Positions 1 to 64,000 of a stretch of DNA of 64,000 nt are shown here, one piece after another. Under the pieces are notes generated by a model that saw nothing but the letters and a program-made list of their open reading frames with translations, had not been told where the DNA came from and ran no database searches. The first letter of the stretch is position 1; each line of letters begins with the position of its first letter. Position numbers and translations under genes: made by a program. The stretch covers positions 22,274,264 to 22,338,263 of the forward strand of contig CM053337.1 in assembly GCA_028583605.1 (NCBI GenBank), given 5' to 3'. The stretch comes from Dastarcus helophoroides (Eukaryota; Arthropoda; Insecta; Coleoptera; Bothrideridae).

Positions 1-2
1 TA

Positions 3-501
3 TACTTTGTTTTCTCAAAACTTAATTCTTCAAAATAAAGTGATTGCAATTTTTGGTATCTTTTCTAAAATTTGGATTTTAAACTTTAACTTTTACTCAT
101 TCACTGTTATTTTTTCTAAAAATGTTTACTTCTCTATCGATATTTTAACTTCTTTTAGAGACATTGGCTTCTTTTAAAATTTTGAACCTAATTTTGAACT
201 GTCTGCTCTTTCTTCTCGAAATATCAAGTGTGTTTTGTTTATTAATTTTATTTAACATTTCTTAATAAACATGTTTTCGACCAATAAGAGTCTACCATGA
301 AGAATAATATCAAATACAGTAGAAATCTTGAATAATTTGAACTTTCGTCCTAGCGTCTTTTTTAATAATTTTGAATTGTTTTCGAAATACGACTTAATTA
401 TGAAATGGTATCTTTTCTTTAGAAGTTACAAGAAAGTTTTACATAAATCATATTTTTTATTCAAAACATCGTTTTTAACTCAAAAAGCACGACTCCAATG
501 G
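3..501. repeat. Tandem AT-rich module, copy 1
   Basis: This is the first of two diverged direct copies of an AT-rich module; the second is at 668-1,050. Shared landmarks in order are a block ending in GATTGCAAT, TTTGGATTTTAAACTTTAAC, TTTTAGAGACATTG, CTCGAAATATCAAGTGT and ACATAAATCA. Copy 1 is longer partly because it holds an insertion near 228-305. No coding potential is visible. Confidence 0.75.
228..305 (-). mobile_element. Internally deleted copy of the hammerhead retroposon
   Basis: On the minus strand this 78-bp piece begins like the full element at 28,131 (ATTCTTCATGGTAGAC, then CTTATTG) and soon jumps to that element's 3' end (AAGAAATGTTAAA plus an A-rich tail). The ribozyme and about 600 bp of interior are missing. 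Module copy 2 at 668-1,050 lacks the insertion. AATATCAA occurs on both sides (220-227 and 306-313), as expected of a target-site duplication. The short 5' match makes the identification probable, not certain. Confidence 0.6.
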
Positions 502-667
502 ACATAAAAAACTAAATTAATGAGCTAGGCAGAGCTATAGAGACTTAGTACTGATTGCAGAATGATGTTTTGTTCAAATTATTTGATACAATCATGTATC
601 TTATATGTTTAGCTGGCTAGCGAATCTCCAGTTATACAGAGTGTATAAATCATACTTCGTCTTCTAG
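502..667. other. Linker between the two tandem modules
   Basis: AT-rich sequence between the two module copies. I see no gene, RNA or recognisable repeat in it. Confidence 0.5.
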
Positions 668-1050
668 ACACTTTATTTTTCAAAACAACGAGATTGCAAT
701 TAGTGCCATCTTTCCTAAAATTTGGATTTTAAACTTTAACTTTCACTATTATTTTTTTCTAAAACTATTTACTTCTTTATCGATATTTTTAAGTTCTTTT
801 AGAGACATTGTTTAAGTTTCAAGGCTAATCTCGAACTATCTGTTCCTTCTCGAAATATCAAGTGTAGTAGGCAGTTTCGAATTTTTTTAAAATTTTGTCT
901 TGGTGTCTTTTTTAATAATTTTAATTTGTTTTCGAAAACGACTTAGTCATCAAATCGTCAATTTTTTCTCGAAATTACAAGAATTGTTTACATAAATCAC
1001 ATTTTTTAGTCAAAACATTGTCTTTTTCTCAAAAAACACGATTCCAATTT
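668..1050. repeat. Tandem AT-rich module, copy 2
   Basis: Diverged direct copy of 3-501 in the same order. It runs straight from CTCGAAATATCAAGTGT to the following block without the inserted piece found in copy 1, so it records the empty target site. Confidence 0.75.
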
Positions 1051-1344
1051 TTGATAATTTCTACTGAAAAATTGCTTTTTAATTCCGAAATTTGGGTTTC
1101 TCTGGAAATGTTCGCTTCTGAAATTTGACCCCAAATTACGACCTATTTTCTAAAAGTTTAACAAAGTTTTTACTACGAGTATTGCGTCTTTTTGAGGTGA
1201 AAACTTCTTTAGACGCATTGGGCGACTTTTGGTGGGGGGAAAATTAATGGTTTCGGATTACCACCACACTAATTCTCGTAGGCGACATTCTCTAATGTTT
1301 ACAGGTTATGTACCTGCGAATATAACCCCCAATATAATTAGAAA
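1051..1344. other. AT-rich sequence without recognisable gene
   Basis: Low-complexity TTTTCGAAA-type sequence grades into a more complex stretch. A 68-codon open frame starting at 1,229 runs through it into the tRNA-like element. It has no recognisable domain and is probably fortuitous. Confidence 0.4.
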
Positions 1345-1433
1345 AGCGCGAGATCGCCAGCGAGGTTCGAACTCTAATTCCTTCACGTACAAAGCATACA
1401 TGCTTGATCACTGCGCCTATCCACTTCCCTCTT
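1345..1433 (-). repeat. tRNA-like SINE head (candidate)
   Basis: Read on the minus strand, this segment has a GGATAGGCGCAGTGATC stretch resembling a tRNA D-arm/A box. About 45 nt later comes GTTCGAACC, which fits the pol III B-box core GTTCRANNC. The spacing is right for a tRNA-derived promoter. The anticodon and acceptor arms do not form an obvious cloverleaf, so a SINE head or decayed tRNA pseudogene is likelier than a functional tRNA. No second copy is seen in the window. Confidence 0.45.
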
Positions 1434-2153
1434 GAAAGCTAAACTGGCCTGATAATCTAACCCTACCCCTGAAGTTAAATTCAATATGCATAAATGTGTA
1501 TATTATAAGTATTTAAATGGTGCTTTAATCTGATTATTATTCCTATTCTCGCCGTAAACGAAAGCTGACTATATCAGAAAAAAGTTGGGAAAATAGGACC
1601 AGGCGTCAATTCGAAAGACAGTATGCGACGTGTAAGATTAAAATAGAAATCAAGATAGCATAATAAAAACGCTTCACACGTACATAATTTCGCCTGCGCA
1701 TGACGAACGGAAGTGACAAAAAGAACTAGTAACATTTAGTCAAGCGTGTGGCGACGCTGTTATACTTTTAAATAACATTTCTTAAAATCGTCATTAATTA
1801 TTTTGATTTGAGTAATATTATAATACTCACATTTGAATGTTTTGATTTTTGTGCTTTTGTGACCCAGCTATTTCCTGTAAAATATGAAATAGCTGCTCTT
1901 ACAAAATGAGAGATTTAACTACGAATAATTGTAATGAATACATTGGATAATATCAGAATGTATAAATGGAAAGATTCGGCCAGGATCAAGGGTAGTCAGT
2001 CGCCTGTCACCTGAGTTTAATGTAAGTAATATAAAATTTTAGGTATGTATCCCACAGATACCAAAATATATAAACAGTTTCTGTTAGTTCCGGAACAATT
2101 GAACTATTTCATATTCAATAACATCAGGAAAAATGTTATCACTGTTATTTCCT
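1434..2153. other. Unique AT-rich sequence
   Basis: Moderately complex sequence with no long open frame. A small inverted repeat, AGCTATTTC and GAAATAGCT, lies near 1,867-1,895. No gene is supported. Confidence 0.45.
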
Positions 2154-2201
2154 AATTTTAAGTTTTTACTTCTGTCGGCAGTACACATGACTGCCTAATT
2201 A
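2154..2201. repeat. Short dispersed repeat, copy 1
   Basis: The string TTTTAAGTTTT, then ACTTCTGTCGGCA and ACTGCC.AATTA recurs in the same orientation at 6,943-6,993. It is embedded in unrelated AT-rich sequence both times. Family unknown. Confidence 0.6.
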
Positions 2202-3690
2202 TTTTTGATTTTTTATTCTAAAGGCTTATTTTAATTTTCAACTTTTCATGAAGTTTTGAAGTATTGACTTCAGTGGTTTAAATTTTATTTCACAATTTCG
2301 ACCTTAGTTGGGATTTTTTGACTTTCTTTCGAAGTGGAGAAGCCTTTTATCCTTTAATTTACTTTCGTGAAAAACTTCGGTTGTAGTTAACCCTAAATTG
2401 CCCGATTCGGCCCTGTTTCATTTTCAGCGAGCCGCAATTTATCAAAAACTTAATTATTATAAAAAATACGACTCGTAAAGCCCCGTAAGCGGCGGCGTAC
2501 TGAAATTACGTCTTGTTGCCTGCCACGGGTACTATTGTTCTCCTATTAGAAATTACGACGGCCATACGAGTTTCTCAAACAAGGCGCCCATTTAAGGCAG
2601 TTAACGGATCGACTGAAACGGCCTCGCGCCTAAGAAATTGTGTAAAAGCGATGCAAATTTTGTTTATTTTCGACGTGAAGCAGATGTCGAATGAGTTATT
2701 TGAACAAACTGCGGATAATACTACAATATTTACACGCAGCTTCCAGCTAGGAAGTAGGCAAACAACGCGTTAATCCTTATTACATCGTGAACTACCAGCG
2801 AATGCAAATTGTTTCTCGTTTTGAATCGAATCGATCTGGCCACACGAAAGAGATGCGTCCGTTGAAACGAGCCAAAGCTAGGGGGATGATTTTCCCACCT
2901 TAGTGGTGACTAAAGGAGCGATAACGATCGTCTAATGCTAATGTAATAAGCTTATACACCTGTTTAAATCTGGCATGTGGGGGTATCAAAAAGGGCCTCT
3001 GTCTGGGCGTCTGTTTGAACCTAGGTGCATTCACTCTCACCCTAAATATGTCAGCCCCTTGTCAACAACCTTGTTTGTGGACCACTAGCCATAAAGTCTG
3101 ATTAAGACCGCGAATGATAATGTTAGAGACATGGAAGATAACAAAACTTTCATTCGGGCCTTGTTAGAAATAGAGTCCTGAATTTCGTTAAACAAATATT
3201 TGGGGACTTGTAAGGTAAGCGCACAGTTTTTTTAGCTGGAACTGAAAGAAACAAGAATCTTCTACAATTCTGTTGCACGGTGTCGGTTCGAATGATTAAT
3301 ACGCCGTGAATTGTAACCATTTTATATCAAAATTGAACTCGAAACACTACAATTGTAATTCACTTCACTAATTAACTCACTTATTCAGTGACTTCTAAAT
3401 AACTAACTGAGGGAAAGCCCACCGGACCCTCCATACATAGATCCCGTTTCGGGTTCTAGAAGAATCCAGCAGATACGGCTTATCGTTTTTCGCAATTTCT
3501 GGAGCGCTTATCTGCCGTTTGATTAATTATCGCGGCCGCTTCCCCTTATCAAATTTTCTAGAAAACTCCCAACTAAACTTTATAATTACAATTTGTTACA
3601 ATTCTATTAAAGTTTCCCAATTACTTTAATAACTGCTTTTCATAAAGTGTTTTATTTGGATTTTTTTTAAAGTGATTAGGTGAATAAACT
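2202..3690. other. Unique GC-richer island, non-coding as far as seen
   Basis: Between about 2,400 and 3,600 the sequence is complex and GC-richer than its surroundings, with no sign of the repeats that dominate elsewhere. A frame of about 86 codons at 2,513-2,773 opens on a TTG rather than an ATG and has no recognisable domain. Conserved non-coding DNA, a UTR or an unrecognised exon are all possible. Confidence 0.4.
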
Positions 3691-3697
3691 CCCATCT

Positions 3698-3840
3698 AAT
3701 CCGAGACTTTTAATCCGAAACTTTTAATCCGACACTCTTAATCCGACACTTTTGATCCGACACTTTTAATCCGACACGTTTACTCCGACCCCTTTAATCC
3801 GACAGTTTTAATCCGACACTTTAGTCCGAGACTTTTAATC
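3698..3840. repeat. 14-bp minisatellite (AATCCGACACTTTT)
   Basis: About ten head-to-tail copies of a 14-bp unit, consensus AATCCGACACTTTT. Substitutions (GAGAC, GAAAC, GACCC) are scattered through the array and one copy is shortened by a base. It directly precedes the G-run array. Confidence 0.9.
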
Positions 3841-3879
3841 TTTTCCAACTAATCTGGCACCCGCTAATCCAAATAAAAG

Positions 3880-6830
3880 TATAAAAAAAAAATTAGGAGG
3901 AGGGGGTCAAAATGAGAATATAAAAAAAGAAAAATTGTGGGGAGTGCAAAAACAATAAAATATAAAAAAGAAAACTGGGGAGCAAGAAAAAATTGGAGGG
4001 GGGGGGGGCAAAATGAAAATAAATAAAAGAGAAAATGAAGGGGTCAAAAACATGAGGGAAGTAAAAATGGGGGAGCAAAAATGGAGTGAGCAAAAACGGT
4101 GGGAGCAAAAATGGTGTGAGCAAAAAAAATAAACAAATATAATGGGCTGCGAGATATTGGGGGGGCACATTAAAAAAATTTGCGGGTAATGAAAATATGA
4201 AAAAATGGAAAAGGGCAAAAATGGGGGAGCAAAAAAAATATACAAAAAAATTTGGGAGGGGACAAATAATTGGGGGCAAAATGAAAATATATAAAAAAAA
4301 TTGGAGGGGACAAAACAAAAATATGAAAAAATGTAGGGGGCAAAAATGCGAAAGCAAAAAGAAAATATACAAAAAAGAAATTGGGGCGCAAAACATTACA
4401 GGGGCAAAATAAAAATATATAAAAAAAAAATTTGCGGGCGCAAAATAAAAATATAAAAAATACTGGGAGCAAACATGAGGATAGCAAAAAGAAAACATAT
4501 AAAAAAATTTGGGGAGGAGGGGTAAAAAATTGGTGGGGCAAAATAAAAATATATAAAAAAATTGGAAGGGAACAAAATGAAAATATGAGAAATGAAGACT
4601 TGGCAAAAATGGAGAAAGCAAAAACAAAATATACAAGAAAAATTGGGAGGGGCAAATAATTGGAGGACAAAATGAAAATATATAAAAAAATTGGGAAGAA
4701 CCAAACGAAAATATGAAAAAATGAAGGGAAGCAAAAATAGGGAAGGCAAAAAGAAAATATACAAAAAAGAAAGTGGGGGGGCAAAAAATTGCAGAGGCAA
4801 AATGCAAATAAATAAAAACGAAAAATTGGAGGGCACTATAAAAATATAAAAAATACTGGGGGCAAAAATGAGCATAGCAAAAAGAAAATATAAAAAAAAA
4901 TTTGAGGGGGCAAAAAATTGGTGCGGCAAAATAAAAATATATAAAAAAATTGGGAGGGAACAAATGAAAATATGAGAAATGTAGGCTTCGCAAAAATGGG
5001 GAAAACAAAAAGAAAATATACAAAAAAAAATTGGGAGCGGGGCAAATAATTGAGGGACAAAATGAAAATATATATAAAAATTGGGGAAACCAAACAAAAA
5101 TATGAAATAATGGAGGGGGACAAAAATGGGAAAAGCAAAAAGAAAATATATAAAAAAGAAATTGGGGGGGGGGGCAAATGAAAATATAAAAAATGGAATC
5201 TTGGCAAAAATGTGGGAAGCAAAAAATTATATAAAAAAAAGAAATTATGGGGGCAAAAACATGAGGGGGAGCAAAAATGGGGGAGCCAAAATGTGGTGAG
5301 CAAAAATGGTAGGAGCAAAAATGGGGTGAGTAAAAAAAAGTGGAACAAAATGAAACAAAAAACAGAAAAATTGGGGGGCAAAATAAAAATATATAAAAAA
5401 ATTGGGAGAGCAATGAAAATATGACAAAATGGAAGGGGGCAAAAATGGGGGAAGCAAATGGAAAATATACAAAAAAAATGGGAGAGGACAAATAATTGGG
5501 GAGCAAAATGAAAATTTATAATAAAATTGAGGGAAGCAAAACGAAAATATGAAAAAATGAAGGGAGCAAAAATAAAGAAGCAAAGGAATAATATACAAAA
5601 AAGAAATTGGGGGGGCAAAACATTGCAGGGGCAAAATGAAAATATATAAAAAATTGGGCGGGGGGGACAAAATAAAAATATGAAAAATGGAGGGTTGGCA
5701 AAAACGGGGAAAGCTAAAAGAAAATATACAAAAAAGAAATTGGGGAGGAAAAAAATTGCAGGGGCAAAATAAAAATATATAAAAAGAAAAATTTGGGAGC
5801 AAAATAAAAATATAAAAAATACTGGGGGCAAAAATGGGGATAGCAAAAAGAAAATATACAAAAAATGGGGGAGGGGGGAATTGTGGGGGCAAAATAAAAA
5901 TATATAAAAAAATTGGGGACGGAAATGAATGAAATGAAAATATAAAAAATGGAGGCTTGGTAAAAATGGGGGAAGTAGAAAGAAAATATTTAAAAAAGAA
6001 ATTGGGGGGGCAAAAAATTGCAGGTGCTAAATGAAAATATATAAACAATAAAAATTGGGGACGCAAAATAAAACTATGAAAAATGGTGGGGGCAAAAATG
6101 GGGGAAGCAAAAAGAAAATATACAAAAGAGAAATTGGAGGGAGGGGACAAAAAATTGCGGAGGCAAAAAAATATATAAAAAAGAAAAATTGGTGGGGACA
6201 ACATGAAAATATGAAAAAATAAATAGGTGCAAAAATGGGTGGATCAAAAAGAAAATATACAAAAAAGAATTTGGGGGCAAAATAAAAATATATAAAAAAG
6301 AAAAATTGGGGGGCAAAATGAAAATATGAAGAAATGAAAGCGGGCAAAAATGGGGGAAGCAAAACGAAAATATACAAAATAGAAATTGGACGGGGGGACA
6401 AAAAATTGCGGAAGCAAAAAAATATACACAAAAGAAAAATTGGGGGGGGGGCAAAATGAAAATTTGAAAAAATAAATGGGGGCAAAAATAGAAGGATCAA
6501 AAAAAAATATACAAAAAACAATTTGGGGGCAAAATAAAAATATGGAAAAAAGAAAAATTGGGGGCAAAATGAAAATATGATGAAATGAAAGCGGGCAAGA
6601 TAAAAATATACAAAAATCGGGAGAAGCAAAATGAAAATGTGAAAAAATGGGGGGCAAAATGAAAATATGAACAAATGAAAGGGGGCAAGATGAAAATTAC
6701 AAAAATGGGGAGAAGCAAAATGAAAATGTGAAAAAATGGGGGGCAAAATGAAAATATGAAAAAGAAAAATTGGGGGAAGGTGAAATGAAAATTAATAAAA
6801 AGAAAAATTGGGAGTAGTGGTGCTTACATA
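3880..6830. repeat. 3-kb G-run/A-rich degenerate tandem array
   Basis: The plus strand is nearly pure A, G and sparse T. It is made of short modules such as GGGGGCAAAATGAAAATATA, AAAAAATTG and GCAAAAATGGGGGAAGC in varying order. Composite blocks recur at roughly 130-250 bp; the AAATTGCRG-GGCAAAAT landmark appears near 4,395, 4,785, 5,620, 5,755, 6,015, 6,160 and 6,400. Long minus-strand open frames (up to 537 codons, rich in F, Y, I, P, C) are by-products of the scarcity of A-starting stop codons on that strand and are not genes. Confidence 0.9.
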
Positions 6831-7691
6831 GGGGAGGGGTGATGTTCGCCGCCGCCCTCAATTATTTGTTCTTCTCAACTGAGAAAAACCACTAAAAACT
6901 TAGAAAAAGATTTTTTAAATATTTTGAAATTTGTTATATCGTAGTTTTAAGTTTTCACTTCTGTCGGCATTCCCCATAACTGCCCAATTATATTTATTTT
7001 AATGAGATTGTCAAAAATTTTTATAATAACCCGAAAAATCTCAACTTCAAACTTGGAATTTCGAAAAATTTGTATATTTTCTATTTTCAATTGAATTCAT
7101 TTTTTTCTGTTTTAGTAATTTTCAGTTTAAACTTGACATGTATTCCTAAACCCTGCAGTTTTTTAGAAATTTTTTTTTCCGGAATTTTAAGTTGAAAGTT
7201 GCAATTTGTAATTGTTTTTCTGAATATTTCAATTTAAAAAATAAGTTCTAGACGCTTTCTAAAAAATAAAAGGTTGATTCAAATGTATTTAAAATATCAA
7301 TTCGAACTTTAACCTTCTTTTTTTCGACCTTTCGACATTTTTCTCAAAATTTATAGGAAAACATGATTTTTTATAGAGTATTTGTTTGTTTCGAAATGAC
7401 TATTTTCTTAAAAACTTCAAATTAAGGCTCGAAATATGTATAATTTTGGCAAAATTTCAATATAAGATCGAAATTACGAAAAATTAATTCAAACTTTTCC
7501 TATTTTCCATTTTGACTTTGAAATTAAACTTGAAGATTAATTTTAATTTTTTCTCAGAATTGTACTGCAAACTAAAAATTATTTTTCAAAATTTGTTTTT
7601 TAAAACGGAAATTTCAACGTTATTTTGGTAATTTTGAGTTTAACAAGTTATTAAAATTCCGAAATTTTTCGTTAAATTTTGAGTTAAAAAC
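6831..7691. other. AT-rich degenerate sequence with a dispersed-repeat copy
   Basis: A GC-rich patch near 6,850 is followed by degenerate AAATTTCGAACTTT-type sequence. The segment 6,943-6,993 is a second copy of the short repeat at 2,154-2,201. No gene is seen. Confidence 0.5.
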
Positions 7692-7855
7692 TTTGGTGGA
7701 ACGGACTGGTCCTTGGTTATCTTCAAAAATTGAAATATTGATACTGAGTATCTCTCTGAAGGTGTCAGCTTGGCTGTCGAAACGCGTTAGAGCAACGTTT
7801 GTTGTGTTTTTTAATCCTTCTTGGCTTCAGGGGATGTGTTCTGTATTTCAATTTC
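7692..7855 (+). mobile_element. Foldback family A element, partial copy
   Basis: It starts with the family end TTGGTGGAACGGACT and continues through CCTTGGTTATCTTCAAAAAT. It then carries the internal CTCTCTGAAGGTGTCAGC segment and ends at TGTATTTCAATTT. One inverted half is almost complete and the other is reduced. The stretch 7,751-7,793 contains a degenerate hammerhead-like core (CTGA, a short hairpin, CGAAACGCGTT). Confidence 0.8.
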
Positions 7856-9169
7856 GAGTTAAAAGCTTTTTTCCTAAAATTTTGACTTAAAAGTTAAATA
7901 ATTGATATTTGCTACCCTTACTTCGTGGAATTCTTTAATATTATTAATATTTATTTATTAATATTTAATATTATGAATAAAAGTTAAAGACACGAATATT
8001 TCTTAAATTATTTAACACCAAAATATATATTGTATTGATATGTACTGATAAAATTTAACTTCTCTCTAAAAAAAATTATGTTTAAATTTGAGAAATCGAT
8101 CTTTTTTGGATATTTCGGATTAAAATTTCACTATTATTTTAAAATTTTCAGTTTAAATTTTTCCTGTTTATTCTTATAAAATTAAAAAGTTTATCGAAAA
8201 TTTGCATTTTCACTAAATACTTTAACCTTCAAATATCTAACGTTTTTCTCTAATTTCAATTGAAAATTTGAAATTGTTTTTATAAATTTAATAATTAATT
8301 TAATTTAATTTATTTAGCTAATTGCTAATACATCGAAAAAATCTTTAGGTGTTAAACCCAAAATTTCAACTAAGAATGCTTAAAAGAAAAAATTTTAAAA
8401 TCCGAATTTTGAAATTAATTATCGAAACAAAAAAGTAAAATTTGAAAATTAAATTGCACTTTTGGTTTCAAAATTTTGGGAGAAAATAAAAGATAAAGTT
8501 CCGAATTTTAATTTTAAAGTGGACAATATGGAAGTTCCGAGAAAAATTTTTCGAGATTCAACTCAAAATTTCAACTTTCAATCTAAAATCACTTAAAAAA
8601 GTACAAATTTCTAGCTTGGAATTCAGTTTTCTTTCCAAAATCGAAATAAAGAGTAAAACTTTGAAACCAAAATCGCAGTTCTAACAAAAAAAATTTTTTT
8701 TTTCAAGACTGAATTCGAAATTTCTACTAAGACCTCGATTTTGAAAACGAAGAAATTTTGAAATTGAAATGGAGATTTAGAAATTTTAATAGAAATGTCA
8801 ATTAGGTGAGATTTCGAGGGTAAATTTAATATTTAGAACAAACACTTTTATGAGAAATATAGAAATTTTGAATTTAAAATGAAACGTCTCAGTTTTTTTT
8901 TGAACTGTGCAATTTAAAGTCGAAATTTTGAGCTGTAAAGTTTTCAATTCGAAAAAAAACTATAAATGTTAAGTTTAGATTGGAAATTTTTAAGTGTTTT
9001 TAAAAATTTCGATTTCAAAGTTGTTTGCAAGTAGAATACAACCTAGACTGCAAATTCATGCAGCCCTCCAGGGGTGTATAGTGAATCATCAGTAGCTGAA
9101 CTATCAACAGTTGAAACACTGCCACCTAGCGAAGCGGTTGCTCTCTAGGAAAGTTCCCAGAAGACAAGG
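7856..9169. other. Degenerate TTTCGAAATTT-type AT-rich sequence
   Basis: Over a kilobase of short A/T runs punctuated by CGAAATTT and its complement, with no strict period. It is typical of the background of this window. No gene or RNA is supported. Confidence 0.55.
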
Positions 9170-9325
9170 ATTCTAATGCACAGACCAATAGGTTCGAACA
9201 TTGATTAGATTTGAAGTTTGAAAATCAAAGTTTGGAAACCAAAGACCGGTTTCGATTGAAACCGGTCTTTGGTTTCCAAACTTCGAATCTAATTAATGTT
9301 CAAACATATTGGTCTGTGCATTAGA
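9170..9325. repeat. Long near-perfect hairpin (foldback/MITE-like)
   Basis: The left arm is 9,170-9,253 and the right arm 9,258-9,325, around a 4-nt centre (GATT). The inner stem is CCGGTTTC/GAAACCGG and the outer stem includes ATTCTAATGCACAGACCAAT with its complement. The left arm has a small internal duplication (GAAGTTTG/CAAAGTTTG) that breaks perfect pairing. A small foldback element or MITE is likely; no TSD was recognised. Confidence 0.85.
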
Positions 9326-9880
9326 ATTCAAAGTTGTTGCTAGAAACTTTGTAGCTCTACTTTAAATAGATTTTTGTTAATTTTACAAACTATGATTTTG
9401 TGGATACTGTTTGTAACCTTGGATAGCTGATTATAGTGTATTGTTTTTCTGGTAATTTTTACATAATACTTTAGACCCATTCGTTTTATTGTGCTTATCT
9501 GAACTGATTTTATAAATGGGAAAATGTGTTACGTTGTATCTATCAATGCGGCTCTTATGGTAACCTTCCTACTCAGGATTACTTTTTGCTTAAAAAGGAA
9601 ATCGTTTTTTTTTAACTGAACAACTAGCAGAAATAAAACAAAGTTTAATAGAAACGCTATTATCGATGTCGTATCTAAAACAGAACAAATCGATGTCTTA
9701 ATTTAACAAATCTTGAAATTGCATAAACTGTTTGTAACTTCGGATAGTTGATTACATAAAGTTATATTTCTGTTATCTAATTTTGTAAAAAAGGTATCTT
9801 AGCTAACCATTACACATGTATAATTATTCGATTAAAAGTAATTTTTAAATTTAGTGACATCTAGCGATTGAATTCGTCTT
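9326..9880. other. AT-rich sequence with a short direct duplication
   Basis: A TGTTTGTAACYTYGGATAG-TTGATTA block occurs near 9,408 and again near 9,730, each followed by a TTTCTG-TAATTTTT-like tail. Nothing coding is evident. Confidence 0.45.
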
Positions 9881-10680
9881 TGCGCTTTCAATTAGCCAAA
9901 CGACGATTTAAACCCGATGAGGCGCTATTAAATTAATTCCACCTTTTCAGGCGGCCAATTGCGTAAAATTCAATAACACCCCGACAACCAACATCCCCTG
10001 TTGACAAGTATAGGTCAGCTAAATTAGATCTGTTTTATTTATTAACGGTGGCTGTGGTGCCCCCGGTACTTTTGCATACCGGAAATGTTTTGCCAGCTGC
10101 CGTTGACAGATTTGTAATTAAAATTTCGAATTTGACGCCAGCATCTAGAGCGCCGCGACTCGCTCTGCGACAAACAATCTCTGCGCCGTCTTGATTGTTC
10201 TTAAATATAATTAAATTTAATTAAAGATATGCATCAACACTGTCTTCCGGACAACCGTGTTAATCTTCGGCCGGCGTTGCATCGTCGTCGTGTTTTGCAT
10301 TTTCCATGAATATCGAGAACAAAAGAAACTGCTCCGCGGTTTTCACAATTGCTTACGAGAACGTTGATTGCTAAATTTTGAAGGTTTTTGTTGTCTTGAG
10401 AGGAGAAATTTTTTACTTTTCTCTTGAACCACTAGTTTCTAGGACTTTCCCAAATTTGGAAAACTTTCGTCCTTTTCGCTTTTTTTTAAGTGAAAACCTA
10501 TAGTTTCGCGTCATCATCACGCTAATTCACGTCACCATTACGATGATTTTCGTTACCGAGATGCTCCAACGTTAACGTTGTGTGGTCATGAGTAAGACCC
10601 GTCGCCAGCCATACCTCAGCCTTGGAAAAACTATCTCTTAAAATAGTTTAATAATATCTTCTTAATAGATTTCTAAGCGT
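9881..10680. other. Unique GC-richer island
   Basis: Complex sequence, especially at 9,880-10,330, with several CpG-rich patches such as GCGCCGCGACTCGCTCTGCG. There is no long open frame and no match to the window's repeats. A conserved non-coding element or regulatory region is possible; function cannot be read from sequence alone. Confidence 0.4.
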
Positions 10681-10772
10681 CGACTAATAGACAACGCATA
10701 CCCTAAGCCGGTGGGTCTAGGAGTATATAATTTCGCACAGAGGTTCTCCGTAATACGTAAGTGAGGAATTTG
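10681..10772. repeat. Fragment of the inverted-repeat-2 family
   Basis: It contains GACTAATAGACAACG and ATTTCGCACAGAGGTTCTCC followed by GTAATACGTAAG. These match the right arm of the inverted repeat at 42.2-45.6 kb (near 44,770-44,845) in the same orientation. It is an isolated, diverged fragment. Confidence 0.65.
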
Positions 10773-10805
10773 GTTCTTTTTAAATAGGAAATTTCTAGAA
10801 AAAGA

Positions 10806-10935
10806 CGAAATCTTAAAATGAAGACGAAATTTCAAAATAAAGAAGAAATTTCAAAATAAAGACGAAATTTCAAAATAAAGACGAAATTTCAAAATAAAGA
10901 CAAAATTTTCAAATAAGGACGAAATTTAAAATAAA
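10806..10935. repeat. 19-bp minisatellite
   Basis: About six tandem copies of the 19-bp unit GACGAAATTTCAAAATAAA, with single-base variants, at the entrance of the large satellite. Confidence 0.85.
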
Positions 10936-13900
10936 ACCTGAGAATTTCTAAAAAGAGTCAAAATTGCAGAAAAAAATTAAAAACCAAAAGCATGAATTCA
11001 TGTTTTCCTTTTAAACTTCTTTTCAAAAGTTCAAAATTATGTCCAAATTAAAATAAAAACGAAAATGAAAATGTTTTCATTTTTTTAAGAAATCTCGATT
11101 TTTACTAAAAAATTTAGTTTTTTCGAATTTTGACTATTTGAAAATTTCAATTAACTTCTTTGAAATAATATATTTTTGAAAGTTTCTAATTTTTTGAAAA
11201 CTTCGATTTATTTTGAAAATTTGGACTTAATAATGCTTTTTTTCAGGCATTCGGTTTTTCAAAAGCAAATGTTACTCGAAATTTTGCCTTAAACTGAAAA
11301 TTTTAACTATTTCAGAATTATCACCTTTTTTAAAATTTGACTATTTTGTAAACTTGCAGATTTTCTTCAAATTTTCGGCTTTTTTAAATATGGCTTAATT
11401 TAAAAAAGTCAAAAACCTCGAAAAAAGTCAACATTTTGAAAGATCGAAATATTAAAAGCTGACAAGAAAGAATCTAATAAATCAAATCTCCAGAAATGTC
11501 AAAATTCTTAGGAAAATCCAAAATTTCTAGAAAAAGTTAAATTGTCTTAAAAAAAGTCAAAATTCTGGAAAATGTAAAAAGAAAATTCAAGTCGAAATTT
11601 TAAAAAGTTAAAGTTTTTAAAAATTTGCAAAGTGAACATTTTAGAAAATAAAAATTTTGATAAAGTCGACATTTACAAGAAAAAGTCAACATTTTGACAA
11701 AGAGATGAGATTTTGAAAAGTGTTGATTTCAAAAGAAATCAACATTTTGAAAAAAGTGACGAATTCTAGAAAATAGTCCTAATTTTCAAAAAGGTTAAAA
11801 TATTGAAAAATTTCAAAAAATTGAAATTTTAAAAATTGAAATTCAAAAACTTGAAATCCAAAAACTTGAAATTTAAAAAAATGAAAATTTTTCATAAATG
11901 TCCAAATAAAAAAGTCAAAAATTTTCAAGAAAGTCAATATTTTGAAAGGTCGAAATATTAAAAGCTGATAAGGAAAAATCTACTAAATAAAATCTCCAGT
12001 AAAGTCAAAATTCACAGAAAAATCCAAAATTTCTAGGAAAAGTCAAATATTCCTAAAAAAAAGGTCAAATTGTTGTAAGAAAAAAGTCAAAACTCTGAAA
12101 AATGAAATAGAAATTTTAAATCGAAATTTCTAAATAAGTTGAAAGTTTTTAAAAAAGTCGAAATTTCATAGGAAAATCCCAAATTTTTAGAAAAAGTTAA
12201 ATTGTCTTAAAAAAAGTCCAAATTCTGGAAAATGTAGAAAGGAAATTTAAGTCAAAATTTTAAAAAGTTAAAGTTTTTAAAAATTTGCAAAGTGAACATT
12301 TTAGAAAATAAAAATTTGATTGATAAAGTCGAAATTTACAAGAAAAGGTCAACATTTTGACAAAAAGATGAGATTTTGAAAAGTGTTGATTTCAAAAGAA
12401 ATCAACATTTTGAAAACAGTGACGAATTCTAAAAATAGTCTAAATTTTCAAAAAGATCAAAATTTTGAAAAATTTCAAAATATTGAAATTTAAAAAATTG
12501 AAATTCAAAAAATTGAAATCCAAAAACTTGGAATTTAATAAAATGAAAATTTTTCATAAATGTCCAAATTTAAAAAGTCAAAAATCCCCAAGAAAGTCAA
12601 TATTTTGAAAGGTGGAAATATTAAAAGCTGATAAGAAAAAATCTAATAAATAAAATCTCCAGTAAAGTCAAAATTGACAGAAAAATCCAAAATTTCTAGG
12701 AAAAGTTAAATAGTCTTAAAAAAAAAGTCAAATTGTTGTAAAAGAAGTCAAAATTCTGGAAAATGAAATAGAAATTTTAAGTCAAAATTTCTAAATAAGT
12801 TGAAAATTTTTAAAAAAGTCGATGTTTTCAACAAAAGTATAGAATTTTTCAAGTCAATTTTTCAGAAAGTCGAAAATTTGAAAGAGCCAAACTTACAAAA
12901 GTCGAAAATTTGAAAGATCCAAAATTACAAAAGTCGAAATTTTTGGGAAGTCGACGTTTTTAAAAAGCCCAAAAATTTTAATGACTTGAAAATTGCAAAA
13001 GTCGACATTTTTGAGAGGTTGGCATTTTTAAAAAGGCCGAAAATGTAAAGAAAAGTCACAAATTTTCTACAACGACAAAATTTTGAAGAAAGAGAACATT
13101 TTGAAATGTATGAAATTTTCAGTTTAGTCAAAATTTCGTGACAAATCGCAACATTGAAAAAAACTGCCCGAAGAAAATAAAAATTTTAAGTGACCACATT
13201 TTCAAAATAAATTAAGGTCTTCAAAAAATTGGAAACTCAAAAATAGTCCTCTTTAAAGAAGTGTATTGAAATTTTCAGAGTTGGTATTTAAGGAACTAAA
13301 AATTATTATTAAAATCGAAGTTTTAAAGTAAAGCAAACATAGCACATTTAAAAAAATTGAGTACCGTGATACCAATTGAAAATACCAAAGGAAAATGTGA
13401 TTATTTAATTTTTGAAATGTGTTGAATTTGCGTTAGGTCGAAAAATGAAACATAAAGAACACAAACTAAATTAAAGTCTTTCAAAAAAATGAAAATATTT
13501 GGTCTCTTTTCAAAAAAAGTCTCGAAATATTTAATTGGTCGAGATTTTCGAAAAAGGTCAGCAAATTCAGAGTAGATTAAAGAATTTGAAAATATAGACT
13601 TAGTATTATTTTTTTCGGGCATTTCTTTTTTTCGAAACTGAAATGTTACTCGAAATTTTGACTTAAACTGAAAATTTTTAACTATTTCAGATTTTTCACT
13701 ACTTCAAAATTTTGTTATTTTTTAAGCTTGCAGATTTTTTTCAAATTTTCGGCTTTTTTAAAAATGGCGTAATTTAAAAAAGTCAAAAACCTCGAAATAT
13801 GCCAACATTTTGAAAGCTCGAAATATTGGAAGCTGATAAGAAAAAATCTAATAAATCAAATCTCCAGAAATGTCAAAATTCATGGAAAAATCCAAAATTT

Positions 13901-16515
13901 CTAGAAAAAGTTAAACTCTCTTTAAAAAAAAGTCAAAATTCTGAAAAATGTAAAAAGGAAATTTAAGTCGAAATTTTAAAAAGTTAAAGTTTTCAAAAAT
14001 TTGCAAAGTGAACATTTTAGAAAATAAAAAATTTGATAAAGTTGAAATTTACAAGAAAAAGTCAATATTTCGACAAAAAGATGAGATTTTGAAAAGTGTT
14101 GATTTCAAAAGAAATCAACATTTCTAAAAAAGTAACGAATTCTACAAAATCGTCCAAATTTTCAAAACGTTCAAAATTCTGACAAATTTAAAAAAATCGC
14201 CGATTTCAAATGAAATCATCATTTCGAAAATAGTGACGAAATTCTAAAAAATAGTCCAAATTTTCTAAACGGTCAAAATTTTGACAAATTTCAAAAAACC
14301 GCAATTCATAAAAATTAAACATTTTTTAAAAATGTCTAAATTTCGGAAGTCAAAAATCTCGAAGAAAGTCAATATTTTGAAAGGTCGAAATATTAAAGGC
14401 TCATAAGAAAAAATCTAATAAATAAAATCTCCAGTAGCGTCAAAATTTACAGATAAATCCAAAATTTCTAGGAAAAGTCAAATAGTCTTAAAAAAAAGTC
14501 AAATTGTTGTAAAAAAAGTCAAAATTCTGGAAAATGAAATAGAAATTTTAAGTCGAAATTTCTAAATAAGTTGAAAGTTTTTAAAAAAGTCGATGTTTTC
14601 AACAAAAGAATAGAATTTTTCAAGTCAATTTTTCAGAAAGTCGAAAATTTGAAAGAGCCAAACTTACAAAAGTCGAAAATTGGAAAGATTCAAAATTACA
14701 AAAAGGAAAATTTTTGAGAAGTCGACGTTTTTAAAAGGCCCAAAAATTTGAATGACTTGAAAATTGCAAAAGTCGAAATTTTTGGGAGGTTGGCATTTTT
14801 AAAAAGTCCGAAAATTTAAAGAAAAGCTACAAATTTTCTACAGCGACAAAATTTTGAAGAAAAAGAACATTTTGAAGCGTATGAAATTTTTAGTTTAGTC
14901 AAAATTTTGTTAAAAATCTCAACATTGAAAAAAAACTGCCCGAAGAAAATAAAAATTTTAAGTGACCAAATTTTCAAATTAAATTAAGGTCTTCAAAAAA
15001 TTGGAAACTCAAAAATAGTCCTCTTTAAAGAAGTGTATTGCAATTTTTAGAGTTGGTATTTAAGGAACTAAAAATTATTATTAAAATCGAAGTTTTAAAG
15101 TAAAGCAAACATAGCACATTTAAAAAATTGAATACCGTGGTACCAATTGAAAATACCAAAGGAGAATGTAATTATTTAATTTTTGAAATGTGTTGAATTT
15201 GCGTTAGGTCGAAAAATGAAACATAAAGAACACAAACTAAATCGAAGTCTTTCAAAAAAATGAAAATATTTGGTCTCTTTTCAAAAAAAGTCTCGAAATA
15301 TTTAATTGGTCGAGATTTTCGAAAAAGGTCAGCAAATTCAGAGTAGATTAAAGAATTTGAAAATATAGACTTAGTATTATTTTTTTCGGGCATTTCTTTT
15401 TTTCGAAACTGAAATGTTACTCGAAATTTTAACTTAAACTGAAAATTTTTAACTATTTCAAATTTTTCACTATTTCAAAATTTTGTTATTTTTTAAACTT
15501 GCAAATTTTTTTCAAATTTTCGGTTTTTTTAAAAATGGCGTAATTTAAAAAAGTCAAAAACGTCTAAAAAAAGTCAACATTTTAAAAGGTCGAAATATTG
15601 AAAGCTGACAAGAAAGAATCTAATAAATCAAATCTCCAGAAATGTCAAAATTCATGGGAAAATCCAAAATTTCTATAAAAAATTACATTGTCTTAAAAAA
15701 AGTCAAAATTCTGGAAAATGTAAAAAGGAAATTTAAGTCGAAATTTTAAGAAGTTAAAGTTTTTAAAAATTTGCAAAGTGAACATTTTAGAAAATAAAAA
15801 TTTTGATAAAGTCGACATTTACAAGAAAAAGTCAACATTTTGACAAAAAGATGAGATTTTGAAAAGTGTTGATTTCAAAAGAAATCAACATTTTAAAAAA
15901 AGTGACGAATTCTAGAAAATAGTCCAAATTTTCAAAAAGGTTAAAATTTTGACAAATATCAAATAATTGAAATTTAAAAAATTGAAATTCAAAAAATTGG
16001 AATCCAAAAACTTGAAATTTAAAAAAATGAAAATTTTTCATAAATGTCCAAATTTAAAAAGTCAAAAATCTCCAAGAAAGTCAATATTTTGAAAGGTCGA
16101 AATATTAAAAGCTGATAAGAAAAAATGTAATACATAAAATCTCCAGTAACGTCAAAATTTACAGAAAAATCCAAAATTTCTAGGAAAAGTCAAATAGTCT
16201 TAAAAAAAAGTCAAATTATTGTAAAAAAAGTCAAAATTCTGGAAAATGAAATAGAAATTTTAAGTCGAAATTTCTAAATAAGTTGAAAGATCTTAAAAAA
16301 GTCGACGTTTTCAACAAAAGTATAGAATTTTTTAAGTCAATCCTTCAGAAAGTCGAAAATTTGAAAGACTCAAAATTACAAAAGTCGAAAATTTAAAAGA
16401 TCCAAAATTACAAAAGTCAAAATTTTTGAGAAGTCGACGTTTTTAAAAAGCCCAAAAGCTTGAATGACTTGAAAATTGCAAAAGTCAAAATTTTTGGGAG
16501 GTTGGCATTTTAACA
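10936..16515. repeat. Higher-order satellite, about 1.77-kb repeat
   Basis: The marker AATCTCCAG recurs at 11,485, 11,991, 12,654, 13,859, 14,426, 15,631 and 16,138. The pattern is a two-marker unit (spacing about 510-570, then 1,205) giving a repeat of about 1,772 bp, present three times. The first unit carries an extra duplication of about 660 bp. Each unit also keeps a short perfect hairpin, GTTGATTTC-AAAA-GAAATCAAC. The two later units are near-identical over hundreds of bases, including 13,401-13,622 versus 15,172-15,393. Open frames inside are repeat by-products. Confidence 0.9.
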
Positions 16516-19500
16516 TGACATTTAAAAAGTCGAAAAACCAGCCGCATTTTTAAGTCCTAAGGGGGTAACAAATGTTTTATTAAATATTAAAAAATGTCAG
16601 CACTTTCTTGTGTAAGCTAAAAATTAGGTTTTCTAAAACAATTTTGGCTCAACAAGACAACGTTTTGAAATGTCGAAAGTTTCAAAAAAAAAATCGAAAA
16701 TTTTAATAGTTGACATTTTGAAAACTGTAAAATGTTTTAAAAAAGTCGAACTTTTTAAAAAAGGTTGAAATTTTTTAATCAGGACGAAATTTTAAAAAAG
16801 GTCCAGATTTTGAAAAAAAAAACGAAATTTTCAACAAAATCTAAATTTTCAAACAAATCGAAACGTTTAAAAAAATTTTTCAAATAAAAGTCGACATTTA
16901 AAGAAAAGCCGAAATTTCGAAAATAAGTGGTAACTTTCAAAAGTCAAAACTTCGAGAAAAGATCAAAAATTTAAAAAATAATTGGAGTTTTTAATAAAAA
17001 ATGAAAATCATCAAAAATCAAAATTTTCCAAAAAATTTGGAAAATCGAAATTTTCCAAATTTGGTGAAAAAAACTTCACATCAGAATAGTCGAAATTAAC
17101 AACAACAAAAATATCAAAATTCGAGCAAAATCAAATTTAAAGTAAAAATCGAATTTTTAAAAAGGCAAAATTTTGAAAGATTCAACATTTAAAAAAGTTT
17201 AAATTTTCACAAAAAGTAAATATTTTAATAAAGCCATAAGTTTTCAAAACAGTAGAATTTTTGGTAAATTTAAAAATTTCCAAAAAAAGTTAAAATTGAA
17301 AGAAAAAATCAAATTTTTGAAAAACGGTCGAATTTCAAAAAATAAATTGTAAAATGCGGAAATTCTCACAAAAAATCAAAATTTCTAGGAACATCCGAAC
17401 GAAATTCTTAACAAAAGTGGAAATTTTCAAATTTTTCAACATCCTGAAAAAGGTCAACATTTTGAAAGATTCCAATTTTCGTAGAAAGAAAATCGAAATT
17501 TCGAGAAAAAATTTGAAATATCTGTACAAAAAAGTCGAAATTTTAGGAAAGTAATCCATCGGTTATTACTTTTTTTCAGAAACATATCAAAATGCGGAAG
17601 CAATGGAAAATTTTCCTAACATTTTTTCGTTTCTTTCCAAAATCTTGACATTTTTATAAAAATGTTAGAATTTTTTTCCAAAAGTTGTTAAACAGAATTA
17701 TAAAATAAACTTTGAAATGTCAAAACGCCGTGAAAAAACCTAACATTTTTAAAAGCAAATTAGAGGAACAAAAAATCGGGAGAAGTTGAAATTTCCAGAA
17801 AAAATTTTAAAAACAAATTTGCTGGAAAAGTAGAAATTTCGAGAAAATTTATTTATATAATATATTTAGGAAAATAGAAACTTTCCAAAAAACTTTTCCA
17901 ACAAAAAAATCAAAATGTTAGAAAAAATTAAAAATTTTTCTACAATACAGTGGAAATTGCGAAATCGGGTAAAGACTCGAAGATTTGGTATTATTTTTTT
18001 TCCAGAGAAATATCAAAATATAAAAAGAGTTGGATTTATATTGTTTCTTGAAATTTTCGTTATTGTCTCAAAATTTTGACACTTAGAGAAATTTAACAAT
18101 TTTTTTCGAAATTTCAATTCTTTCTCGAAATATTGATTTCTTTTTCAAAAGTTTTACAAAAATTAGTTTTTAAAAATGCGTTTTCATCAAAATTAAAAAT
18201 AAAATACATTTTAGAAGATCCTAACATGAAAGAAAGATAAGGTTCCTATAAAAGAAATCAGAGAAAATTTAAAATTTCAATAAAAAAGTTTTTAATGAAA
18301 AGTCTTTAAAAAAGACCCAACACTTTGAAAAAAAACTTTAAAGCGGAATTACGGGTGCTGCAGTTCCTCAATGCATATACGCGAGCCGCCCCTGGGTATA
18401 TGTCAGTTTATAAATTGACATCTTTAGAGTTTTTATTCGTGTTTATTGCAACATTACATTCTGAAGGATTTTTTGTTAAAAATTTTGTCAATACCTTAGC
18501 CTTCTCTAGGAATTTCAATGTAATGTAAACAATATTTAGAAATAATTACCATAGCAATAGTCCCTTTGCCTGCGGGGATTTTGATGGCAACAAACATGCA
18601 ATTAGATTATACAGGGTGTTTTCGAAAAAATGCCATAACTGAAGGGGCAAAATGTTTGAACGATTTTAAGAAAGAAAAGTTTATATCTGCATACCTTCGC
18701 TTCATTTTTAAGATGCAGGGTGCTAAAAATTAAGAAAAAATTCAATTTTTCCTTCAATACCGTTTGAAATATTTTTTTAAATTTTGGTAGATAATAACTG
18801 GGCATAAAAATGCATTTTCTGCGAGTAAAATATTTGTTCTACTGCTATCAGTGGCGTCCGCAATATCATTACCCTGAGTAATCTTAACGAAAAAAATGGC
18901 AAGTCACTGCGTTTTTTAAATACAAGTACCAATTTCATAAACAACCTTAACTTCTTGGTAAAAATCCTCTCTTGAATTTTTTAGGTGGCGAATGCTTTTG
19001 CATTAAAAAATCATTTACCTTTAAAAAACCATTATGTTGACTTACTTCATGCTATGGCTTTATTAATTATTAAAAATACTTATTTAAAAAAAAAATATAT
19101 GTAAATTATCTAACATAAATTTTCCCTAATAGTCCACAATGACCAAAGTTCTCTTAAAATGACATATTACTTTGTAGAAAGGGATATCAAGGGCCCATTG
19201 AAATGCAAAGAAATTCATTTTATTTTTTTTTATCAAAAACCATTCATCGGACAAAAAAAGTTAAGAAGAAATTTGTTATTAACGAATAAAAAGCATGAAT
19301 GAAAACCTTATCTATTTTGAAAAAAAAATCAGTAGCGTGATTTTTTTTTTATTTTGATTAAAAATGTTCAAGGACATGTTAATCGAAAACTTCGTTCTAG
19401 GAAAAAAATCTGGGGCGGAATTTTTACCAAGAAATAAAGGATGTTTATGAAATTTATACTTCTTTTGGGAAATTTTGCATTATAATGAAAAGATATCGAT

Positions 19501-20221
19501 ATGATATCTTTAGCTTTTATTCATGTTCATTACAAAATTACATTCTGAACAATTCTTATTTGAAACTATTTTCAATACCTCAGATTTGTCAATGTAAACA
19601 ATATTATGTAATAATTATGGTAATAATAACCACTTGGCCTGCGGGGATTCTGATGGTTGTAAACAAGCAATTAGAGTATAAGAACAAATCTGTTGTGAAT
19701 CATTAGAGGTTATCAATTTTAGAGAGAAATTTTGTCTTGCAAAACAACATACTTTATACGTTCATGAGACAGATTTTTAGTTTTCAACTACGTTGCCAAT
19801 TAAAAAAACATCATGATCAAAAATGATTTTTGCCGATCAAAAAACCTCTAAATATAACCAAAAAAATAAACACCCTAAAATATAACCTTGTCTACTAAAA
19901 TCAAAAATAATTTTTGTCATCAACTAAAAGTGAAGTGACACGTGTTTCAAAATTTCTTTATCGACTAAAAGGAAAAACAACAAATAAATATAGTTTGTGA
20001 CTAATAAAAAAATTATAGGAAATTAGAACAATACAGCTCAAATCGTGACAATTTTACAGCCCTAGTATCGGCCGACGTACTCTACTGCAACGCTTTTCTT
20101 ACTTTACATCAATGTTCACCGTCAACCCGACCGTTCTGTCCTCGACCGCTGCATGGCATAAAGCGGCGGTCAAATAACGGCCGTTCTTTTACGTTGCCGT
20201 TTTATAGTAAACCCTAGCTTA
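16516..20221 (+). repeat. Inverted repeat 1, left arm (about 3.7 kb)
   Basis: This arm is the reverse complement of 24,532-28,975 once the 663-bp insertion in the right arm is removed. Shared landmarks from outside in are AAGTCCT-AGGGGGTAACAAA, GGCTCAACAAGACAAC, the GCCTGCGGGGATTTTGATGG block, the TTTATGAAATTTATACTTCT block and the terminal ACGTTGCCGTTTT...CCCTAGCTTA. The arm also has internal duplication: 18,400-18,610 and 19,480-19,690 are diverged direct copies. Open frames in the arms are short and unrecognisable. The segment 16,659-16,673 is the empty target site of the retroposon in the right arm. Confidence 0.93.
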
Positions 20222-21409
20222 AGTGCAACCGTTGACAGTGCAATGTAAACTCATGTTCAATGCTTTTAATACTTAGCAGATGGCAGCAGTATTTCATATT
20301 TGCTTTATGTATTACAAATTAGACTTTTCTTTGTTGATTCTCACTGTATTTCCATGGATTTACTTAGGCCACTTTTGCACAAAACGACTCATTTATCGCT
20401 ACTTTGTATTTTCAAATTTCTAGGTGACCAACATTTTTTTTAAAAAGATCAATCGATAAAATCGACTGAAACTTGAAAAGTTAGTCATCTTAAAATTGTA
20501 GCCACAGCAAGAATAAAGTCAAAATTTAAGGAAACAATAAAATGGAAATTTAAGGAAACAATAACATTGAAATTTAGGAAATAAATTAGAATTTTAAACT
20601 GCTTTAATTAACTTCCTAAGATATAGTCGAAAGTCACTCAGTGGGATGTTGATTTCTTGAGTATTTTTGTGGTTTACAAAGGGCCATAAGCTGAAAATGT
20701 TTACAGCGATCGTATCATATTAATGAGGCCAAAATCAGTTACAGTTACAGTTACAGTTGGAAGTAGATTTTCTGAGAATTTATGTGGCTTACTAATGGCT
20801 ATAAGCTGGAAATGTTTACATGGATCGTATTGATAAGGCCAAAGAAGATCGTAATCGGTGTATGATTGTGATTGTAAATATTTTCAACTTTTAGCAACGT
20901 TTGTTCTAGAAAATTGATTGTTTCCAAAAACTAAGCAAGATTAAAAAACATAGCAAGACTTGTTCCAATACATTTGGATAGCCAAGCTATCAGAGAAAAT
21001 AATGACGTTTGTACTGATTGATTGCAGAACATTTAATTAACATTATTTCTCAAGTTTAAGGTACCTAAAGGCTTGTCATGCAGAGGGCGCTTGTATGAAA
21101 TGGATGTTGCTATGCAATTGATAATACCAGTTGCCTCAATATTAGGGACTTGTGATGTAACGAATATTGGCATGCTTTTTAACATTCGTATTCGCATTCG
21201 CATTCGCAAGAAATTATTCGAATATATTGCGAATATATTTGGCAACAACACGGGACATTATTTATGAAACAACAATGCAACTACTAAGCTAAGACAGGTA
21301 TCTTAATTGGGCGATGAAGATTTATTTAGAAAGTGCAATTATACATCCAGTCCCACCTAATAAAAAATATTTCTAAATCCCCCAGCTAGCAACAATAAGG
21401 CAAGGTGGG
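20222..21409. other. Spacer of inverted repeat 1, first part
   Basis: Mostly unique AT-rich sequence. It holds a short (CAGTTA)n run near 20,735-20,758, an (ATTCGC)n run near 21,184-21,208, and a TTAGGCCACTTTTGCAC string near 20,364 that recurs near 30,768. No gene is supported. Confidence 0.5.
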
Positions 21410-23143
21410 ATGCTTGGCTCTCCCTTGGTTCATATAGCCAACCAAAAATTTATACTTCCAACTGCGGGAACCTTTTCCAGTTTCCATTTTTTTTTCTTAA
21501 AATTAACCCCCTCCTTGAAATTTCGACATTTTTTTGAAATTTCGACTTTTTTTCCAAAATATTTCTTTTTTAAAAAAAAATTCTCTTTTTCTTTTGATTG
21601 TTCAAATTTATTCCAAATTTGCACTTCTTTTTTCAAAATCCGACTTTCTTAAAATTTCGAATTTTTTTCTCAAAATTCGGCGTTTTTCTTTTTAAAATTT
21701 TATCATATTCCAAAATTATACTTTTTCTGAAAATTTCAACTTTTTTTTAAAATTCGTCTTACTGCAAATTTTGACTTGTTTATCAAACTTTGCATTTTTC
21801 TTGAAATTTGGTTGGATCTTTTGATAAAAAAGTAAAAATTCTCAAAATAATACTTATCTTGAAAGTTTTAAAAATATTTTTTGAAATTGCTGAATTCTTG
21901 TAAAGGCAAAACTTACAAAATATTTAAATTTAAACTTATTTCTCAAAATTTCGATGTTTATTTCAATAGTGGATATTTTCTGAGGTCACACTGGGGCAGG
22001 AGAGGAGGAACTTGTCCCTTACTCAAGCAATCAAGAAATTTTGAATCTTTTTCTTGAAATTTTGATTTTTGTTCTGAAATTTTCCTCTAAATTCGCCCTT
22101 TTCTTCGATTAAATTTCCCTCTCCCTGGAAAATTTCAAATTTTTACTAAATTTCGGCTTTTTTCTCGAAATTTCGATCCCTTTTTTAAGATGTCGATCTT
22201 TTTCCCGAAATTTTGATTATTTTTCAGAACTATTTTGGGTTTTCGAAACCTTTGATTCTTACCTCGAAAATCGTCTTTCTCTCCGAAATTTCCATACTTT
22301 TCAAATTTTTGGAAAAGGTCAACTTTATCGTAAAACTGTTTTATTTATTTATAATTCGACTTTTTCTAAATTACCACTATATACTTAAAATTTTACTTTT
22401 TTCTCCTAAAGTTGGACTGTATTGGAAATTTTGAATATTCCACAAAAAATTCGACTTTTTTGACTATCCGGAAATTTCAACCTATTTTTCAAAATTTGTC
22501 TTATTCTCAAAGTTTCAAATTGAGCTTTTTTATCCAAAATTTGACTTTTTCTTAATATTCGTTTATTTTTCTAAAACTTTGACAAAAATATAGAAATTTT
22601 GACAATAATATTTTTACGAAATTTAGAGAAAAATATTTCTTGTAAATTTCGAGATTGTCAAAATTTAAATCAAAATAAAAATAGTCAGAGAAATGTTTTT
22701 AAAAACTGTTTTTTTTTTCTCCAAATGGGATTTATTCTGGAAATTGCAATTTTTATGACAACATTTTCTAAATAAGTCCCAGTGGAAAAGTCAACATTCG
22801 CAAAAATGAACTTTCGCATTCGCATTCTAGAATGTGGGAAAACCGAAATTCGTTACATCTCGATTAGGGACCTTTCAGAGGATTTTGACATTCTTAAAGT
22901 TTTCTGGAAAAACGTTGAGAGGAATCAAAATTTCGAGAAAAAAGTTCAGAATATAAGTCAATTTAATTTCATAAGAAAGCATATTGAGGTTTGTTTAAAG
23001 TCGAAATATTAAGAAAAAAATTAGAAATTTCACGAAAAAAATTAAAAATTTCGAGGTAAACCACCAGTTTATTAAAAAAAACGAGAAAATTTCGGGTTAA
23101 ATTTCAGAAAAAAAAATATATATCGCGGAAAAAATCGAAAGTT
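21410..23143. other. Spacer of inverted repeat 1, degenerate AT-rich part
   Basis: Degenerate TTTTCTCAAAATTTCGACTTTTT-type sequence, pyrimidine-rich on the plus strand until about 22,760 and then purine-rich, with another short ATTCGC run near 22,812. No gene is seen. Confidence 0.5.
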
Positions 23144-23278
23144 ACTTACTTTACATCAATGTTCACCGTCAAGGCGACCGTTCTGTCCTCGACCGCTGCA
23201 TGGCATAAAGCGGCGGTCAAATAACGGCCGTTCTTTTACGTTGCCGTTTTGTAGGAAACCCTAGCTTTACTTGATGGT
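23144..23278 (+). mobile_element. Third copy of the inner end of inverted repeat 1
   Basis: A 135-bp piece that is nearly identical to the inner tips of both arms (20,096-20,221 and the complement of 24,532-24,655). It ends ACGTTGCCGTTTTGTAGG-AAACCCTAGCTTTA. It matches the right arm better than the left (GGCGACCG rather than CCCGACCG). The end resembles the terminal inverted repeat of the small element at 30,485-30,717, so this is probably a transposon end. Confidence 0.75.
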
Positions 23279-24531
23279 ACTTAAAATTCGGTCTCTAATA
23301 ATAAGAAATGGCGCCAAATTTGAAAAATAAAACATCCTTGCATTTCAGTACGAAAACAAAATGATCCATTAAAAATGGTTCTTAAAAAGGTCGCACATCT
23401 GGAAAGTTCAGTTCTATCTAGTGTGAAACCAAAAAATTTCAGGGGGGCTGCAGCCCCCTAGCCCCCCCTGGTTAGGGGTCGGCCTCCAATTGAGGTCCAA
23501 TGAATCTACTTTAGAAATTAATGGGTTCGTTACTTCCGCTGAAAATGTCATAGACTAGGCGCTGAATTAAATCGTCTGGTATTGGGCTGAAATTTTCACG
23601 CAGATGCAGTACTCTGATCCTCATCTGCGCTACTAATACGAGCTTGCGGTTGTATTAAGCTTGAAATATACTAACAATGGCTCGAAAATTCATTTTAGAT
23701 CTGTGCAAAAATGCTTTTTAATGGGCAAGTGCTCGACGTCAAAAGCAGGGTAATTGAAAAACAGCCGGCGTTCTGGAATGAAATGCACAAAACGAACTAA
23801 CAAGCCCGACCTAAGCAAGAATAACATTGTGTAAAGAATTAACAAAACAATAAATCAACCTTAAGTATGCGCGCCTTTCCGATTCGGGAATATAAAGGAG
23901 TTATTTATAGGGCCTGAGTGCGTTTCCATATTCGTGCTAATTGTTAATCAGTAAATATTCAGGAGTGAGTGCAGGCATTGTATCACTCCACTAGCTTGTC
24001 TGTTAGATACACTTAACACCTATTCACGAACGAGCCCCCTTTTCGGTTTGTTCGATAACACGATGTAGCGGATATTCCATCTAACTTATGTGCAAATAAT
24101 GCCTACCAACTACTTCCGCATCTTGTGCAATATATCAACACCTCAAATTAAACAGCCCCTCGCGCCAGAGCTCTCAGACAGAGAAACTGCGGGGCGTGAA
24201 TAAGTGATAAGACGACTCAACAATTTGATTGAAATTTGGTCTTTAATGACGACCTACTTCTATATCCTAATATATAACAAAAGTGTGTCTGTCCCAGTAA
24301 TGGTTCGCTTTCCACAGGTTAATTAGCAAAGCTATGTTGTCAAAAATTTGTGTGGACTCACTTTGTAAGGCTAGAACGTTGGTAGGATGCGTTTTATCCC
24401 AGATAATCTGAAACTAACATTGTATCCGCAGAGAGTAAATAACCTTTCTCCGTTTTCTATGCAATTAAGTGGTCTCATGATGATCTGATGACAACGTCAG
24501 CGTCAGCGTACTAATCACAAAGTTGTCATAG
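23279..24531. other. Unique island in the spacer, with a G/C palindrome
   Basis: Complex, GC-richer sequence. A perfect 16-bp palindrome, GGGGGCTGCAGCCCCC, lies at 23,443-23,458 beside further C and G runs; such blocks are common in decayed repeats. Near 24,259-24,300 a TATATCCTAATATATAA-then-GTGTGTCTGTC string looks like a transposon tail, but I cannot assign a family. No gene is supported. Confidence 0.45.
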
Positions 24532-27500
24532 TAAAGCTAGGGTTTCCTACAAAACGGCAACGTAAAAGAACGGCCGTTATTTGACCGCCGCTTTATGCCA
24601 TGCAGCGGTCGAGGACAGAACGGTCGCCTTGACGGTGAACATTGATGTAAAGTAAGAAAAGCGTTGCAGTAAAGTACGTCGGCCGAGACTAGGGCTGTAA
24701 AATTGTCACGATTTGAGCTGTATTGTTCTAATTTCCTATAATTTTTTTATTAGTCACAAACTATATTTATTTGTTGTTTTCCCTTTTAGTCGACAAAGAA
24801 ATTTTGAAACACGTGTCACTTCACTTTTAGTTGATGACAAAAATCATTTTTGATTTTAGTAGACAAGGTTATATTTTAGGGTGTTTTTTTTTTGGTTATA
24901 TTTAGAGGTTTTTTGATCGGCAACAATCATTTTTGGTCATGATGTTTTTTTAATTGGCAACGTAGTTGAAAACTAAAAATCTGTCTCATGAACGTATAAA
25001 ATATGTTGTTTTGCAAGACAAAATTTCTCTCTAAAATTGATAACCTCTAATGATTCACAACAGATTTGTTCTTATACTCTAATTGCATGTTTACAACCAT
25101 CAGAATCCCCGCAGGCCAAGGTGTTATTATTACCATAATTATTACATAATATTATTTACATTAACGAATCTGAGGTATTGAAAAAAGTTTCAAATAAAAA
25201 TTGTTCAGAATGTAATTTTGTAATGAACATGAATAAAAGCTAAAGATATCATATCCATATCTTTTCATTATAATGCAAAATTTCCCAAAAGAAGTATAAA
25301 TTTCATAAACATCCTTTATTTCTTGGTAAAAATTCCCCCCAGATTTTTTCCTAGAACGAAGTTTTCAATTAACATGTCCTTGAACATTTTTAATCAAAAT
25401 AAAAAAAAATCACGCTACTGATTTTTTTTTTCAAAATAGATAAGGTTTTCATTGATGCTTTTTATTCGTTAATAACAAATTTCTTCTTAACTTTTTTTGT
25501 CCGATGAATGGTTTTTGATAAAAAAAAATAAAATGAATTTCTTTGCATTTCAATGGGCCCTTGATATCCTTTTCTACAAAGTAACATGTCATTTTAAGAG
25601 AACTTTGGTCATTATGGATTATTAGGGAAAATTTATGTTAGATAACTTAGATATACATATTTTTTTTTAAATAAGTATTTTTAATAATTAATAAAGCCAT
25701 AGCATGAAATAAGTCAACATAATGATTGTTTAAAGGTAAATGATTTTTTAATGCAAAAGCATTTGCCACCTAAAAAATTCAAGAGAGAATTTTTACCAAG
25801 AAGTTAAGGTTGTTTATGAAATTGGTACTTGTATTTAAAAAACGCAGTGACTTGCCATTTTTTTCGTTAAGATTACTCAGGGAAATGATATTGCGGACGC
25901 CACTGATAGCAGTAGAACAAATATTTTACTCGCAGAAAATGCATTTTTATGCCCAGTTATTATCTACCAAAATTTTAAAAAATATTTCAAACGGTATTGA
26001 AGGAAAAATCGAATTTTTTCTTAATTTTTAGCACCCTGTATCTTAAAAATGAAGCGAAGGTATGCAGATATAAACTTTTTTTCTTAAAATCGTTCAAACA
26101 TTTTGCCCCTTCAGTTATGGCATTTTTTCGAAAACATCCTGTATAATCTAACTGCATGTTTATTGCCGTCAAAATCCCCGCAGGCAAAGGGACTATTGCT
26201 ATGGTAATTATTTCTAAATATTGTTTACATTACATTGAAATTCCTAGAGAAGACTAAGGTATTGACAAAATTTTCAACAAAAAATCCTTCAGAATGTAAT
26301 GTTGCAATAAACACGAATAAAAACTCTAAAGATGTCAATTTATAAACTGACATATACCCAGTGGCGGGTCGCGTATATGCATTGAGGAACTGCAGCATCG
26401 CTAATTCCGCTTTCAAGTTTTTTTTTTGAAGTGTTGGGTCTTTTTTAAAGACTTTTCATTAAAAACTTCTTTATTGAAATTTTAAATTTTCTCTGATTTC
26501 TTTTATAGGAACCTTATCTTTCTTTCATGTTAGAATCTTCTAAAATGTATTTTATTTTTAATTTTGATGAAAAACGCATTTTTAAAAACTAATTTTTGTA
26601 AAACTTTTGAAAAAGAAATCAATATTTCGAGCAAGAATTGAAATTTTGAAAAAAAAGGTTAAATTTCTCTAAGTGTCAAAATTTTGAGACAATAATGAAA
26701 ATTTCAAGCAAACAATATAAATCCAACTCTTCTCACATTTTGATATTTCTCTGCAAAAAAAATAATACCAAATCTTCGAGTTTTTATCCGATTTCGCAAT
26801 TTCCACTGTATTGTAGAAACATTTTTAATTTTTTCTAATATTTTGATTTTTTTGTTGAAAAAGTTTTTTGGAAAGTTTCTATTTTCCTAAATATATTATA
26901 TAAATAAATTTTCTGGAAATTTCTACTTTTCCAGCAAATTTGTTTTTAAAATTTTTTCTGGAAATTACAACTTCTCCCGATTTTTTATGATCCTCTAATT
27001 TGCTTTTAAAAATGTTAGGTTTTTTCACGGCGTTTTGACATTTCAAAGTTTATTTTATAATTTTGTTTAACAACTTTTGGAAAAAATTCTGACATTTTTA
27101 TAAAAATGTCAAGATTTTGGAAAGAATCGAAAAAATGTTAGGAAAATTTTCCATTGCTTCCGCATTTTGATATGTTTCTGAAAAAAAGTAATAACCGATG
27201 GATTACTTTCCTAAAATTTCGACTTTTTTGTACAGATATTTCAATTTTTTTCTCCAAATTTCGATTTTCTTTCTACGAAAATTGGAATCTTTCAAAATTT
27301 TGACCCTTTTCAGGATTTTGAAAAATTTGAAAATTTCCACTTTTGTTAAGAATTTCGTTCGGATGTTCCTAGAAATTTTGATTTTTTGTGAGAATTTTGA
27401 CTCTCCTCATATTTTAAATTTGTTTGCAAACTCAACCTCAAAAATTTCCGCATTTTACAATTTATTTTTTGAAATTCGACCGGTTTTCAAAAATTTGATT

Positions 27501-28130
27501 TGTTCTCTCAATTTTAACTTTTTTTGAAAATTTTGAAATTTACCAAAAACTCTGCTGTTTTGAAAACTTACGGCTTTATTAAAATATTTACTTTTTGTGA
27601 AAATTTAAACTTTTTTAAATGTTGAATTTTTCAAAATTTTGCCTTTTTGAAAATTCGATTTTTACTTTAAATTTGATTTTGCTCGAATTTTGATATTTTT
27701 TTTTGTTAATTTCGACTATTCTGATGCAAAGTTTTTTTCACAAAATTTGGAAATTTCGATTTTCCAAATTTCTTGAAAAATTTTGATATTTGATGATTTT
27801 CATTTTTTATTAAAAACTCTAATTACTTTTTAAATTTTTGATCTTTTTTCGAAGTTTTGACTTTTGAAAGTTACGACTTATTTTCGAAATTTCGGCTTTT
27901 CTTTAAATGTTGACTTTTGTTTGAAAATTTAGATTTGTTTGAAAATTTAGTTTTTTTTGAGAATTTCGTTTTTTTTTAAATCTGGACCTTTTTTAAAATT
28001 TCGTCCTGATTAAAAAATTTCAACCTTTATTAAAAATATCGACTTTTTTAAAACATTTTACAGTTTTTCAAAATGTTAACCATTAAAATTTTCGATTTTT
28101 TTTTTGAAACTTTCGACATTTCAAAATGTT

Positions 28131-28793
28131 ATTCTTCATGGTAGACCCTTATTGACCGGAAATATTATGAGTGAGTGAGTGAGTGCTTCTAACTACCAAA
28201 CTGAATAGATTTCAGCGGTTAGGAACAGTAGTCACCAAGAGCATGTAAGTTCAACCCACAAGTGTAGTTCAATGCCGGAAGGAGTATTAGCCCTCGGAGT
28301 AGTTGTTTCTTGTGGATTGGGCTTCAAATATTTAAATTTTGAACACAGTAAATTAATGATGAAACGTCTATTCATTTTAAAATTTCTTTATTTTTCTTTT
28401 TTATATTTAAAAAAAAAAAATTTATTTTTAAGTATTTCTTCCCCATTGTTCCCTTTCCATGTTATGCACTGCTGACGAGCTCAAATGAGAGCGAAACATC
28501 GATGTCCAGTGCTACAACCTCTTTTATGTATTTTTTTATATTTTCCTAATTTATCAAAAAAACAAAATTTTTATTTTTTCCATATCTAATTTTTGGTCTC
28601 CTATTTTTCATTATTCCTATTCTATGTAAAATAAACTAACCTTTTAATTTGTAAACTATCATGAAGTGACGTTTTCAATAAATTTAAATATCACGTAGTC
28701 GCATTTCAAAAACTGTTTATAAAATTGTCAACAAACCATAAAAATTTAAATATTTCCAACTGGGCCGAAGAAATGTTAAACAAATTGAAAAAA
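28131..28793 (+). mobile_element. Hammerhead-carrying retroposon, full copy
   Basis: The element is delimited by a perfect 15-bp direct repeat, ACATTTCAAAATGTT, at 28,116-28,130 and 28,794-28,808. The uninterrupted site is kept in the left arm of inverted repeat 1 at 16,659-16,673 (one mismatch). The 5' end reads ATTCTTCATGGTAGAC. A GTGA microsatellite follows near 28,170, then a GTTCAACCC string at 28,249-28,257 that fits a pol III B-box core. The ribozyme lies in the middle, and the 3' end is GGGCCGAAGAAATGTTAAAC followed by an A-rich tail. The long variable TSD, A-rich end and 5' truncation of a sister copy (50,604-50,758) point to target-primed reverse transcription. It encodes no recognisable protein, so it should be a SINE-like or Penelope-derived non-autonomous element. 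A-box evidence is weak. Confidence 0.85.
28466..28512 (+). ncRNA. Type I hammerhead ribozyme
   Basis: All conserved parts of a hammerhead are present in order. Stem I is GCACTG (28,466-28,471) pairing with CAGTGC (28,507-28,512). The core CTGACGA is at 28,472-28,478. Stem II is GCTC/GAGC with the loop AAATGA. GAAA is at 28,493-28,496. The short stem III, ACAT/ATGT, closes on two bases. Cleavage is expected after C28,506 in the GUC triplet. Every stem pair is Watson-Crick and no core base is missing. The very short stem III is typical of hammerheads carried by Penelope-like and other retroelements, which often act best as dimers. Activity is inferred, not shown. Confidence 0.9.
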
Positions 28794-28975
28794 ACATTTC
28801 AAAATGTTGTCTTGTTGAGCCAAAATTGTTTTAGAAAACCTAATTTTTAGCTTACCAAAGAAAGTGCCGACATTTTTTAATATTCAATAAATCCGTTTGT
28901 TACCCCCTCAGGACTTAAAAATGCATCCTGTTTCGAAATTTTTTTTTTAATTTTTCGAAAATTTCGACTTTTTAA

Positions 28976-30484
28976 ATGTTGCCTTGTTCGAGCAAAATTG
29001 TTTTTCAAAACCCATTTTTGCCTTGTAAAAAAACTTTTAAATTTCAATGTTCAGTTAAATATCCTTTTTCACCCCGCTTGGGGTTAACATTTTTTAAATC
29101 CATTAGGTACGTGTTTAGTGATTGCTTTCATGTGTGTGTGTGGAAAGTTTGAAAAAAAATTTTTAGAAAAGAACCCTGATATTTCTCTAAAAATGTTAAC
29201 ATTTTGGAAAAAAACGAAGAATTAAAAAAGAGTAATTTTCAATTTTGAGAAAAATATTGAATTTCAAGAAAAAATAAACCTTCTAAATTCCAACCTTTTT
29301 TGCGATTTGTCATTTCGTTAAAAAAAACTTACCACTATATTGTACAACAGAAGAAATTCTGAATCGAAATTTCCAATTTTTCTAGAACTGTTATTTTTAT
29401 TTGTTAAATTTATTCTTGGAATTGTCAAGTCTGTCAAATTTCGATAAAAAATAGATTGAAATTTAAAGATTAACCTCAAAATTTGGATAAAAGCAGACAA
29501 CATTTCTATAAAAAGTTGAAATTTGTTTTTTGGATATAAAATTTTTGAAAAAATAGCAATGTCGGAATCAATGAACAAAAACAATTTTTAAAAATAAATT
29601 AATTGTCATAAATATTCTCAAAATTTCGACTTTTAAAGTAGGACTTTTTAAAAATGAATCAACATTTCTAGAAAAGTCGAAATTTCGCAATTAAAAATAC
29701 TCAACATCTTAAAAAATTCACAATTTAATGTTCTAATTTAAATTTTTTCTAGTAATTTTTAAGTTCCCAGGGAAACTTCAAAGATCAAATATTTCAGCTT
29801 GAAGTCGATCCTTTGTAATTAAAATTCACATTTTGGAAAATGTATTTGTAATTAAACTACAAGTTTTTTGCGAAATTTGTTTCAAAACTTCGAACAATTT
29901 TAAAAATAGAAATTTTTTCTACTATTTCTTTAATTTTCAGTTTTAATTTGACATTTTTCTCAAAAAGTTGATATTTAAAAAGAAAAAAGATATCAGTTTT
30001 AAAAAATATATATTTCAAGTTCAGGAAAGTGTCTAAAAAACAGATAAAATTCCTTATTTAATCACAAAATTCCAATTTTTCCTCGAAACTTCGCATTTTT
30101 AAATTTTACTTAAGCTGAGATTTCTATTGAGAAGCAACAGAGGTGGTTTAGGTTATTAATTTTTTTTTAACTAATTTGCTTTTACACAATTTTAACGCAA
30201 ACGTCGTCGCCGCACCCCCTCTAGTTTTAGCTACGAGCCGCCCCTACATATACCTAATTAAATATGTTCTTAGTCCTCTACTTTAAAGATTATGATGTCT
30301 GTAAAATTTTAAAATTGTTTCAAAAAGTATGGAAATTTTACATCATATTGAAGAACAAATTGTATGTCATTTGGTATTTTCAAACTTTTTATTTAATAAA
30401 AATTGAATAATATAAAAGGGAGATACAATATTGTATAAAACATCTTGCATATGCACATAATAATAAAAAAGTTAAATAAATCAT
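28976..30484. other. Degenerate AT-rich sequence beside inverted repeat 1
   Basis: 28,976-29,100 is a diverged second copy of the outer end of the right arm (AAATGTTG-CTTGTT..AGC.AAATTGTTTT, ending in a CCCC/GGGG block). The rest is AAATTTCGAA-type low-complexity sequence. Near 30,230 a TACGAGCCGCCCCTACATATAC string resembles part of the arms near 18,378. No gene is supported. Confidence 0.5.
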
Positions 30485-30717
30485 AGTAGCTACATTCCAA
30501 CGTAAAATGGCAACGTAACGTATTAAATCGTGCTTACAGTATCCTCACCATATACAGCGGTCGCTTCGAAAGGGGGATCGACGTACTTTTTCGCAGCGGT
30601 AGCCCCTAACGTTCTGTAGGAAAACACTGCCTATTAGAAGCACGTGCACGGTTTTTGGTGACGTAACATTACGGTCGCTCTTTTACGTTACGGTTCTGTA
30701 GGAAGCCGTAGCTTTAC
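30485..30717. mobile_element. Small element with imperfect terminal inverted repeats
   Basis: About 233 bp, GC-richer than its flanks. The left end GTAGCTACATTCC-AACGTAAAA and the right end TTTTACGTTACGGTTCTGTA-GGAAGCCGTAGCTTTAC are related in inverted orientation. The right end also matches the inner tips of inverted repeat 1 (20.22, 23.28 and 24.53 kb). The internal AAGTACGTCG and GCGACCG strings are shared with those tips. A MITE is the best reading; its length excludes a transposase gene. Confidence 0.65.
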
Positions 30718-30869
30718 AGATATCAATGTTCTGAGTAAAATAAACTGAAAATCAGGTTGTTGGTTAGGCCACTTTTGCACTAGTCAACTAGTCAACAAGC
30801 CAGTGATCTGTTGTACAAATGGCTTGAATCGTTTGGCTTGTAGATGCTGCTGTTCCGTTAAGTGTACGC
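30718..30869. other. Unique sequence 3' of the candidate exon
   Basis: Contains the GGTTAGGCCACTTTTGCAC string shared with 20,364 and a short ACTAGTCAACTAGTCAAC duplication. No feature decides its role. Confidence 0.4.
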
Positions 30870-31184
30870 TCATATTCGAGCCTCACCCGTAAATCTTTTT
30901 CTCGTAAATGGCTCTCTAGGGCCGTGATTGAAATAATATTTCAATCGGCCCTCATTATCGTCGATTTCTCTTTGTGTTTTCGTTCCGCGGGCGATGCAGC
31001 AAACAAAAGCAAGCATCAAAACGGCAATGATAACCCCCCCGCAAATAAATGGGTGAGAAATGTATTTGTACAATTTCCAAAGTGGCATTATTATACAGCT
31101 GGTGAGAGCCAGATAGAAACAAATGCATTTCCATTTATAAACGCGGGGGTTATTAAAGCCGATATCGCGGGGCGTCGGGGCCAT
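30870..31184 (-). CDS. Candidate exon/small gene: two-helix membrane protein
   Basis: This is the only open frame in the window that reads like real protein. It has 104 codons, mixed codon use and far higher GC than its surroundings. Two hydrophobic helices are visible at about residues 20-36 and 46-65, with basic residues just outside each (K17, K19; K37, K40; R66, K69). That suggests a hairpin in a membrane with both ends on the cytosolic side. There are six cysteines in or beside the helices and a charged tail from about residue 66. No signal peptide is seen. The ATG is in a good context (AACATGG) and an in-frame TGA lies 12 bases upstream. Near the 3' end CGG|GTGAGG is a strong splice-donor match, so the exon may really stop at 30,887 (phase 1) rather than at the TGA. 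I do not recognise the family. The overlapping plus-strand frame at 30,924-31,229 is probably a shadow. Confidence 0.55.
   Translation of the reverse strand: MAPTPRDIGFNNPRVYKWKCICFYLALTSCIIMPLWKLYKYISHPFICGGVIIAVLMLAFVCCIARGTKTQREIDDNEGRLKYYFNHGPREPFTRKRFTGEARI
30919..30951. other. Palindrome inside the candidate exon
   Basis: GGGCCG, two unpaired bases, ATTGAAAT, three bases, ATTTCAAT and CGGCCC form a nearly perfect hairpin within codons 78-89 of the candidate exon. It could be coincidental, an RNA structure, or the mark of a decayed element. Confidence 0.6.
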
Positions 31185-31742
31185 TGTTCAGATCATTTCA
31201 AAAGGTTCAAAGGCTGCTTTTTCCATTAAGATCTCCCGATTGGGGGAATTCAATCGCCACCGCGGATATTACGATACACGATAAATAATTGTTTAGGGGA
31301 ATATCTCGACACGAATTCTCTTGCTTAAAATTCAAGCTGTCTGGCGATCGAAACATCTAAATAACGTTTCTCGGGCACTATTTTATTATTTGAAGGTGGG
31401 ATTAAACCTTCGAGATAACGAGCCTTATTTGTAAGAGATTAAAATTCCTAAAAATTACACGAGGAGTTATTAACACCCGAGTGAAAGAACTTCGGAAAAA
31501 GATGGATGGTTTACACGAAACGTTCGTGATTAGCTCAATGGAACATGGGCTGAAACAATTCTGTTTTATTCAGATTTAATGGCGCTTAGATGTTTACATT
31601 AATTTATGTCATAAATTTAATTAAGGGACTAAATTTAGAGAGACAACTCGTTTTGTTTACTGCAACGTCATGAACAGATCTCGTCTTTTTAACAACACAT
31701 AAACGTGTAACTGTGAAATAGTAAGATGCAAATGAAGAACAT
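31185..31742. other. Unique sequence upstream of the candidate exon
   Basis: Complex AT-rich sequence with GC-richer patches. If the exon is real this holds its 5' UTR, upstream intron or promoter. I see no clear TATA box or start-site motif and no repeat. Confidence 0.4.
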
Positions 31743-31913
31743 TGTTCAAAAATTGAAATACAAATCTTGTCCCCTGAAACCAGATGATAGCTTGGCTATC
31801 GAAACGTGTTGGAGCAACCTTTGTTGTGCTTTATAATCTTTCTTGGTTTCAGGGGACAAGATTTGTATTTCAATTTTTGAACATAACCAAGGACCAGTCC
31901 GTTCCACCAAGAA
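31743..31913. mobile_element. Foldback family A element with perfect 40-bp arms
   Basis: 31,743-31,782 and 31,844-31,883 are perfect inverted repeats of 40 bp (outer TGTTCAAAAATTGAAATAC, inner CCCCTGAAACCA). They surround a 61-bp centre with GATGATAGCTTGGCTATCG. The family end AACCAAGGACCAGTCCGTTC then continues to 31,913. The centre is a deletion derivative that lost the 5' part of the hammerhead-like core seen in sister copies. Confidence 0.9.
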
Positions 31914-32546
31914 AAAAAAATTGTTGGATCATAGAGCGTGTTTGTTCTTTTTGCTCATTGTTCATTGGAAGAAACAAATGTAGTGTAATATACGTGCAAT
32001 GTAACTTGCCAAAAAGACCGAACATTTTTTTAGAAATCTCAATTGTTCTCATTTTTTTTCAAATTTTAAATTTTTTTCGATAATTTCGAATCAAAACATA
32101 ATTTGTTTTCAAACTTTTCGATTTCTTCTTATAAGTTCTTTTATCTTCCTTTTCAGTTAATATTTTCAATTCATACTTTTTCTGTAAACTTGATTAAAAA
32201 TGAAATACTCAAGCCAAGAGCTAGCCGAACCTGCACAGTTAAGAGTTCCGCGCCAATAACTACAGCAAACAATCATTTATTTTTAGATTTACGCACTTTT
32301 TTCTACAATCAATCCAAATATTTATGCCACTAATAACTGGATAGAGGTTTATATGCAACTTGCATATGCATGCATATTTTGGAGCTGCTGCTACTTTAAT
32401 AAGATGTTGCCTAAATTAAAGTAATTATTTTTTGAAAATGTAGACTCCACAGGTAAAATTTTTATCCAATGAGCAGCAATACGATTGTTATCAAAATTAC
32501 GACGCCGGCTAGTGGAGTTCCAATCCCGAGACTGCTTATAAGCAAC
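31914..32546. other. AT-rich sequence without recognisable gene
   Basis: A mixture of degenerate TTTTCGA-type sequence and more complex stretches. A 76-codon plus-strand frame at 32,103-32,333 has no recognisable features. No gene is supported. Confidence 0.4.
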
Positions 32547-32600
32547 TAGCTGATGCCCGCGACTTCGTCCACGGAATTAAATGAATAATTTCCTTTGGTA
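32547..32600 (+). mobile_element. LINE-tail-like remnant
   Basis: AGCTGATGCCCGCGACTTCG followed by TCCACGG resembles a motif very common near the 3' ends of non-LTR retrotransposon remnants in arthropod genomes. Only the motif is preserved; the following sequence is unfamiliar. Family assignment is from memory and uncertain. Confidence 0.45.
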
Positions 32601-33267
32601 CAGTATTAAGTATCAATGACGAAATCAAATCATATGACGCTGATAAATTTATCTATGCTTCTGGATAAAGTATTTGTTTGAAAATATCTGGAATAGTCTT
32701 GCAGGATATAATGAACCCATTTCGTATCTTGGATTTTATAGAACCCAGTGGTGTAGCTAGGAACCAACAGGTCCTTGTACAAGAACTTTGATTTTGTCGA
32801 AATTTAAAAAGAGATGAAATTATTTTAAAAAATCGAAGTATTTAAAAAAAGTCGAAATTTGGAAAAAAAAATTCGAAAGAATTCGTAATTCTGAAAAAAA
32901 TGAAAACTTCAGGAGATAGTCAAAATGGTGATGGTGAAAGATGGAAATTTTCAAAAAAAAGTTGAAATTATGAAAAGAATTTGAAAATTTCAAAATATTA
33001 AAATTAAAAAATTTAAATTTAAAAATCCAACTTTTGAAAATTCAAATTTTTGAAATAAAATTCAAATTTATATTAAAGTCGAAACAGAAATATTGAAAAA
33101 AGTAGGTAAACGAAATTTGTGTCAATATTGTGACATTATTAAAAAATAAAGTTTTTCAAAACATTTAAAAATTTACAGAAAATTTTGCACATACATAAGT
33201 TAGAATCCTGAAAAAGGCGAGATTGTGAAAACGAGTTGAAATTTTGAAAATAAGTCGAAAAGTTCAA
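32601..33267. other. AT-rich sequence with first copy of a recurring block
   Basis: The block GGAACCAACAGGTCCTTGTA-CAAGAACT occurs at 32,759-32,787, and again near 33,605, 34,339 and 36,510 beside the TTTCAAAA arrays. The remainder is AAAATTTCGAA-type sequence. No gene is seen. Confidence 0.55.
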
Positions 33268-33600
33268 AAGAGCCAAAATTCAAAATTTCAAAATTTCAAA
33301 ATTTCAAAGTTTCAAAATTTCAAAATTTCAAAATTTCAAAATTTCAAAATTTCAAAATTTCAAAATTTCAAAATTTCAAAATTTCAAAATTTCAAAATTT
33401 CAAAATCTCAAAATTTCAAAATTTCAAAATTTCAAAATTTCAAAATTTCACAAATTCACAATTTCAAGATTTCAAAATTTCAAGATTTCAAAATTTCACA
33501 ATTTTAAAATTTCAAAATTCCAAGATTCAAAATTTCAAAATTCCAAGTTTCAAAATTTTAAAATTTCAAGATTCAAAATTCCAAGATTCAAAATTTCAGA
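33268..33600. repeat. 8-bp satellite (TTTCAAAA)n, array 1
   Basis: Long head-to-tail run of the octamer TTTCAAAA, nearly perfect at 33,300-33,440 and then mixed with AAGATT and CACAATT variants. The octamer stays open in all frames, giving periodic KFQNFKIS-type translations that are not genes. Confidence 0.95.
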
Positions 33601-33944
33601 AAAGGAACCAACAGGTCCTTGTACAAGAACTCTGATTTTGGTAATTTTAAACACATTATGAATTTTTTCAAAATTTCTTAACTTATTTAAAAATTTCAAC
33701 ATTTTATTTTTTATATGACTGAAAGAGTTGTTGAGAGTGAAAGAGTTGAAATTTTTAAAATAAGTCGAAAAGTTCAAAAGAACCAAAATTTTCGTAAAAC
33801 TTGATAATCGAAATTAAAAAAACTCAATAACCGTTAAAAAAGTGAAAATATTTTTAAAAAATAAAACAAAATCAATTGAGTTATTAACTGTCGAAACCTT
33901 CAAATGTAGTATTTGAAATTCTTTTAACATTCAGTATTCAACGT
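33601..33944. repeat. Spacer block between octamer arrays, copy 1
   Basis: Begins with GGAACCAACAGGTCCTTGTA and runs through GAGAGTGAAAGAGTTG, AATCAATTGAGTTATTAACTG and TTCAGTATTCAACGTTC. It is nearly identical to 34,336-34,690, so the block plus its array was duplicated with a period of about 735 bp. Confidence 0.85.
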
Positions 33945-34335
33945 TCAAATTTCACAAATTCAAAATTTCAAAATTTCAAAATTTTAAAATTTCAAAATTT
34001 CAAAATTCCAAGATTCCAAATTTCAAAATTTCAAAATTTCAAAATTTCAAAATTTCAAAATTTCAAAATTTCAAAATTTCAAAATTTCAAAATTTCAAAA
34101 TTTCAAAATTTCAAAATTTCAAAATTTCAAAATTTCAAAATTTCAAAATTTCAAAATTTCAAAATTTCAAAATTTCAAAATTTCACAAATTCACAATTTC
34201 AAGATTTCAAAATTTCAAGATTTCAAAATTTCACAATTTCAAAATTCCAAGATTCAAAATTTCAAGATTCCAAGTTTCAAAATTTTAAAATTTCAAGATT
34301 CAAAATTTCAAAATTCCAAGATTCAAAATTTCACA
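33945..34335. repeat. 8-bp satellite (TTTCAAAA)n, array 2
   Basis: Second long TTTCAAAA run, almost perfect over 34,020-34,180, ending with the same CACAAATTCACAATTTCAAG variants as array 1. Confidence 0.95.
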
Positions 34336-34690
34336 AAAGGAACCAACAGGTCCTTGTACAAGAACTCTGATTTTGGTAATTTTAAACACATTATGAATTT
34401 TTTCAAAATTACTTAACTTATTTAAAAATTTCAACATTTTATTTTTTATATAACTTTGAAAGAGTTGTTGAGAGTGAAAGAGTTGAAATTTTTAAAATAA
34501 ATCGAAAAGTTCAAAAGAACCAAAATTTTCGTAAAACTTTTCAATCGAAATTAAAAAAAGTCAATAACCCTTAAAAAAGTGAAAATATTTTTTAAAAATA
34601 AAACAAAATCAATTGAGTTATTTTAATAACTCAATTGATTTTGTCGAAACCTTCAAATGTAGTATTTGAAATTCTTTTAACATTCAGTAT
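34336..34690. repeat. Spacer block between octamer arrays, copy 2
   Basis: Duplicate of 33,601-33,944. It differs by a new perfect palindrome at 34,604-34,643. Confidence 0.85.
34604..34643. repeat. Perfect 40-bp palindrome
   Basis: CAAAATCAATTGAGTTATT at 34,604-34,622, two T bases, and the exact complement at 34,625-34,643. The paralogous block has only the left half followed by AACTG, so the right half is new and copied from the left. Confidence 0.9.
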
Positions 34691-36507
34691 TCAACGTTCA
34701 AATCTCACAAATTCAAAATTTCAAAATTTCAAAATTCCAAGATTCCAAATTTCAAACATTTCAAAATTTGACAATTTCCAAATTTCAAGATTTCAGAATT
34801 TTACAATTTCAAAATTTCACGATTTTAAATTATTAAAAAATTCTAATTGTTAACATTTAATATTGAACATTCAAAAAATTCAAAATTTTAAAAATTCTAA
34901 AATCCAAATTTCAAAATTTCACAATTTCAAAATTTTAAAATTTCACAATTTCAAAATTTTAAAATGTCAAAGTTTCAATATCTCAAGGTTTCAACATTTC
35001 AAGATTTCAAAGTTTCAAAATTTCAAAATCAAAATTTCACAATTTCAAGATTCCAAGATTTAAAATTTCAAAATTTCAACATTCAAAATTTCACAATTTC
35101 AAAATTTCTAGATTCCAAGATTTAAAATTTCAAAATTCCAAGATTTAAAATTTCAAAATTTGTAAATTTCAAAATTTGTAATCTTCAAAATTTGTAAATT
35201 TCAAAATTTTAAAATCTCAAAATTTCATAATTTTAAAATTTCAAAATTCTAAGATTCAAAATTTCAAAATTTCAAAATTTTAAAATCTCAAAATTTCAAA
35301 ATTTTAAAATCTCAAAATTTCAAGATTTCAAAATTTCACAATTTCAAAATTTCAACATTCAAAATTTTACAATTTCAAAATTTCTAGATTTCAAGATACA
35401 AAATTTCAAAATTCCAAGATTCAAAATTTGTAAATTTGTAAATTTCAAAATTTTAAAATTTCAAAATCTCAAAATTTCAAAATTTTAAAATCTCAAAAAT
35501 TTCAAAATTTTAAAATCTCAAAATTTCAAAATTTTAAAATCTCAAAATTTCAAAATTTTAAAATCTCAAAATTTCAAGATTCAAAATTTCAAAATTTCAG
35601 AATTTCAAAATTTCACAAACTCACAATTTCAAGATTTCAAAATTTCAAGATTTCAAAATTTCACAATTTCAAAATTTTAAAATGTCAAAGTTTCAATATC
35701 TCAAGGTTTCAACATTTCAAGATTTCAAAGTTTCAAAATTTCAAAATCAAAATTTCACAATTTCAAGATTCCAAGATTTAAAATTTCAAAATTTCAACAT
35801 TCAAAATTTCACAATTTCAAAATTTCTAGATTCCAAGATTTAAAATTTCAAAATTCCAAGATTTAAAATTTCAAAATTTGTAAATTTCAAAATTTGTAAT
35901 CTTCAAAATTTGTAAATTTCAAAATTTTAAAATTTCAAAATTTTAAAATCTCAAAATTTCATAATTTTAAAATTTCAAAATTCTAAGATTCAAAATTTCA
36001 AAATTTCAAAATTTTAAAATCTCAAAATTTCAAAATTTTAAAATCTCAAAATTTCAAAATTTCAAGATTTCAAAATTTCACAATTTCAAAATTTCAACAT
36101 TCAAAATTTTACAATTTCAAAATTTCTAGATTTCAAGATACAAAATTTCAAAATTCCAAGATTCAAAATTTGTAAATTTGTAAATTTCAAAATTTTAAAA
36201 TTTCAAAATCTCAAAATTTCAAAATTTTAAAATCTCAAAAATTTCAAAATTTTAAAATCTCAAAATTTCAAAATTTTAAAATCTCAAAATTTCAAAATTT
36301 TAAAATCTCAAAATTTCAAAATTTTAAAATCTCAAAATTTCAAGATTCAAAATTTCAAAATTTCAGAATTTCAAAATTTCACAAACTCACAATTTCAAGA
36401 TTTCAAAATTTCAAGATTTCAAAATTTCACAATTTCAAAATTCCAAAATTCAAAATTTCAAGATTCTAAGTTTCAAAATTTTAAAATTTCAAGATTCAAA
36501 ATTTCAC
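34691..36507. repeat. 8-bp satellite array 3 with a tandem duplication of about 720 bp
   Basis: Variant TTTCAAAA/TTTTAAAA/CTCAAAA octamers. A unit starting AAAATGTCAAAGTTTCAATA at 34,961 restarts at 35,679 (period 718) and both copies follow the same order of variants to about 35,680 and 36,430. The second copy is longer by extra AAAATTTTAAAATCTC units. The near-identity implies a recent duplication. Confidence 0.92.
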
Positions 36508-36749
36508 AAAAGGAACCAACAGGTCCTTGTTCAAGAACTCTGATTTTGGTAATTTTAAACACATTACGAATTTTTTCGTAATTTCTTAACTTACTTGAAA
36601 ATTTCAACATTTTATTTTTTATATGACTTTGAAAATGTCTACTTTTTCAAAATTTCGTTCTTTTAAAAGTTCCAAATTCATTGAAAGATTGGATTATTTA
36701 TTTCAAAATTTTGACCGCTTTTTAAAATTTAATTTTTAAAATTTTCGCC
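36508..36749. repeat. Fourth copy of the GGAACCAACAGG block and transition
   Basis: Starts with the block also found at 32,759, 33,605 and 34,339, and runs into degenerate AT-rich sequence leading to the next satellite. Confidence 0.7.
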
Positions 36750-38810
36750 TTTTTTTAAATTTAAACTTTTTGAAATTGTTGACTTTAACAAAAATTTATT
36801 TTTGAAAATTTCTGCACTTTTCATAATTAGGATTTTTTTTTTATTTTGGTTTTTAAACCTTTATTTTTTTATTATTTCCGACATCTTTTCAAACCGCCTT
36901 TTATTTTGTTTGAAAGTGTCAAGGTTTTTTGAAAGTTAACTTCTTTAAAGTTCGATTTTTTGTCAATATTTTACCTTTTAGCAAAATTTCATTTGTTTTT
37001 TTAATTTGTACTTCTTGGAGGTTACATTTTTATAATTTCAATCTCTTTTCAAATTTCAGAACTGTTTTCCTCAAAATTTCAACTCTTTCGAAAATTTCGA
37101 GGATTCTTATGAAAATGTTTACTTTTTTTTGATTTTAACTTTTTTTTGAATTACGACTTTTTTGCAATTTTTTTTCAACTCTTCAAAATTTTGTCTTTTT
37201 CAAATTTCGTTTTTTTAAAAAATTGTTGACTTGTTTCAAAAATTCGACTTCCTAAAAATTTTGACATTTTTCAAAATGTTGACTTTTCTAAATTCCTTTT
37301 ATGTGAAAATGTCATTTTTTTTAATTTAAATGATTTGAAAATTTCTACACTTTTCATAACTAAGATTTTTTTTTATTTCAGCTTTTTAAACTTTTTTTTT
37401 GATAATTTCGACATCTTTTCAAAACTTTTTACATTTTGTTTGAAAATGTCGAGGTTTTTTGAAAGTTAACTTTTTTCAATTCCATTTTTTGTCAATATTT
37501 CCCTTTTTAGCAAAATTGAACTTTTTTCGAAAATTTTTACTTTTTGGAGGTTACATTTTTATAATTTCAATCTCTTTTCAAATTCCAGAACTTTTTCCCT
37601 CAAAATTTCAACTCTTTCACAAATTGCGAGGTTTCATTTTAAAATTTTAACTTTTTTTTGATAATTTCGGTTATTTTTATTTTTATTTTGACTTTTTTTT
37701 TATTACGACGTTTTTGCAATTTTTTTTCGACTTTCTGCAAAATTTTGACTTTCTTTTTCAAATTTCATTTTTTTGAAAAATTGATGACTTGTTTCAAAAT
37801 TTCGACTTTCCTAAAAATTTTGACATTTTTCAAAATGTTGACTTTTCTAAATTCCTTTTATGTGAAAATGTCATTTTTTTATTTAAATGATTTGAAAATT
37901 TCTACACTTTTCATAACCAAGATTTTTTTTTATTTCAGCTTTTTAAACTTTTTTTTTGATAATTTCGACATCTTTTCAAAACTTCTTTCATTTTGTTTGA
38001 AAATGTCCAGGTTTTTTGAAAGTTAACTTTTTTCAATTCCATTTTTGTCAATATTTCACCTTTTAGCAAAATTGAACTTTTTTTGAAAATTTTTACTTTT
38101 TGGAGGTTACATTTTTATAATTTTAATCTCTTTTCAAATTCCAGAACTTTTTCCCTCAAAGTTTCAACTCTTTCACAAATTGCGAGGTTTCATTTGAAAA
38201 TGTTAACTTTTTTTTGATAATTTCAGTTATTTTTATTTTGACTTTTTTTTTTATTACGACGTTTTTGCAATTTTTTTTCGACTTTCTGCAAAATTTTGAC
38301 TTCCTTTTTCAAATTTCATTTTTTTGAAAAATTGATGACTTGTTTCAAAATTTCGACTTTCCTAAAAATTTTGACATTTTTCAGAATGTTGACTGTTCTA
38401 AATCCTTTTATGTGAAAATTTCAATTTTTTTAATTAAATGTTTTGAAAATTTCTGCCCTTTTCATAACTAAGATTTTTTATTTTGGTTTTTTAAACTTTT
38501 ATTTTTTTGATAATTTCGACATCTTTTCAAAATGTCTATTATTTTGTTTGAAAGTGTCGAGGTTTTTTGAAAGTTAACTTTTTTACAATTCCATTTTTCA
38601 TCAATATTTCACCTTTTAGCAAAATTTGAACTTTTTTGAAAATTTTTACTTTTTGGAGGTCACATTTTTATAATTTCAATCTCTTTTCAAATTCCACAAT
38701 TTTTTTTCTCAAAATTTCAACTTTTTCAAAAATTTCGAGGTTTCTTTTGAAAATGTTAACCTTTTTTTTTGATAATTTCGGTTATTTATGATTTTTACTT
38801 TTTTTTAATT
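36750..38810. repeat. Satellite of about 550 bp, four copies
   Basis: The marker TGGAGGTTACATTTTTATAA lies at about 37,015, 37,545, 38,101 and 38,654 (spacings 530, 556, 553; the last has GGTCAC). Each unit shares GTCGAGGTTTTTTGAAAGTT upstream and ATTTCAATCTCTTTTCAAAT downstream. Units 2 and 3 are closest. Strings of F/I/L-rich codons in plus-strand frames result from T-richness. Confidence 0.9.
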
Positions 38811-39370
38811 ACGTTAATTAAGTTTTAAAAAATCAAAGTTTCCAGAAGAACTCTAAGATTAATATTGAAGTGGACTTTTTCCTTTCGGAAAAAATTGATG
38901 ACTTAAAAAAAGCTCTTTGGCTTTAAATGTAAAAATGTATTCTATCCGTTCCTTAAGTCTCAGTAAATATTTTTGATTAGAAAAAATTACTGTGGTGTTA
39001 TCGTTATGTTGTAAAACTTACAAGTAATTAAAAATGTAATTATTTCCTTTCCCTAAGTAGTGGGTAATTGAATTCCAGTGGTAGTGCAATTCGAAGTAAT
39101 TTCATTCCTTTTTCTGAAAAACTAATAAGTTATGCAATGATTCCTCATTAAATGTAATTTGCCCAGATCTGGTTGTATGGGAGGAAAATTAAGTTTCCAC
39201 ACAATAATTATTTTTCAGATAATTGTTACTGAAATCAATAAAACCAAATTTTCACTTATACATATTTCATGAATTCCAGAATTTATCATTCTTTGATTGT
39301 TGGATATTTAAAATTCAACAAAAAGAGGTTTTTTACGTCTTATCCTTCTAAGGTAAGTTGAAATTTCTTA
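38811..39370. other. Unique AT-rich sequence
   Basis: More complex than the satellite it follows, with no long open frame and no match elsewhere in the window. Confidence 0.4.
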
Positions 39371-40400
39371 TTTTTTTCTTATGCAGTAAACGTGGGTGTC
39401 TAAAAACGAGACGATTATTTTAAAGCAATACTTAAATGCTCCCAAAGTATTACGCAATCCTGAAATACCCTGATGGTGGATGCGCCGGGATCTTGTTTCA
39501 ATCCAACTCATTTTCAGCGGAGCGGGCTGTGAAAAGCATTGAAGAAACAAGACAAAGCATTTGTAATCGGGACAAAAACAATCAGTTTACAAACAAAAGA
39601 AAATTTAATTTAATAATCTAGCATCTTAAATTAATTTCGAAGTTATCAAAGGGGAGCACCGAAACACTTTTTACGGGGATTCACCGCCTACAAAGCAAAT
39701 ATAAGACGAATCCTGGCCCAAGTAACAATAAAACTCTGAAAGATACGGAATATAATAAATGAGACAGCCTACCTTAATTTAGACTTTTGAAGCGAGACAA
39801 TGAAAAACAGTCCTCGTAATTGAGTTGTAAACTGCTTAAGTCAAAGCTAGAACGACACCCGATGAAGCAATTTCCCTCACTATAGCAGGATGAGCGGCTT
39901 TTAACAGGTGGGCCTTCAGAATTTAAACTTTTTCTATAAAAGCCCGTTACAATTCGGCGGCAAAGTGGAATTTCAGCTCGGTTAGCTCGAAATTGTCTCA
40001 AAGAGCGTCTTCGGGCGCTTTCACCCAGTCAAGAAGCTCTCGAACGTTTTGATTTTCATACTCGGGCGACATTTCGACGGCTTATACGCGACAATAGAGC
40101 AATTAGGTTGCAGAAGCGTATACCGCGTCGATTTCAGCCGTTAATTTAAGTTGTTTAGACGTTTCGGGACAATTTCGTTCCGGTGGATGCATCTACCCGA
40201 CAACATTCTCTTGAGCAATTAGGCAGATTCGAAATAGGCTGCATAATTCTTTGTAAAAGGCGCAAGGATCTATAAATGTCCCGCTGCGGGCCAGTAAAAC
40301 GATAAACGAACCCAATAAAGTGGGGCCATTTAAACAGTGATTCCGGCGCATTCGCCATTTTACTCGATTTATACAATCGTCACGTATGCTGTGATTTTTT
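39371..40400. other. Unique GC-richer island
   Basis: Complex sequence with many CpG dinucleotides, particularly 39,940-40,370. Open frames of 60-75 codons exist on both strands (for example minus 40,155-40,376) but show no domain, membrane segment or splice signals that I can defend. Regulatory DNA, a UTR or an unrecognised exon are possible. Confidence 0.4.
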
Positions 40401-40682
40401 TCAGTTATTTATTTGTTTTGTGTCGTTTTGGTGTCATTTTAAAATCGTATTTGCAAAGAGGTTAAAATTTTCTAAGGCGAAAGAAAATGTGCTTTGAATT
40501 TCAGCCTTCTTCGAATAATTTGATTTTTTGATTAGGATCTATTTAATAAATTTCTAAGACTGACTAGCAAATAAAAATCAAATTTTGCACATCGAATTAT
40601 AAGATAACGTAGGCCTATGCTAAGAAAAGATTTTTTGAAATTCATCTTCTAAGGACCTAAAAATCTACACTGAAAATTCAAA
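40401..40682. other. AT-rich sequence without recognisable gene
   Basis: Low-complexity to moderately complex sequence. Nothing specific is recognised. Confidence 0.4.
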
Positions 40683-40890
40683 AAAGTTGTGTAATAAATA
40701 ATACAGGCGATTGTATTCAAAGTTGCCTATACGTGTTGAAAGCTGCCGTCGTTGATGAATGTACCTCCACTCTCCACAAAAATTTATCCACATTTTTCAC
40801 AAGTTTTTTTTAAATGTGACCTAAATATTTAAGTTTTAAACTCGAAATTATTGCTTCGATTTGGTCCTTCCAATGTCTAAATCGAAATGC
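40683..40890 (+). repeat. Diverged copy of inverted-repeat-2 outer arm
   Basis: AATAATACAGGCGATTGTAT, TGCCTATACGTGTTGAAAG, the AATTTATC-CCA block and the TTTAAACTCGAAATTATTGC block follow the same order as 45,420-45,560. It is an isolated, older copy. Confidence 0.65.
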
Positions 40891-40913
40891 TGGACATTTT
40901 TTTTAATATTTTA

Positions 40914-41068
40914 AAACTGAAATACAAATCTTGCCCCTGAAACCAAGAAAGATCAAAAAACACAACAGAGGTTGCTCTAACGAGTTTCGATAGCCAAGTT
41001 ATCATCTTCAGAGATACTAACACCTAATCCTTCTTTGAAGATAACCAAGGACCAATCCGTTCCCCCAA
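40914..41068 (-). mobile_element. Foldback family A element, half copy
   Basis: Contains GAAATACAAATCTTG, CCCCTGAAACCAAGAAAG, AACACAACAGAGGTTGCTC, then the hammerhead-like core on the minus strand (40,974-41,014: CTCTGAAGATGATAAC, CTATCGAAACTCGTTAGAG). It ends with the CCAAGGACCAATCCGTTC tip. The second half is reduced to a stub. Confidence 0.85.
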
Positions 41069-41521
41069 AAAACATTTTAAAATGTCTTGTCGAAATTTCG
41101 CCCTCATTTCGTTTTGTCTTTGAACTCAAAATTGAAAGAAACATGTTTGTAGAAATTCAAATTTTTAAATTAAAGCCAAAAGATAAAGTTTTCACAATAA
41201 CGCGAAATTTTGAAAAAAAAAAAGATTTTGAAAACGTTTAAGTTTTGAAAAAGAGTCATAACTTTAGGAAAAAATTAAAATTTGATATAAAAAGTTAACA
41301 TTTTCAAAGTTAGGGACAATTCTAAAAAAACTTCGAAAAATCCCAAATTCAAATTTAAAAAAAATCCAGTTTTTCACAAAGGTGAAAATTTTCAAAAAGA
41401 TTTGAATTTTTCAAATAAAAGCTTATCAATATAAGATGAAACTTTGAAAAACGGTCAAAATTTTGGAAAAAAGAGGTGAAAGATTAAAAAAATAGATTTT
41501 TTTTAATAAAAATAGAATTTT
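41069..41521. other. Degenerate AAATTTTGAAAA-type sequence
   Basis: Low-complexity A-rich sequence of the window's background type. No gene is seen. Confidence 0.5.
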
Positions 41522-41830
41522 ATTTTCTTTCAATCAATCAATTTTTGTTGACCAAAAAAAAGTTTCAGATCCTCAATTTAAATTCTCGTATTTCGACCAA
41601 TCAATTTTTGTTGACTACAAGGAGAAACAAAAAAGGTTCTGAAGTTATATTTACGTATTTTAGCCAAGCAATTTTGATCGAACAAAGAAAAAGTCCTCAA
41701 TTCATATTTTCATGTTTCGACGAATCAATTTTTGTTGAGGACCAAAAAAAAAATCTTCCATTTCTATTTTCCTATTCCGGCCAGTTGATTTTTGTTAACC
41801 AAAAATAAAAAAAAAGATCCTTATTTCACC
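41522..41830. repeat. Short tandem array, unit about 75 bp, four copies
   Basis: A unit beginning AATCAATTTTTGTTGACCAA, followed by an A-run, a TCCTCAATTTATATTTTC-like stretch and TATTTCGACC, recurs about four times with strong divergence (near 41,537, 41,600, 41,670 and 41,725). Confidence 0.7.
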
Positions 41831-42179
41831 AAAACATTTTGTATCCACCAAAAAATACATAACCTTATTTCGAAAATGTTAAAAATTTTACACGGATTGT
41901 ATAAAACAAATTCGAGACTTGACTAAATTTCAACTTTAAAACTGGCATTTTAAAGTGGGGTATATTTCAAGTCTAAGCTGAAAGTTTGAAAGAATAGTCG
42001 AAATTTAGAAGAATTTTCGAGTTTAGAAATCTAAATAGAAATTATGAAAAAAAAAGGACAAAGCAAAATTTTGGCTTAAAATTTGAATATTTACATAACT
42101 GGTTTTCAAAATTTTAAATTCAAAGGCAAAATTTGCAAATAAAGTTTGGAGAAGAAACTCCAAAATATCTAAAAAAAAT
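41831..42179 (+). repeat. Duplicated module, copy 1 (empty site)
   Basis: 41,832-42,130 matches 50,408-50,880 in the same orientation: ACACGGATTGTATAAAACAA, AAGTCTAAGCTGAAA, GAAGAATTTTCGAG and CAAAGGCAAAATTTGCAAAT. It lacks the retroposon piece present in the second copy between the last two landmarks. Confidence 0.8.
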
Positions 42180-43500
42180 ATTCCTCCAAATTTCGATTTA
42201 ATCATTTTGAATTAAAGCCAAAATTTTGGGTTTAAAATTTAAATGTTTAAAAAATAATAAGCAAAATAGAATTCCGATCACCTGAAAAAATGGAGATAAA
42301 TTTGTGTGGAGATATATTCCTCAACGTCGTCAGCTCTTTACGCGTATAAGTAACTTTAAATACAATCGCGTGTATTGCATATATTTTAAGTGGTTTTTAA
42401 TATCCATTTTTACCACTTTGGAGGCTGAGTTTTGACAAATACTTACCTAGTGCTCGCCTACGTATTGTGGGGAATGCATGTGCGAAATTTTATGCAGTAC
42501 AGGATATACTTCTTCCGGGATTGGACCGTGTCAAAGAACTACTACACCATCGTAGGAGGCTTCTTCAGGAACAAAGAAAAGAAAAAATGAAAAGAGGAAT
42601 ATGAGAGATTATGCAAAATATAAAAGAATAAAAATTTTGTCGAACACTTTTAGTAGTTCTTTGACACGGCTCAATCCCGAAAGAAGTATATCCTGTACTG
42701 ACTCTGGCCGTGGAAGCCTTCGTTATCGAAATTTTATGCTTTTAGACACGCCGGTCTAAACTATACGTTGTCTGTGACAATCGGTGCTTAGAGATTTGAT
42801 AAGTCGATACAGTGGCGGACCCAAATACATTGCCTTCTTTATTTAGGAATTAAATTTTCAGTTTTTGATTTAGCTTGATCATATTTTTGAGCAAAAATAC
42901 CCTAAAACATTTTTAATTCTTAAACTCTTTAACCATTTTTAAGAGAGAGATTTTTTCTAATTAAAAATAACCGAAACAATTCTTCTACTGACAATTTCTT
43001 TCCTGATAATTTTAATGAAATATTTCTATGCTCATTTAAAAGAACATGGAATGTTATGTAAATTTTTGAAATTTCACCGAAAACTAATGTTTAAATATAT
43101 AAATAATACAGGCGATTAAGCCTGTATTATTTATTATAGATATTTTAAATGGTTTTTAATTTTTACCGCCTTAGAAACTACATTTTGAAAAATCCTCTGT
43201 TGGTGCTCTCCTGCGTATTATGGGGAACACCTGTGCAAAACTTCATGCTTTTAGACACTCAGTTGTCTTGTCTGTCAGTCAGGGTTTTGAGTTTTATTAG
43301 GTAAATAACTCAATCAAACTGACCGGAGCGATTACTTTTGGTTCTCGCTGTAATTTTATGTCGATATTGCGTTCCCTCGTCCTCTACTACTTCGATAGTT
43401 ATCGACTGCTATAACGATCCACAAAAACAACCTCCTAAGCAAAACACTTTTGACGTTACCGACGATTTGCTTTAGGTGAAAGCAGATGGCATTCAGTTGT
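42180..43500 (+). repeat. Inverted repeat 2, left arm
   Basis: Reverse complement of 44,592-45,590. It runs from an AAAGCCAAAATTTTGGGTTT block through CACTTTGGAGGCTGAG, CGCCTACGTATT, ACATTGCCTTCTTTATTTAG and GTTCCCTCGTCCTCTACTAC to AAAGCAGATGGCATTCAG. It carries a foldback element (42,496-42,726) absent from the right arm. Short related duplications continue to about 43,700. Confidence 0.9.
42496..42726 (+). mobile_element. Foldback family B element with 13-bp TSD
   Basis: The 231-bp insert is bounded by CGAAATTTTATGC at 42,483-42,495 and 42,727-42,739. The right arm of inverted repeat 2 shows the uninserted site at 45,288-45,300 (one mismatch on the other strand). The ends fold back: AGTACAGGATATACTTCTTC against GAAGTATATCCTGTACT, and GACCGTGTCAAAGAACTACT against its complement. 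A single-copy tail, GACTCTGGCCGTGGAAGCC, ends the element. A 13-bp TSD is long for common DNA transposons. Confidence 0.88.
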
Positions 43501-44591
43501 AGTTAATAAAAAAATTGCTCATTTTGTTGCATTTCTTAAACGCGTTTTCCATACACGATAATCGATGGCCGTCAATTAATTAACCGAAAAAAGTCGCTTA
43601 TTTCGTTTTACGATGCGATTAGTTAATTTGGTTTTTACTAGGTAAAAGCAGATGGCAGTCAGCTGAAATTAACTGAAAAAAAGTCGCTTATTTCGTTTCG
43701 TTATATACAGTTAATTTCCGATGCAAGTAAGTACTTTTAGGTCTGTTCAGTTGACCGGAGTGTTAGAGGGCAATAAAGTTCAATTAAGCAAATCCGATTA
43801 AAATACACTTTAACGGCTTTACAATCCGCGGCTTTTGTTTTAAACGGACCCGTCGACGACACTGAAAGCTCTTTGCTCTCGTATACTCTATTTTAATGGG
43901 TTTAACAGGTCCCGCCGTTTTTACTGCTAATTCGCAAAAAGTAAACATTTTCACTTGTATGATTGAGTTTATCAATCGAATTCGTTCCCTTTGGGTTTAT
44001 TAAGAGCCGTGTCGAGTGGCAGGTGAATATAAAGCGTAAAATTGCGCTAACTTATATTTATTTCGAATTAGTAACTACTTTGGTACTTACAATTAATCTT
44101 GCCACTTCAGAAACCGGAAGATTCCAAATTGATTTATTATTTAAAAAAATGGTGGAGGAGCCGGACGACGTTAAATATTTGTTGCTGAAAGCGGACATTA
44201 TGTGATATTCTATGTTAAGGACAGGAAAATAAAACACTTCTGTGTTTTTAGTATAAAATAGTAGATTTAGGTTCCGCCTTAGTCCGTTTACGATTATTAA
44301 CATTCATGACAAAAGTTAAAATTTTGACAAATGTCGTAATTCTCGTTAAAAGTGGAAATTTATAAAAAACGGGCCTTCGCCGGCGTAAAAGAAAGAAAGA
44401 ATTCTTGGGTGGCCTCATTCAAAATTCTGAATTTTTTATTGAAGAATTGATTACTGAAAATTTCGTCTTATTTCGAACATTTCCACGTTTTAAAATATCC
44501 ACTTTTTTCAATGTCAACCTTGTTCGATTCCCAATATTTCAACATTTTCATAAAGAGAGAAATGCAAAATGCGACGATTTAATGTTTTTAA
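43501..44591. other. Spacer of inverted repeat 2
   Basis: Mostly unique. At 43,500-43,700 the string AGCAGATGGCAKTCAGYTG with AAAAAAGTCGCTTATTTCG is repeated two to three times, related to the inner arm ends. Open frames of about 60-80 codons on both strands around 43,960-44,300 have no recognisable domain and overlap one another, so I do not call a gene. Confidence 0.45.
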
Positions 44592-45590
44592 ATTAATTTC
44601 AGCTGAATGCCATCTGCTTGCCTTCGGAGGTTGAATTTTGTGGATCGTTATAGCACTCGATAGATATCGAAGTAGTAGAGGACGAGGGAACGCAATGTCC
44701 GCATAAAATTAGAGCGAGAACCGAAAGTAATCGCTCCGGCCAGTTTTGTTGAATCATTTACTTAATAAAACGTAAAACCCTGACTAACAGACAACGATGT
44801 GTCGAAAGTTTCGCACAGGTGTTCTCCATAATACGTAGGAGAGCACCAAAGGAAGATTTTTCAAAATACAGCCTCTAAGGTGGTAAAAATTAAAAACCGT
44901 TTAAAATGTATGCAATGAATAATACAAGCGATTAACTAAAAATTAGATTTCGGTGAAATTTTAAACATTTAGATAACCTTCCATGTTCTTTTAAATAAGG
45001 ATAGAAACATATCATTAAAATCATCAGGGAAAAAATTGTCATCAGAAGTATTGTCTCGGTTATTTTTAATTCGTAAAAATCTCTCTCGTAAAAATTTTAA
45101 AGGAGTGTAAGAACTAAGGACGTATTAGAGTATTTTTGCCCAAAAATATGATCAAGTTAAATCAAAAACTGAAAATGTAATTCCTAAATAAAGAAGGCAA
45201 TGTATTTGAGTCCTCCACTGTATCTATTTAGTAAACCGCTAAGCATTGACTGTCACAGACGCACAGTTTAAACGGGCGTGCCTAAAAGCATTAAATTTCG
45301 CACATGTATTCCCCATAATACGTAGGCGAGCACCAGGAGAGTATTTTTCAAAATTCAGGCTCCAAAATGGTAAAAATGGATATTAAAAACCACTTCAAAT
45401 ATATGCAATACATCCAATTGTATTTAAAGTTACCTATACGAGTAAAGAACTGACGTCGTTAAGAAATATATATCTACACGAATTTATCTCCATTTTCTTA
45501 GGTGAGTTTTTTGTTTAATTTCTAAACATTTAAAGTTTAAACCCAAAATATTGGCTTTAATTCATAATGATTAAACTGAAATTTTGAGGA
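44592..45590 (-). repeat. Inverted repeat 2, right arm
   Basis: Reverse complement of 42,180-43,500 without the foldback insert. Landmarks are CAGCTGAATGCCATCTGC, GTAGTAGAGGACGAGGGAAC, AATACGTAGGAGAGCACC, GAAGGCAATGTATTTGAGTC and AATACGTAGGCGAGCACCAG. Two related AATACGTAGG-AGAGCACC units inside the arm show internal tandem structure. Confidence 0.9.
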
Positions 45591-45599
45591 ACTTTTTTG

Positions 45600-48500
45600 A
45601 GACATGATGAAGCTTCTTCTACAAATATCAGTATTGCAGTTGTTTTCCCATAAAACCTTCTCTAAAATTCAAAAATGTTCTCATGAAGCATCCTGATCAA
45701 AATAGTTTTGGGCCAAAATGTTGGACATTTGCAAGTTTATCAGTATTTTAACTGTTTTGTCATAAAATATTTTCTTCTTGGACAACCGCAGGCAAAATAA
45801 TGTTATGCTAAAAAGTTGAGTATCTAGTGGTTCATCTGGCAGATGGTTTCTGTGAGTTCTCTAAAATTTCTGTGTTCACTAAAATTCAAAAATATTTTGA
45901 GTCCAACCTCGAGCATTTAGTAGTTCATAAATATTTCAATTGTTTACTCACGAAAAATTCTCTAAAATTCCCAAATATGCTCTTGGTGGTCCATAAGCAA
46001 AATAAATTAATTAATTAAAAAGTTGAATATTTGGTGGTTCATCAGTATTGCAGTTGTTTTCCCATGAAATCTTTCCTTAAATTCAAAAATGTTCTCATGG
46101 AGCATCCTAATCAAAATAGTTTTGAGCCAAAATGTTGGACATTTGCTGGTTCATCAGTATTTCAATTGTTTTGCCATGAAATATTTCCTTCTTGGACAAC
46201 TACAGGCAAAATAATGTTCTTAATAAGTTAGGTATCTGGTGGTTTATCTGGCAGGTGGTTTCTAAGTGTTCACTAACATTTCTATGAGTTCCCTAAAATA
46301 ATGTTTTGAGCTAAACTTTAAACATTTGGTAGTTCATCAGTATTTCAATTGTTTGCTCACGAAAAACTCCATAAAGTTCACAAATATGCTCTTAGTGGCC
46401 CATAGACAATCAAAAGTTGTGTTAAAAAGTTGAATATTTGGTAGTTCATCAGTATTCCAGTTGATTTATCATGAAATCTTCCCTAAAATTTGAAAATGTT
46501 CTCATGGAGCATCCTGATCAAAATAGTTTTGAGCCAAAATGTTGGATATTTACTGGTTCATCAGTATCTCAATTGTTTTGCCATGAAATATGTCCTTCTT
46601 GGACAACCACAGGCAAAATAATGTTGTTAAAAAGTTGGGTATCTGGTGGTTCATTTGGCAGGTGGTTTTTAAGAGTTCAATAAAATTTCTATAAGTTTAC
46701 TAAAATCCAAAAATGTTTGGGCATTTAGTAGTTCATCAGTATTTTAATTGTTTGCTTACGTAAAACTCCCTAAAGTTCACAAATATGCTCTTGGTGGCCC
46801 ATAGGCAACAAAAAGTTATGTTAAAAAGTTAAATATTTGGTGGTTTATCAGTATTGCAGTTGTTTTCCCATGAAATCTTTCCTTAAATTCAAAAATGTTC
46901 TCATGGAACATCCTAATCAAAATAGTTTTGAGCCAAAATATTGGACATTTGCTGGTTCATCAGTATTTCAATTGTTTTGCCATAAAATATTTCCTTCTTG
47001 GACAACCACAGGCAAAATAATGTTGTTAAAAAGTTGAGTATCTGGTGGTTCATTAGGCAGGTAGTTTTTAAGAGTTCACTAAAATTTCTATGAGTTAACT
47101 AAAATCCAAAAATGTTTGGGCATTTAGTAGTTCATCAGTATTTCAATTGTTTGCTTACGTAAAACTCCCTAAAGTTCACAAATATGCTCTTGGTGGCCCA
47201 TAGGCAACAAAAAGTTATGTTAAAAAGTTAAATATTTGGTGGTTCATCAGTAGTGCAGTTGTTTTCCCATGAAATCTTTCCTTAAATTCGAAAATGTTCT
47301 CATGGAGCATCCTAATCAAAATAGTTTTGAGCCAAAATGTTGGACATTTGCTGGTTCATCAGTATTTCAATTGTTATGCCATGAAATATTTCCTTCTTGA
47401 GCAACCACAGGCAAAATAACGTTGTTAATAAAATAGGTATCTGGTGGTTTATCTGGCAGGTGGTTTCTAAGAGTTCACTAGCATTTCTATGAGTTCCCTA
47501 AAATAATGTTTTGAGCTAAACTTTGGACATTTGGTAGTTCATCAGTATTTCAATTGTTTGCTCACGAAAAACTCCATAAAGTTCACAAATATGCTCTTGC
47601 TGGCTCATAGGCAATCAAAAGTTATGTTAAAAAGTTGAATATTTGGTAGTTCATCGGTATTGCAGTTGATTTATCATGAAATCTTCTCTAAAATTTGAAA
47701 ATGTTCTCATGGAGCATCCTAATCAAAATTGTTTTGAGCCAAAATGTTAGACATTTGCTAGTTCATCAGTATTTCAATTATTTTGCCATGAAATATCTCC
47801 TTCTTGGACAACCACAGGCAAAATAATGTTGTTAAAAAGTTGGGTATCTGGTGGTTCATTTGGCAGGTAGTTTCTAAGAGTTTACTAACATTTCTATGAG
47901 TTTACTAAAATTCAAAAATGTTTGAGCATTTAGTAGTTCATCAGTATTTCAATTGTTTGCTTACGTAAAACTCCCTAAAGTTTACAAATATGCTGTTGGT
48001 GGCCCACAGGAAACAAAAAGTTATGTTAAAAGGTTGAATATTTGGTAAATCATCAGTATTGCGTTATTTTCCCATGAAATCTTTCCTTAAATTCAAAAAT
48101 GTTCTCATGAAGCATCCTAATCAAAATAGTTTTGAGCCAAAATGTTGGACAGTTGCTGGTTCATCAGTATCTCAATTGTTTTGCCATGAAATATTTCCTT
48201 CTTGGACAATCACAGGCAAAATAATGTTTAAAAGTTAGGTATCTGATGGTTCATCTGGCAGGTGGTTACTAAGGGTTCACTAAAATTCCTATGAGTTCAC
48301 TAAAATAATGTTTCAGGCTAAACTTTGGGCATTTAGCAGTTCATCAGTATTTCAATTGTTTGCTCAGGAAAAACTCCCTAAAGTTCACAAATATGCTCTT
48401 GGTGGCCCATAGGCAACAAAAAGTTATGTTAAAAAGTTGAATATTTGGTAGTTCATGAGTATTGCAGTTGATTCCCCATGAAATCTGCCCTAAAATTCAA

Positions 48501-49620
48501 AAATGTTCTTATGGAGCATCCTGATCAAAATAGTTTTGAGCCAAAATATTGGACATTTGCTAGTTTATCAGTATTTTAATTGTTTGCCTAGAAATATTTC
48601 CTTCTTGGACAACCATAGGCTAAATAGTGTTATGGTATGGTGGTTCATCTGGCAGGTGGTTTCTATTCACTAAAATTCAAAGATGTTTTGAGCTAAATCT
48701 TATACATCTAGTAGTTCATCAATAATTTAATTGGTTGTTCACGAAAAATTCTCTAACATTCCCAAATATAGTCTTGGTGGTCCATAAGCAAAATAATGTT
48801 ATATCAAAATGTTGTATATTTAGTAGTTCATCAGTATTGAAGCTGTTTTCCCATGAAATCTTCCCTAAAATTCGAAAATGTTCCCATGGAACATCCTGAT
48901 CAAAATAGTGTTGGGGCAAATGTTACACATTTGCTTGTTTATCAGTATTTCAATTGTTTTGCCTTAAAATATTTCCTTCTTGGAGAACCACAGGCAAAAT
49001 AAAGGTAGGTATCCATTTGAGAGTAACTCGCGAGTCTCTCGCGAGAGTACTAGAAAATGAGTTGTCATTTGAGAGACGATTTCTAAAACTTTAACTCGCA
49101 AACATATGTCAAATTGCGAGAACATGATCGATAGCTTCTTCCGCGAGTTTTACTCTTAAATGGACACCTACCATAATGTTATGTTAAAAAGTTGGGCATT
49201 TGGTGGTTCACCTGACCAGTGGTATCTATGAATTTACTAAAATTTCTATGAGTTCACTAAAATTCAAAAATGTTTTGAGCTGCTAAACCTTGAGCATTTA
49301 ATAATTAATCAGTATTTCAACTGTTTGCTCAGGAAAAATTCTCTAAAATTCACAAATATGCTCTTGGTGGTCTATAGACAAAATACTGTTATGTTAAAAA
49401 GTTAAATTTTTGGTGGTTCATCAGTATTGCAGTTGTTTTCCCATAAAACCTTCTCTAAAATTGGAAAATGTTCATATGGGGCATCCTGAACAAAATAGTT
49501 TTGGGCCAAAATGTTAGACATTTGCTAGTACATCAGTATTTCAATTGTTTTGCCATAAAATATTTCCTTTTTGGATAACCACAGGCAAAATGATATTATG
49601 TTAAAAAGTTGGGTACCTAG
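45600..49620 (+). repeat. 400-bp satellite, forward array
   Basis: About ten monomers of roughly 400 bp. The CCCATGAAATCTT marker falls near 46,060, 46,463, 46,863, 47,264, 47,669, 48,071 and 48,474. Each monomer contains three related subunits that begin TTCATCAGTATT and differ in the next bases (GCAGTTGTTTTCCCATG, TCAATTGTTTTGCCATG, TCAATTGTTTGCTCACG). The TTATCATGAAATC variant recurs every third monomer (46,461 and 47,668), showing a higher-order repeat of about 1.2 kb. Many monomers keep a frame of about 65 codons. Confidence 0.92.
49004..49172. mobile_element. MITE inserted in the satellite
   Basis: A 169-bp element interrupts the CAGGCAAAATAATGTTATG satellite string. Its ends GGTAGGTATCCATTTGAGAG and CTCTTAAATGGACACCTACC are inverted repeats with two mismatches, extending into AACTCGCG-like sequence. 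TAA lies on both sides (49,000-49,002 and 49,174-49,176), one base out from each end. A TWA-type 3-bp TSD suggests a PIF/Harbinger-like element; ATAA is also possible. Confidence 0.85.
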
Positions 49621-50407
49621 GATTTCAAAATTTCCAAAGACAATTGGAAAAAATTTTCTGCAGTTTCTAAACTTTATCTCCATTTTCTCCAAAATTTATC
49701 TAGTTATTGACAAAGTCAAAAATGGCTGTTTGCTTTGAATGACGAGATCTCGATCAAATACAACTCGATTAGTTACGACTCGAGATCTTCAATTTAAAGT
49801 TAAACATTAAGTTGAATCACAAAAAACATTCAAAGTTTAACCTTGATCAGCGCCTGAAATTTAAAAATTCTAAGTTTCTAGATTTGTAAACTTTTACCTC
49901 AAAAATCTAGAAATGTCGACCTGTTTACTGTAGCTGTCGAACGAAAAGTATAAGTAAAAAATAGGGTATCGATTTGGAGTTGATGGCGCGTACATACTTC
50001 TTCTTGATTAAGGCAAAGCCAAATCAGCTGATTAAAAAAAGTCCACAAATTCATTCAAAGTTTTGGTTAAACCTCACAACAAGGAATCTCATAGTTCCGC
50101 CGTAGTAAACGTATTAATTAAAAAGCTCTACCGCAGAAGAACATTATATTTAAATTTTCTCATGACATTATAAAAGCATTTTTAATCATATTAACCCGTT
50201 TACAGCAAAGTTGTATTCTCTCAAAGGCCATCCCAGAAGGTAGTTAATTTATTGAGACGTTTTAAGCCGCATGATAAAAGCATCCAACGGCTTTTTTTCA
50301 CAAGGGTCCTTATTATGTTTGGTTGCTTTGATTTATCTACTGGAACCGGAATTAGCTAAAGTTGAAAACAAACTTTAAATGCGGCAACAATTGACCCGTT
50401 GTTCAAT
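49621..50407. other. Spacer between the opposed satellite arrays
   Basis: Mostly unique AT-rich sequence with a GC-richer patch near 50,000-50,400. No open frame of interest. Confidence 0.45.
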
Positions 50408-50879
50408 CAAATATCCACCAAAAAAAAAATTCATTTTATTTTGAGAATGTTAACAAGGTTACACGGATTGTATAAAACAAATTCAAGACTTAACTAAATT
50501 TTAACTTTAAAACTGACATTTTAAAGAGGAGATATTCCAAGTCTAAGCTGAAAACTTCAAAGAAAAGTTCAAATTTAGAAGAATTTTCGAGGATAAAATT
50601 TAAGTTTTTTAATTTTATTTAACATTTCTTCGGCCCAGTTTGGCAATTATAAATTTTTATTGTTTGTTGGAAATATTCTAAAAAGTTTTTGAAATATGAC
50701 TACGCGATATTTAAATTTATTTAAAACGTCATCTCATGACAGTTGACAAAATAAAATTAAAATTTAAATAGAAACTTTGAAATAAAAAGAACGCGAGGAG
50801 AAATTTTGGATTTAAATTTAAATTTCTACAAAACTGTTTCTCGAAATTTTGAGCTCAAAGGCAAATTTTGCAAATGACC
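50408..50879 (+). repeat. Duplicated module, copy 2 (filled site)
   Basis: Second copy of 41,832-42,130 in the same orientation, split by the retroposon fragment at 50,604-50,758. Confidence 0.8.
50604..50758 (-). mobile_element. 5'-truncated copy of the hammerhead retroposon
   Basis: On the minus strand this matches the last 155 bp or so of the full element at 28,131-28,793: ATGACGTTTT, AATAAATTTAAATATC.CG, and ACTGGGCCGAAGAAATGTTA with an A-rich end. AAAATTTAA flanks it (50,595-50,603 and 50,759-50,767) and module copy 1 near 42,008 is uninserted. The ribozyme half is missing, as expected of 5' truncation during reverse transcription. Confidence 0.8.
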
Positions 50880-53800
50880 AAATATTTAATTTTTTAACAT
50901 AACATTATTTTGCCTAAGGACCACCAAGAACATATTTGGGAATTTAAGAGAATTTTTCGTGAGCATACAATTGAAATACTAGAGAACTACTGAATGCTCA
51001 AGGTTTAGCTCAAAACATTTTTTAATTTTAGTAAACTTAAAGAAATTTTAGTGAACCCATAAAAACTACCTGCCAGATGAACTACCAGATACCCAACTTT
51101 TTAACATATTATTATTTTGCCTGTGGTTGTCCAAGAAGGAAATGGTTCATGGCAAAACAATTAAAATACTGATGAACTAGCAAATGTCCAACATTTTGGC
51201 TCAAAATTATTTTGATCAGGATGCTCCATGAGAGCATTTTCAAATTTTAGGGAAGATTTCATGAGAAAACAATTGCAATACTGATGAACTATCAAATATT
51301 CTACTTTTTAACATAACATTATTTTGCCTGTAGACCACCAAGAGCATATTTGTGAACTTTACGAAATTTTTCGTGGGTAAACTATTAAAATACTGATGAA
51401 CTACTAAATGAGCAAGGCTGAGCTCAAAACATTTTTTAATTTTAGTGAACTCATGAAAATTATAGTGAACTCATAGAAACCACCTACCAGGATGCTCCAT
51501 GAGAACATTTTTGAATTTTAGAGAATATTTGAAGGGAAAACAACAGCAATACTGATGAACCACCAAATACCCAACTTTTTGATATAACATTATTTTGCTT
51601 ATGGACCACTAAGAGCATATTTGTAAATTTTAGGGAATTTTTTGGGAGCAAATAATTGAAATACTGATGAACTATTAAATGCTCAAGGTTTAGCTCAAAA
51701 CATTTTTGAATTTTAGTAAATTCATAGAAATTTTAGTAAGCTCGTAGAAACCACCTGTCAGATGAACCACCAGATACCAAAGTTTTTAACATAACATTAT
51801 TTCGCCTGTGATTGTCTTAGAAGGAAATATTTCATGGCAAAACAATTAAAATACCGATGAACTAGCAAATGTTCAACATTTTGGTTCAAAAATATTTTGA
51901 TCAGGATGATCTTTTGATCAGAATGCTCCATGAAAACATTTTCAAATTTTAGAAAAGATTTCATGGGAAAACAACTGCAATACTGACGAACCATCAAATA
52001 CCCAACTTTTTAACATAACATTATTTTGGCTATGGACCACCACGAGCATATTTGTGAATTTTAGAGGACTCTTCGTGAGCAAACAATAGAAATACTGATG
52101 AACTAGTAAATACTCAAGATTTAACTCAAAACATTTTTGGACTTTGGTGAACTCATAGATAAACTGCCAATTGCTGAGCATTTTCAATTTTTACGTTTAC
52201 GTGTCAATATAGAGCATGCCTCTAATTTTGCCCTTCGATGGCTTTATCCAACAGCTATGTTTTGTTGGTTTTTAAATAAAACAAAAGTAACAATAACCGT
52301 TCGCCGTTTTTCACTATTCATTTCATAGGAAAACAACTTCAATACTGATGAACTACTAAATACACAACTTTTTGATGTAACATTATTTTGCTTATGGACC
52401 ACCAAGACCATATTTGGGAATTTTAGAGAATTTTTTGTGAACAACCAATTGAAATATTGATAAATTTAAGATGCTTAAGATTTTGCTCAAAACATTTTTG
52501 AATTTTAGTGAAGTAATAGAAATCACCTGCCAGATGAACCACCAGATACTTTTTAACATAACATTATTTAACCTATGGTTGTGCAAGGAGAAAATATTTT
52601 ATGGTAAAACAATTAAAATACTGGTGAACTAGCAAATGTCTAACATTTTCGCCCAAAACTATTTTGATCAGGATGCTCCATGAGAACATTTTTGAATTTA
52701 AGGGAAGATTTCATGGCAAATCAACTGCAATACTCATGAACTAACAAATATTCAACTTTTTAACATAACTTTTTGTTGCCTATGGGCCACCAAGAGCATA
52801 TTTGTGAACTTTAGAAAATTTTTCGTGAGCAAACAATTAAAATACTGATGAACTACTAAATGCCCAAAGTTTAGCTCAAAAAACTAAATGCCCAAACATT
52901 TTTGGATTTTAGTAAACTCATAGAAATTTTAGTGAACTCTTAGAAACCACCTGCCAGATGAACCACCAGATACCCAAGTTTTTAACAACATTCTTTTGCC
53001 TGTGGTTATCCAAGAAGGAAATATTCCATGGTAAAACAATTGAAATACTGATAAACTAGCAAATGTCCAAAATTTTGGCTCATAACTATTTTGATCAGGA
53101 TGCTTCATGGGAACATTTTCGAATTTTAGAGAAGATTTCATGGGAAAACAACTGCAATACTGATGAAGCACCAAATATTCAACTTTTTAACGTAATATTA
53201 TTTTGCCTATGGATCACCAAGAGCGTATTTGTCAATTTTAGAGAATTTTTCGTAATCAAACAATTGAAATACTCATGTATTACTAAATGCTGAAGGTTTA
53301 GTTCAAAACATTTCTGAATTTTAGTAAACTCCTAAAAATTTTACTGAACTCTAGAAACCACGTGCCAGATGAACCACCAGATACCCAACGTTTTAATATA
53401 ACATTATTTTACCATTGGTTGTCCAAGAAGGAAATATTTCATTGCAGAACAGTTGAAATACTGATGAACTAGCAAATCTCCAACATTTTGGCGCAAAATT
53501 ATTTTGATCAGGATGCTTCATGAGAACATTTTCGAGTTTTAGAGAAGATTTCATGGGCAAACAACTGCAACACTGATGAACTACCAAATATTCGACTTTT
53601 TAACGCAACATTATTTTGCCTATGGACCACCAAGAGCATATTTGTTAATTTTAGAGAATTTTTCGTGAGCAAAGAATTGAAATACTGATGAACTAGTAAA
53701 TGCTTAGGGTTTATTTCAAACCATTTTTAAATTTAAGTGAACTCATAAAATGTCAGTAAGTTCATAGAAACCACCTGCCAGATGAACCACCAGATACCCA

Positions 53801-54885
53801 ACATTTTAACATAACATTATTTTGTCTGTGGTTGTCCAAGAAGGAAATATTTCATGGCAAAACAGTTTAAATATTGATAAACTGGCAAATCTCCAAAATT
53901 TTGGCGCAAAACTATTTTGATCACGATGCTCCATGAGAACATTTTGAATTTTAGAGAAGATTTCATGGGAAAACAACTGTAATACTGATGAACCACAAAA
54001 TATTTAACTTTTTAAGATATTATTATTTTACCTATGGACCACCAAGAGCATATTTGTAAATTTTAGAGAAGTTTTTGTACGCAAACAATTGAAATTCTGA
54101 TGAACTAGTAAATTTTTGAACATTTTTGAATTTAAGTGAACTTGTAGAAATCTCAGTAAGCTCATAGAAACCACCTGCCAGATGAACCACCAGATACCCA
54201 ACTTTTCAACATAACATTATTTTGCCTGTGGTTGTCCAAGAAGAAAATATTTCATGGCAAAACACTTGAAATATTGATGAACTAGCAAATCTCCAAAATT
54301 TTGGCCCAAAACCATTTTGATCAGGATGCTCCATGAGAACATTTTCGAATTTTAGAGAAGATTTCATAAAAAAAGAACTACAATACTGATGAACCACCAA
54401 ATATTCAACTTTTTACCATAACATTATTTTGCCTATGGACCACCAAGACCATATTTGTGATTTTAGAGAATTTTTCGTGAGCAAACAATTGAAATACGGA
54501 TGAACTACTAATTGCTCAAGGTTTAGCTCAAAACATTTTTGAATTTTAGTGAACTCACAGAAATTTTAGTGAACTCATAGAAACCACCTGTCAGGTGAAC
54601 CACCAGATGCCCAAATTTTTAACATAACATTATTTTGCCTGCGGTTGCCCAAGACGGAAATCTTTCATGGCAAAACAATTGAGATACTGATGAACTAGCA
54701 AATGTCCAACATTTTGGCCCAAAACTATTTTGACCAGGATGCTTCATGAAAATATTTTCAAATTTTAGAGAAGATTTCATGGGAAAACAATGCAATACCA
54801 TCAACTTTTTAGCATAAAATTATTTTACTTTTGATGGTCCAAGGGGAATTTTTAAATTTTAGAGGATATTTTACGACAAAACAAT
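50880..54885 (-). repeat. 400-bp satellite, reverse array
   Basis: The same monomer as 45,600-49,620 in the opposite orientation: CTGATGAACYACYAAATATTC, TAACATAACATTATTTTGCC, GGATGCTCCATGAGAACATT and AAACCACCTGCCAGATGAAC recur about every 400 bp. The two arrays are similar in length. One monomer is interrupted at 52,169-52,316. Confidence 0.92.
52169..52316. other. Foreign segment within the reverse satellite array
   Basis: About 150 bp unrelated to the satellite replaces roughly half a monomer, between GAACTCATAGATAAACTG and ATTTCATAGGAAAAC. No inverted ends or TSD are evident and no other copy is seen in the window. Confidence 0.65.
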
Positions 54886-55399
54886 TGAAATATTTCGATT
54901 TTTGCCTGCTTCTTCAATCCTTGGCTTCAATTCCCAAATTTTAAACGTGTCAAAGGATTGAGATTTTTTTAAATCTTAGTTTTTCGTGCAATTTCTAGTT
55001 TCATCTCGAAAATTGACTAAAAATTTTAGCATTTAAACGTGAACAATTGCATTATCATTCTTTCGTCCTAAAAAAGTAAAAAATAACTTATTTGAATCAA
55101 CATTAAAGAAGAAATATCAAGAGTCTATTCATAACAGATTATCTTGGAATCTTAAACATTAACACCTGAAAACCCGAGTTTCATGAATATAAAGCCTAAG
55201 GATCATATAAATCATAGAAATGTGCTCCAGCCTCATATTTAAATCCATTAACATTACAAGAACTTTAATAACATTTTGAAATGTTGAAGACATTAGCGAT
55301 TTTCAATTATTCCTGACGCGTCAGTTCTGGAAAAACTCCAACTTCGTAAATATAACGCCCCAAGATGACATAAATTTGTGACTTCATAAAATAAAATCC
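54886..55399. other. AT-rich sequence beyond the satellite
   Basis: Moderately complex and unique within the window. No gene is recognised. Confidence 0.4.
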
Positions 55400-56030
55400 A
55401 ACAACCGGTATTATTTTCAGGCGGCGTCATTCGTCGGCCCAATAAATCAGGAAACCCCGTCGCAAAAGAATAAAAACTTACAATTAAACTCGAGCCGGCA
55501 TTATGTCACGAAGCAGGTCACAAGTCACTGGTGCAATAAAGGTCACTAATATTCCTCGGGGCGAGTACCGAAAACTCACTAATAACGGGGGAACGACGAG
55601 AGTACAGTGGCGGAATTTTGGCGCACGACTAACGACGCGTAGCACGCGATAGAGGATCTCCGACGCGCTGCTGGGGCCTTCCTCCCAGCAAGGATGCCAA
55701 GAAACGAATGAATACCGCCGTCAGGACTTGCGGCGGTGCTCAGAGCCGTCCTGATATCGACCGACAACCCCATACACTAGTCGGATTTACATAGTGTAGT
55801 GGTGTGTCCCTTTTTTACAACTATTATTACTTGCGATTCGTTGCGTTTTTGATTTGAAGTCGAGGCGCCGACATAAATCTCGATCGTTAAAGGCGAACAT
55901 GTCGTGACATTGTTGCAGTCGAATCTCACGTGTTATTGATGGTCCTAAATCATTATTAATGAAGTAATCGTTTATTCCTGCTAATAATAAATCATATTCC
56001 AGCCTCGATTGCATATATTTGAATTAATTA
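55400..56030. other. CpG-rich unique island, possible promoter or exon
   Basis: Among the most GC- and CpG-rich stretches in the window, with GGCGGCG, GACGCGTAGCACGCG and CCGACGCGCTGCTGGGGCC patches. A short hairpin, ACCGCCG/CGGCGGT, lies near 55,712-55,735, overlapped by a second stem (CAGGAC/GTCCTG). Minus-strand frames of 64 and 75 codons (55,579-55,773 and 55,787-56,014) lack recognisable domains. A promoter with 5' UTR is plausible but unproven. Confidence 0.45.
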
Positions 56031-56351
56031 GACGAAAACGCCGTAATCCATCTCGTTACTGTAGAAAATCGTTTAGTTTCAGTTCGGAATACGTGAAGTT
56101 ATGATCAAAGGATATTTCTAATTTTGTGCGAATTCAGTCAAACAATTTTAAAAATGAAGAATTAATTATTCTGTTTCCATCTACTGCATGTAATCACACA
56201 CAAGATTTTATCAGTTAATGGTCTGATTATACATTTCATTTGAAGCTACCGTGGATCCTCCATTAGCGCAGTCGGCTCGTATGGTCGTCAACAGACGGAG
56301 TAAAACCACAGAGATTTTTTTTTCAAGAACAAAACAATCTATTAAAAACTG
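56031..56351. other. AT-rich sequence with a tRNA A-box-like string
   Basis: TAGCGCAGTCGG near 56,265-56,276 fits a pol III A box, but no matching B box follows, so no RNA gene or SINE is called. The remainder is featureless. Confidence 0.4.
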
Positions 56352-56440
56352 ATAACCCTGAAACCAAGAATGATTAAAAAATACAACAAAAGTTGCTGTA
56401 ATGCGCTTCGATAGTCAAGCTATCATCTTCAAAAAGATAT
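56352..56440 (-). mobile_element. Foldback family A fragment
   Basis: CCCTGAAACCAAGAATGATT, ATACAACAAAAGTTGCTG and TTCGATAGTCAAGCTATCAT then CTTC match the middle of a family A half. The outer ends are lost. Confidence 0.8.
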
Positions 56441-57075
56441 TGAAAAAAAAGAATAATCTGTAGAAATGAAAATTTATGAATTATTACGCTCATGAAAAGA
56501 TATTTGATAAATGTATTACCTCCTGAATTTTTACGCATTGACTTATTAACAACTCCTATAGTCAACCTGAGAAAGCTCCTTGAAATGAGAACTTTTATTT
56601 CAAAATTTATCTTTTTTCACAACAATTTTTTCCCAACATTTGTCTTCGTTTCAAAATTTTTAAAATGTGGCCTTTCTTCTCTCAAACATTTGACATTCTC
56701 CGGAAATTTCGACTTTCTCCCAAGTTTAGGGGTTTTTTCTCAAAATTTTGACGTTTTTTTTAAGAAATTTTAACCGTTTCTCGAAATTTCGACATTATTT
56801 AATCACCTTTTTTTAACTTTTTTTTTTCTTCTTTTTCTAATGCAAAACTTTTTTAAACAATCTTTTTTCATTTTATTAGAAATTTTGACCATTATCTCTA
56901 CATTTCGATGTCGCTTTTTTTTGTATTCAGTTTCAGAAAATTTATAGTTTTTAAATTTATTCGACATTTTTTTCTAAATATCGACTTCCTCCTTTTGTTA
57001 ATAATAAATTTGTCCTTGTTATTCCAAATTTAATCACTTTTCTTATAATCCTGTCTCTAAAGACGTAGACTTTTT
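56441..57075. other. Degenerate TTTCGACTTTT-type sequence
   Basis: Pyrimidine-leaning low-complexity sequence with a 93-codon plus-strand frame at 56,492-56,773 dominated by F, L and S. That frame is a composition effect, not a supported gene. Confidence 0.45.
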
Positions 57076-57300
57076 CAAATTCGTCCATTTTTCAAATTCG
57101 TAAATTTTTCAATTTCGCCAATTTTTCAAATTCGTCCATTTTTCAAATTCGTCCATTTTTCAAATTCGTCCATTTTTCAAATTCGTCAACTATTCAAATT
57201 CGTAAATTTTTCAAATTCGTCTATTTTTCAAATTTGTCCATTTTTCTAATTCGTCCATTTTTCTAATTTGTCCATGTTTCAAATTCGTTCACTTTTCAAA
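57076..57300. repeat. 17-bp minisatellite
   Basis: About thirteen copies of ATTCGTCCATTTTTCAA with point variants (GTAAA, GCCAA, GTCAAC), grading into the degenerate flanks. Confidence 0.9.
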
Positions 57301-57911
57301 ATTTCGTAAAGCTCGTAAAATGTTCACTTATTTTTAAATATATCGTATTGAAAATGTCAACTTGTGTCTCAAAATGCTTCTTTTTGTTTTTATTTCAGAA
57401 TTAACGGTTTCTATTTTCGAAAATTTCAATTTTTTGGCTCAGAATTTGTCTCTTATTTGACTTTATTCCGAATTGTATCAAAATTTACTTCAATAATTTT
57501 TGTTTTTTTTTCCTAGCCACATTTTGTTAAATGCCTTAAATTCGTCTTACTTAAGAATATTTCTCAAAATCTATTTTATTCTGAAAATTCGAGACTTTCT
57601 GAAAAATTTAAAGTGTTTCTTAAAACCCATACTTTTTTCAAAAACTCGCTTTTTTCTTTGAAAGTGGTACTTTTTAGGAAATTTTTAATTTTTTCTCAAA
57701 ATTTGGACATTTTTCTTGAAATTTTGACTTTTATTAGACATCGCATTATGGTTTGAAAATTCAATTTTTTAAAATCTTTCGATATCTTTCTTAAAGTTTC
57801 GATTACTTTCGCCATTTCTTTTTCTAAAAATTAGATCTAGGAAATTTGTCTTTTTTATTAAAATTTGAACTTTGTTTCGAAATTTAGCCTTTCCTAAATA
57901 TGTGTATCCTT
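57301..57911. other. Degenerate AT-rich sequence
   Basis: Same TTTCAAAATTTCGAC background type as elsewhere; no gene or strict repeat. Confidence 0.45.
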
Positions 57912-58062
57912 AAAATCTTCTTCTTGAAACCAAAAAATTTAAAAAACACAACAAAGGTGGCTCGGTTGTGTTTTTTTGTATTTTTTAATCTTTCTTGGTT
58001 TCAGAAGACAAGATTTGTATTTCAATTTTTGAAGATTACAAAGGACCAATCCGTTCCACCAA
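57912..58062 (+). mobile_element. Foldback family A element lacking its core
   Basis: Left arm CTTGAAACCA with AAACACAACAAAGGTGGCTC, then directly GTTGTGTTTTTTTG and TTTCTTGGTTTCAGAAGACA, and ending at AGGACCAATCCGTTCCACCA. The hammerhead-like centre has been deleted, leaving a simple hairpin. Confidence 0.85.
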
Positions 58063-58385
58063 ACTATGTGAGGATGCGCTTTGTCACCCTCTGATTTATG
58101 CATACGACCTTTTTTTTTCGAAATTTTGCCTGGTACAAATTTTGTTTTTGTTCTAAGTATTTGTTTTTCTTTCCGAAATTTGTAGTTTTTTGTCGTAACG
58201 TCAACCTTTTTTTGGATATTTTAACTTTTTTTTCCAAGTGTTTACGAAATTTGTCAAAATTTTGACATTTATTCTAACAATTGTGGGTTCTTTCTGAAAA
58301 TGTCGAATTTTTTTAATTCTATTAATTTAAATATTCTTCAAAATTCCTCTCGCAATTTCGACTTTCTCCCAAATGTGGACATGTT
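58063..58385. other. Degenerate AT-rich sequence
   Basis: TTTTTTCGAAATTTTG-type background leading to the polypurine arrays. No gene. Confidence 0.45.
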
Positions 58386-59248
58386 CTGTCCTGGAAGGAA
58401 AAAGGAAAAACGAAGAAAGAAGGGAGAAGATGGAAGAAGGAGAAATGAGGAAGGAAGAAGGAAGAATAAATAAGGAATAAGGAAGAAGGGAGAAGATGGA
58501 AGAAGGAGAAAAGAAGAAGGAAGAAGGAAGAAGGAAGAAGGAAGAAGGAAGAAGGAGGAAGGAAGAAGGAAGAAGAAAGAAGGAAGAAGGAAGAAGGAAG
58601 AAGGAACAAGGAACAAGGAACAAGGAAGAAGGAAGAAGGAAGAAGGAAGAAAAAAGAAGGAAGAAGGAAGAAGGAAGAAGGAAGAAGGAAGACGGAAGAA
58701 GGAAAAAGGAAGAAGGAAGAAGGAATAAGGAAGAAGGAAGAAGGAAGAAGGAAGAAGGAAGAAGGAAGAAGGAAGAAGGAAGAAGGAAGAAGGAAGAAGG
58801 AAGAAGGAAGAAGGAAAAAGGAAGAAGGAAGAAGGAAGAAGGAAGAAGGAAGAAGGAAGAAGGAAGAAGGAAGAAGGAAGAAGGAAGAAGGAAGAAGGAA
58901 GAAGGAAGAAGGAAGAATAAATAAGGAAGAAGGAAGAAGGGATCAGGAAGAAGGAAGAAGAAAGAAGGAAGGAGGAAGAAGGAAGAAGGAAGAAGGAAAA
59001 AGGAAGAAGGAAGAGGGGAGCAGGAAGAAGACAGACGGAAGAAAAAAGAAGAAAGAAGAAAAAAGAAAGAAGAAAAAAGAAAGAAGAAAGAAGAAAGAAG
59101 AAAGAAGAAAGAAGAAGAAAGAAGAAAGAAGAAAGAAGAAAGAAGAAAGAAGAAAGAAGAAAGAAGAAAGAAGAAAGAAGAAAGAAGAAAGAAGAAAGAA
59201 GAAAGAAGAAAGAAGAAAGAAGAAAGAAGAAAGAAGAAAGAATAACAA
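58386..59248. repeat. Polypurine heptamer arrays (GGAAGAA)n and (GAAGAAA)n
   Basis: 58,386-59,040 is mostly the 7-bp unit GGAAGAA. 59,040-59,245 switches sharply to GAAGAAA. The plus strand is almost pure purine. A minus-strand frame of 385 codons (58,338-59,495) made of SSFFLLP repeats, and the plus-strand K/E/G/R frame, are artefacts of the stop-free heptamer. Confidence 0.95.
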
Positions 59249-59386
59249 TTAAAGGACTATGACGAAAGACAAAACCAAGGGGAAGAAAAATCAAAATTAA
59301 AAAGAAAAAGGGTGTTGAAAGAAAGAAGAAGGCATACGAAAGAAGATTGAAAAAGAAGAAATTAAGAATGAAGAAATTACAAGATT
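59249..59386. other. Transition within the polypurine region
   Basis: Purine-rich but interrupted sequence between the heptamer arrays and a foldback insertion. Confidence 0.5.
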
Positions 59387-59493
59387 TACTTCTTCCAGGA
59401 TTAGACCGTGTCAAAGAACTACTAAAAGTGTTCGGTCCAATCCCGGAAGAAGTATATCCTGTACTGACTCTGGCTGTGGAAGCCTTCGTTATC
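59387..59493 (+). mobile_element. Foldback family B element, short copy
   Basis: ACTTCTTCCAGGATTAGACC folds back on GGTCCAATCCCGGAAGAAGT. These are followed by ATATCCTGTACTGACTCTGG and TGGAAGCCTTCGTTATC as in the longer copy at 42,496-42,726. The mixed sequence stands out sharply in the polypurine tract. Confidence 0.85.
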
Positions 59494-61482
59494 ATTTAAA
59501 GAAAGTAGAAGAAAGAAGGAAAAAAGAGGAACAAAGGACGAGCAAAGAAAGAAAAAATAACAAGGAAGGAGGAAGAAAGAAGGAACAAAGGATGAAAAAT
59601 AAAGTAGTATTTGTTCTAACAAAGAGGAAGAAAAATCAAATTAAGAAAAAAGAAACGGGGAGTTAAAATAAAAAAGAAGCTAAACGAGAGAATTGAAAAA
59701 GCAGGAATAAAGAAAGAAGAAAGTAGAAGAAAGAAGAAAGGAAGAGGACAGAACGAGGTACAAAGAAGGAAGAAAGAAAGAGGAAGAAGTAAAAAGGAAG
59801 AAGAAATAAAGAAAAAGAAAGAATAAAAGGGAAAGAAGAAAGTACTATTACGAAGGAAGAAACAAGGAGGAAGAAAAAAAGACAAAGGGAGTGGAAAGAA
59901 GAAGAAGAAAAAAGCAAGAAGGAAGAAGGAGGAAATAAAAAGAAAGAAGGCAAAAATGGAAAAAAGGAACAGATGGAAAAAAGGAGAAGAAGGTCAAAAG
60001 AAAAAGGAAGAAAGATGGACAAAAAGGAAGGAAAAATGAAAAACGCGAGGAAAAAAAGGAAAAAAATTGAAAAAAAGAAATATTAAAAGAGAAAGAAGCA
60101 GGGAGGCAAGAATATGAACGAAGAAGGAAAATAATAAGGAAATAAAGAAAAAAAAGGAACACCGAAAATGACAGAGGTAAGAAATAATAAAAATGAAAAA
60201 ATGGGAGGAAGGAAGACAAAAATGGAAAAGTAGAGGAAAGGAAAAGAAGAAGAAAAGAGAAAAGCAGACAACAGAAAAAAAGAAGGCAGAAAAGAAAAAC
60301 AAAAAGGGAGAAGGAAATAGAAAAAAGAAAATGGAAAATGAAGACCACAAAAAGAAGAAGAAAGGAGGGAGAATGGAGAAGGAACGATGAAGGGGGAAGA
60401 AGGAAGAACTAAGAAGGAAAGAAGAAAGAAGAAAGAAGAAAAAGAAAGAAGTAAAAGTGATGAAAAAAGAAGAAAGAATAAAGAGGACAAAAGAAGGAAG
60501 ACGGAAACGAGAAAAGGGAAAAAGGAAGAACGAATCTAATAGAAGGAACAAGAATAATGAAATAAGTAGGAGCATCGAAGAAAGCAAAAAATCAGAATAA
60601 GAAAAAGGGGAACGCGGGGTGAAAAAAAGAAGACGCAGAAAAGGAAGGAGAAAGAAGAAGAAAATAAAAAGAAAGAACGCAGAAGGAGGAAATGGGATAA
60701 CACAGCAAAAAGTGAAAGCATTAAAAAGAAAAAAGAAGGACGAAAATGAAGAAGCAAGGAGGAATGGGGAAAAAGGAGGAAGCAGGTAGTAAGAAAAAAG
60801 AAGGATGAAGAATAAAGAAGGAAGAAAGAATAAGGAAAAGAAAAAGGATGCATTAAGAAAAAAGGACGAAAACGGCAGTAAGAAGAAAAAAGACGAAGAA
60901 ATGAAAAAGAATGAAAGAAGAAAGAAGGAGAAGGAAAAATTAAGGAAGATTAAGGAAGAATAGAAAAAAGTAGAAAGGGAAAGAAGGAAGGGGAAGAAGG
61001 AAAAAGAATACAGAAGGGGAAAAGAGGAAGAACGAAGCTAATAGAAGGAAGAAGGATAATGAAATAAGTAGGAGGATAAAAGAAGGGAAAATACCAGAAT
61101 AAAAAAAAAGGGGAAGAGAGGTGAAACAAGAAGGAGAAGAAAAGGTAGGAGGAAGAATGAAAAAATAAAAAGAAAGAAAGCAGAAGGAGGAAAAGGAGAA
61201 AAGACGGGAGAAGTGAACGAAGGTAAAAAGAGAAAGGAAAAAAGACAAACAAGAAGAAAGAAGGAATAATAGAGAAAAAAGTAGAGGGAGGTAGTAAGAA
61301 GAAAGAAGGACGAAAAACGAAGAATAAAGTAGGAAGGAAGAATGGGAAAAAAGGAAAAAGAAGGTAGTAAGAAGAAGGAACGAAAACGGCAATAGGAAGA
61401 AGAAAGAAGCAAGAAGGAAGACGAAGAAATGAAGAAGAATGAAAGAAGAAAAAAGGAGAACGACAAATAAGGAGACATAGTT
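59494..61482. repeat. Degenerate polypurine tract
   Basis: About 2 kb of A/G-rich sequence without strict period. A higher-order copy is visible: GAAGAACGAATCTAATAGAA at about 60,525 recurs as GAAGAACGAAGCTAATAGAA at about 61,027 (offset about 502) with similar following sequence. Long F/S/L-rich minus-strand frames are composition artefacts. Confidence 0.85.
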
Positions 61483-61680
61483 TTGGTGGAACGGACTAAT
61501 CCTTGGTTATCTTCAAAAATTGAAATACAAATCTTGTCCAGTCAAGCTATCATCTTAAGAGAGATACTGTATCTCTCTGAAGATGATAGCTTTGCTATCG
61601 AAGCGCGTTAGCGCAACCTTTGTTATGTTTTTTAATCTTTCCTGGTTTCAAGGGACAAGAATTATATTTCAACTTTTCAA
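61483..61680. mobile_element. Foldback family A element with both halves of the core
   Basis: Starts TTGGTGGAACGGACTAATCC. An inverted stub, AGCTATCATCTTAAGAGAGA, faces ATCTCTCTGAAGATGATAGC around 61,558. The hammerhead-like core spans 61,571-61,612, then CTTTCCTGGTTTCAAGGGAC and the other arm. It shows most clearly that the family is a head-to-head palindrome. Confidence 0.88.
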
Positions 61681-62015
61681 AAAGAAGGAAGATTAAGGCG
61701 GAATAAAAAGAAAGGCGAAAAATAAAGAAGGAAGAAAAAGTAAGAAGGGGAAAATGGGAAAATGAAGAAGAAAGGGAAAAGGAGTACAGAAGGTAAAAAG
61801 AGGAAGAAGGAAAAGGGAAGATAAAAGAGGAAAAGAGAAAGGAGGTAAAAGAAAATAGAAAAGGGAACAAAGCAAAAGACAGGAGAAAAAATAGGGATTT
61901 GAAAAGAAGACTGAAGGAAGAAAAAAGGAGAAGGAAGGCAGCTGAATGAAGTAAATAAGAGGAAAATGAAATGAAGAGTAAGCGAGAAAGAAGAAAGAAA
62001 AAAGGTGAAAGATAA
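61681..62015. repeat. Polypurine tract, continued
   Basis: A/G-rich sequence like 59,494-61,482, so family A landed inside one tract. Confidence 0.8.
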
Positions 62016-63150
62016 AAATAAACTATAAGCATTCCACATTGTTAACAGAATAATAGATGAAAAACTTATTAAAATGAAGCTTATTATCATAATAATCATT
62101 GTGTCTAAATCCTGAACTAAAACAAATAAATGTAGAGTTGTTCTCTTTATGAATGCTTTTAATCGAAGTCGAAAGTATAAGCATTTCGCTAATATTCTTG
62201 TTAATTAATTTCCTGGAGTAGTTTTCCTTTCCTGTTGGCCGTTGTTACTGTTATTTGCCGTTTAAAAACAATACGCCAGGTCGCGGTTCCTGGCTTTAAT
62301 AAAAGCAACGTGATAAAGTAAAATTATCTTCGACTGCTCGGCATATTAAAACTGGTAATCCCACATGAATTCCTCCACAGTAGCAATAACAGTATCTAAG
62401 GATCTGTACTTTCTATACGCGGCTCAATCCTCAAGACGTAATCATAGTTAGATTCAATTTTATCAGAAGCATAATTCAAGATGTCAGAACGATCGTGACG
62501 GAGTACTGTAATTGAATTAATTGGACTTGAATAATGCCCATAGATTGGTTCTGAGACCAATTAGCTCTTTAGTCAAGATAACCATCGAATATTTTACTTA
62601 AAAATAGATCGTTCTGTTGAGAAATTGTTAAACTGGATTCAAAATATTTTGATAATCGGGTCAGATATGAGGAGATGAATTTTAGTGAACACTAGATCAC
62701 TTGACGTGCATAAATCAATGAAAATTTAAATTTTACCTTAAATTTCTGAAACATTGTCTTATTTTAGACTGAAAATTTCATTAGATACCGAATCGATGTG
62801 TGACATTCAATAGTCACCAAAACTGCTTTCGTAATAAATTGAGCCACTGTTTTATCTAAGAAGATGTCAAATGCGACCAACATTTCTCCTGCATGATGCA
62901 TGAGAAAGTGCTCCCTATGAATCATAATCTATCTATTTTAGTAGCAAATGCAAACAAAAAACTTTTCTTGGAATGACCACGTGCGCGGCATTACTTAATT
63001 ACTCCCTCAGACACTCGGCTTTTTTTTCGAGCTAAAAATTCTCGACTACTAATTACTCAATCTCTATGAAGCCCAAGCTAAACCAACAGTGAAGTAATCA
63101 CCTTTGTAGTTCATCTTTTTAGTTTACTTTTGTAGTTTAGCCCTAAAACA
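62016..63150. other. Unique island between polypurine tracts
   Basis: Complex AT-rich sequence with no repeats shared with the rest of the window and no open frame worth calling. A mixed-composition block of this kind may be older single-copy DNA. Confidence 0.45.
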
Positions 63151-64000
63151 CGCATTGAAGAAGGCGGTGGGAAAGAGGAAGGAAGAAGGGAAAATACGAA
63201 GGAAGAAAGAAAAAACAAGAAATAAGAAGGAAGAAAATAGAACAAAGAGGAGGGGAGAAAGAAGAAGGAATAAGGAGTAAGTAAAAAACGAAGAAGGATG
63301 AACGAAGAAAGATGGAGGAAGAAGGAAGGAGGAAGGAGGAAGGAGGAAGGAGGAAGAAGAAAGAAGGAAGAAGGAAGAAGAAAGAAGCAAGAAGCAAGAA
63401 GGAAAAAGGAAGAATAAAGAAGAAAGAAGGAAGAAGGAAGAAGGAAGAAGGAAGAAGGGAGAAGGGAGAAGGGAAAAGGAAGAAGTAAGAAGGAAGAAGG
63501 AAGAAGGAAGAAGGAAGAAGGAAGAAGGAAGAAGGAAGAAGGAAGAAGAAATAAGAAAGAAGGAAAAAGGAAAAAGGATGAAGGAAGAAGGAAGAAGGAA
63601 GAAGGAAGAAGGAAGAAGGAAGAAGGAAGACGTAAGAAGCAAGAAGGAAGAAGAAAGAAGGAAGAAGGAAGAAGGAAGAAGGAAGAAGAAAAAGGGAAGA
63701 AGGAAGAAGGAAGAAGGAAGAAGGAAGAATGAAAAAGAAAGAAGGAAGAAAGTAGAAGGAAGAAGGGTAAAGGAAGAAGAAAAAGTAAAAATAAAGAAGA
63801 AAGGTGGATAAATGAAGGAAGATGAAGGAAAAAAGAAAGAAGAAAGAAAAAGAAAGAAGAAAGAGAGAAGAAGGAGAAAGAAAGAAGAAAGAAGGAAGAA
63901 ATAGGGCGAAAGAAGAAGGAAAGGAGAAGGAAAAAGAAAAAAGGAAGAAGGAAGAAAAAAGAAGGAAGAAGAAAAAAGGATGAAGGAAGAAGGATGAAGA
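63151..64000. repeat. Polypurine heptamer array, running off the window
   Basis: (GGAAGAA)n with GAAGAAA and GGAGGAA variants, cleanest at 63,420-63,640, becoming degenerate towards the window end and continuing beyond it. Open frames are artefacts. Confidence 0.93.

Follow-up and report, generated by a model that had tools for sequence, protein, structure and literature searches.

The systems closest to the element described here are Penelope-like elements (PLEs) and metazoan non-LTR retrozymes. In published PLEs, a single inverted pLTR bears a tail of 31 bp, and the target-site duplications have a size of 8 to 10 bp (PMC3846280). With the purified anole PLE, RT starts at two internal sites bracketing the tail, and both target strands are cut and extended in vitro (PMC11167929). 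According to the same source, mutants of the anole PLE hammerhead inserted normally, and the hammerhead cleaved only with added protein (PMC11167929). The minimal PLE hammerhead is described as lacking helix III or loop-loop contacts, and the role of PLE hammerheads was called "still a mystery" in that review (PMC7761336).

Metazoan non-LTR retrozymes (Cervera and de la Peña 2020, PMC7229834) are non-coding, AT-rich tandem repeats whose units of 150 to 450 bp contain a single type I hammerhead each. They occur in insects as well, their stem III is weak, and axolotl dimers cleave better than monomers. The mover of such animal hammerhead repeats was left open in 2020, with PLEs as a strong candidate (PMC7229834). 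Another insect repeat hammerhead was described from Aedes aegypti (Perreault et al. 2011, PMC3088659). Its stem and loop III pair fully, over 10 bp, in a hypothetical dimer, and the tested RNA showed no cleavage.

The element analyzed here (family A) shares with PLEs the tandem and inverted terminal units, a tail of 30 to 40 bp at one end, the target-site duplications, and a type I hammerhead. Unlike PLEs, its unit carries neither an RT nor a GIY-YIG gene, and its hammerhead is more complete than the minimal variant of PLEs. It resembles retrozymes in its non-coding, AT-rich tandem units with a single type I hammerhead each and in its weak stem III, but its units are longer (708 bp); moreover, the available text on retrozymes describes neither head-to-head arms nor a one-end tail (PMC7229834). 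Like the Aedes hammerhead, it is of repeat type, comes from an insect and has a stem III of 10 nt that could pair fully between two molecules. In its behavior, family A is like an element mobilised by PLEs, whereas in content it is like a retrozyme. It is filed under neither class without qualification, because no ORF of an autonomous PLE was found in it and because 708 bp exceeds the retrozyme unit size. The insertion at 28131-28793 is probably a non-coding, non-autonomous, retrozyme-like copy of this family, with a predicted hammerhead, that was made by PLE-type machinery.

Hammerhead motif in the window

Analysis of the window, which is the whole 64,000-nt stretch of DNA under study (C13:22274264-22338263), with a hammerhead descriptor revealed a single match, located on the + strand (Table 1). 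The motif reads GCACTG-CTGACGA-GCTC-AAATGA-GAGC-GAA-ACATCGATGT-C-CAGTGC and shows the characteristics of type I hammerheads, namely the core CUGANGA...GAAA...UH, three helices, and an open stem I. A previous reading based on the sequence only had proposed a complete hammerhead without deviation in the core, and the letters, the descriptor, and the match to Rfam HH9 agree with this. The cut predicted by that reading, after C28506, is likewise in agreement with the helices. Stem III had been drawn as ACAT/ATGT closed by two bases. A stem III is present, but since a 2-nt loop is sterically poor, it was redrawn as either 3 bp closed by UCGA or a fully palindromic 10-mer for a dimer. Stem I extends outward past its 6 bp, with UGU/ACA beyond a UAU/U internal loop.

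Table 1. Coordinates of the features identified in the window (position 1 is the first base of the window)
Feature	Position	Strand	Basis or remark
Type I hammerhead ribozyme (predicted)	28466..28512	+	Read from sequence, descriptor match, Rfam HH9
Stem I	28466-28471/28507-28512	+	
Core CUGACGA	28472-28478	+	
Stem II	28479-28482/28489-28492	+	
GAA of core	28493-28495	+	
Stem III palindrome	28496-28505	+	
Base before predicted cut	C28506	+	
Hammerhead including outer stem I	28460..28516	+	
Outer stem I UGU/ACA	28460-28462/28514-28516	+	
Stem I internal loop UAU/U	28463-28465/28513	+	
663-bp insertion with hammerhead, family A copy	28131..28793	+	Target-site duplication, empty site, genome copies
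Inverted left arm, reduced to tail bases 670-708 of the unit (39 of about 40 nt)	28131..28169	-	
Right arm, unit 41 to end of A run, without tail	28179..28793	+	
Target-site duplication ACATTTCAAAATGTT (15 bp), left copy	28116..28130	.	
Target-site duplication ACATTTCAAAATGTT (15 bp), right copy	28794..28808	.	
Paralogous empty site	16541..16800	-	Joined flanks of 28131-28793 match 232/247 aligned bases
Second family A copy, 5'-truncated, without tail or hammerhead	50605..50755	-	Upper border approximate
Third, tiny copy, inverted tail plus last ~26 nt of unit	228..305	-	Lower border approximate

The occurrence of the motif by chance was determined in shuffled and simulated sequences. On both strands together, the descriptor gave 36 matches when the window was dinucleotide-shuffled 5,491 times (stem I at least 6, stem II at least 3, stem III at least 3) and 18 matches when 296 Mb of simulated second-order Markov sequence was scanned (at least 6, 4, and 3, respectively). 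The loose core pattern by itself was not above chance, with 20 matches in the window compared to a shuffle mean of 33.6. In the genome, the pattern CTGANGAGN(12)CGAAAC was found 4,227 times on the + strand and 4,275 times on the - strand (8,502 matches), and the reversed control of CTGANGAGN(12)CGAAAC was found 2 + 1 = 3 times.

At the gathering thresholds, no Rfam family matched the window. A covariance model search, which had been suggested as a check on the first reading, did produce a hit when an E-value threshold was applied, with HH9 (RF02275) as the best match, but its score of 37.5 bits is below the curated cut-off of 52. The E value was 6.9e-6 over the 64 kb window and 4,227 families and 1.5e-7 over 1.4 kb. 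HH9, which we take to be an amniote intronic ribozyme, corresponds to the window motif in stem II (GCUC/GAGC) and in the alignment of loop I (UUAY/UAC). In contrast, the outer stem I of HH9 is unpaired here in the HH9 register.

Insertion structure of family A

The window copy is a composite, the left arm of which consists of inverted tail alone, whereas the right arm extends from unit position 41 to the A run. Its GC content is 0.296. The similarity of the right arm continues 4 bases into the target-site duplication. At 16.7 kb on the opposite strand, the two flanks of the insertion adjoin each other directly. The second family A copy is identical to the window element at 131 of 160 aligned bases. 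The tiny third copy is flanked by an apparent duplication, TTGATATT, and carries no hammerhead. Insert-free paralogous sites were found for both minor copies in weaker, gappy alignments (143/195 and 138/174 bases). Two border assignments were discarded: ATTCTTCATGG as the genuine 5' end, which had been read from the window only, because the genome copies show an inverted tail there, and an extension of the 50-kb copy to 28588, which reflected AT similarity. No Pfam match was obtained with the 88-aa frame in the window copy, and no relatives of the element ends or of this frame were found in IMG/VR or GTDB contigs.

The search of the element's own genome (539 Mb, 50 contigs) revealed 139 listed matches, with 40 of 2,301 candidates scored; the closest other copies within this scope reached 98% identity with the window copy. 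The matches were grouped into 40 places, which scored highest against a query of full length and in which long young copies are therefore over-represented. Four loci were excluded as repeats, namely L009 (of L020), L011 and L012 (of L015), and L022 (of L008). Similarity pieces of at most 24 nt or at most 20 bits and a single isolated piece at the L043 edge were likewise left out.

The family A unit has a length of 708 bp, as measured on one copy (L014:1994-2701). In this copy, the 5' end AAACCTATTCC is followed by CTGACGA at position 347, the predicted cut after position 381, an A run to position 668, and a 40-nt tail. The units are AT-rich, non-coding, and tandem, with one type I hammerhead each, and the longest closed frame among 53 units of at least 550 bp comprises 99 aa. 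In the fetched tandem arrays, each unit follows immediately on the previous one, at a spacing of about 708 bp; the tail is retained between them, and no ORF lies between them.

Head-to-head composites, with inverted arms and 5'-truncated inner ends, were found at 29 of the 40 places. Every one of these 29 composites has exactly one outer end with the tail of about 40 nt. The other end is clean and tail-less in 26 of them and cut short in L016, L024, and L025. The remaining 11 places contain single-orientation inserts, six with a tail (L013, L028, L036, L038, L042, and L044) and five without (L007, L010, L034, L035, and L092). Target-site duplications were tested at 39 of the 40 places. Exact duplications of at least 8 bp were present at 29 of them; these were found for 26 of the 29 composites and for 3 of the 10 tested inserts of single orientation. 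At the 10 places without such a duplication, eight had none and two had 5 to 6 bp, which is the level of random borders.

The distances between units had a median of 1.1% within a place (16 pairs) versus 2.7% between places (1,310 pairs), and 13 of the 23 units of multi-unit places had their nearest relative in their own place. In L017, a 3-nt insertion that is absent from all others of the 52 units is present in both arms. The distances and this shared insertion indicate that the arms often derive from one template lineage. The array at L013 mixes lineages, with neighbours that are 1.4 to 1.6% apart, one of which differs by just 0.14% from a unit located on a different contig. This result indicates that copying of a single circle is too simple an account of the arrays, and a rolling-circle origin of tandem arrays as the rule is thus unsupported. 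Cleaved RNA as the template was considered as well and found no support: none of 60 truncation points was located within 5 nt of the cut, compared with about 0.9 expected for an even distribution. The predicted cut position is spanned by 63 segments. The truncation data exclude just a strong preference for the predicted cut.

PLE genes and the origin of family A

Analysis of the genome for PLE genes, in which 150 of 1,070 candidates were scored, revealed GIY-YIG matches at 91 places. GIY-YIG was above the cut-off in L049 and L052, and L054 contains an RT frame with an RVT_1 score of 28.1 bits, slightly below the cut-off of 29.6. The motif CTGA.GATG...CGAAACG was present in 7 of 16 loci fetched around GIY-YIG matches, and in 5 of these 16 loci it was positioned on the strand of the endonuclease frame, 122 to 146 nt past it. 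The sequence-only reading had described a minimal stem III and had pointed to PLEs as carriers of such hammerheads. The window motif is not the minimal PLE hammerhead: it is fuller, and the PLE loci of the genome carry a different, minimal-looking motif. The part of that reading that is supported is an intact type I hammerhead in a mobile element, the insertion structure of which is Penelope-like.

Comparison with 24 PLE loci revealed no autonomous PLE sharing the unit ends of family A. Family A itself was found in one of the 24 loci (L076), as a diverged head-to-head fragment of about 120 bp with a tail. Of the two further hammerhead families described below, family B had matches in L055 and L078, and family C had matches in L051, L053, L077, and L089. 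In L053, a core-changed family C hammerhead (1163-1210, +) runs into a PLE endonuclease frame (1396-1743, +). Two stretches of the window, 31743-31883 and 40979-41011 (-), resemble the minimal motif of the PLE loci (CTGAAGATG..CGAAACG), and both deviate from a proper hammerhead. One of these copies sits in a perfect 40-nt inverted repeat, and one is on the minus strand.

Family A is in close agreement with the mechanism of the anole PLE (PMC11167929). The target would be cut on both strands by Penelope-type machinery acting in trans, and each target strand would be extended on element RNA from one of two internal starts about 40 nt apart. Such alternative starts would leave a tail at one outer end and none at the other, and the two cDNAs would join within the insert in head-to-head orientation. 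The hammerhead would cut the transcripts after the base equivalent to C28506 and split tandem transcripts into units. Cleavage probably would proceed best in an RNA dimer joined via the palindromic stem III, and it may have a role in mobility.

Alternatively, the unit could be the pseudo-LTR of an unfound autonomous PLE, with the arrays as its pLTR-only derivatives, an explanation that we consider rather unlikely. The hammerhead would then be that PLE's own, unusually full one, and no trans action on a separate family would be needed. In its favor, all insertion traits are PLE traits, the PLE loci compared number 24 versus 1,070 GIY-YIG candidates, and the tail ends with ACCATGAAGAAT, which has an ATG where other PLEs start an ORF within the pLTR plus tail (PMC3846280). 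It is opposed by the tandem units that abut without an intervening ORF, by the different motif past the frame in endonuclease loci, and by the presence of family A in just one PLE locus, as a short diverged fragment. Mobilisation of a separate family by PLE proteins is the preferred explanation. Family A combines the PLE insertion signature with a non-coding element that has a fully formed hammerhead, and it does so at dozens of sites of a single assembled genome that also contains PLE genes. This coexistence makes mobilisation in trans and cleavage as a dimer directly testable. A literature search, which covered few subscription journals, did not reveal the one-tail PLE architecture on a non-coding hammerhead element.

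Hammerhead families, conservation, and further observations

Comparison of 52 near-full units from 39 places revealed an intact core in 48 of them; the core is altered in one unit each of L015, L025, L034, and L044. There were 17 distinct hammerhead windows among these units, and 34 units are identical to the version of the window. Selection on the hammerhead was not demonstrated in a comparison with all 47-nt windows of the unit, among which it ranked at the 9th percentile and was not clearly more conserved than the rest. The sequence-only reading had stated that the transcripts self-cleave or did so recently; the 48 intact cores and the copies up to 98% identical support recent self-cleavage indirectly.

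The shares of the hammerhead families were counted by eye in the first 100 places listed, all on one contig, with near variants counted with their family. Twelve belonged to family A (stem II GCUC/GAGC), 76 to family B (GAUC/GAUC), which was the commonest in this sample, and 11 to family C (GGCC/GGCC), and there was 1 other. Family B has the sequence GGA UAU ACCAAA CUGACGA GAUC UAACAA GAUC GAA ACCGGU A UUUGGU U UCC, and family C has ACCAUG/UAUGGU and the stem III ACUAGU. Both families, for which L025:1011-1063 (-), L062, and L064 provide examples, often occur as head-to-head or tandem pairs, with a tandem spacing of 366 bp for family B in L062 and 466 bp for family C in L064. With respect to a possible tertiary contact between loops I and II, the UAU/U internal loop is common to families A and B, the letters of loop II differ, and family C differs in loop I; this comparison refers to letters only. 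The outer stem I of family B covaries with that of family A.

Covariation, which supports the helices, was analyzed with five measures across the three families in an alignment fitted to the model (65 matches, 39 distinct rows). Both sides changed in 11 of 16 pairs, and 95.6% of the cells pair, compared to at most 50.0% in slid versions of the alignment. The covariation score and the paired cells exceeded those of all 500 shuffles. The number of pairs changed on both sides (31 of 500 shuffles as high) and the further pair types (129 of 500), two of the five measures, showed no clear excess.

Stem III is palindromic in all three families (ACAUCGAUGU, ACCGGU, and ACUAGU). In families B and C, the palindrome leaves no loop, which points to dimers. 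The MFE structure predicted for the family A homodimer was the exact double hammerhead, with a gain of -11.3 kcal/mol. After shuffling of stem III, the dimer gain was -6.3 ± 3.0, and 3 of 50 shuffles matched -11.0. The predicted MFE structure of the family B dimer was not a double hammerhead. In the predicted family A monomer and in the 708-nt unit, linear or circular, the pair probability of stem III was 0.01. The first reading had noted that hammerheads of this kind often work as dimers; the palindromic stem III of the window copy would suit a dimer.

It is quite improbable that the hammerhead is the relic of a decayed fossil that cleaves in no copy and was spread by neutral copying. The score below the Rfam gathering threshold, the stem III that is unformed in the predicted monomer, the conservation, which barely exceeds that of other parts of the unit, and the core changes in 4 of 52 units would be compatible with a fossil. 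This explanation is contradicted by the number of units with an intact core or with the exact hammerhead of the window, by the high identity of the closest copies, and by the core and helices that are kept with different letters in three families of one genome.

A further proposal, a long shot, is that the stem III palindrome joins two element RNAs and that this RNA pair is the template of the PLE-type insertion. One RNA would be copied from each cut strand, and one from each internal start. If true, paired templates would explain both the two arms with exactly one tail per head-to-head insert and the palindromes kept in the three families.

A SINE-like element mobilised by a LINE, with an incidental hammerhead, is scarcely credible, although the sequence-only reading had mentioned such hammerheads in some SINE-like repeats: the variable target-site duplications, the A-rich end of the window copy, and one B-box-like match at 28266 would suit it, but the 5' part has no tRNA or other Rfam match (E ≤ 10) except a chance miRNA, no A box was detected by two patterns, the other copies end in the tail of about 40 nt and not in poly(A), and all 29 composites have one tail, head-to-head arms with one tail being, to our knowledge, not a trait of LINEs or SINEs.

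Searching viral contigs revealed CTGAYGAGCTCN(6)GAGCGAAAC in four IMG/VR contigs (L001 to L004) with unrelated flanks. None of these motifs reached the Rfam hammerhead cut-off; judging by their letters, the flanks of L002:6914-6939 (-) might fold into stems I and III. In the window, a 105-aa frame at 30870-31187 (-) is located in a GC-richer stretch and has the appearance of a membrane-protein exon; it had no Pfam match above the cut-off, and one homology search revealed no homologue. A putative TE tail at 32551-32569 is reminiscent of those in arthropods. Two hairpins, at 42500-42695 (-) and 9191-9305 (-), gave weak matches to miRNA families (E values of 0.0011 and 0.0005, far under the curated cut-offs) and are probably inverted repeats. 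Long simple-repeat arrays, composed of CAAAATTT octamers and GAAGGAA heptamers, are located at 33274-36506, 58394-59242, and 63178-63999. Two satellite arrays with units of about 400 bp, at 45627-49002 and 51217-54798, are positioned in mutually opposite orientations.
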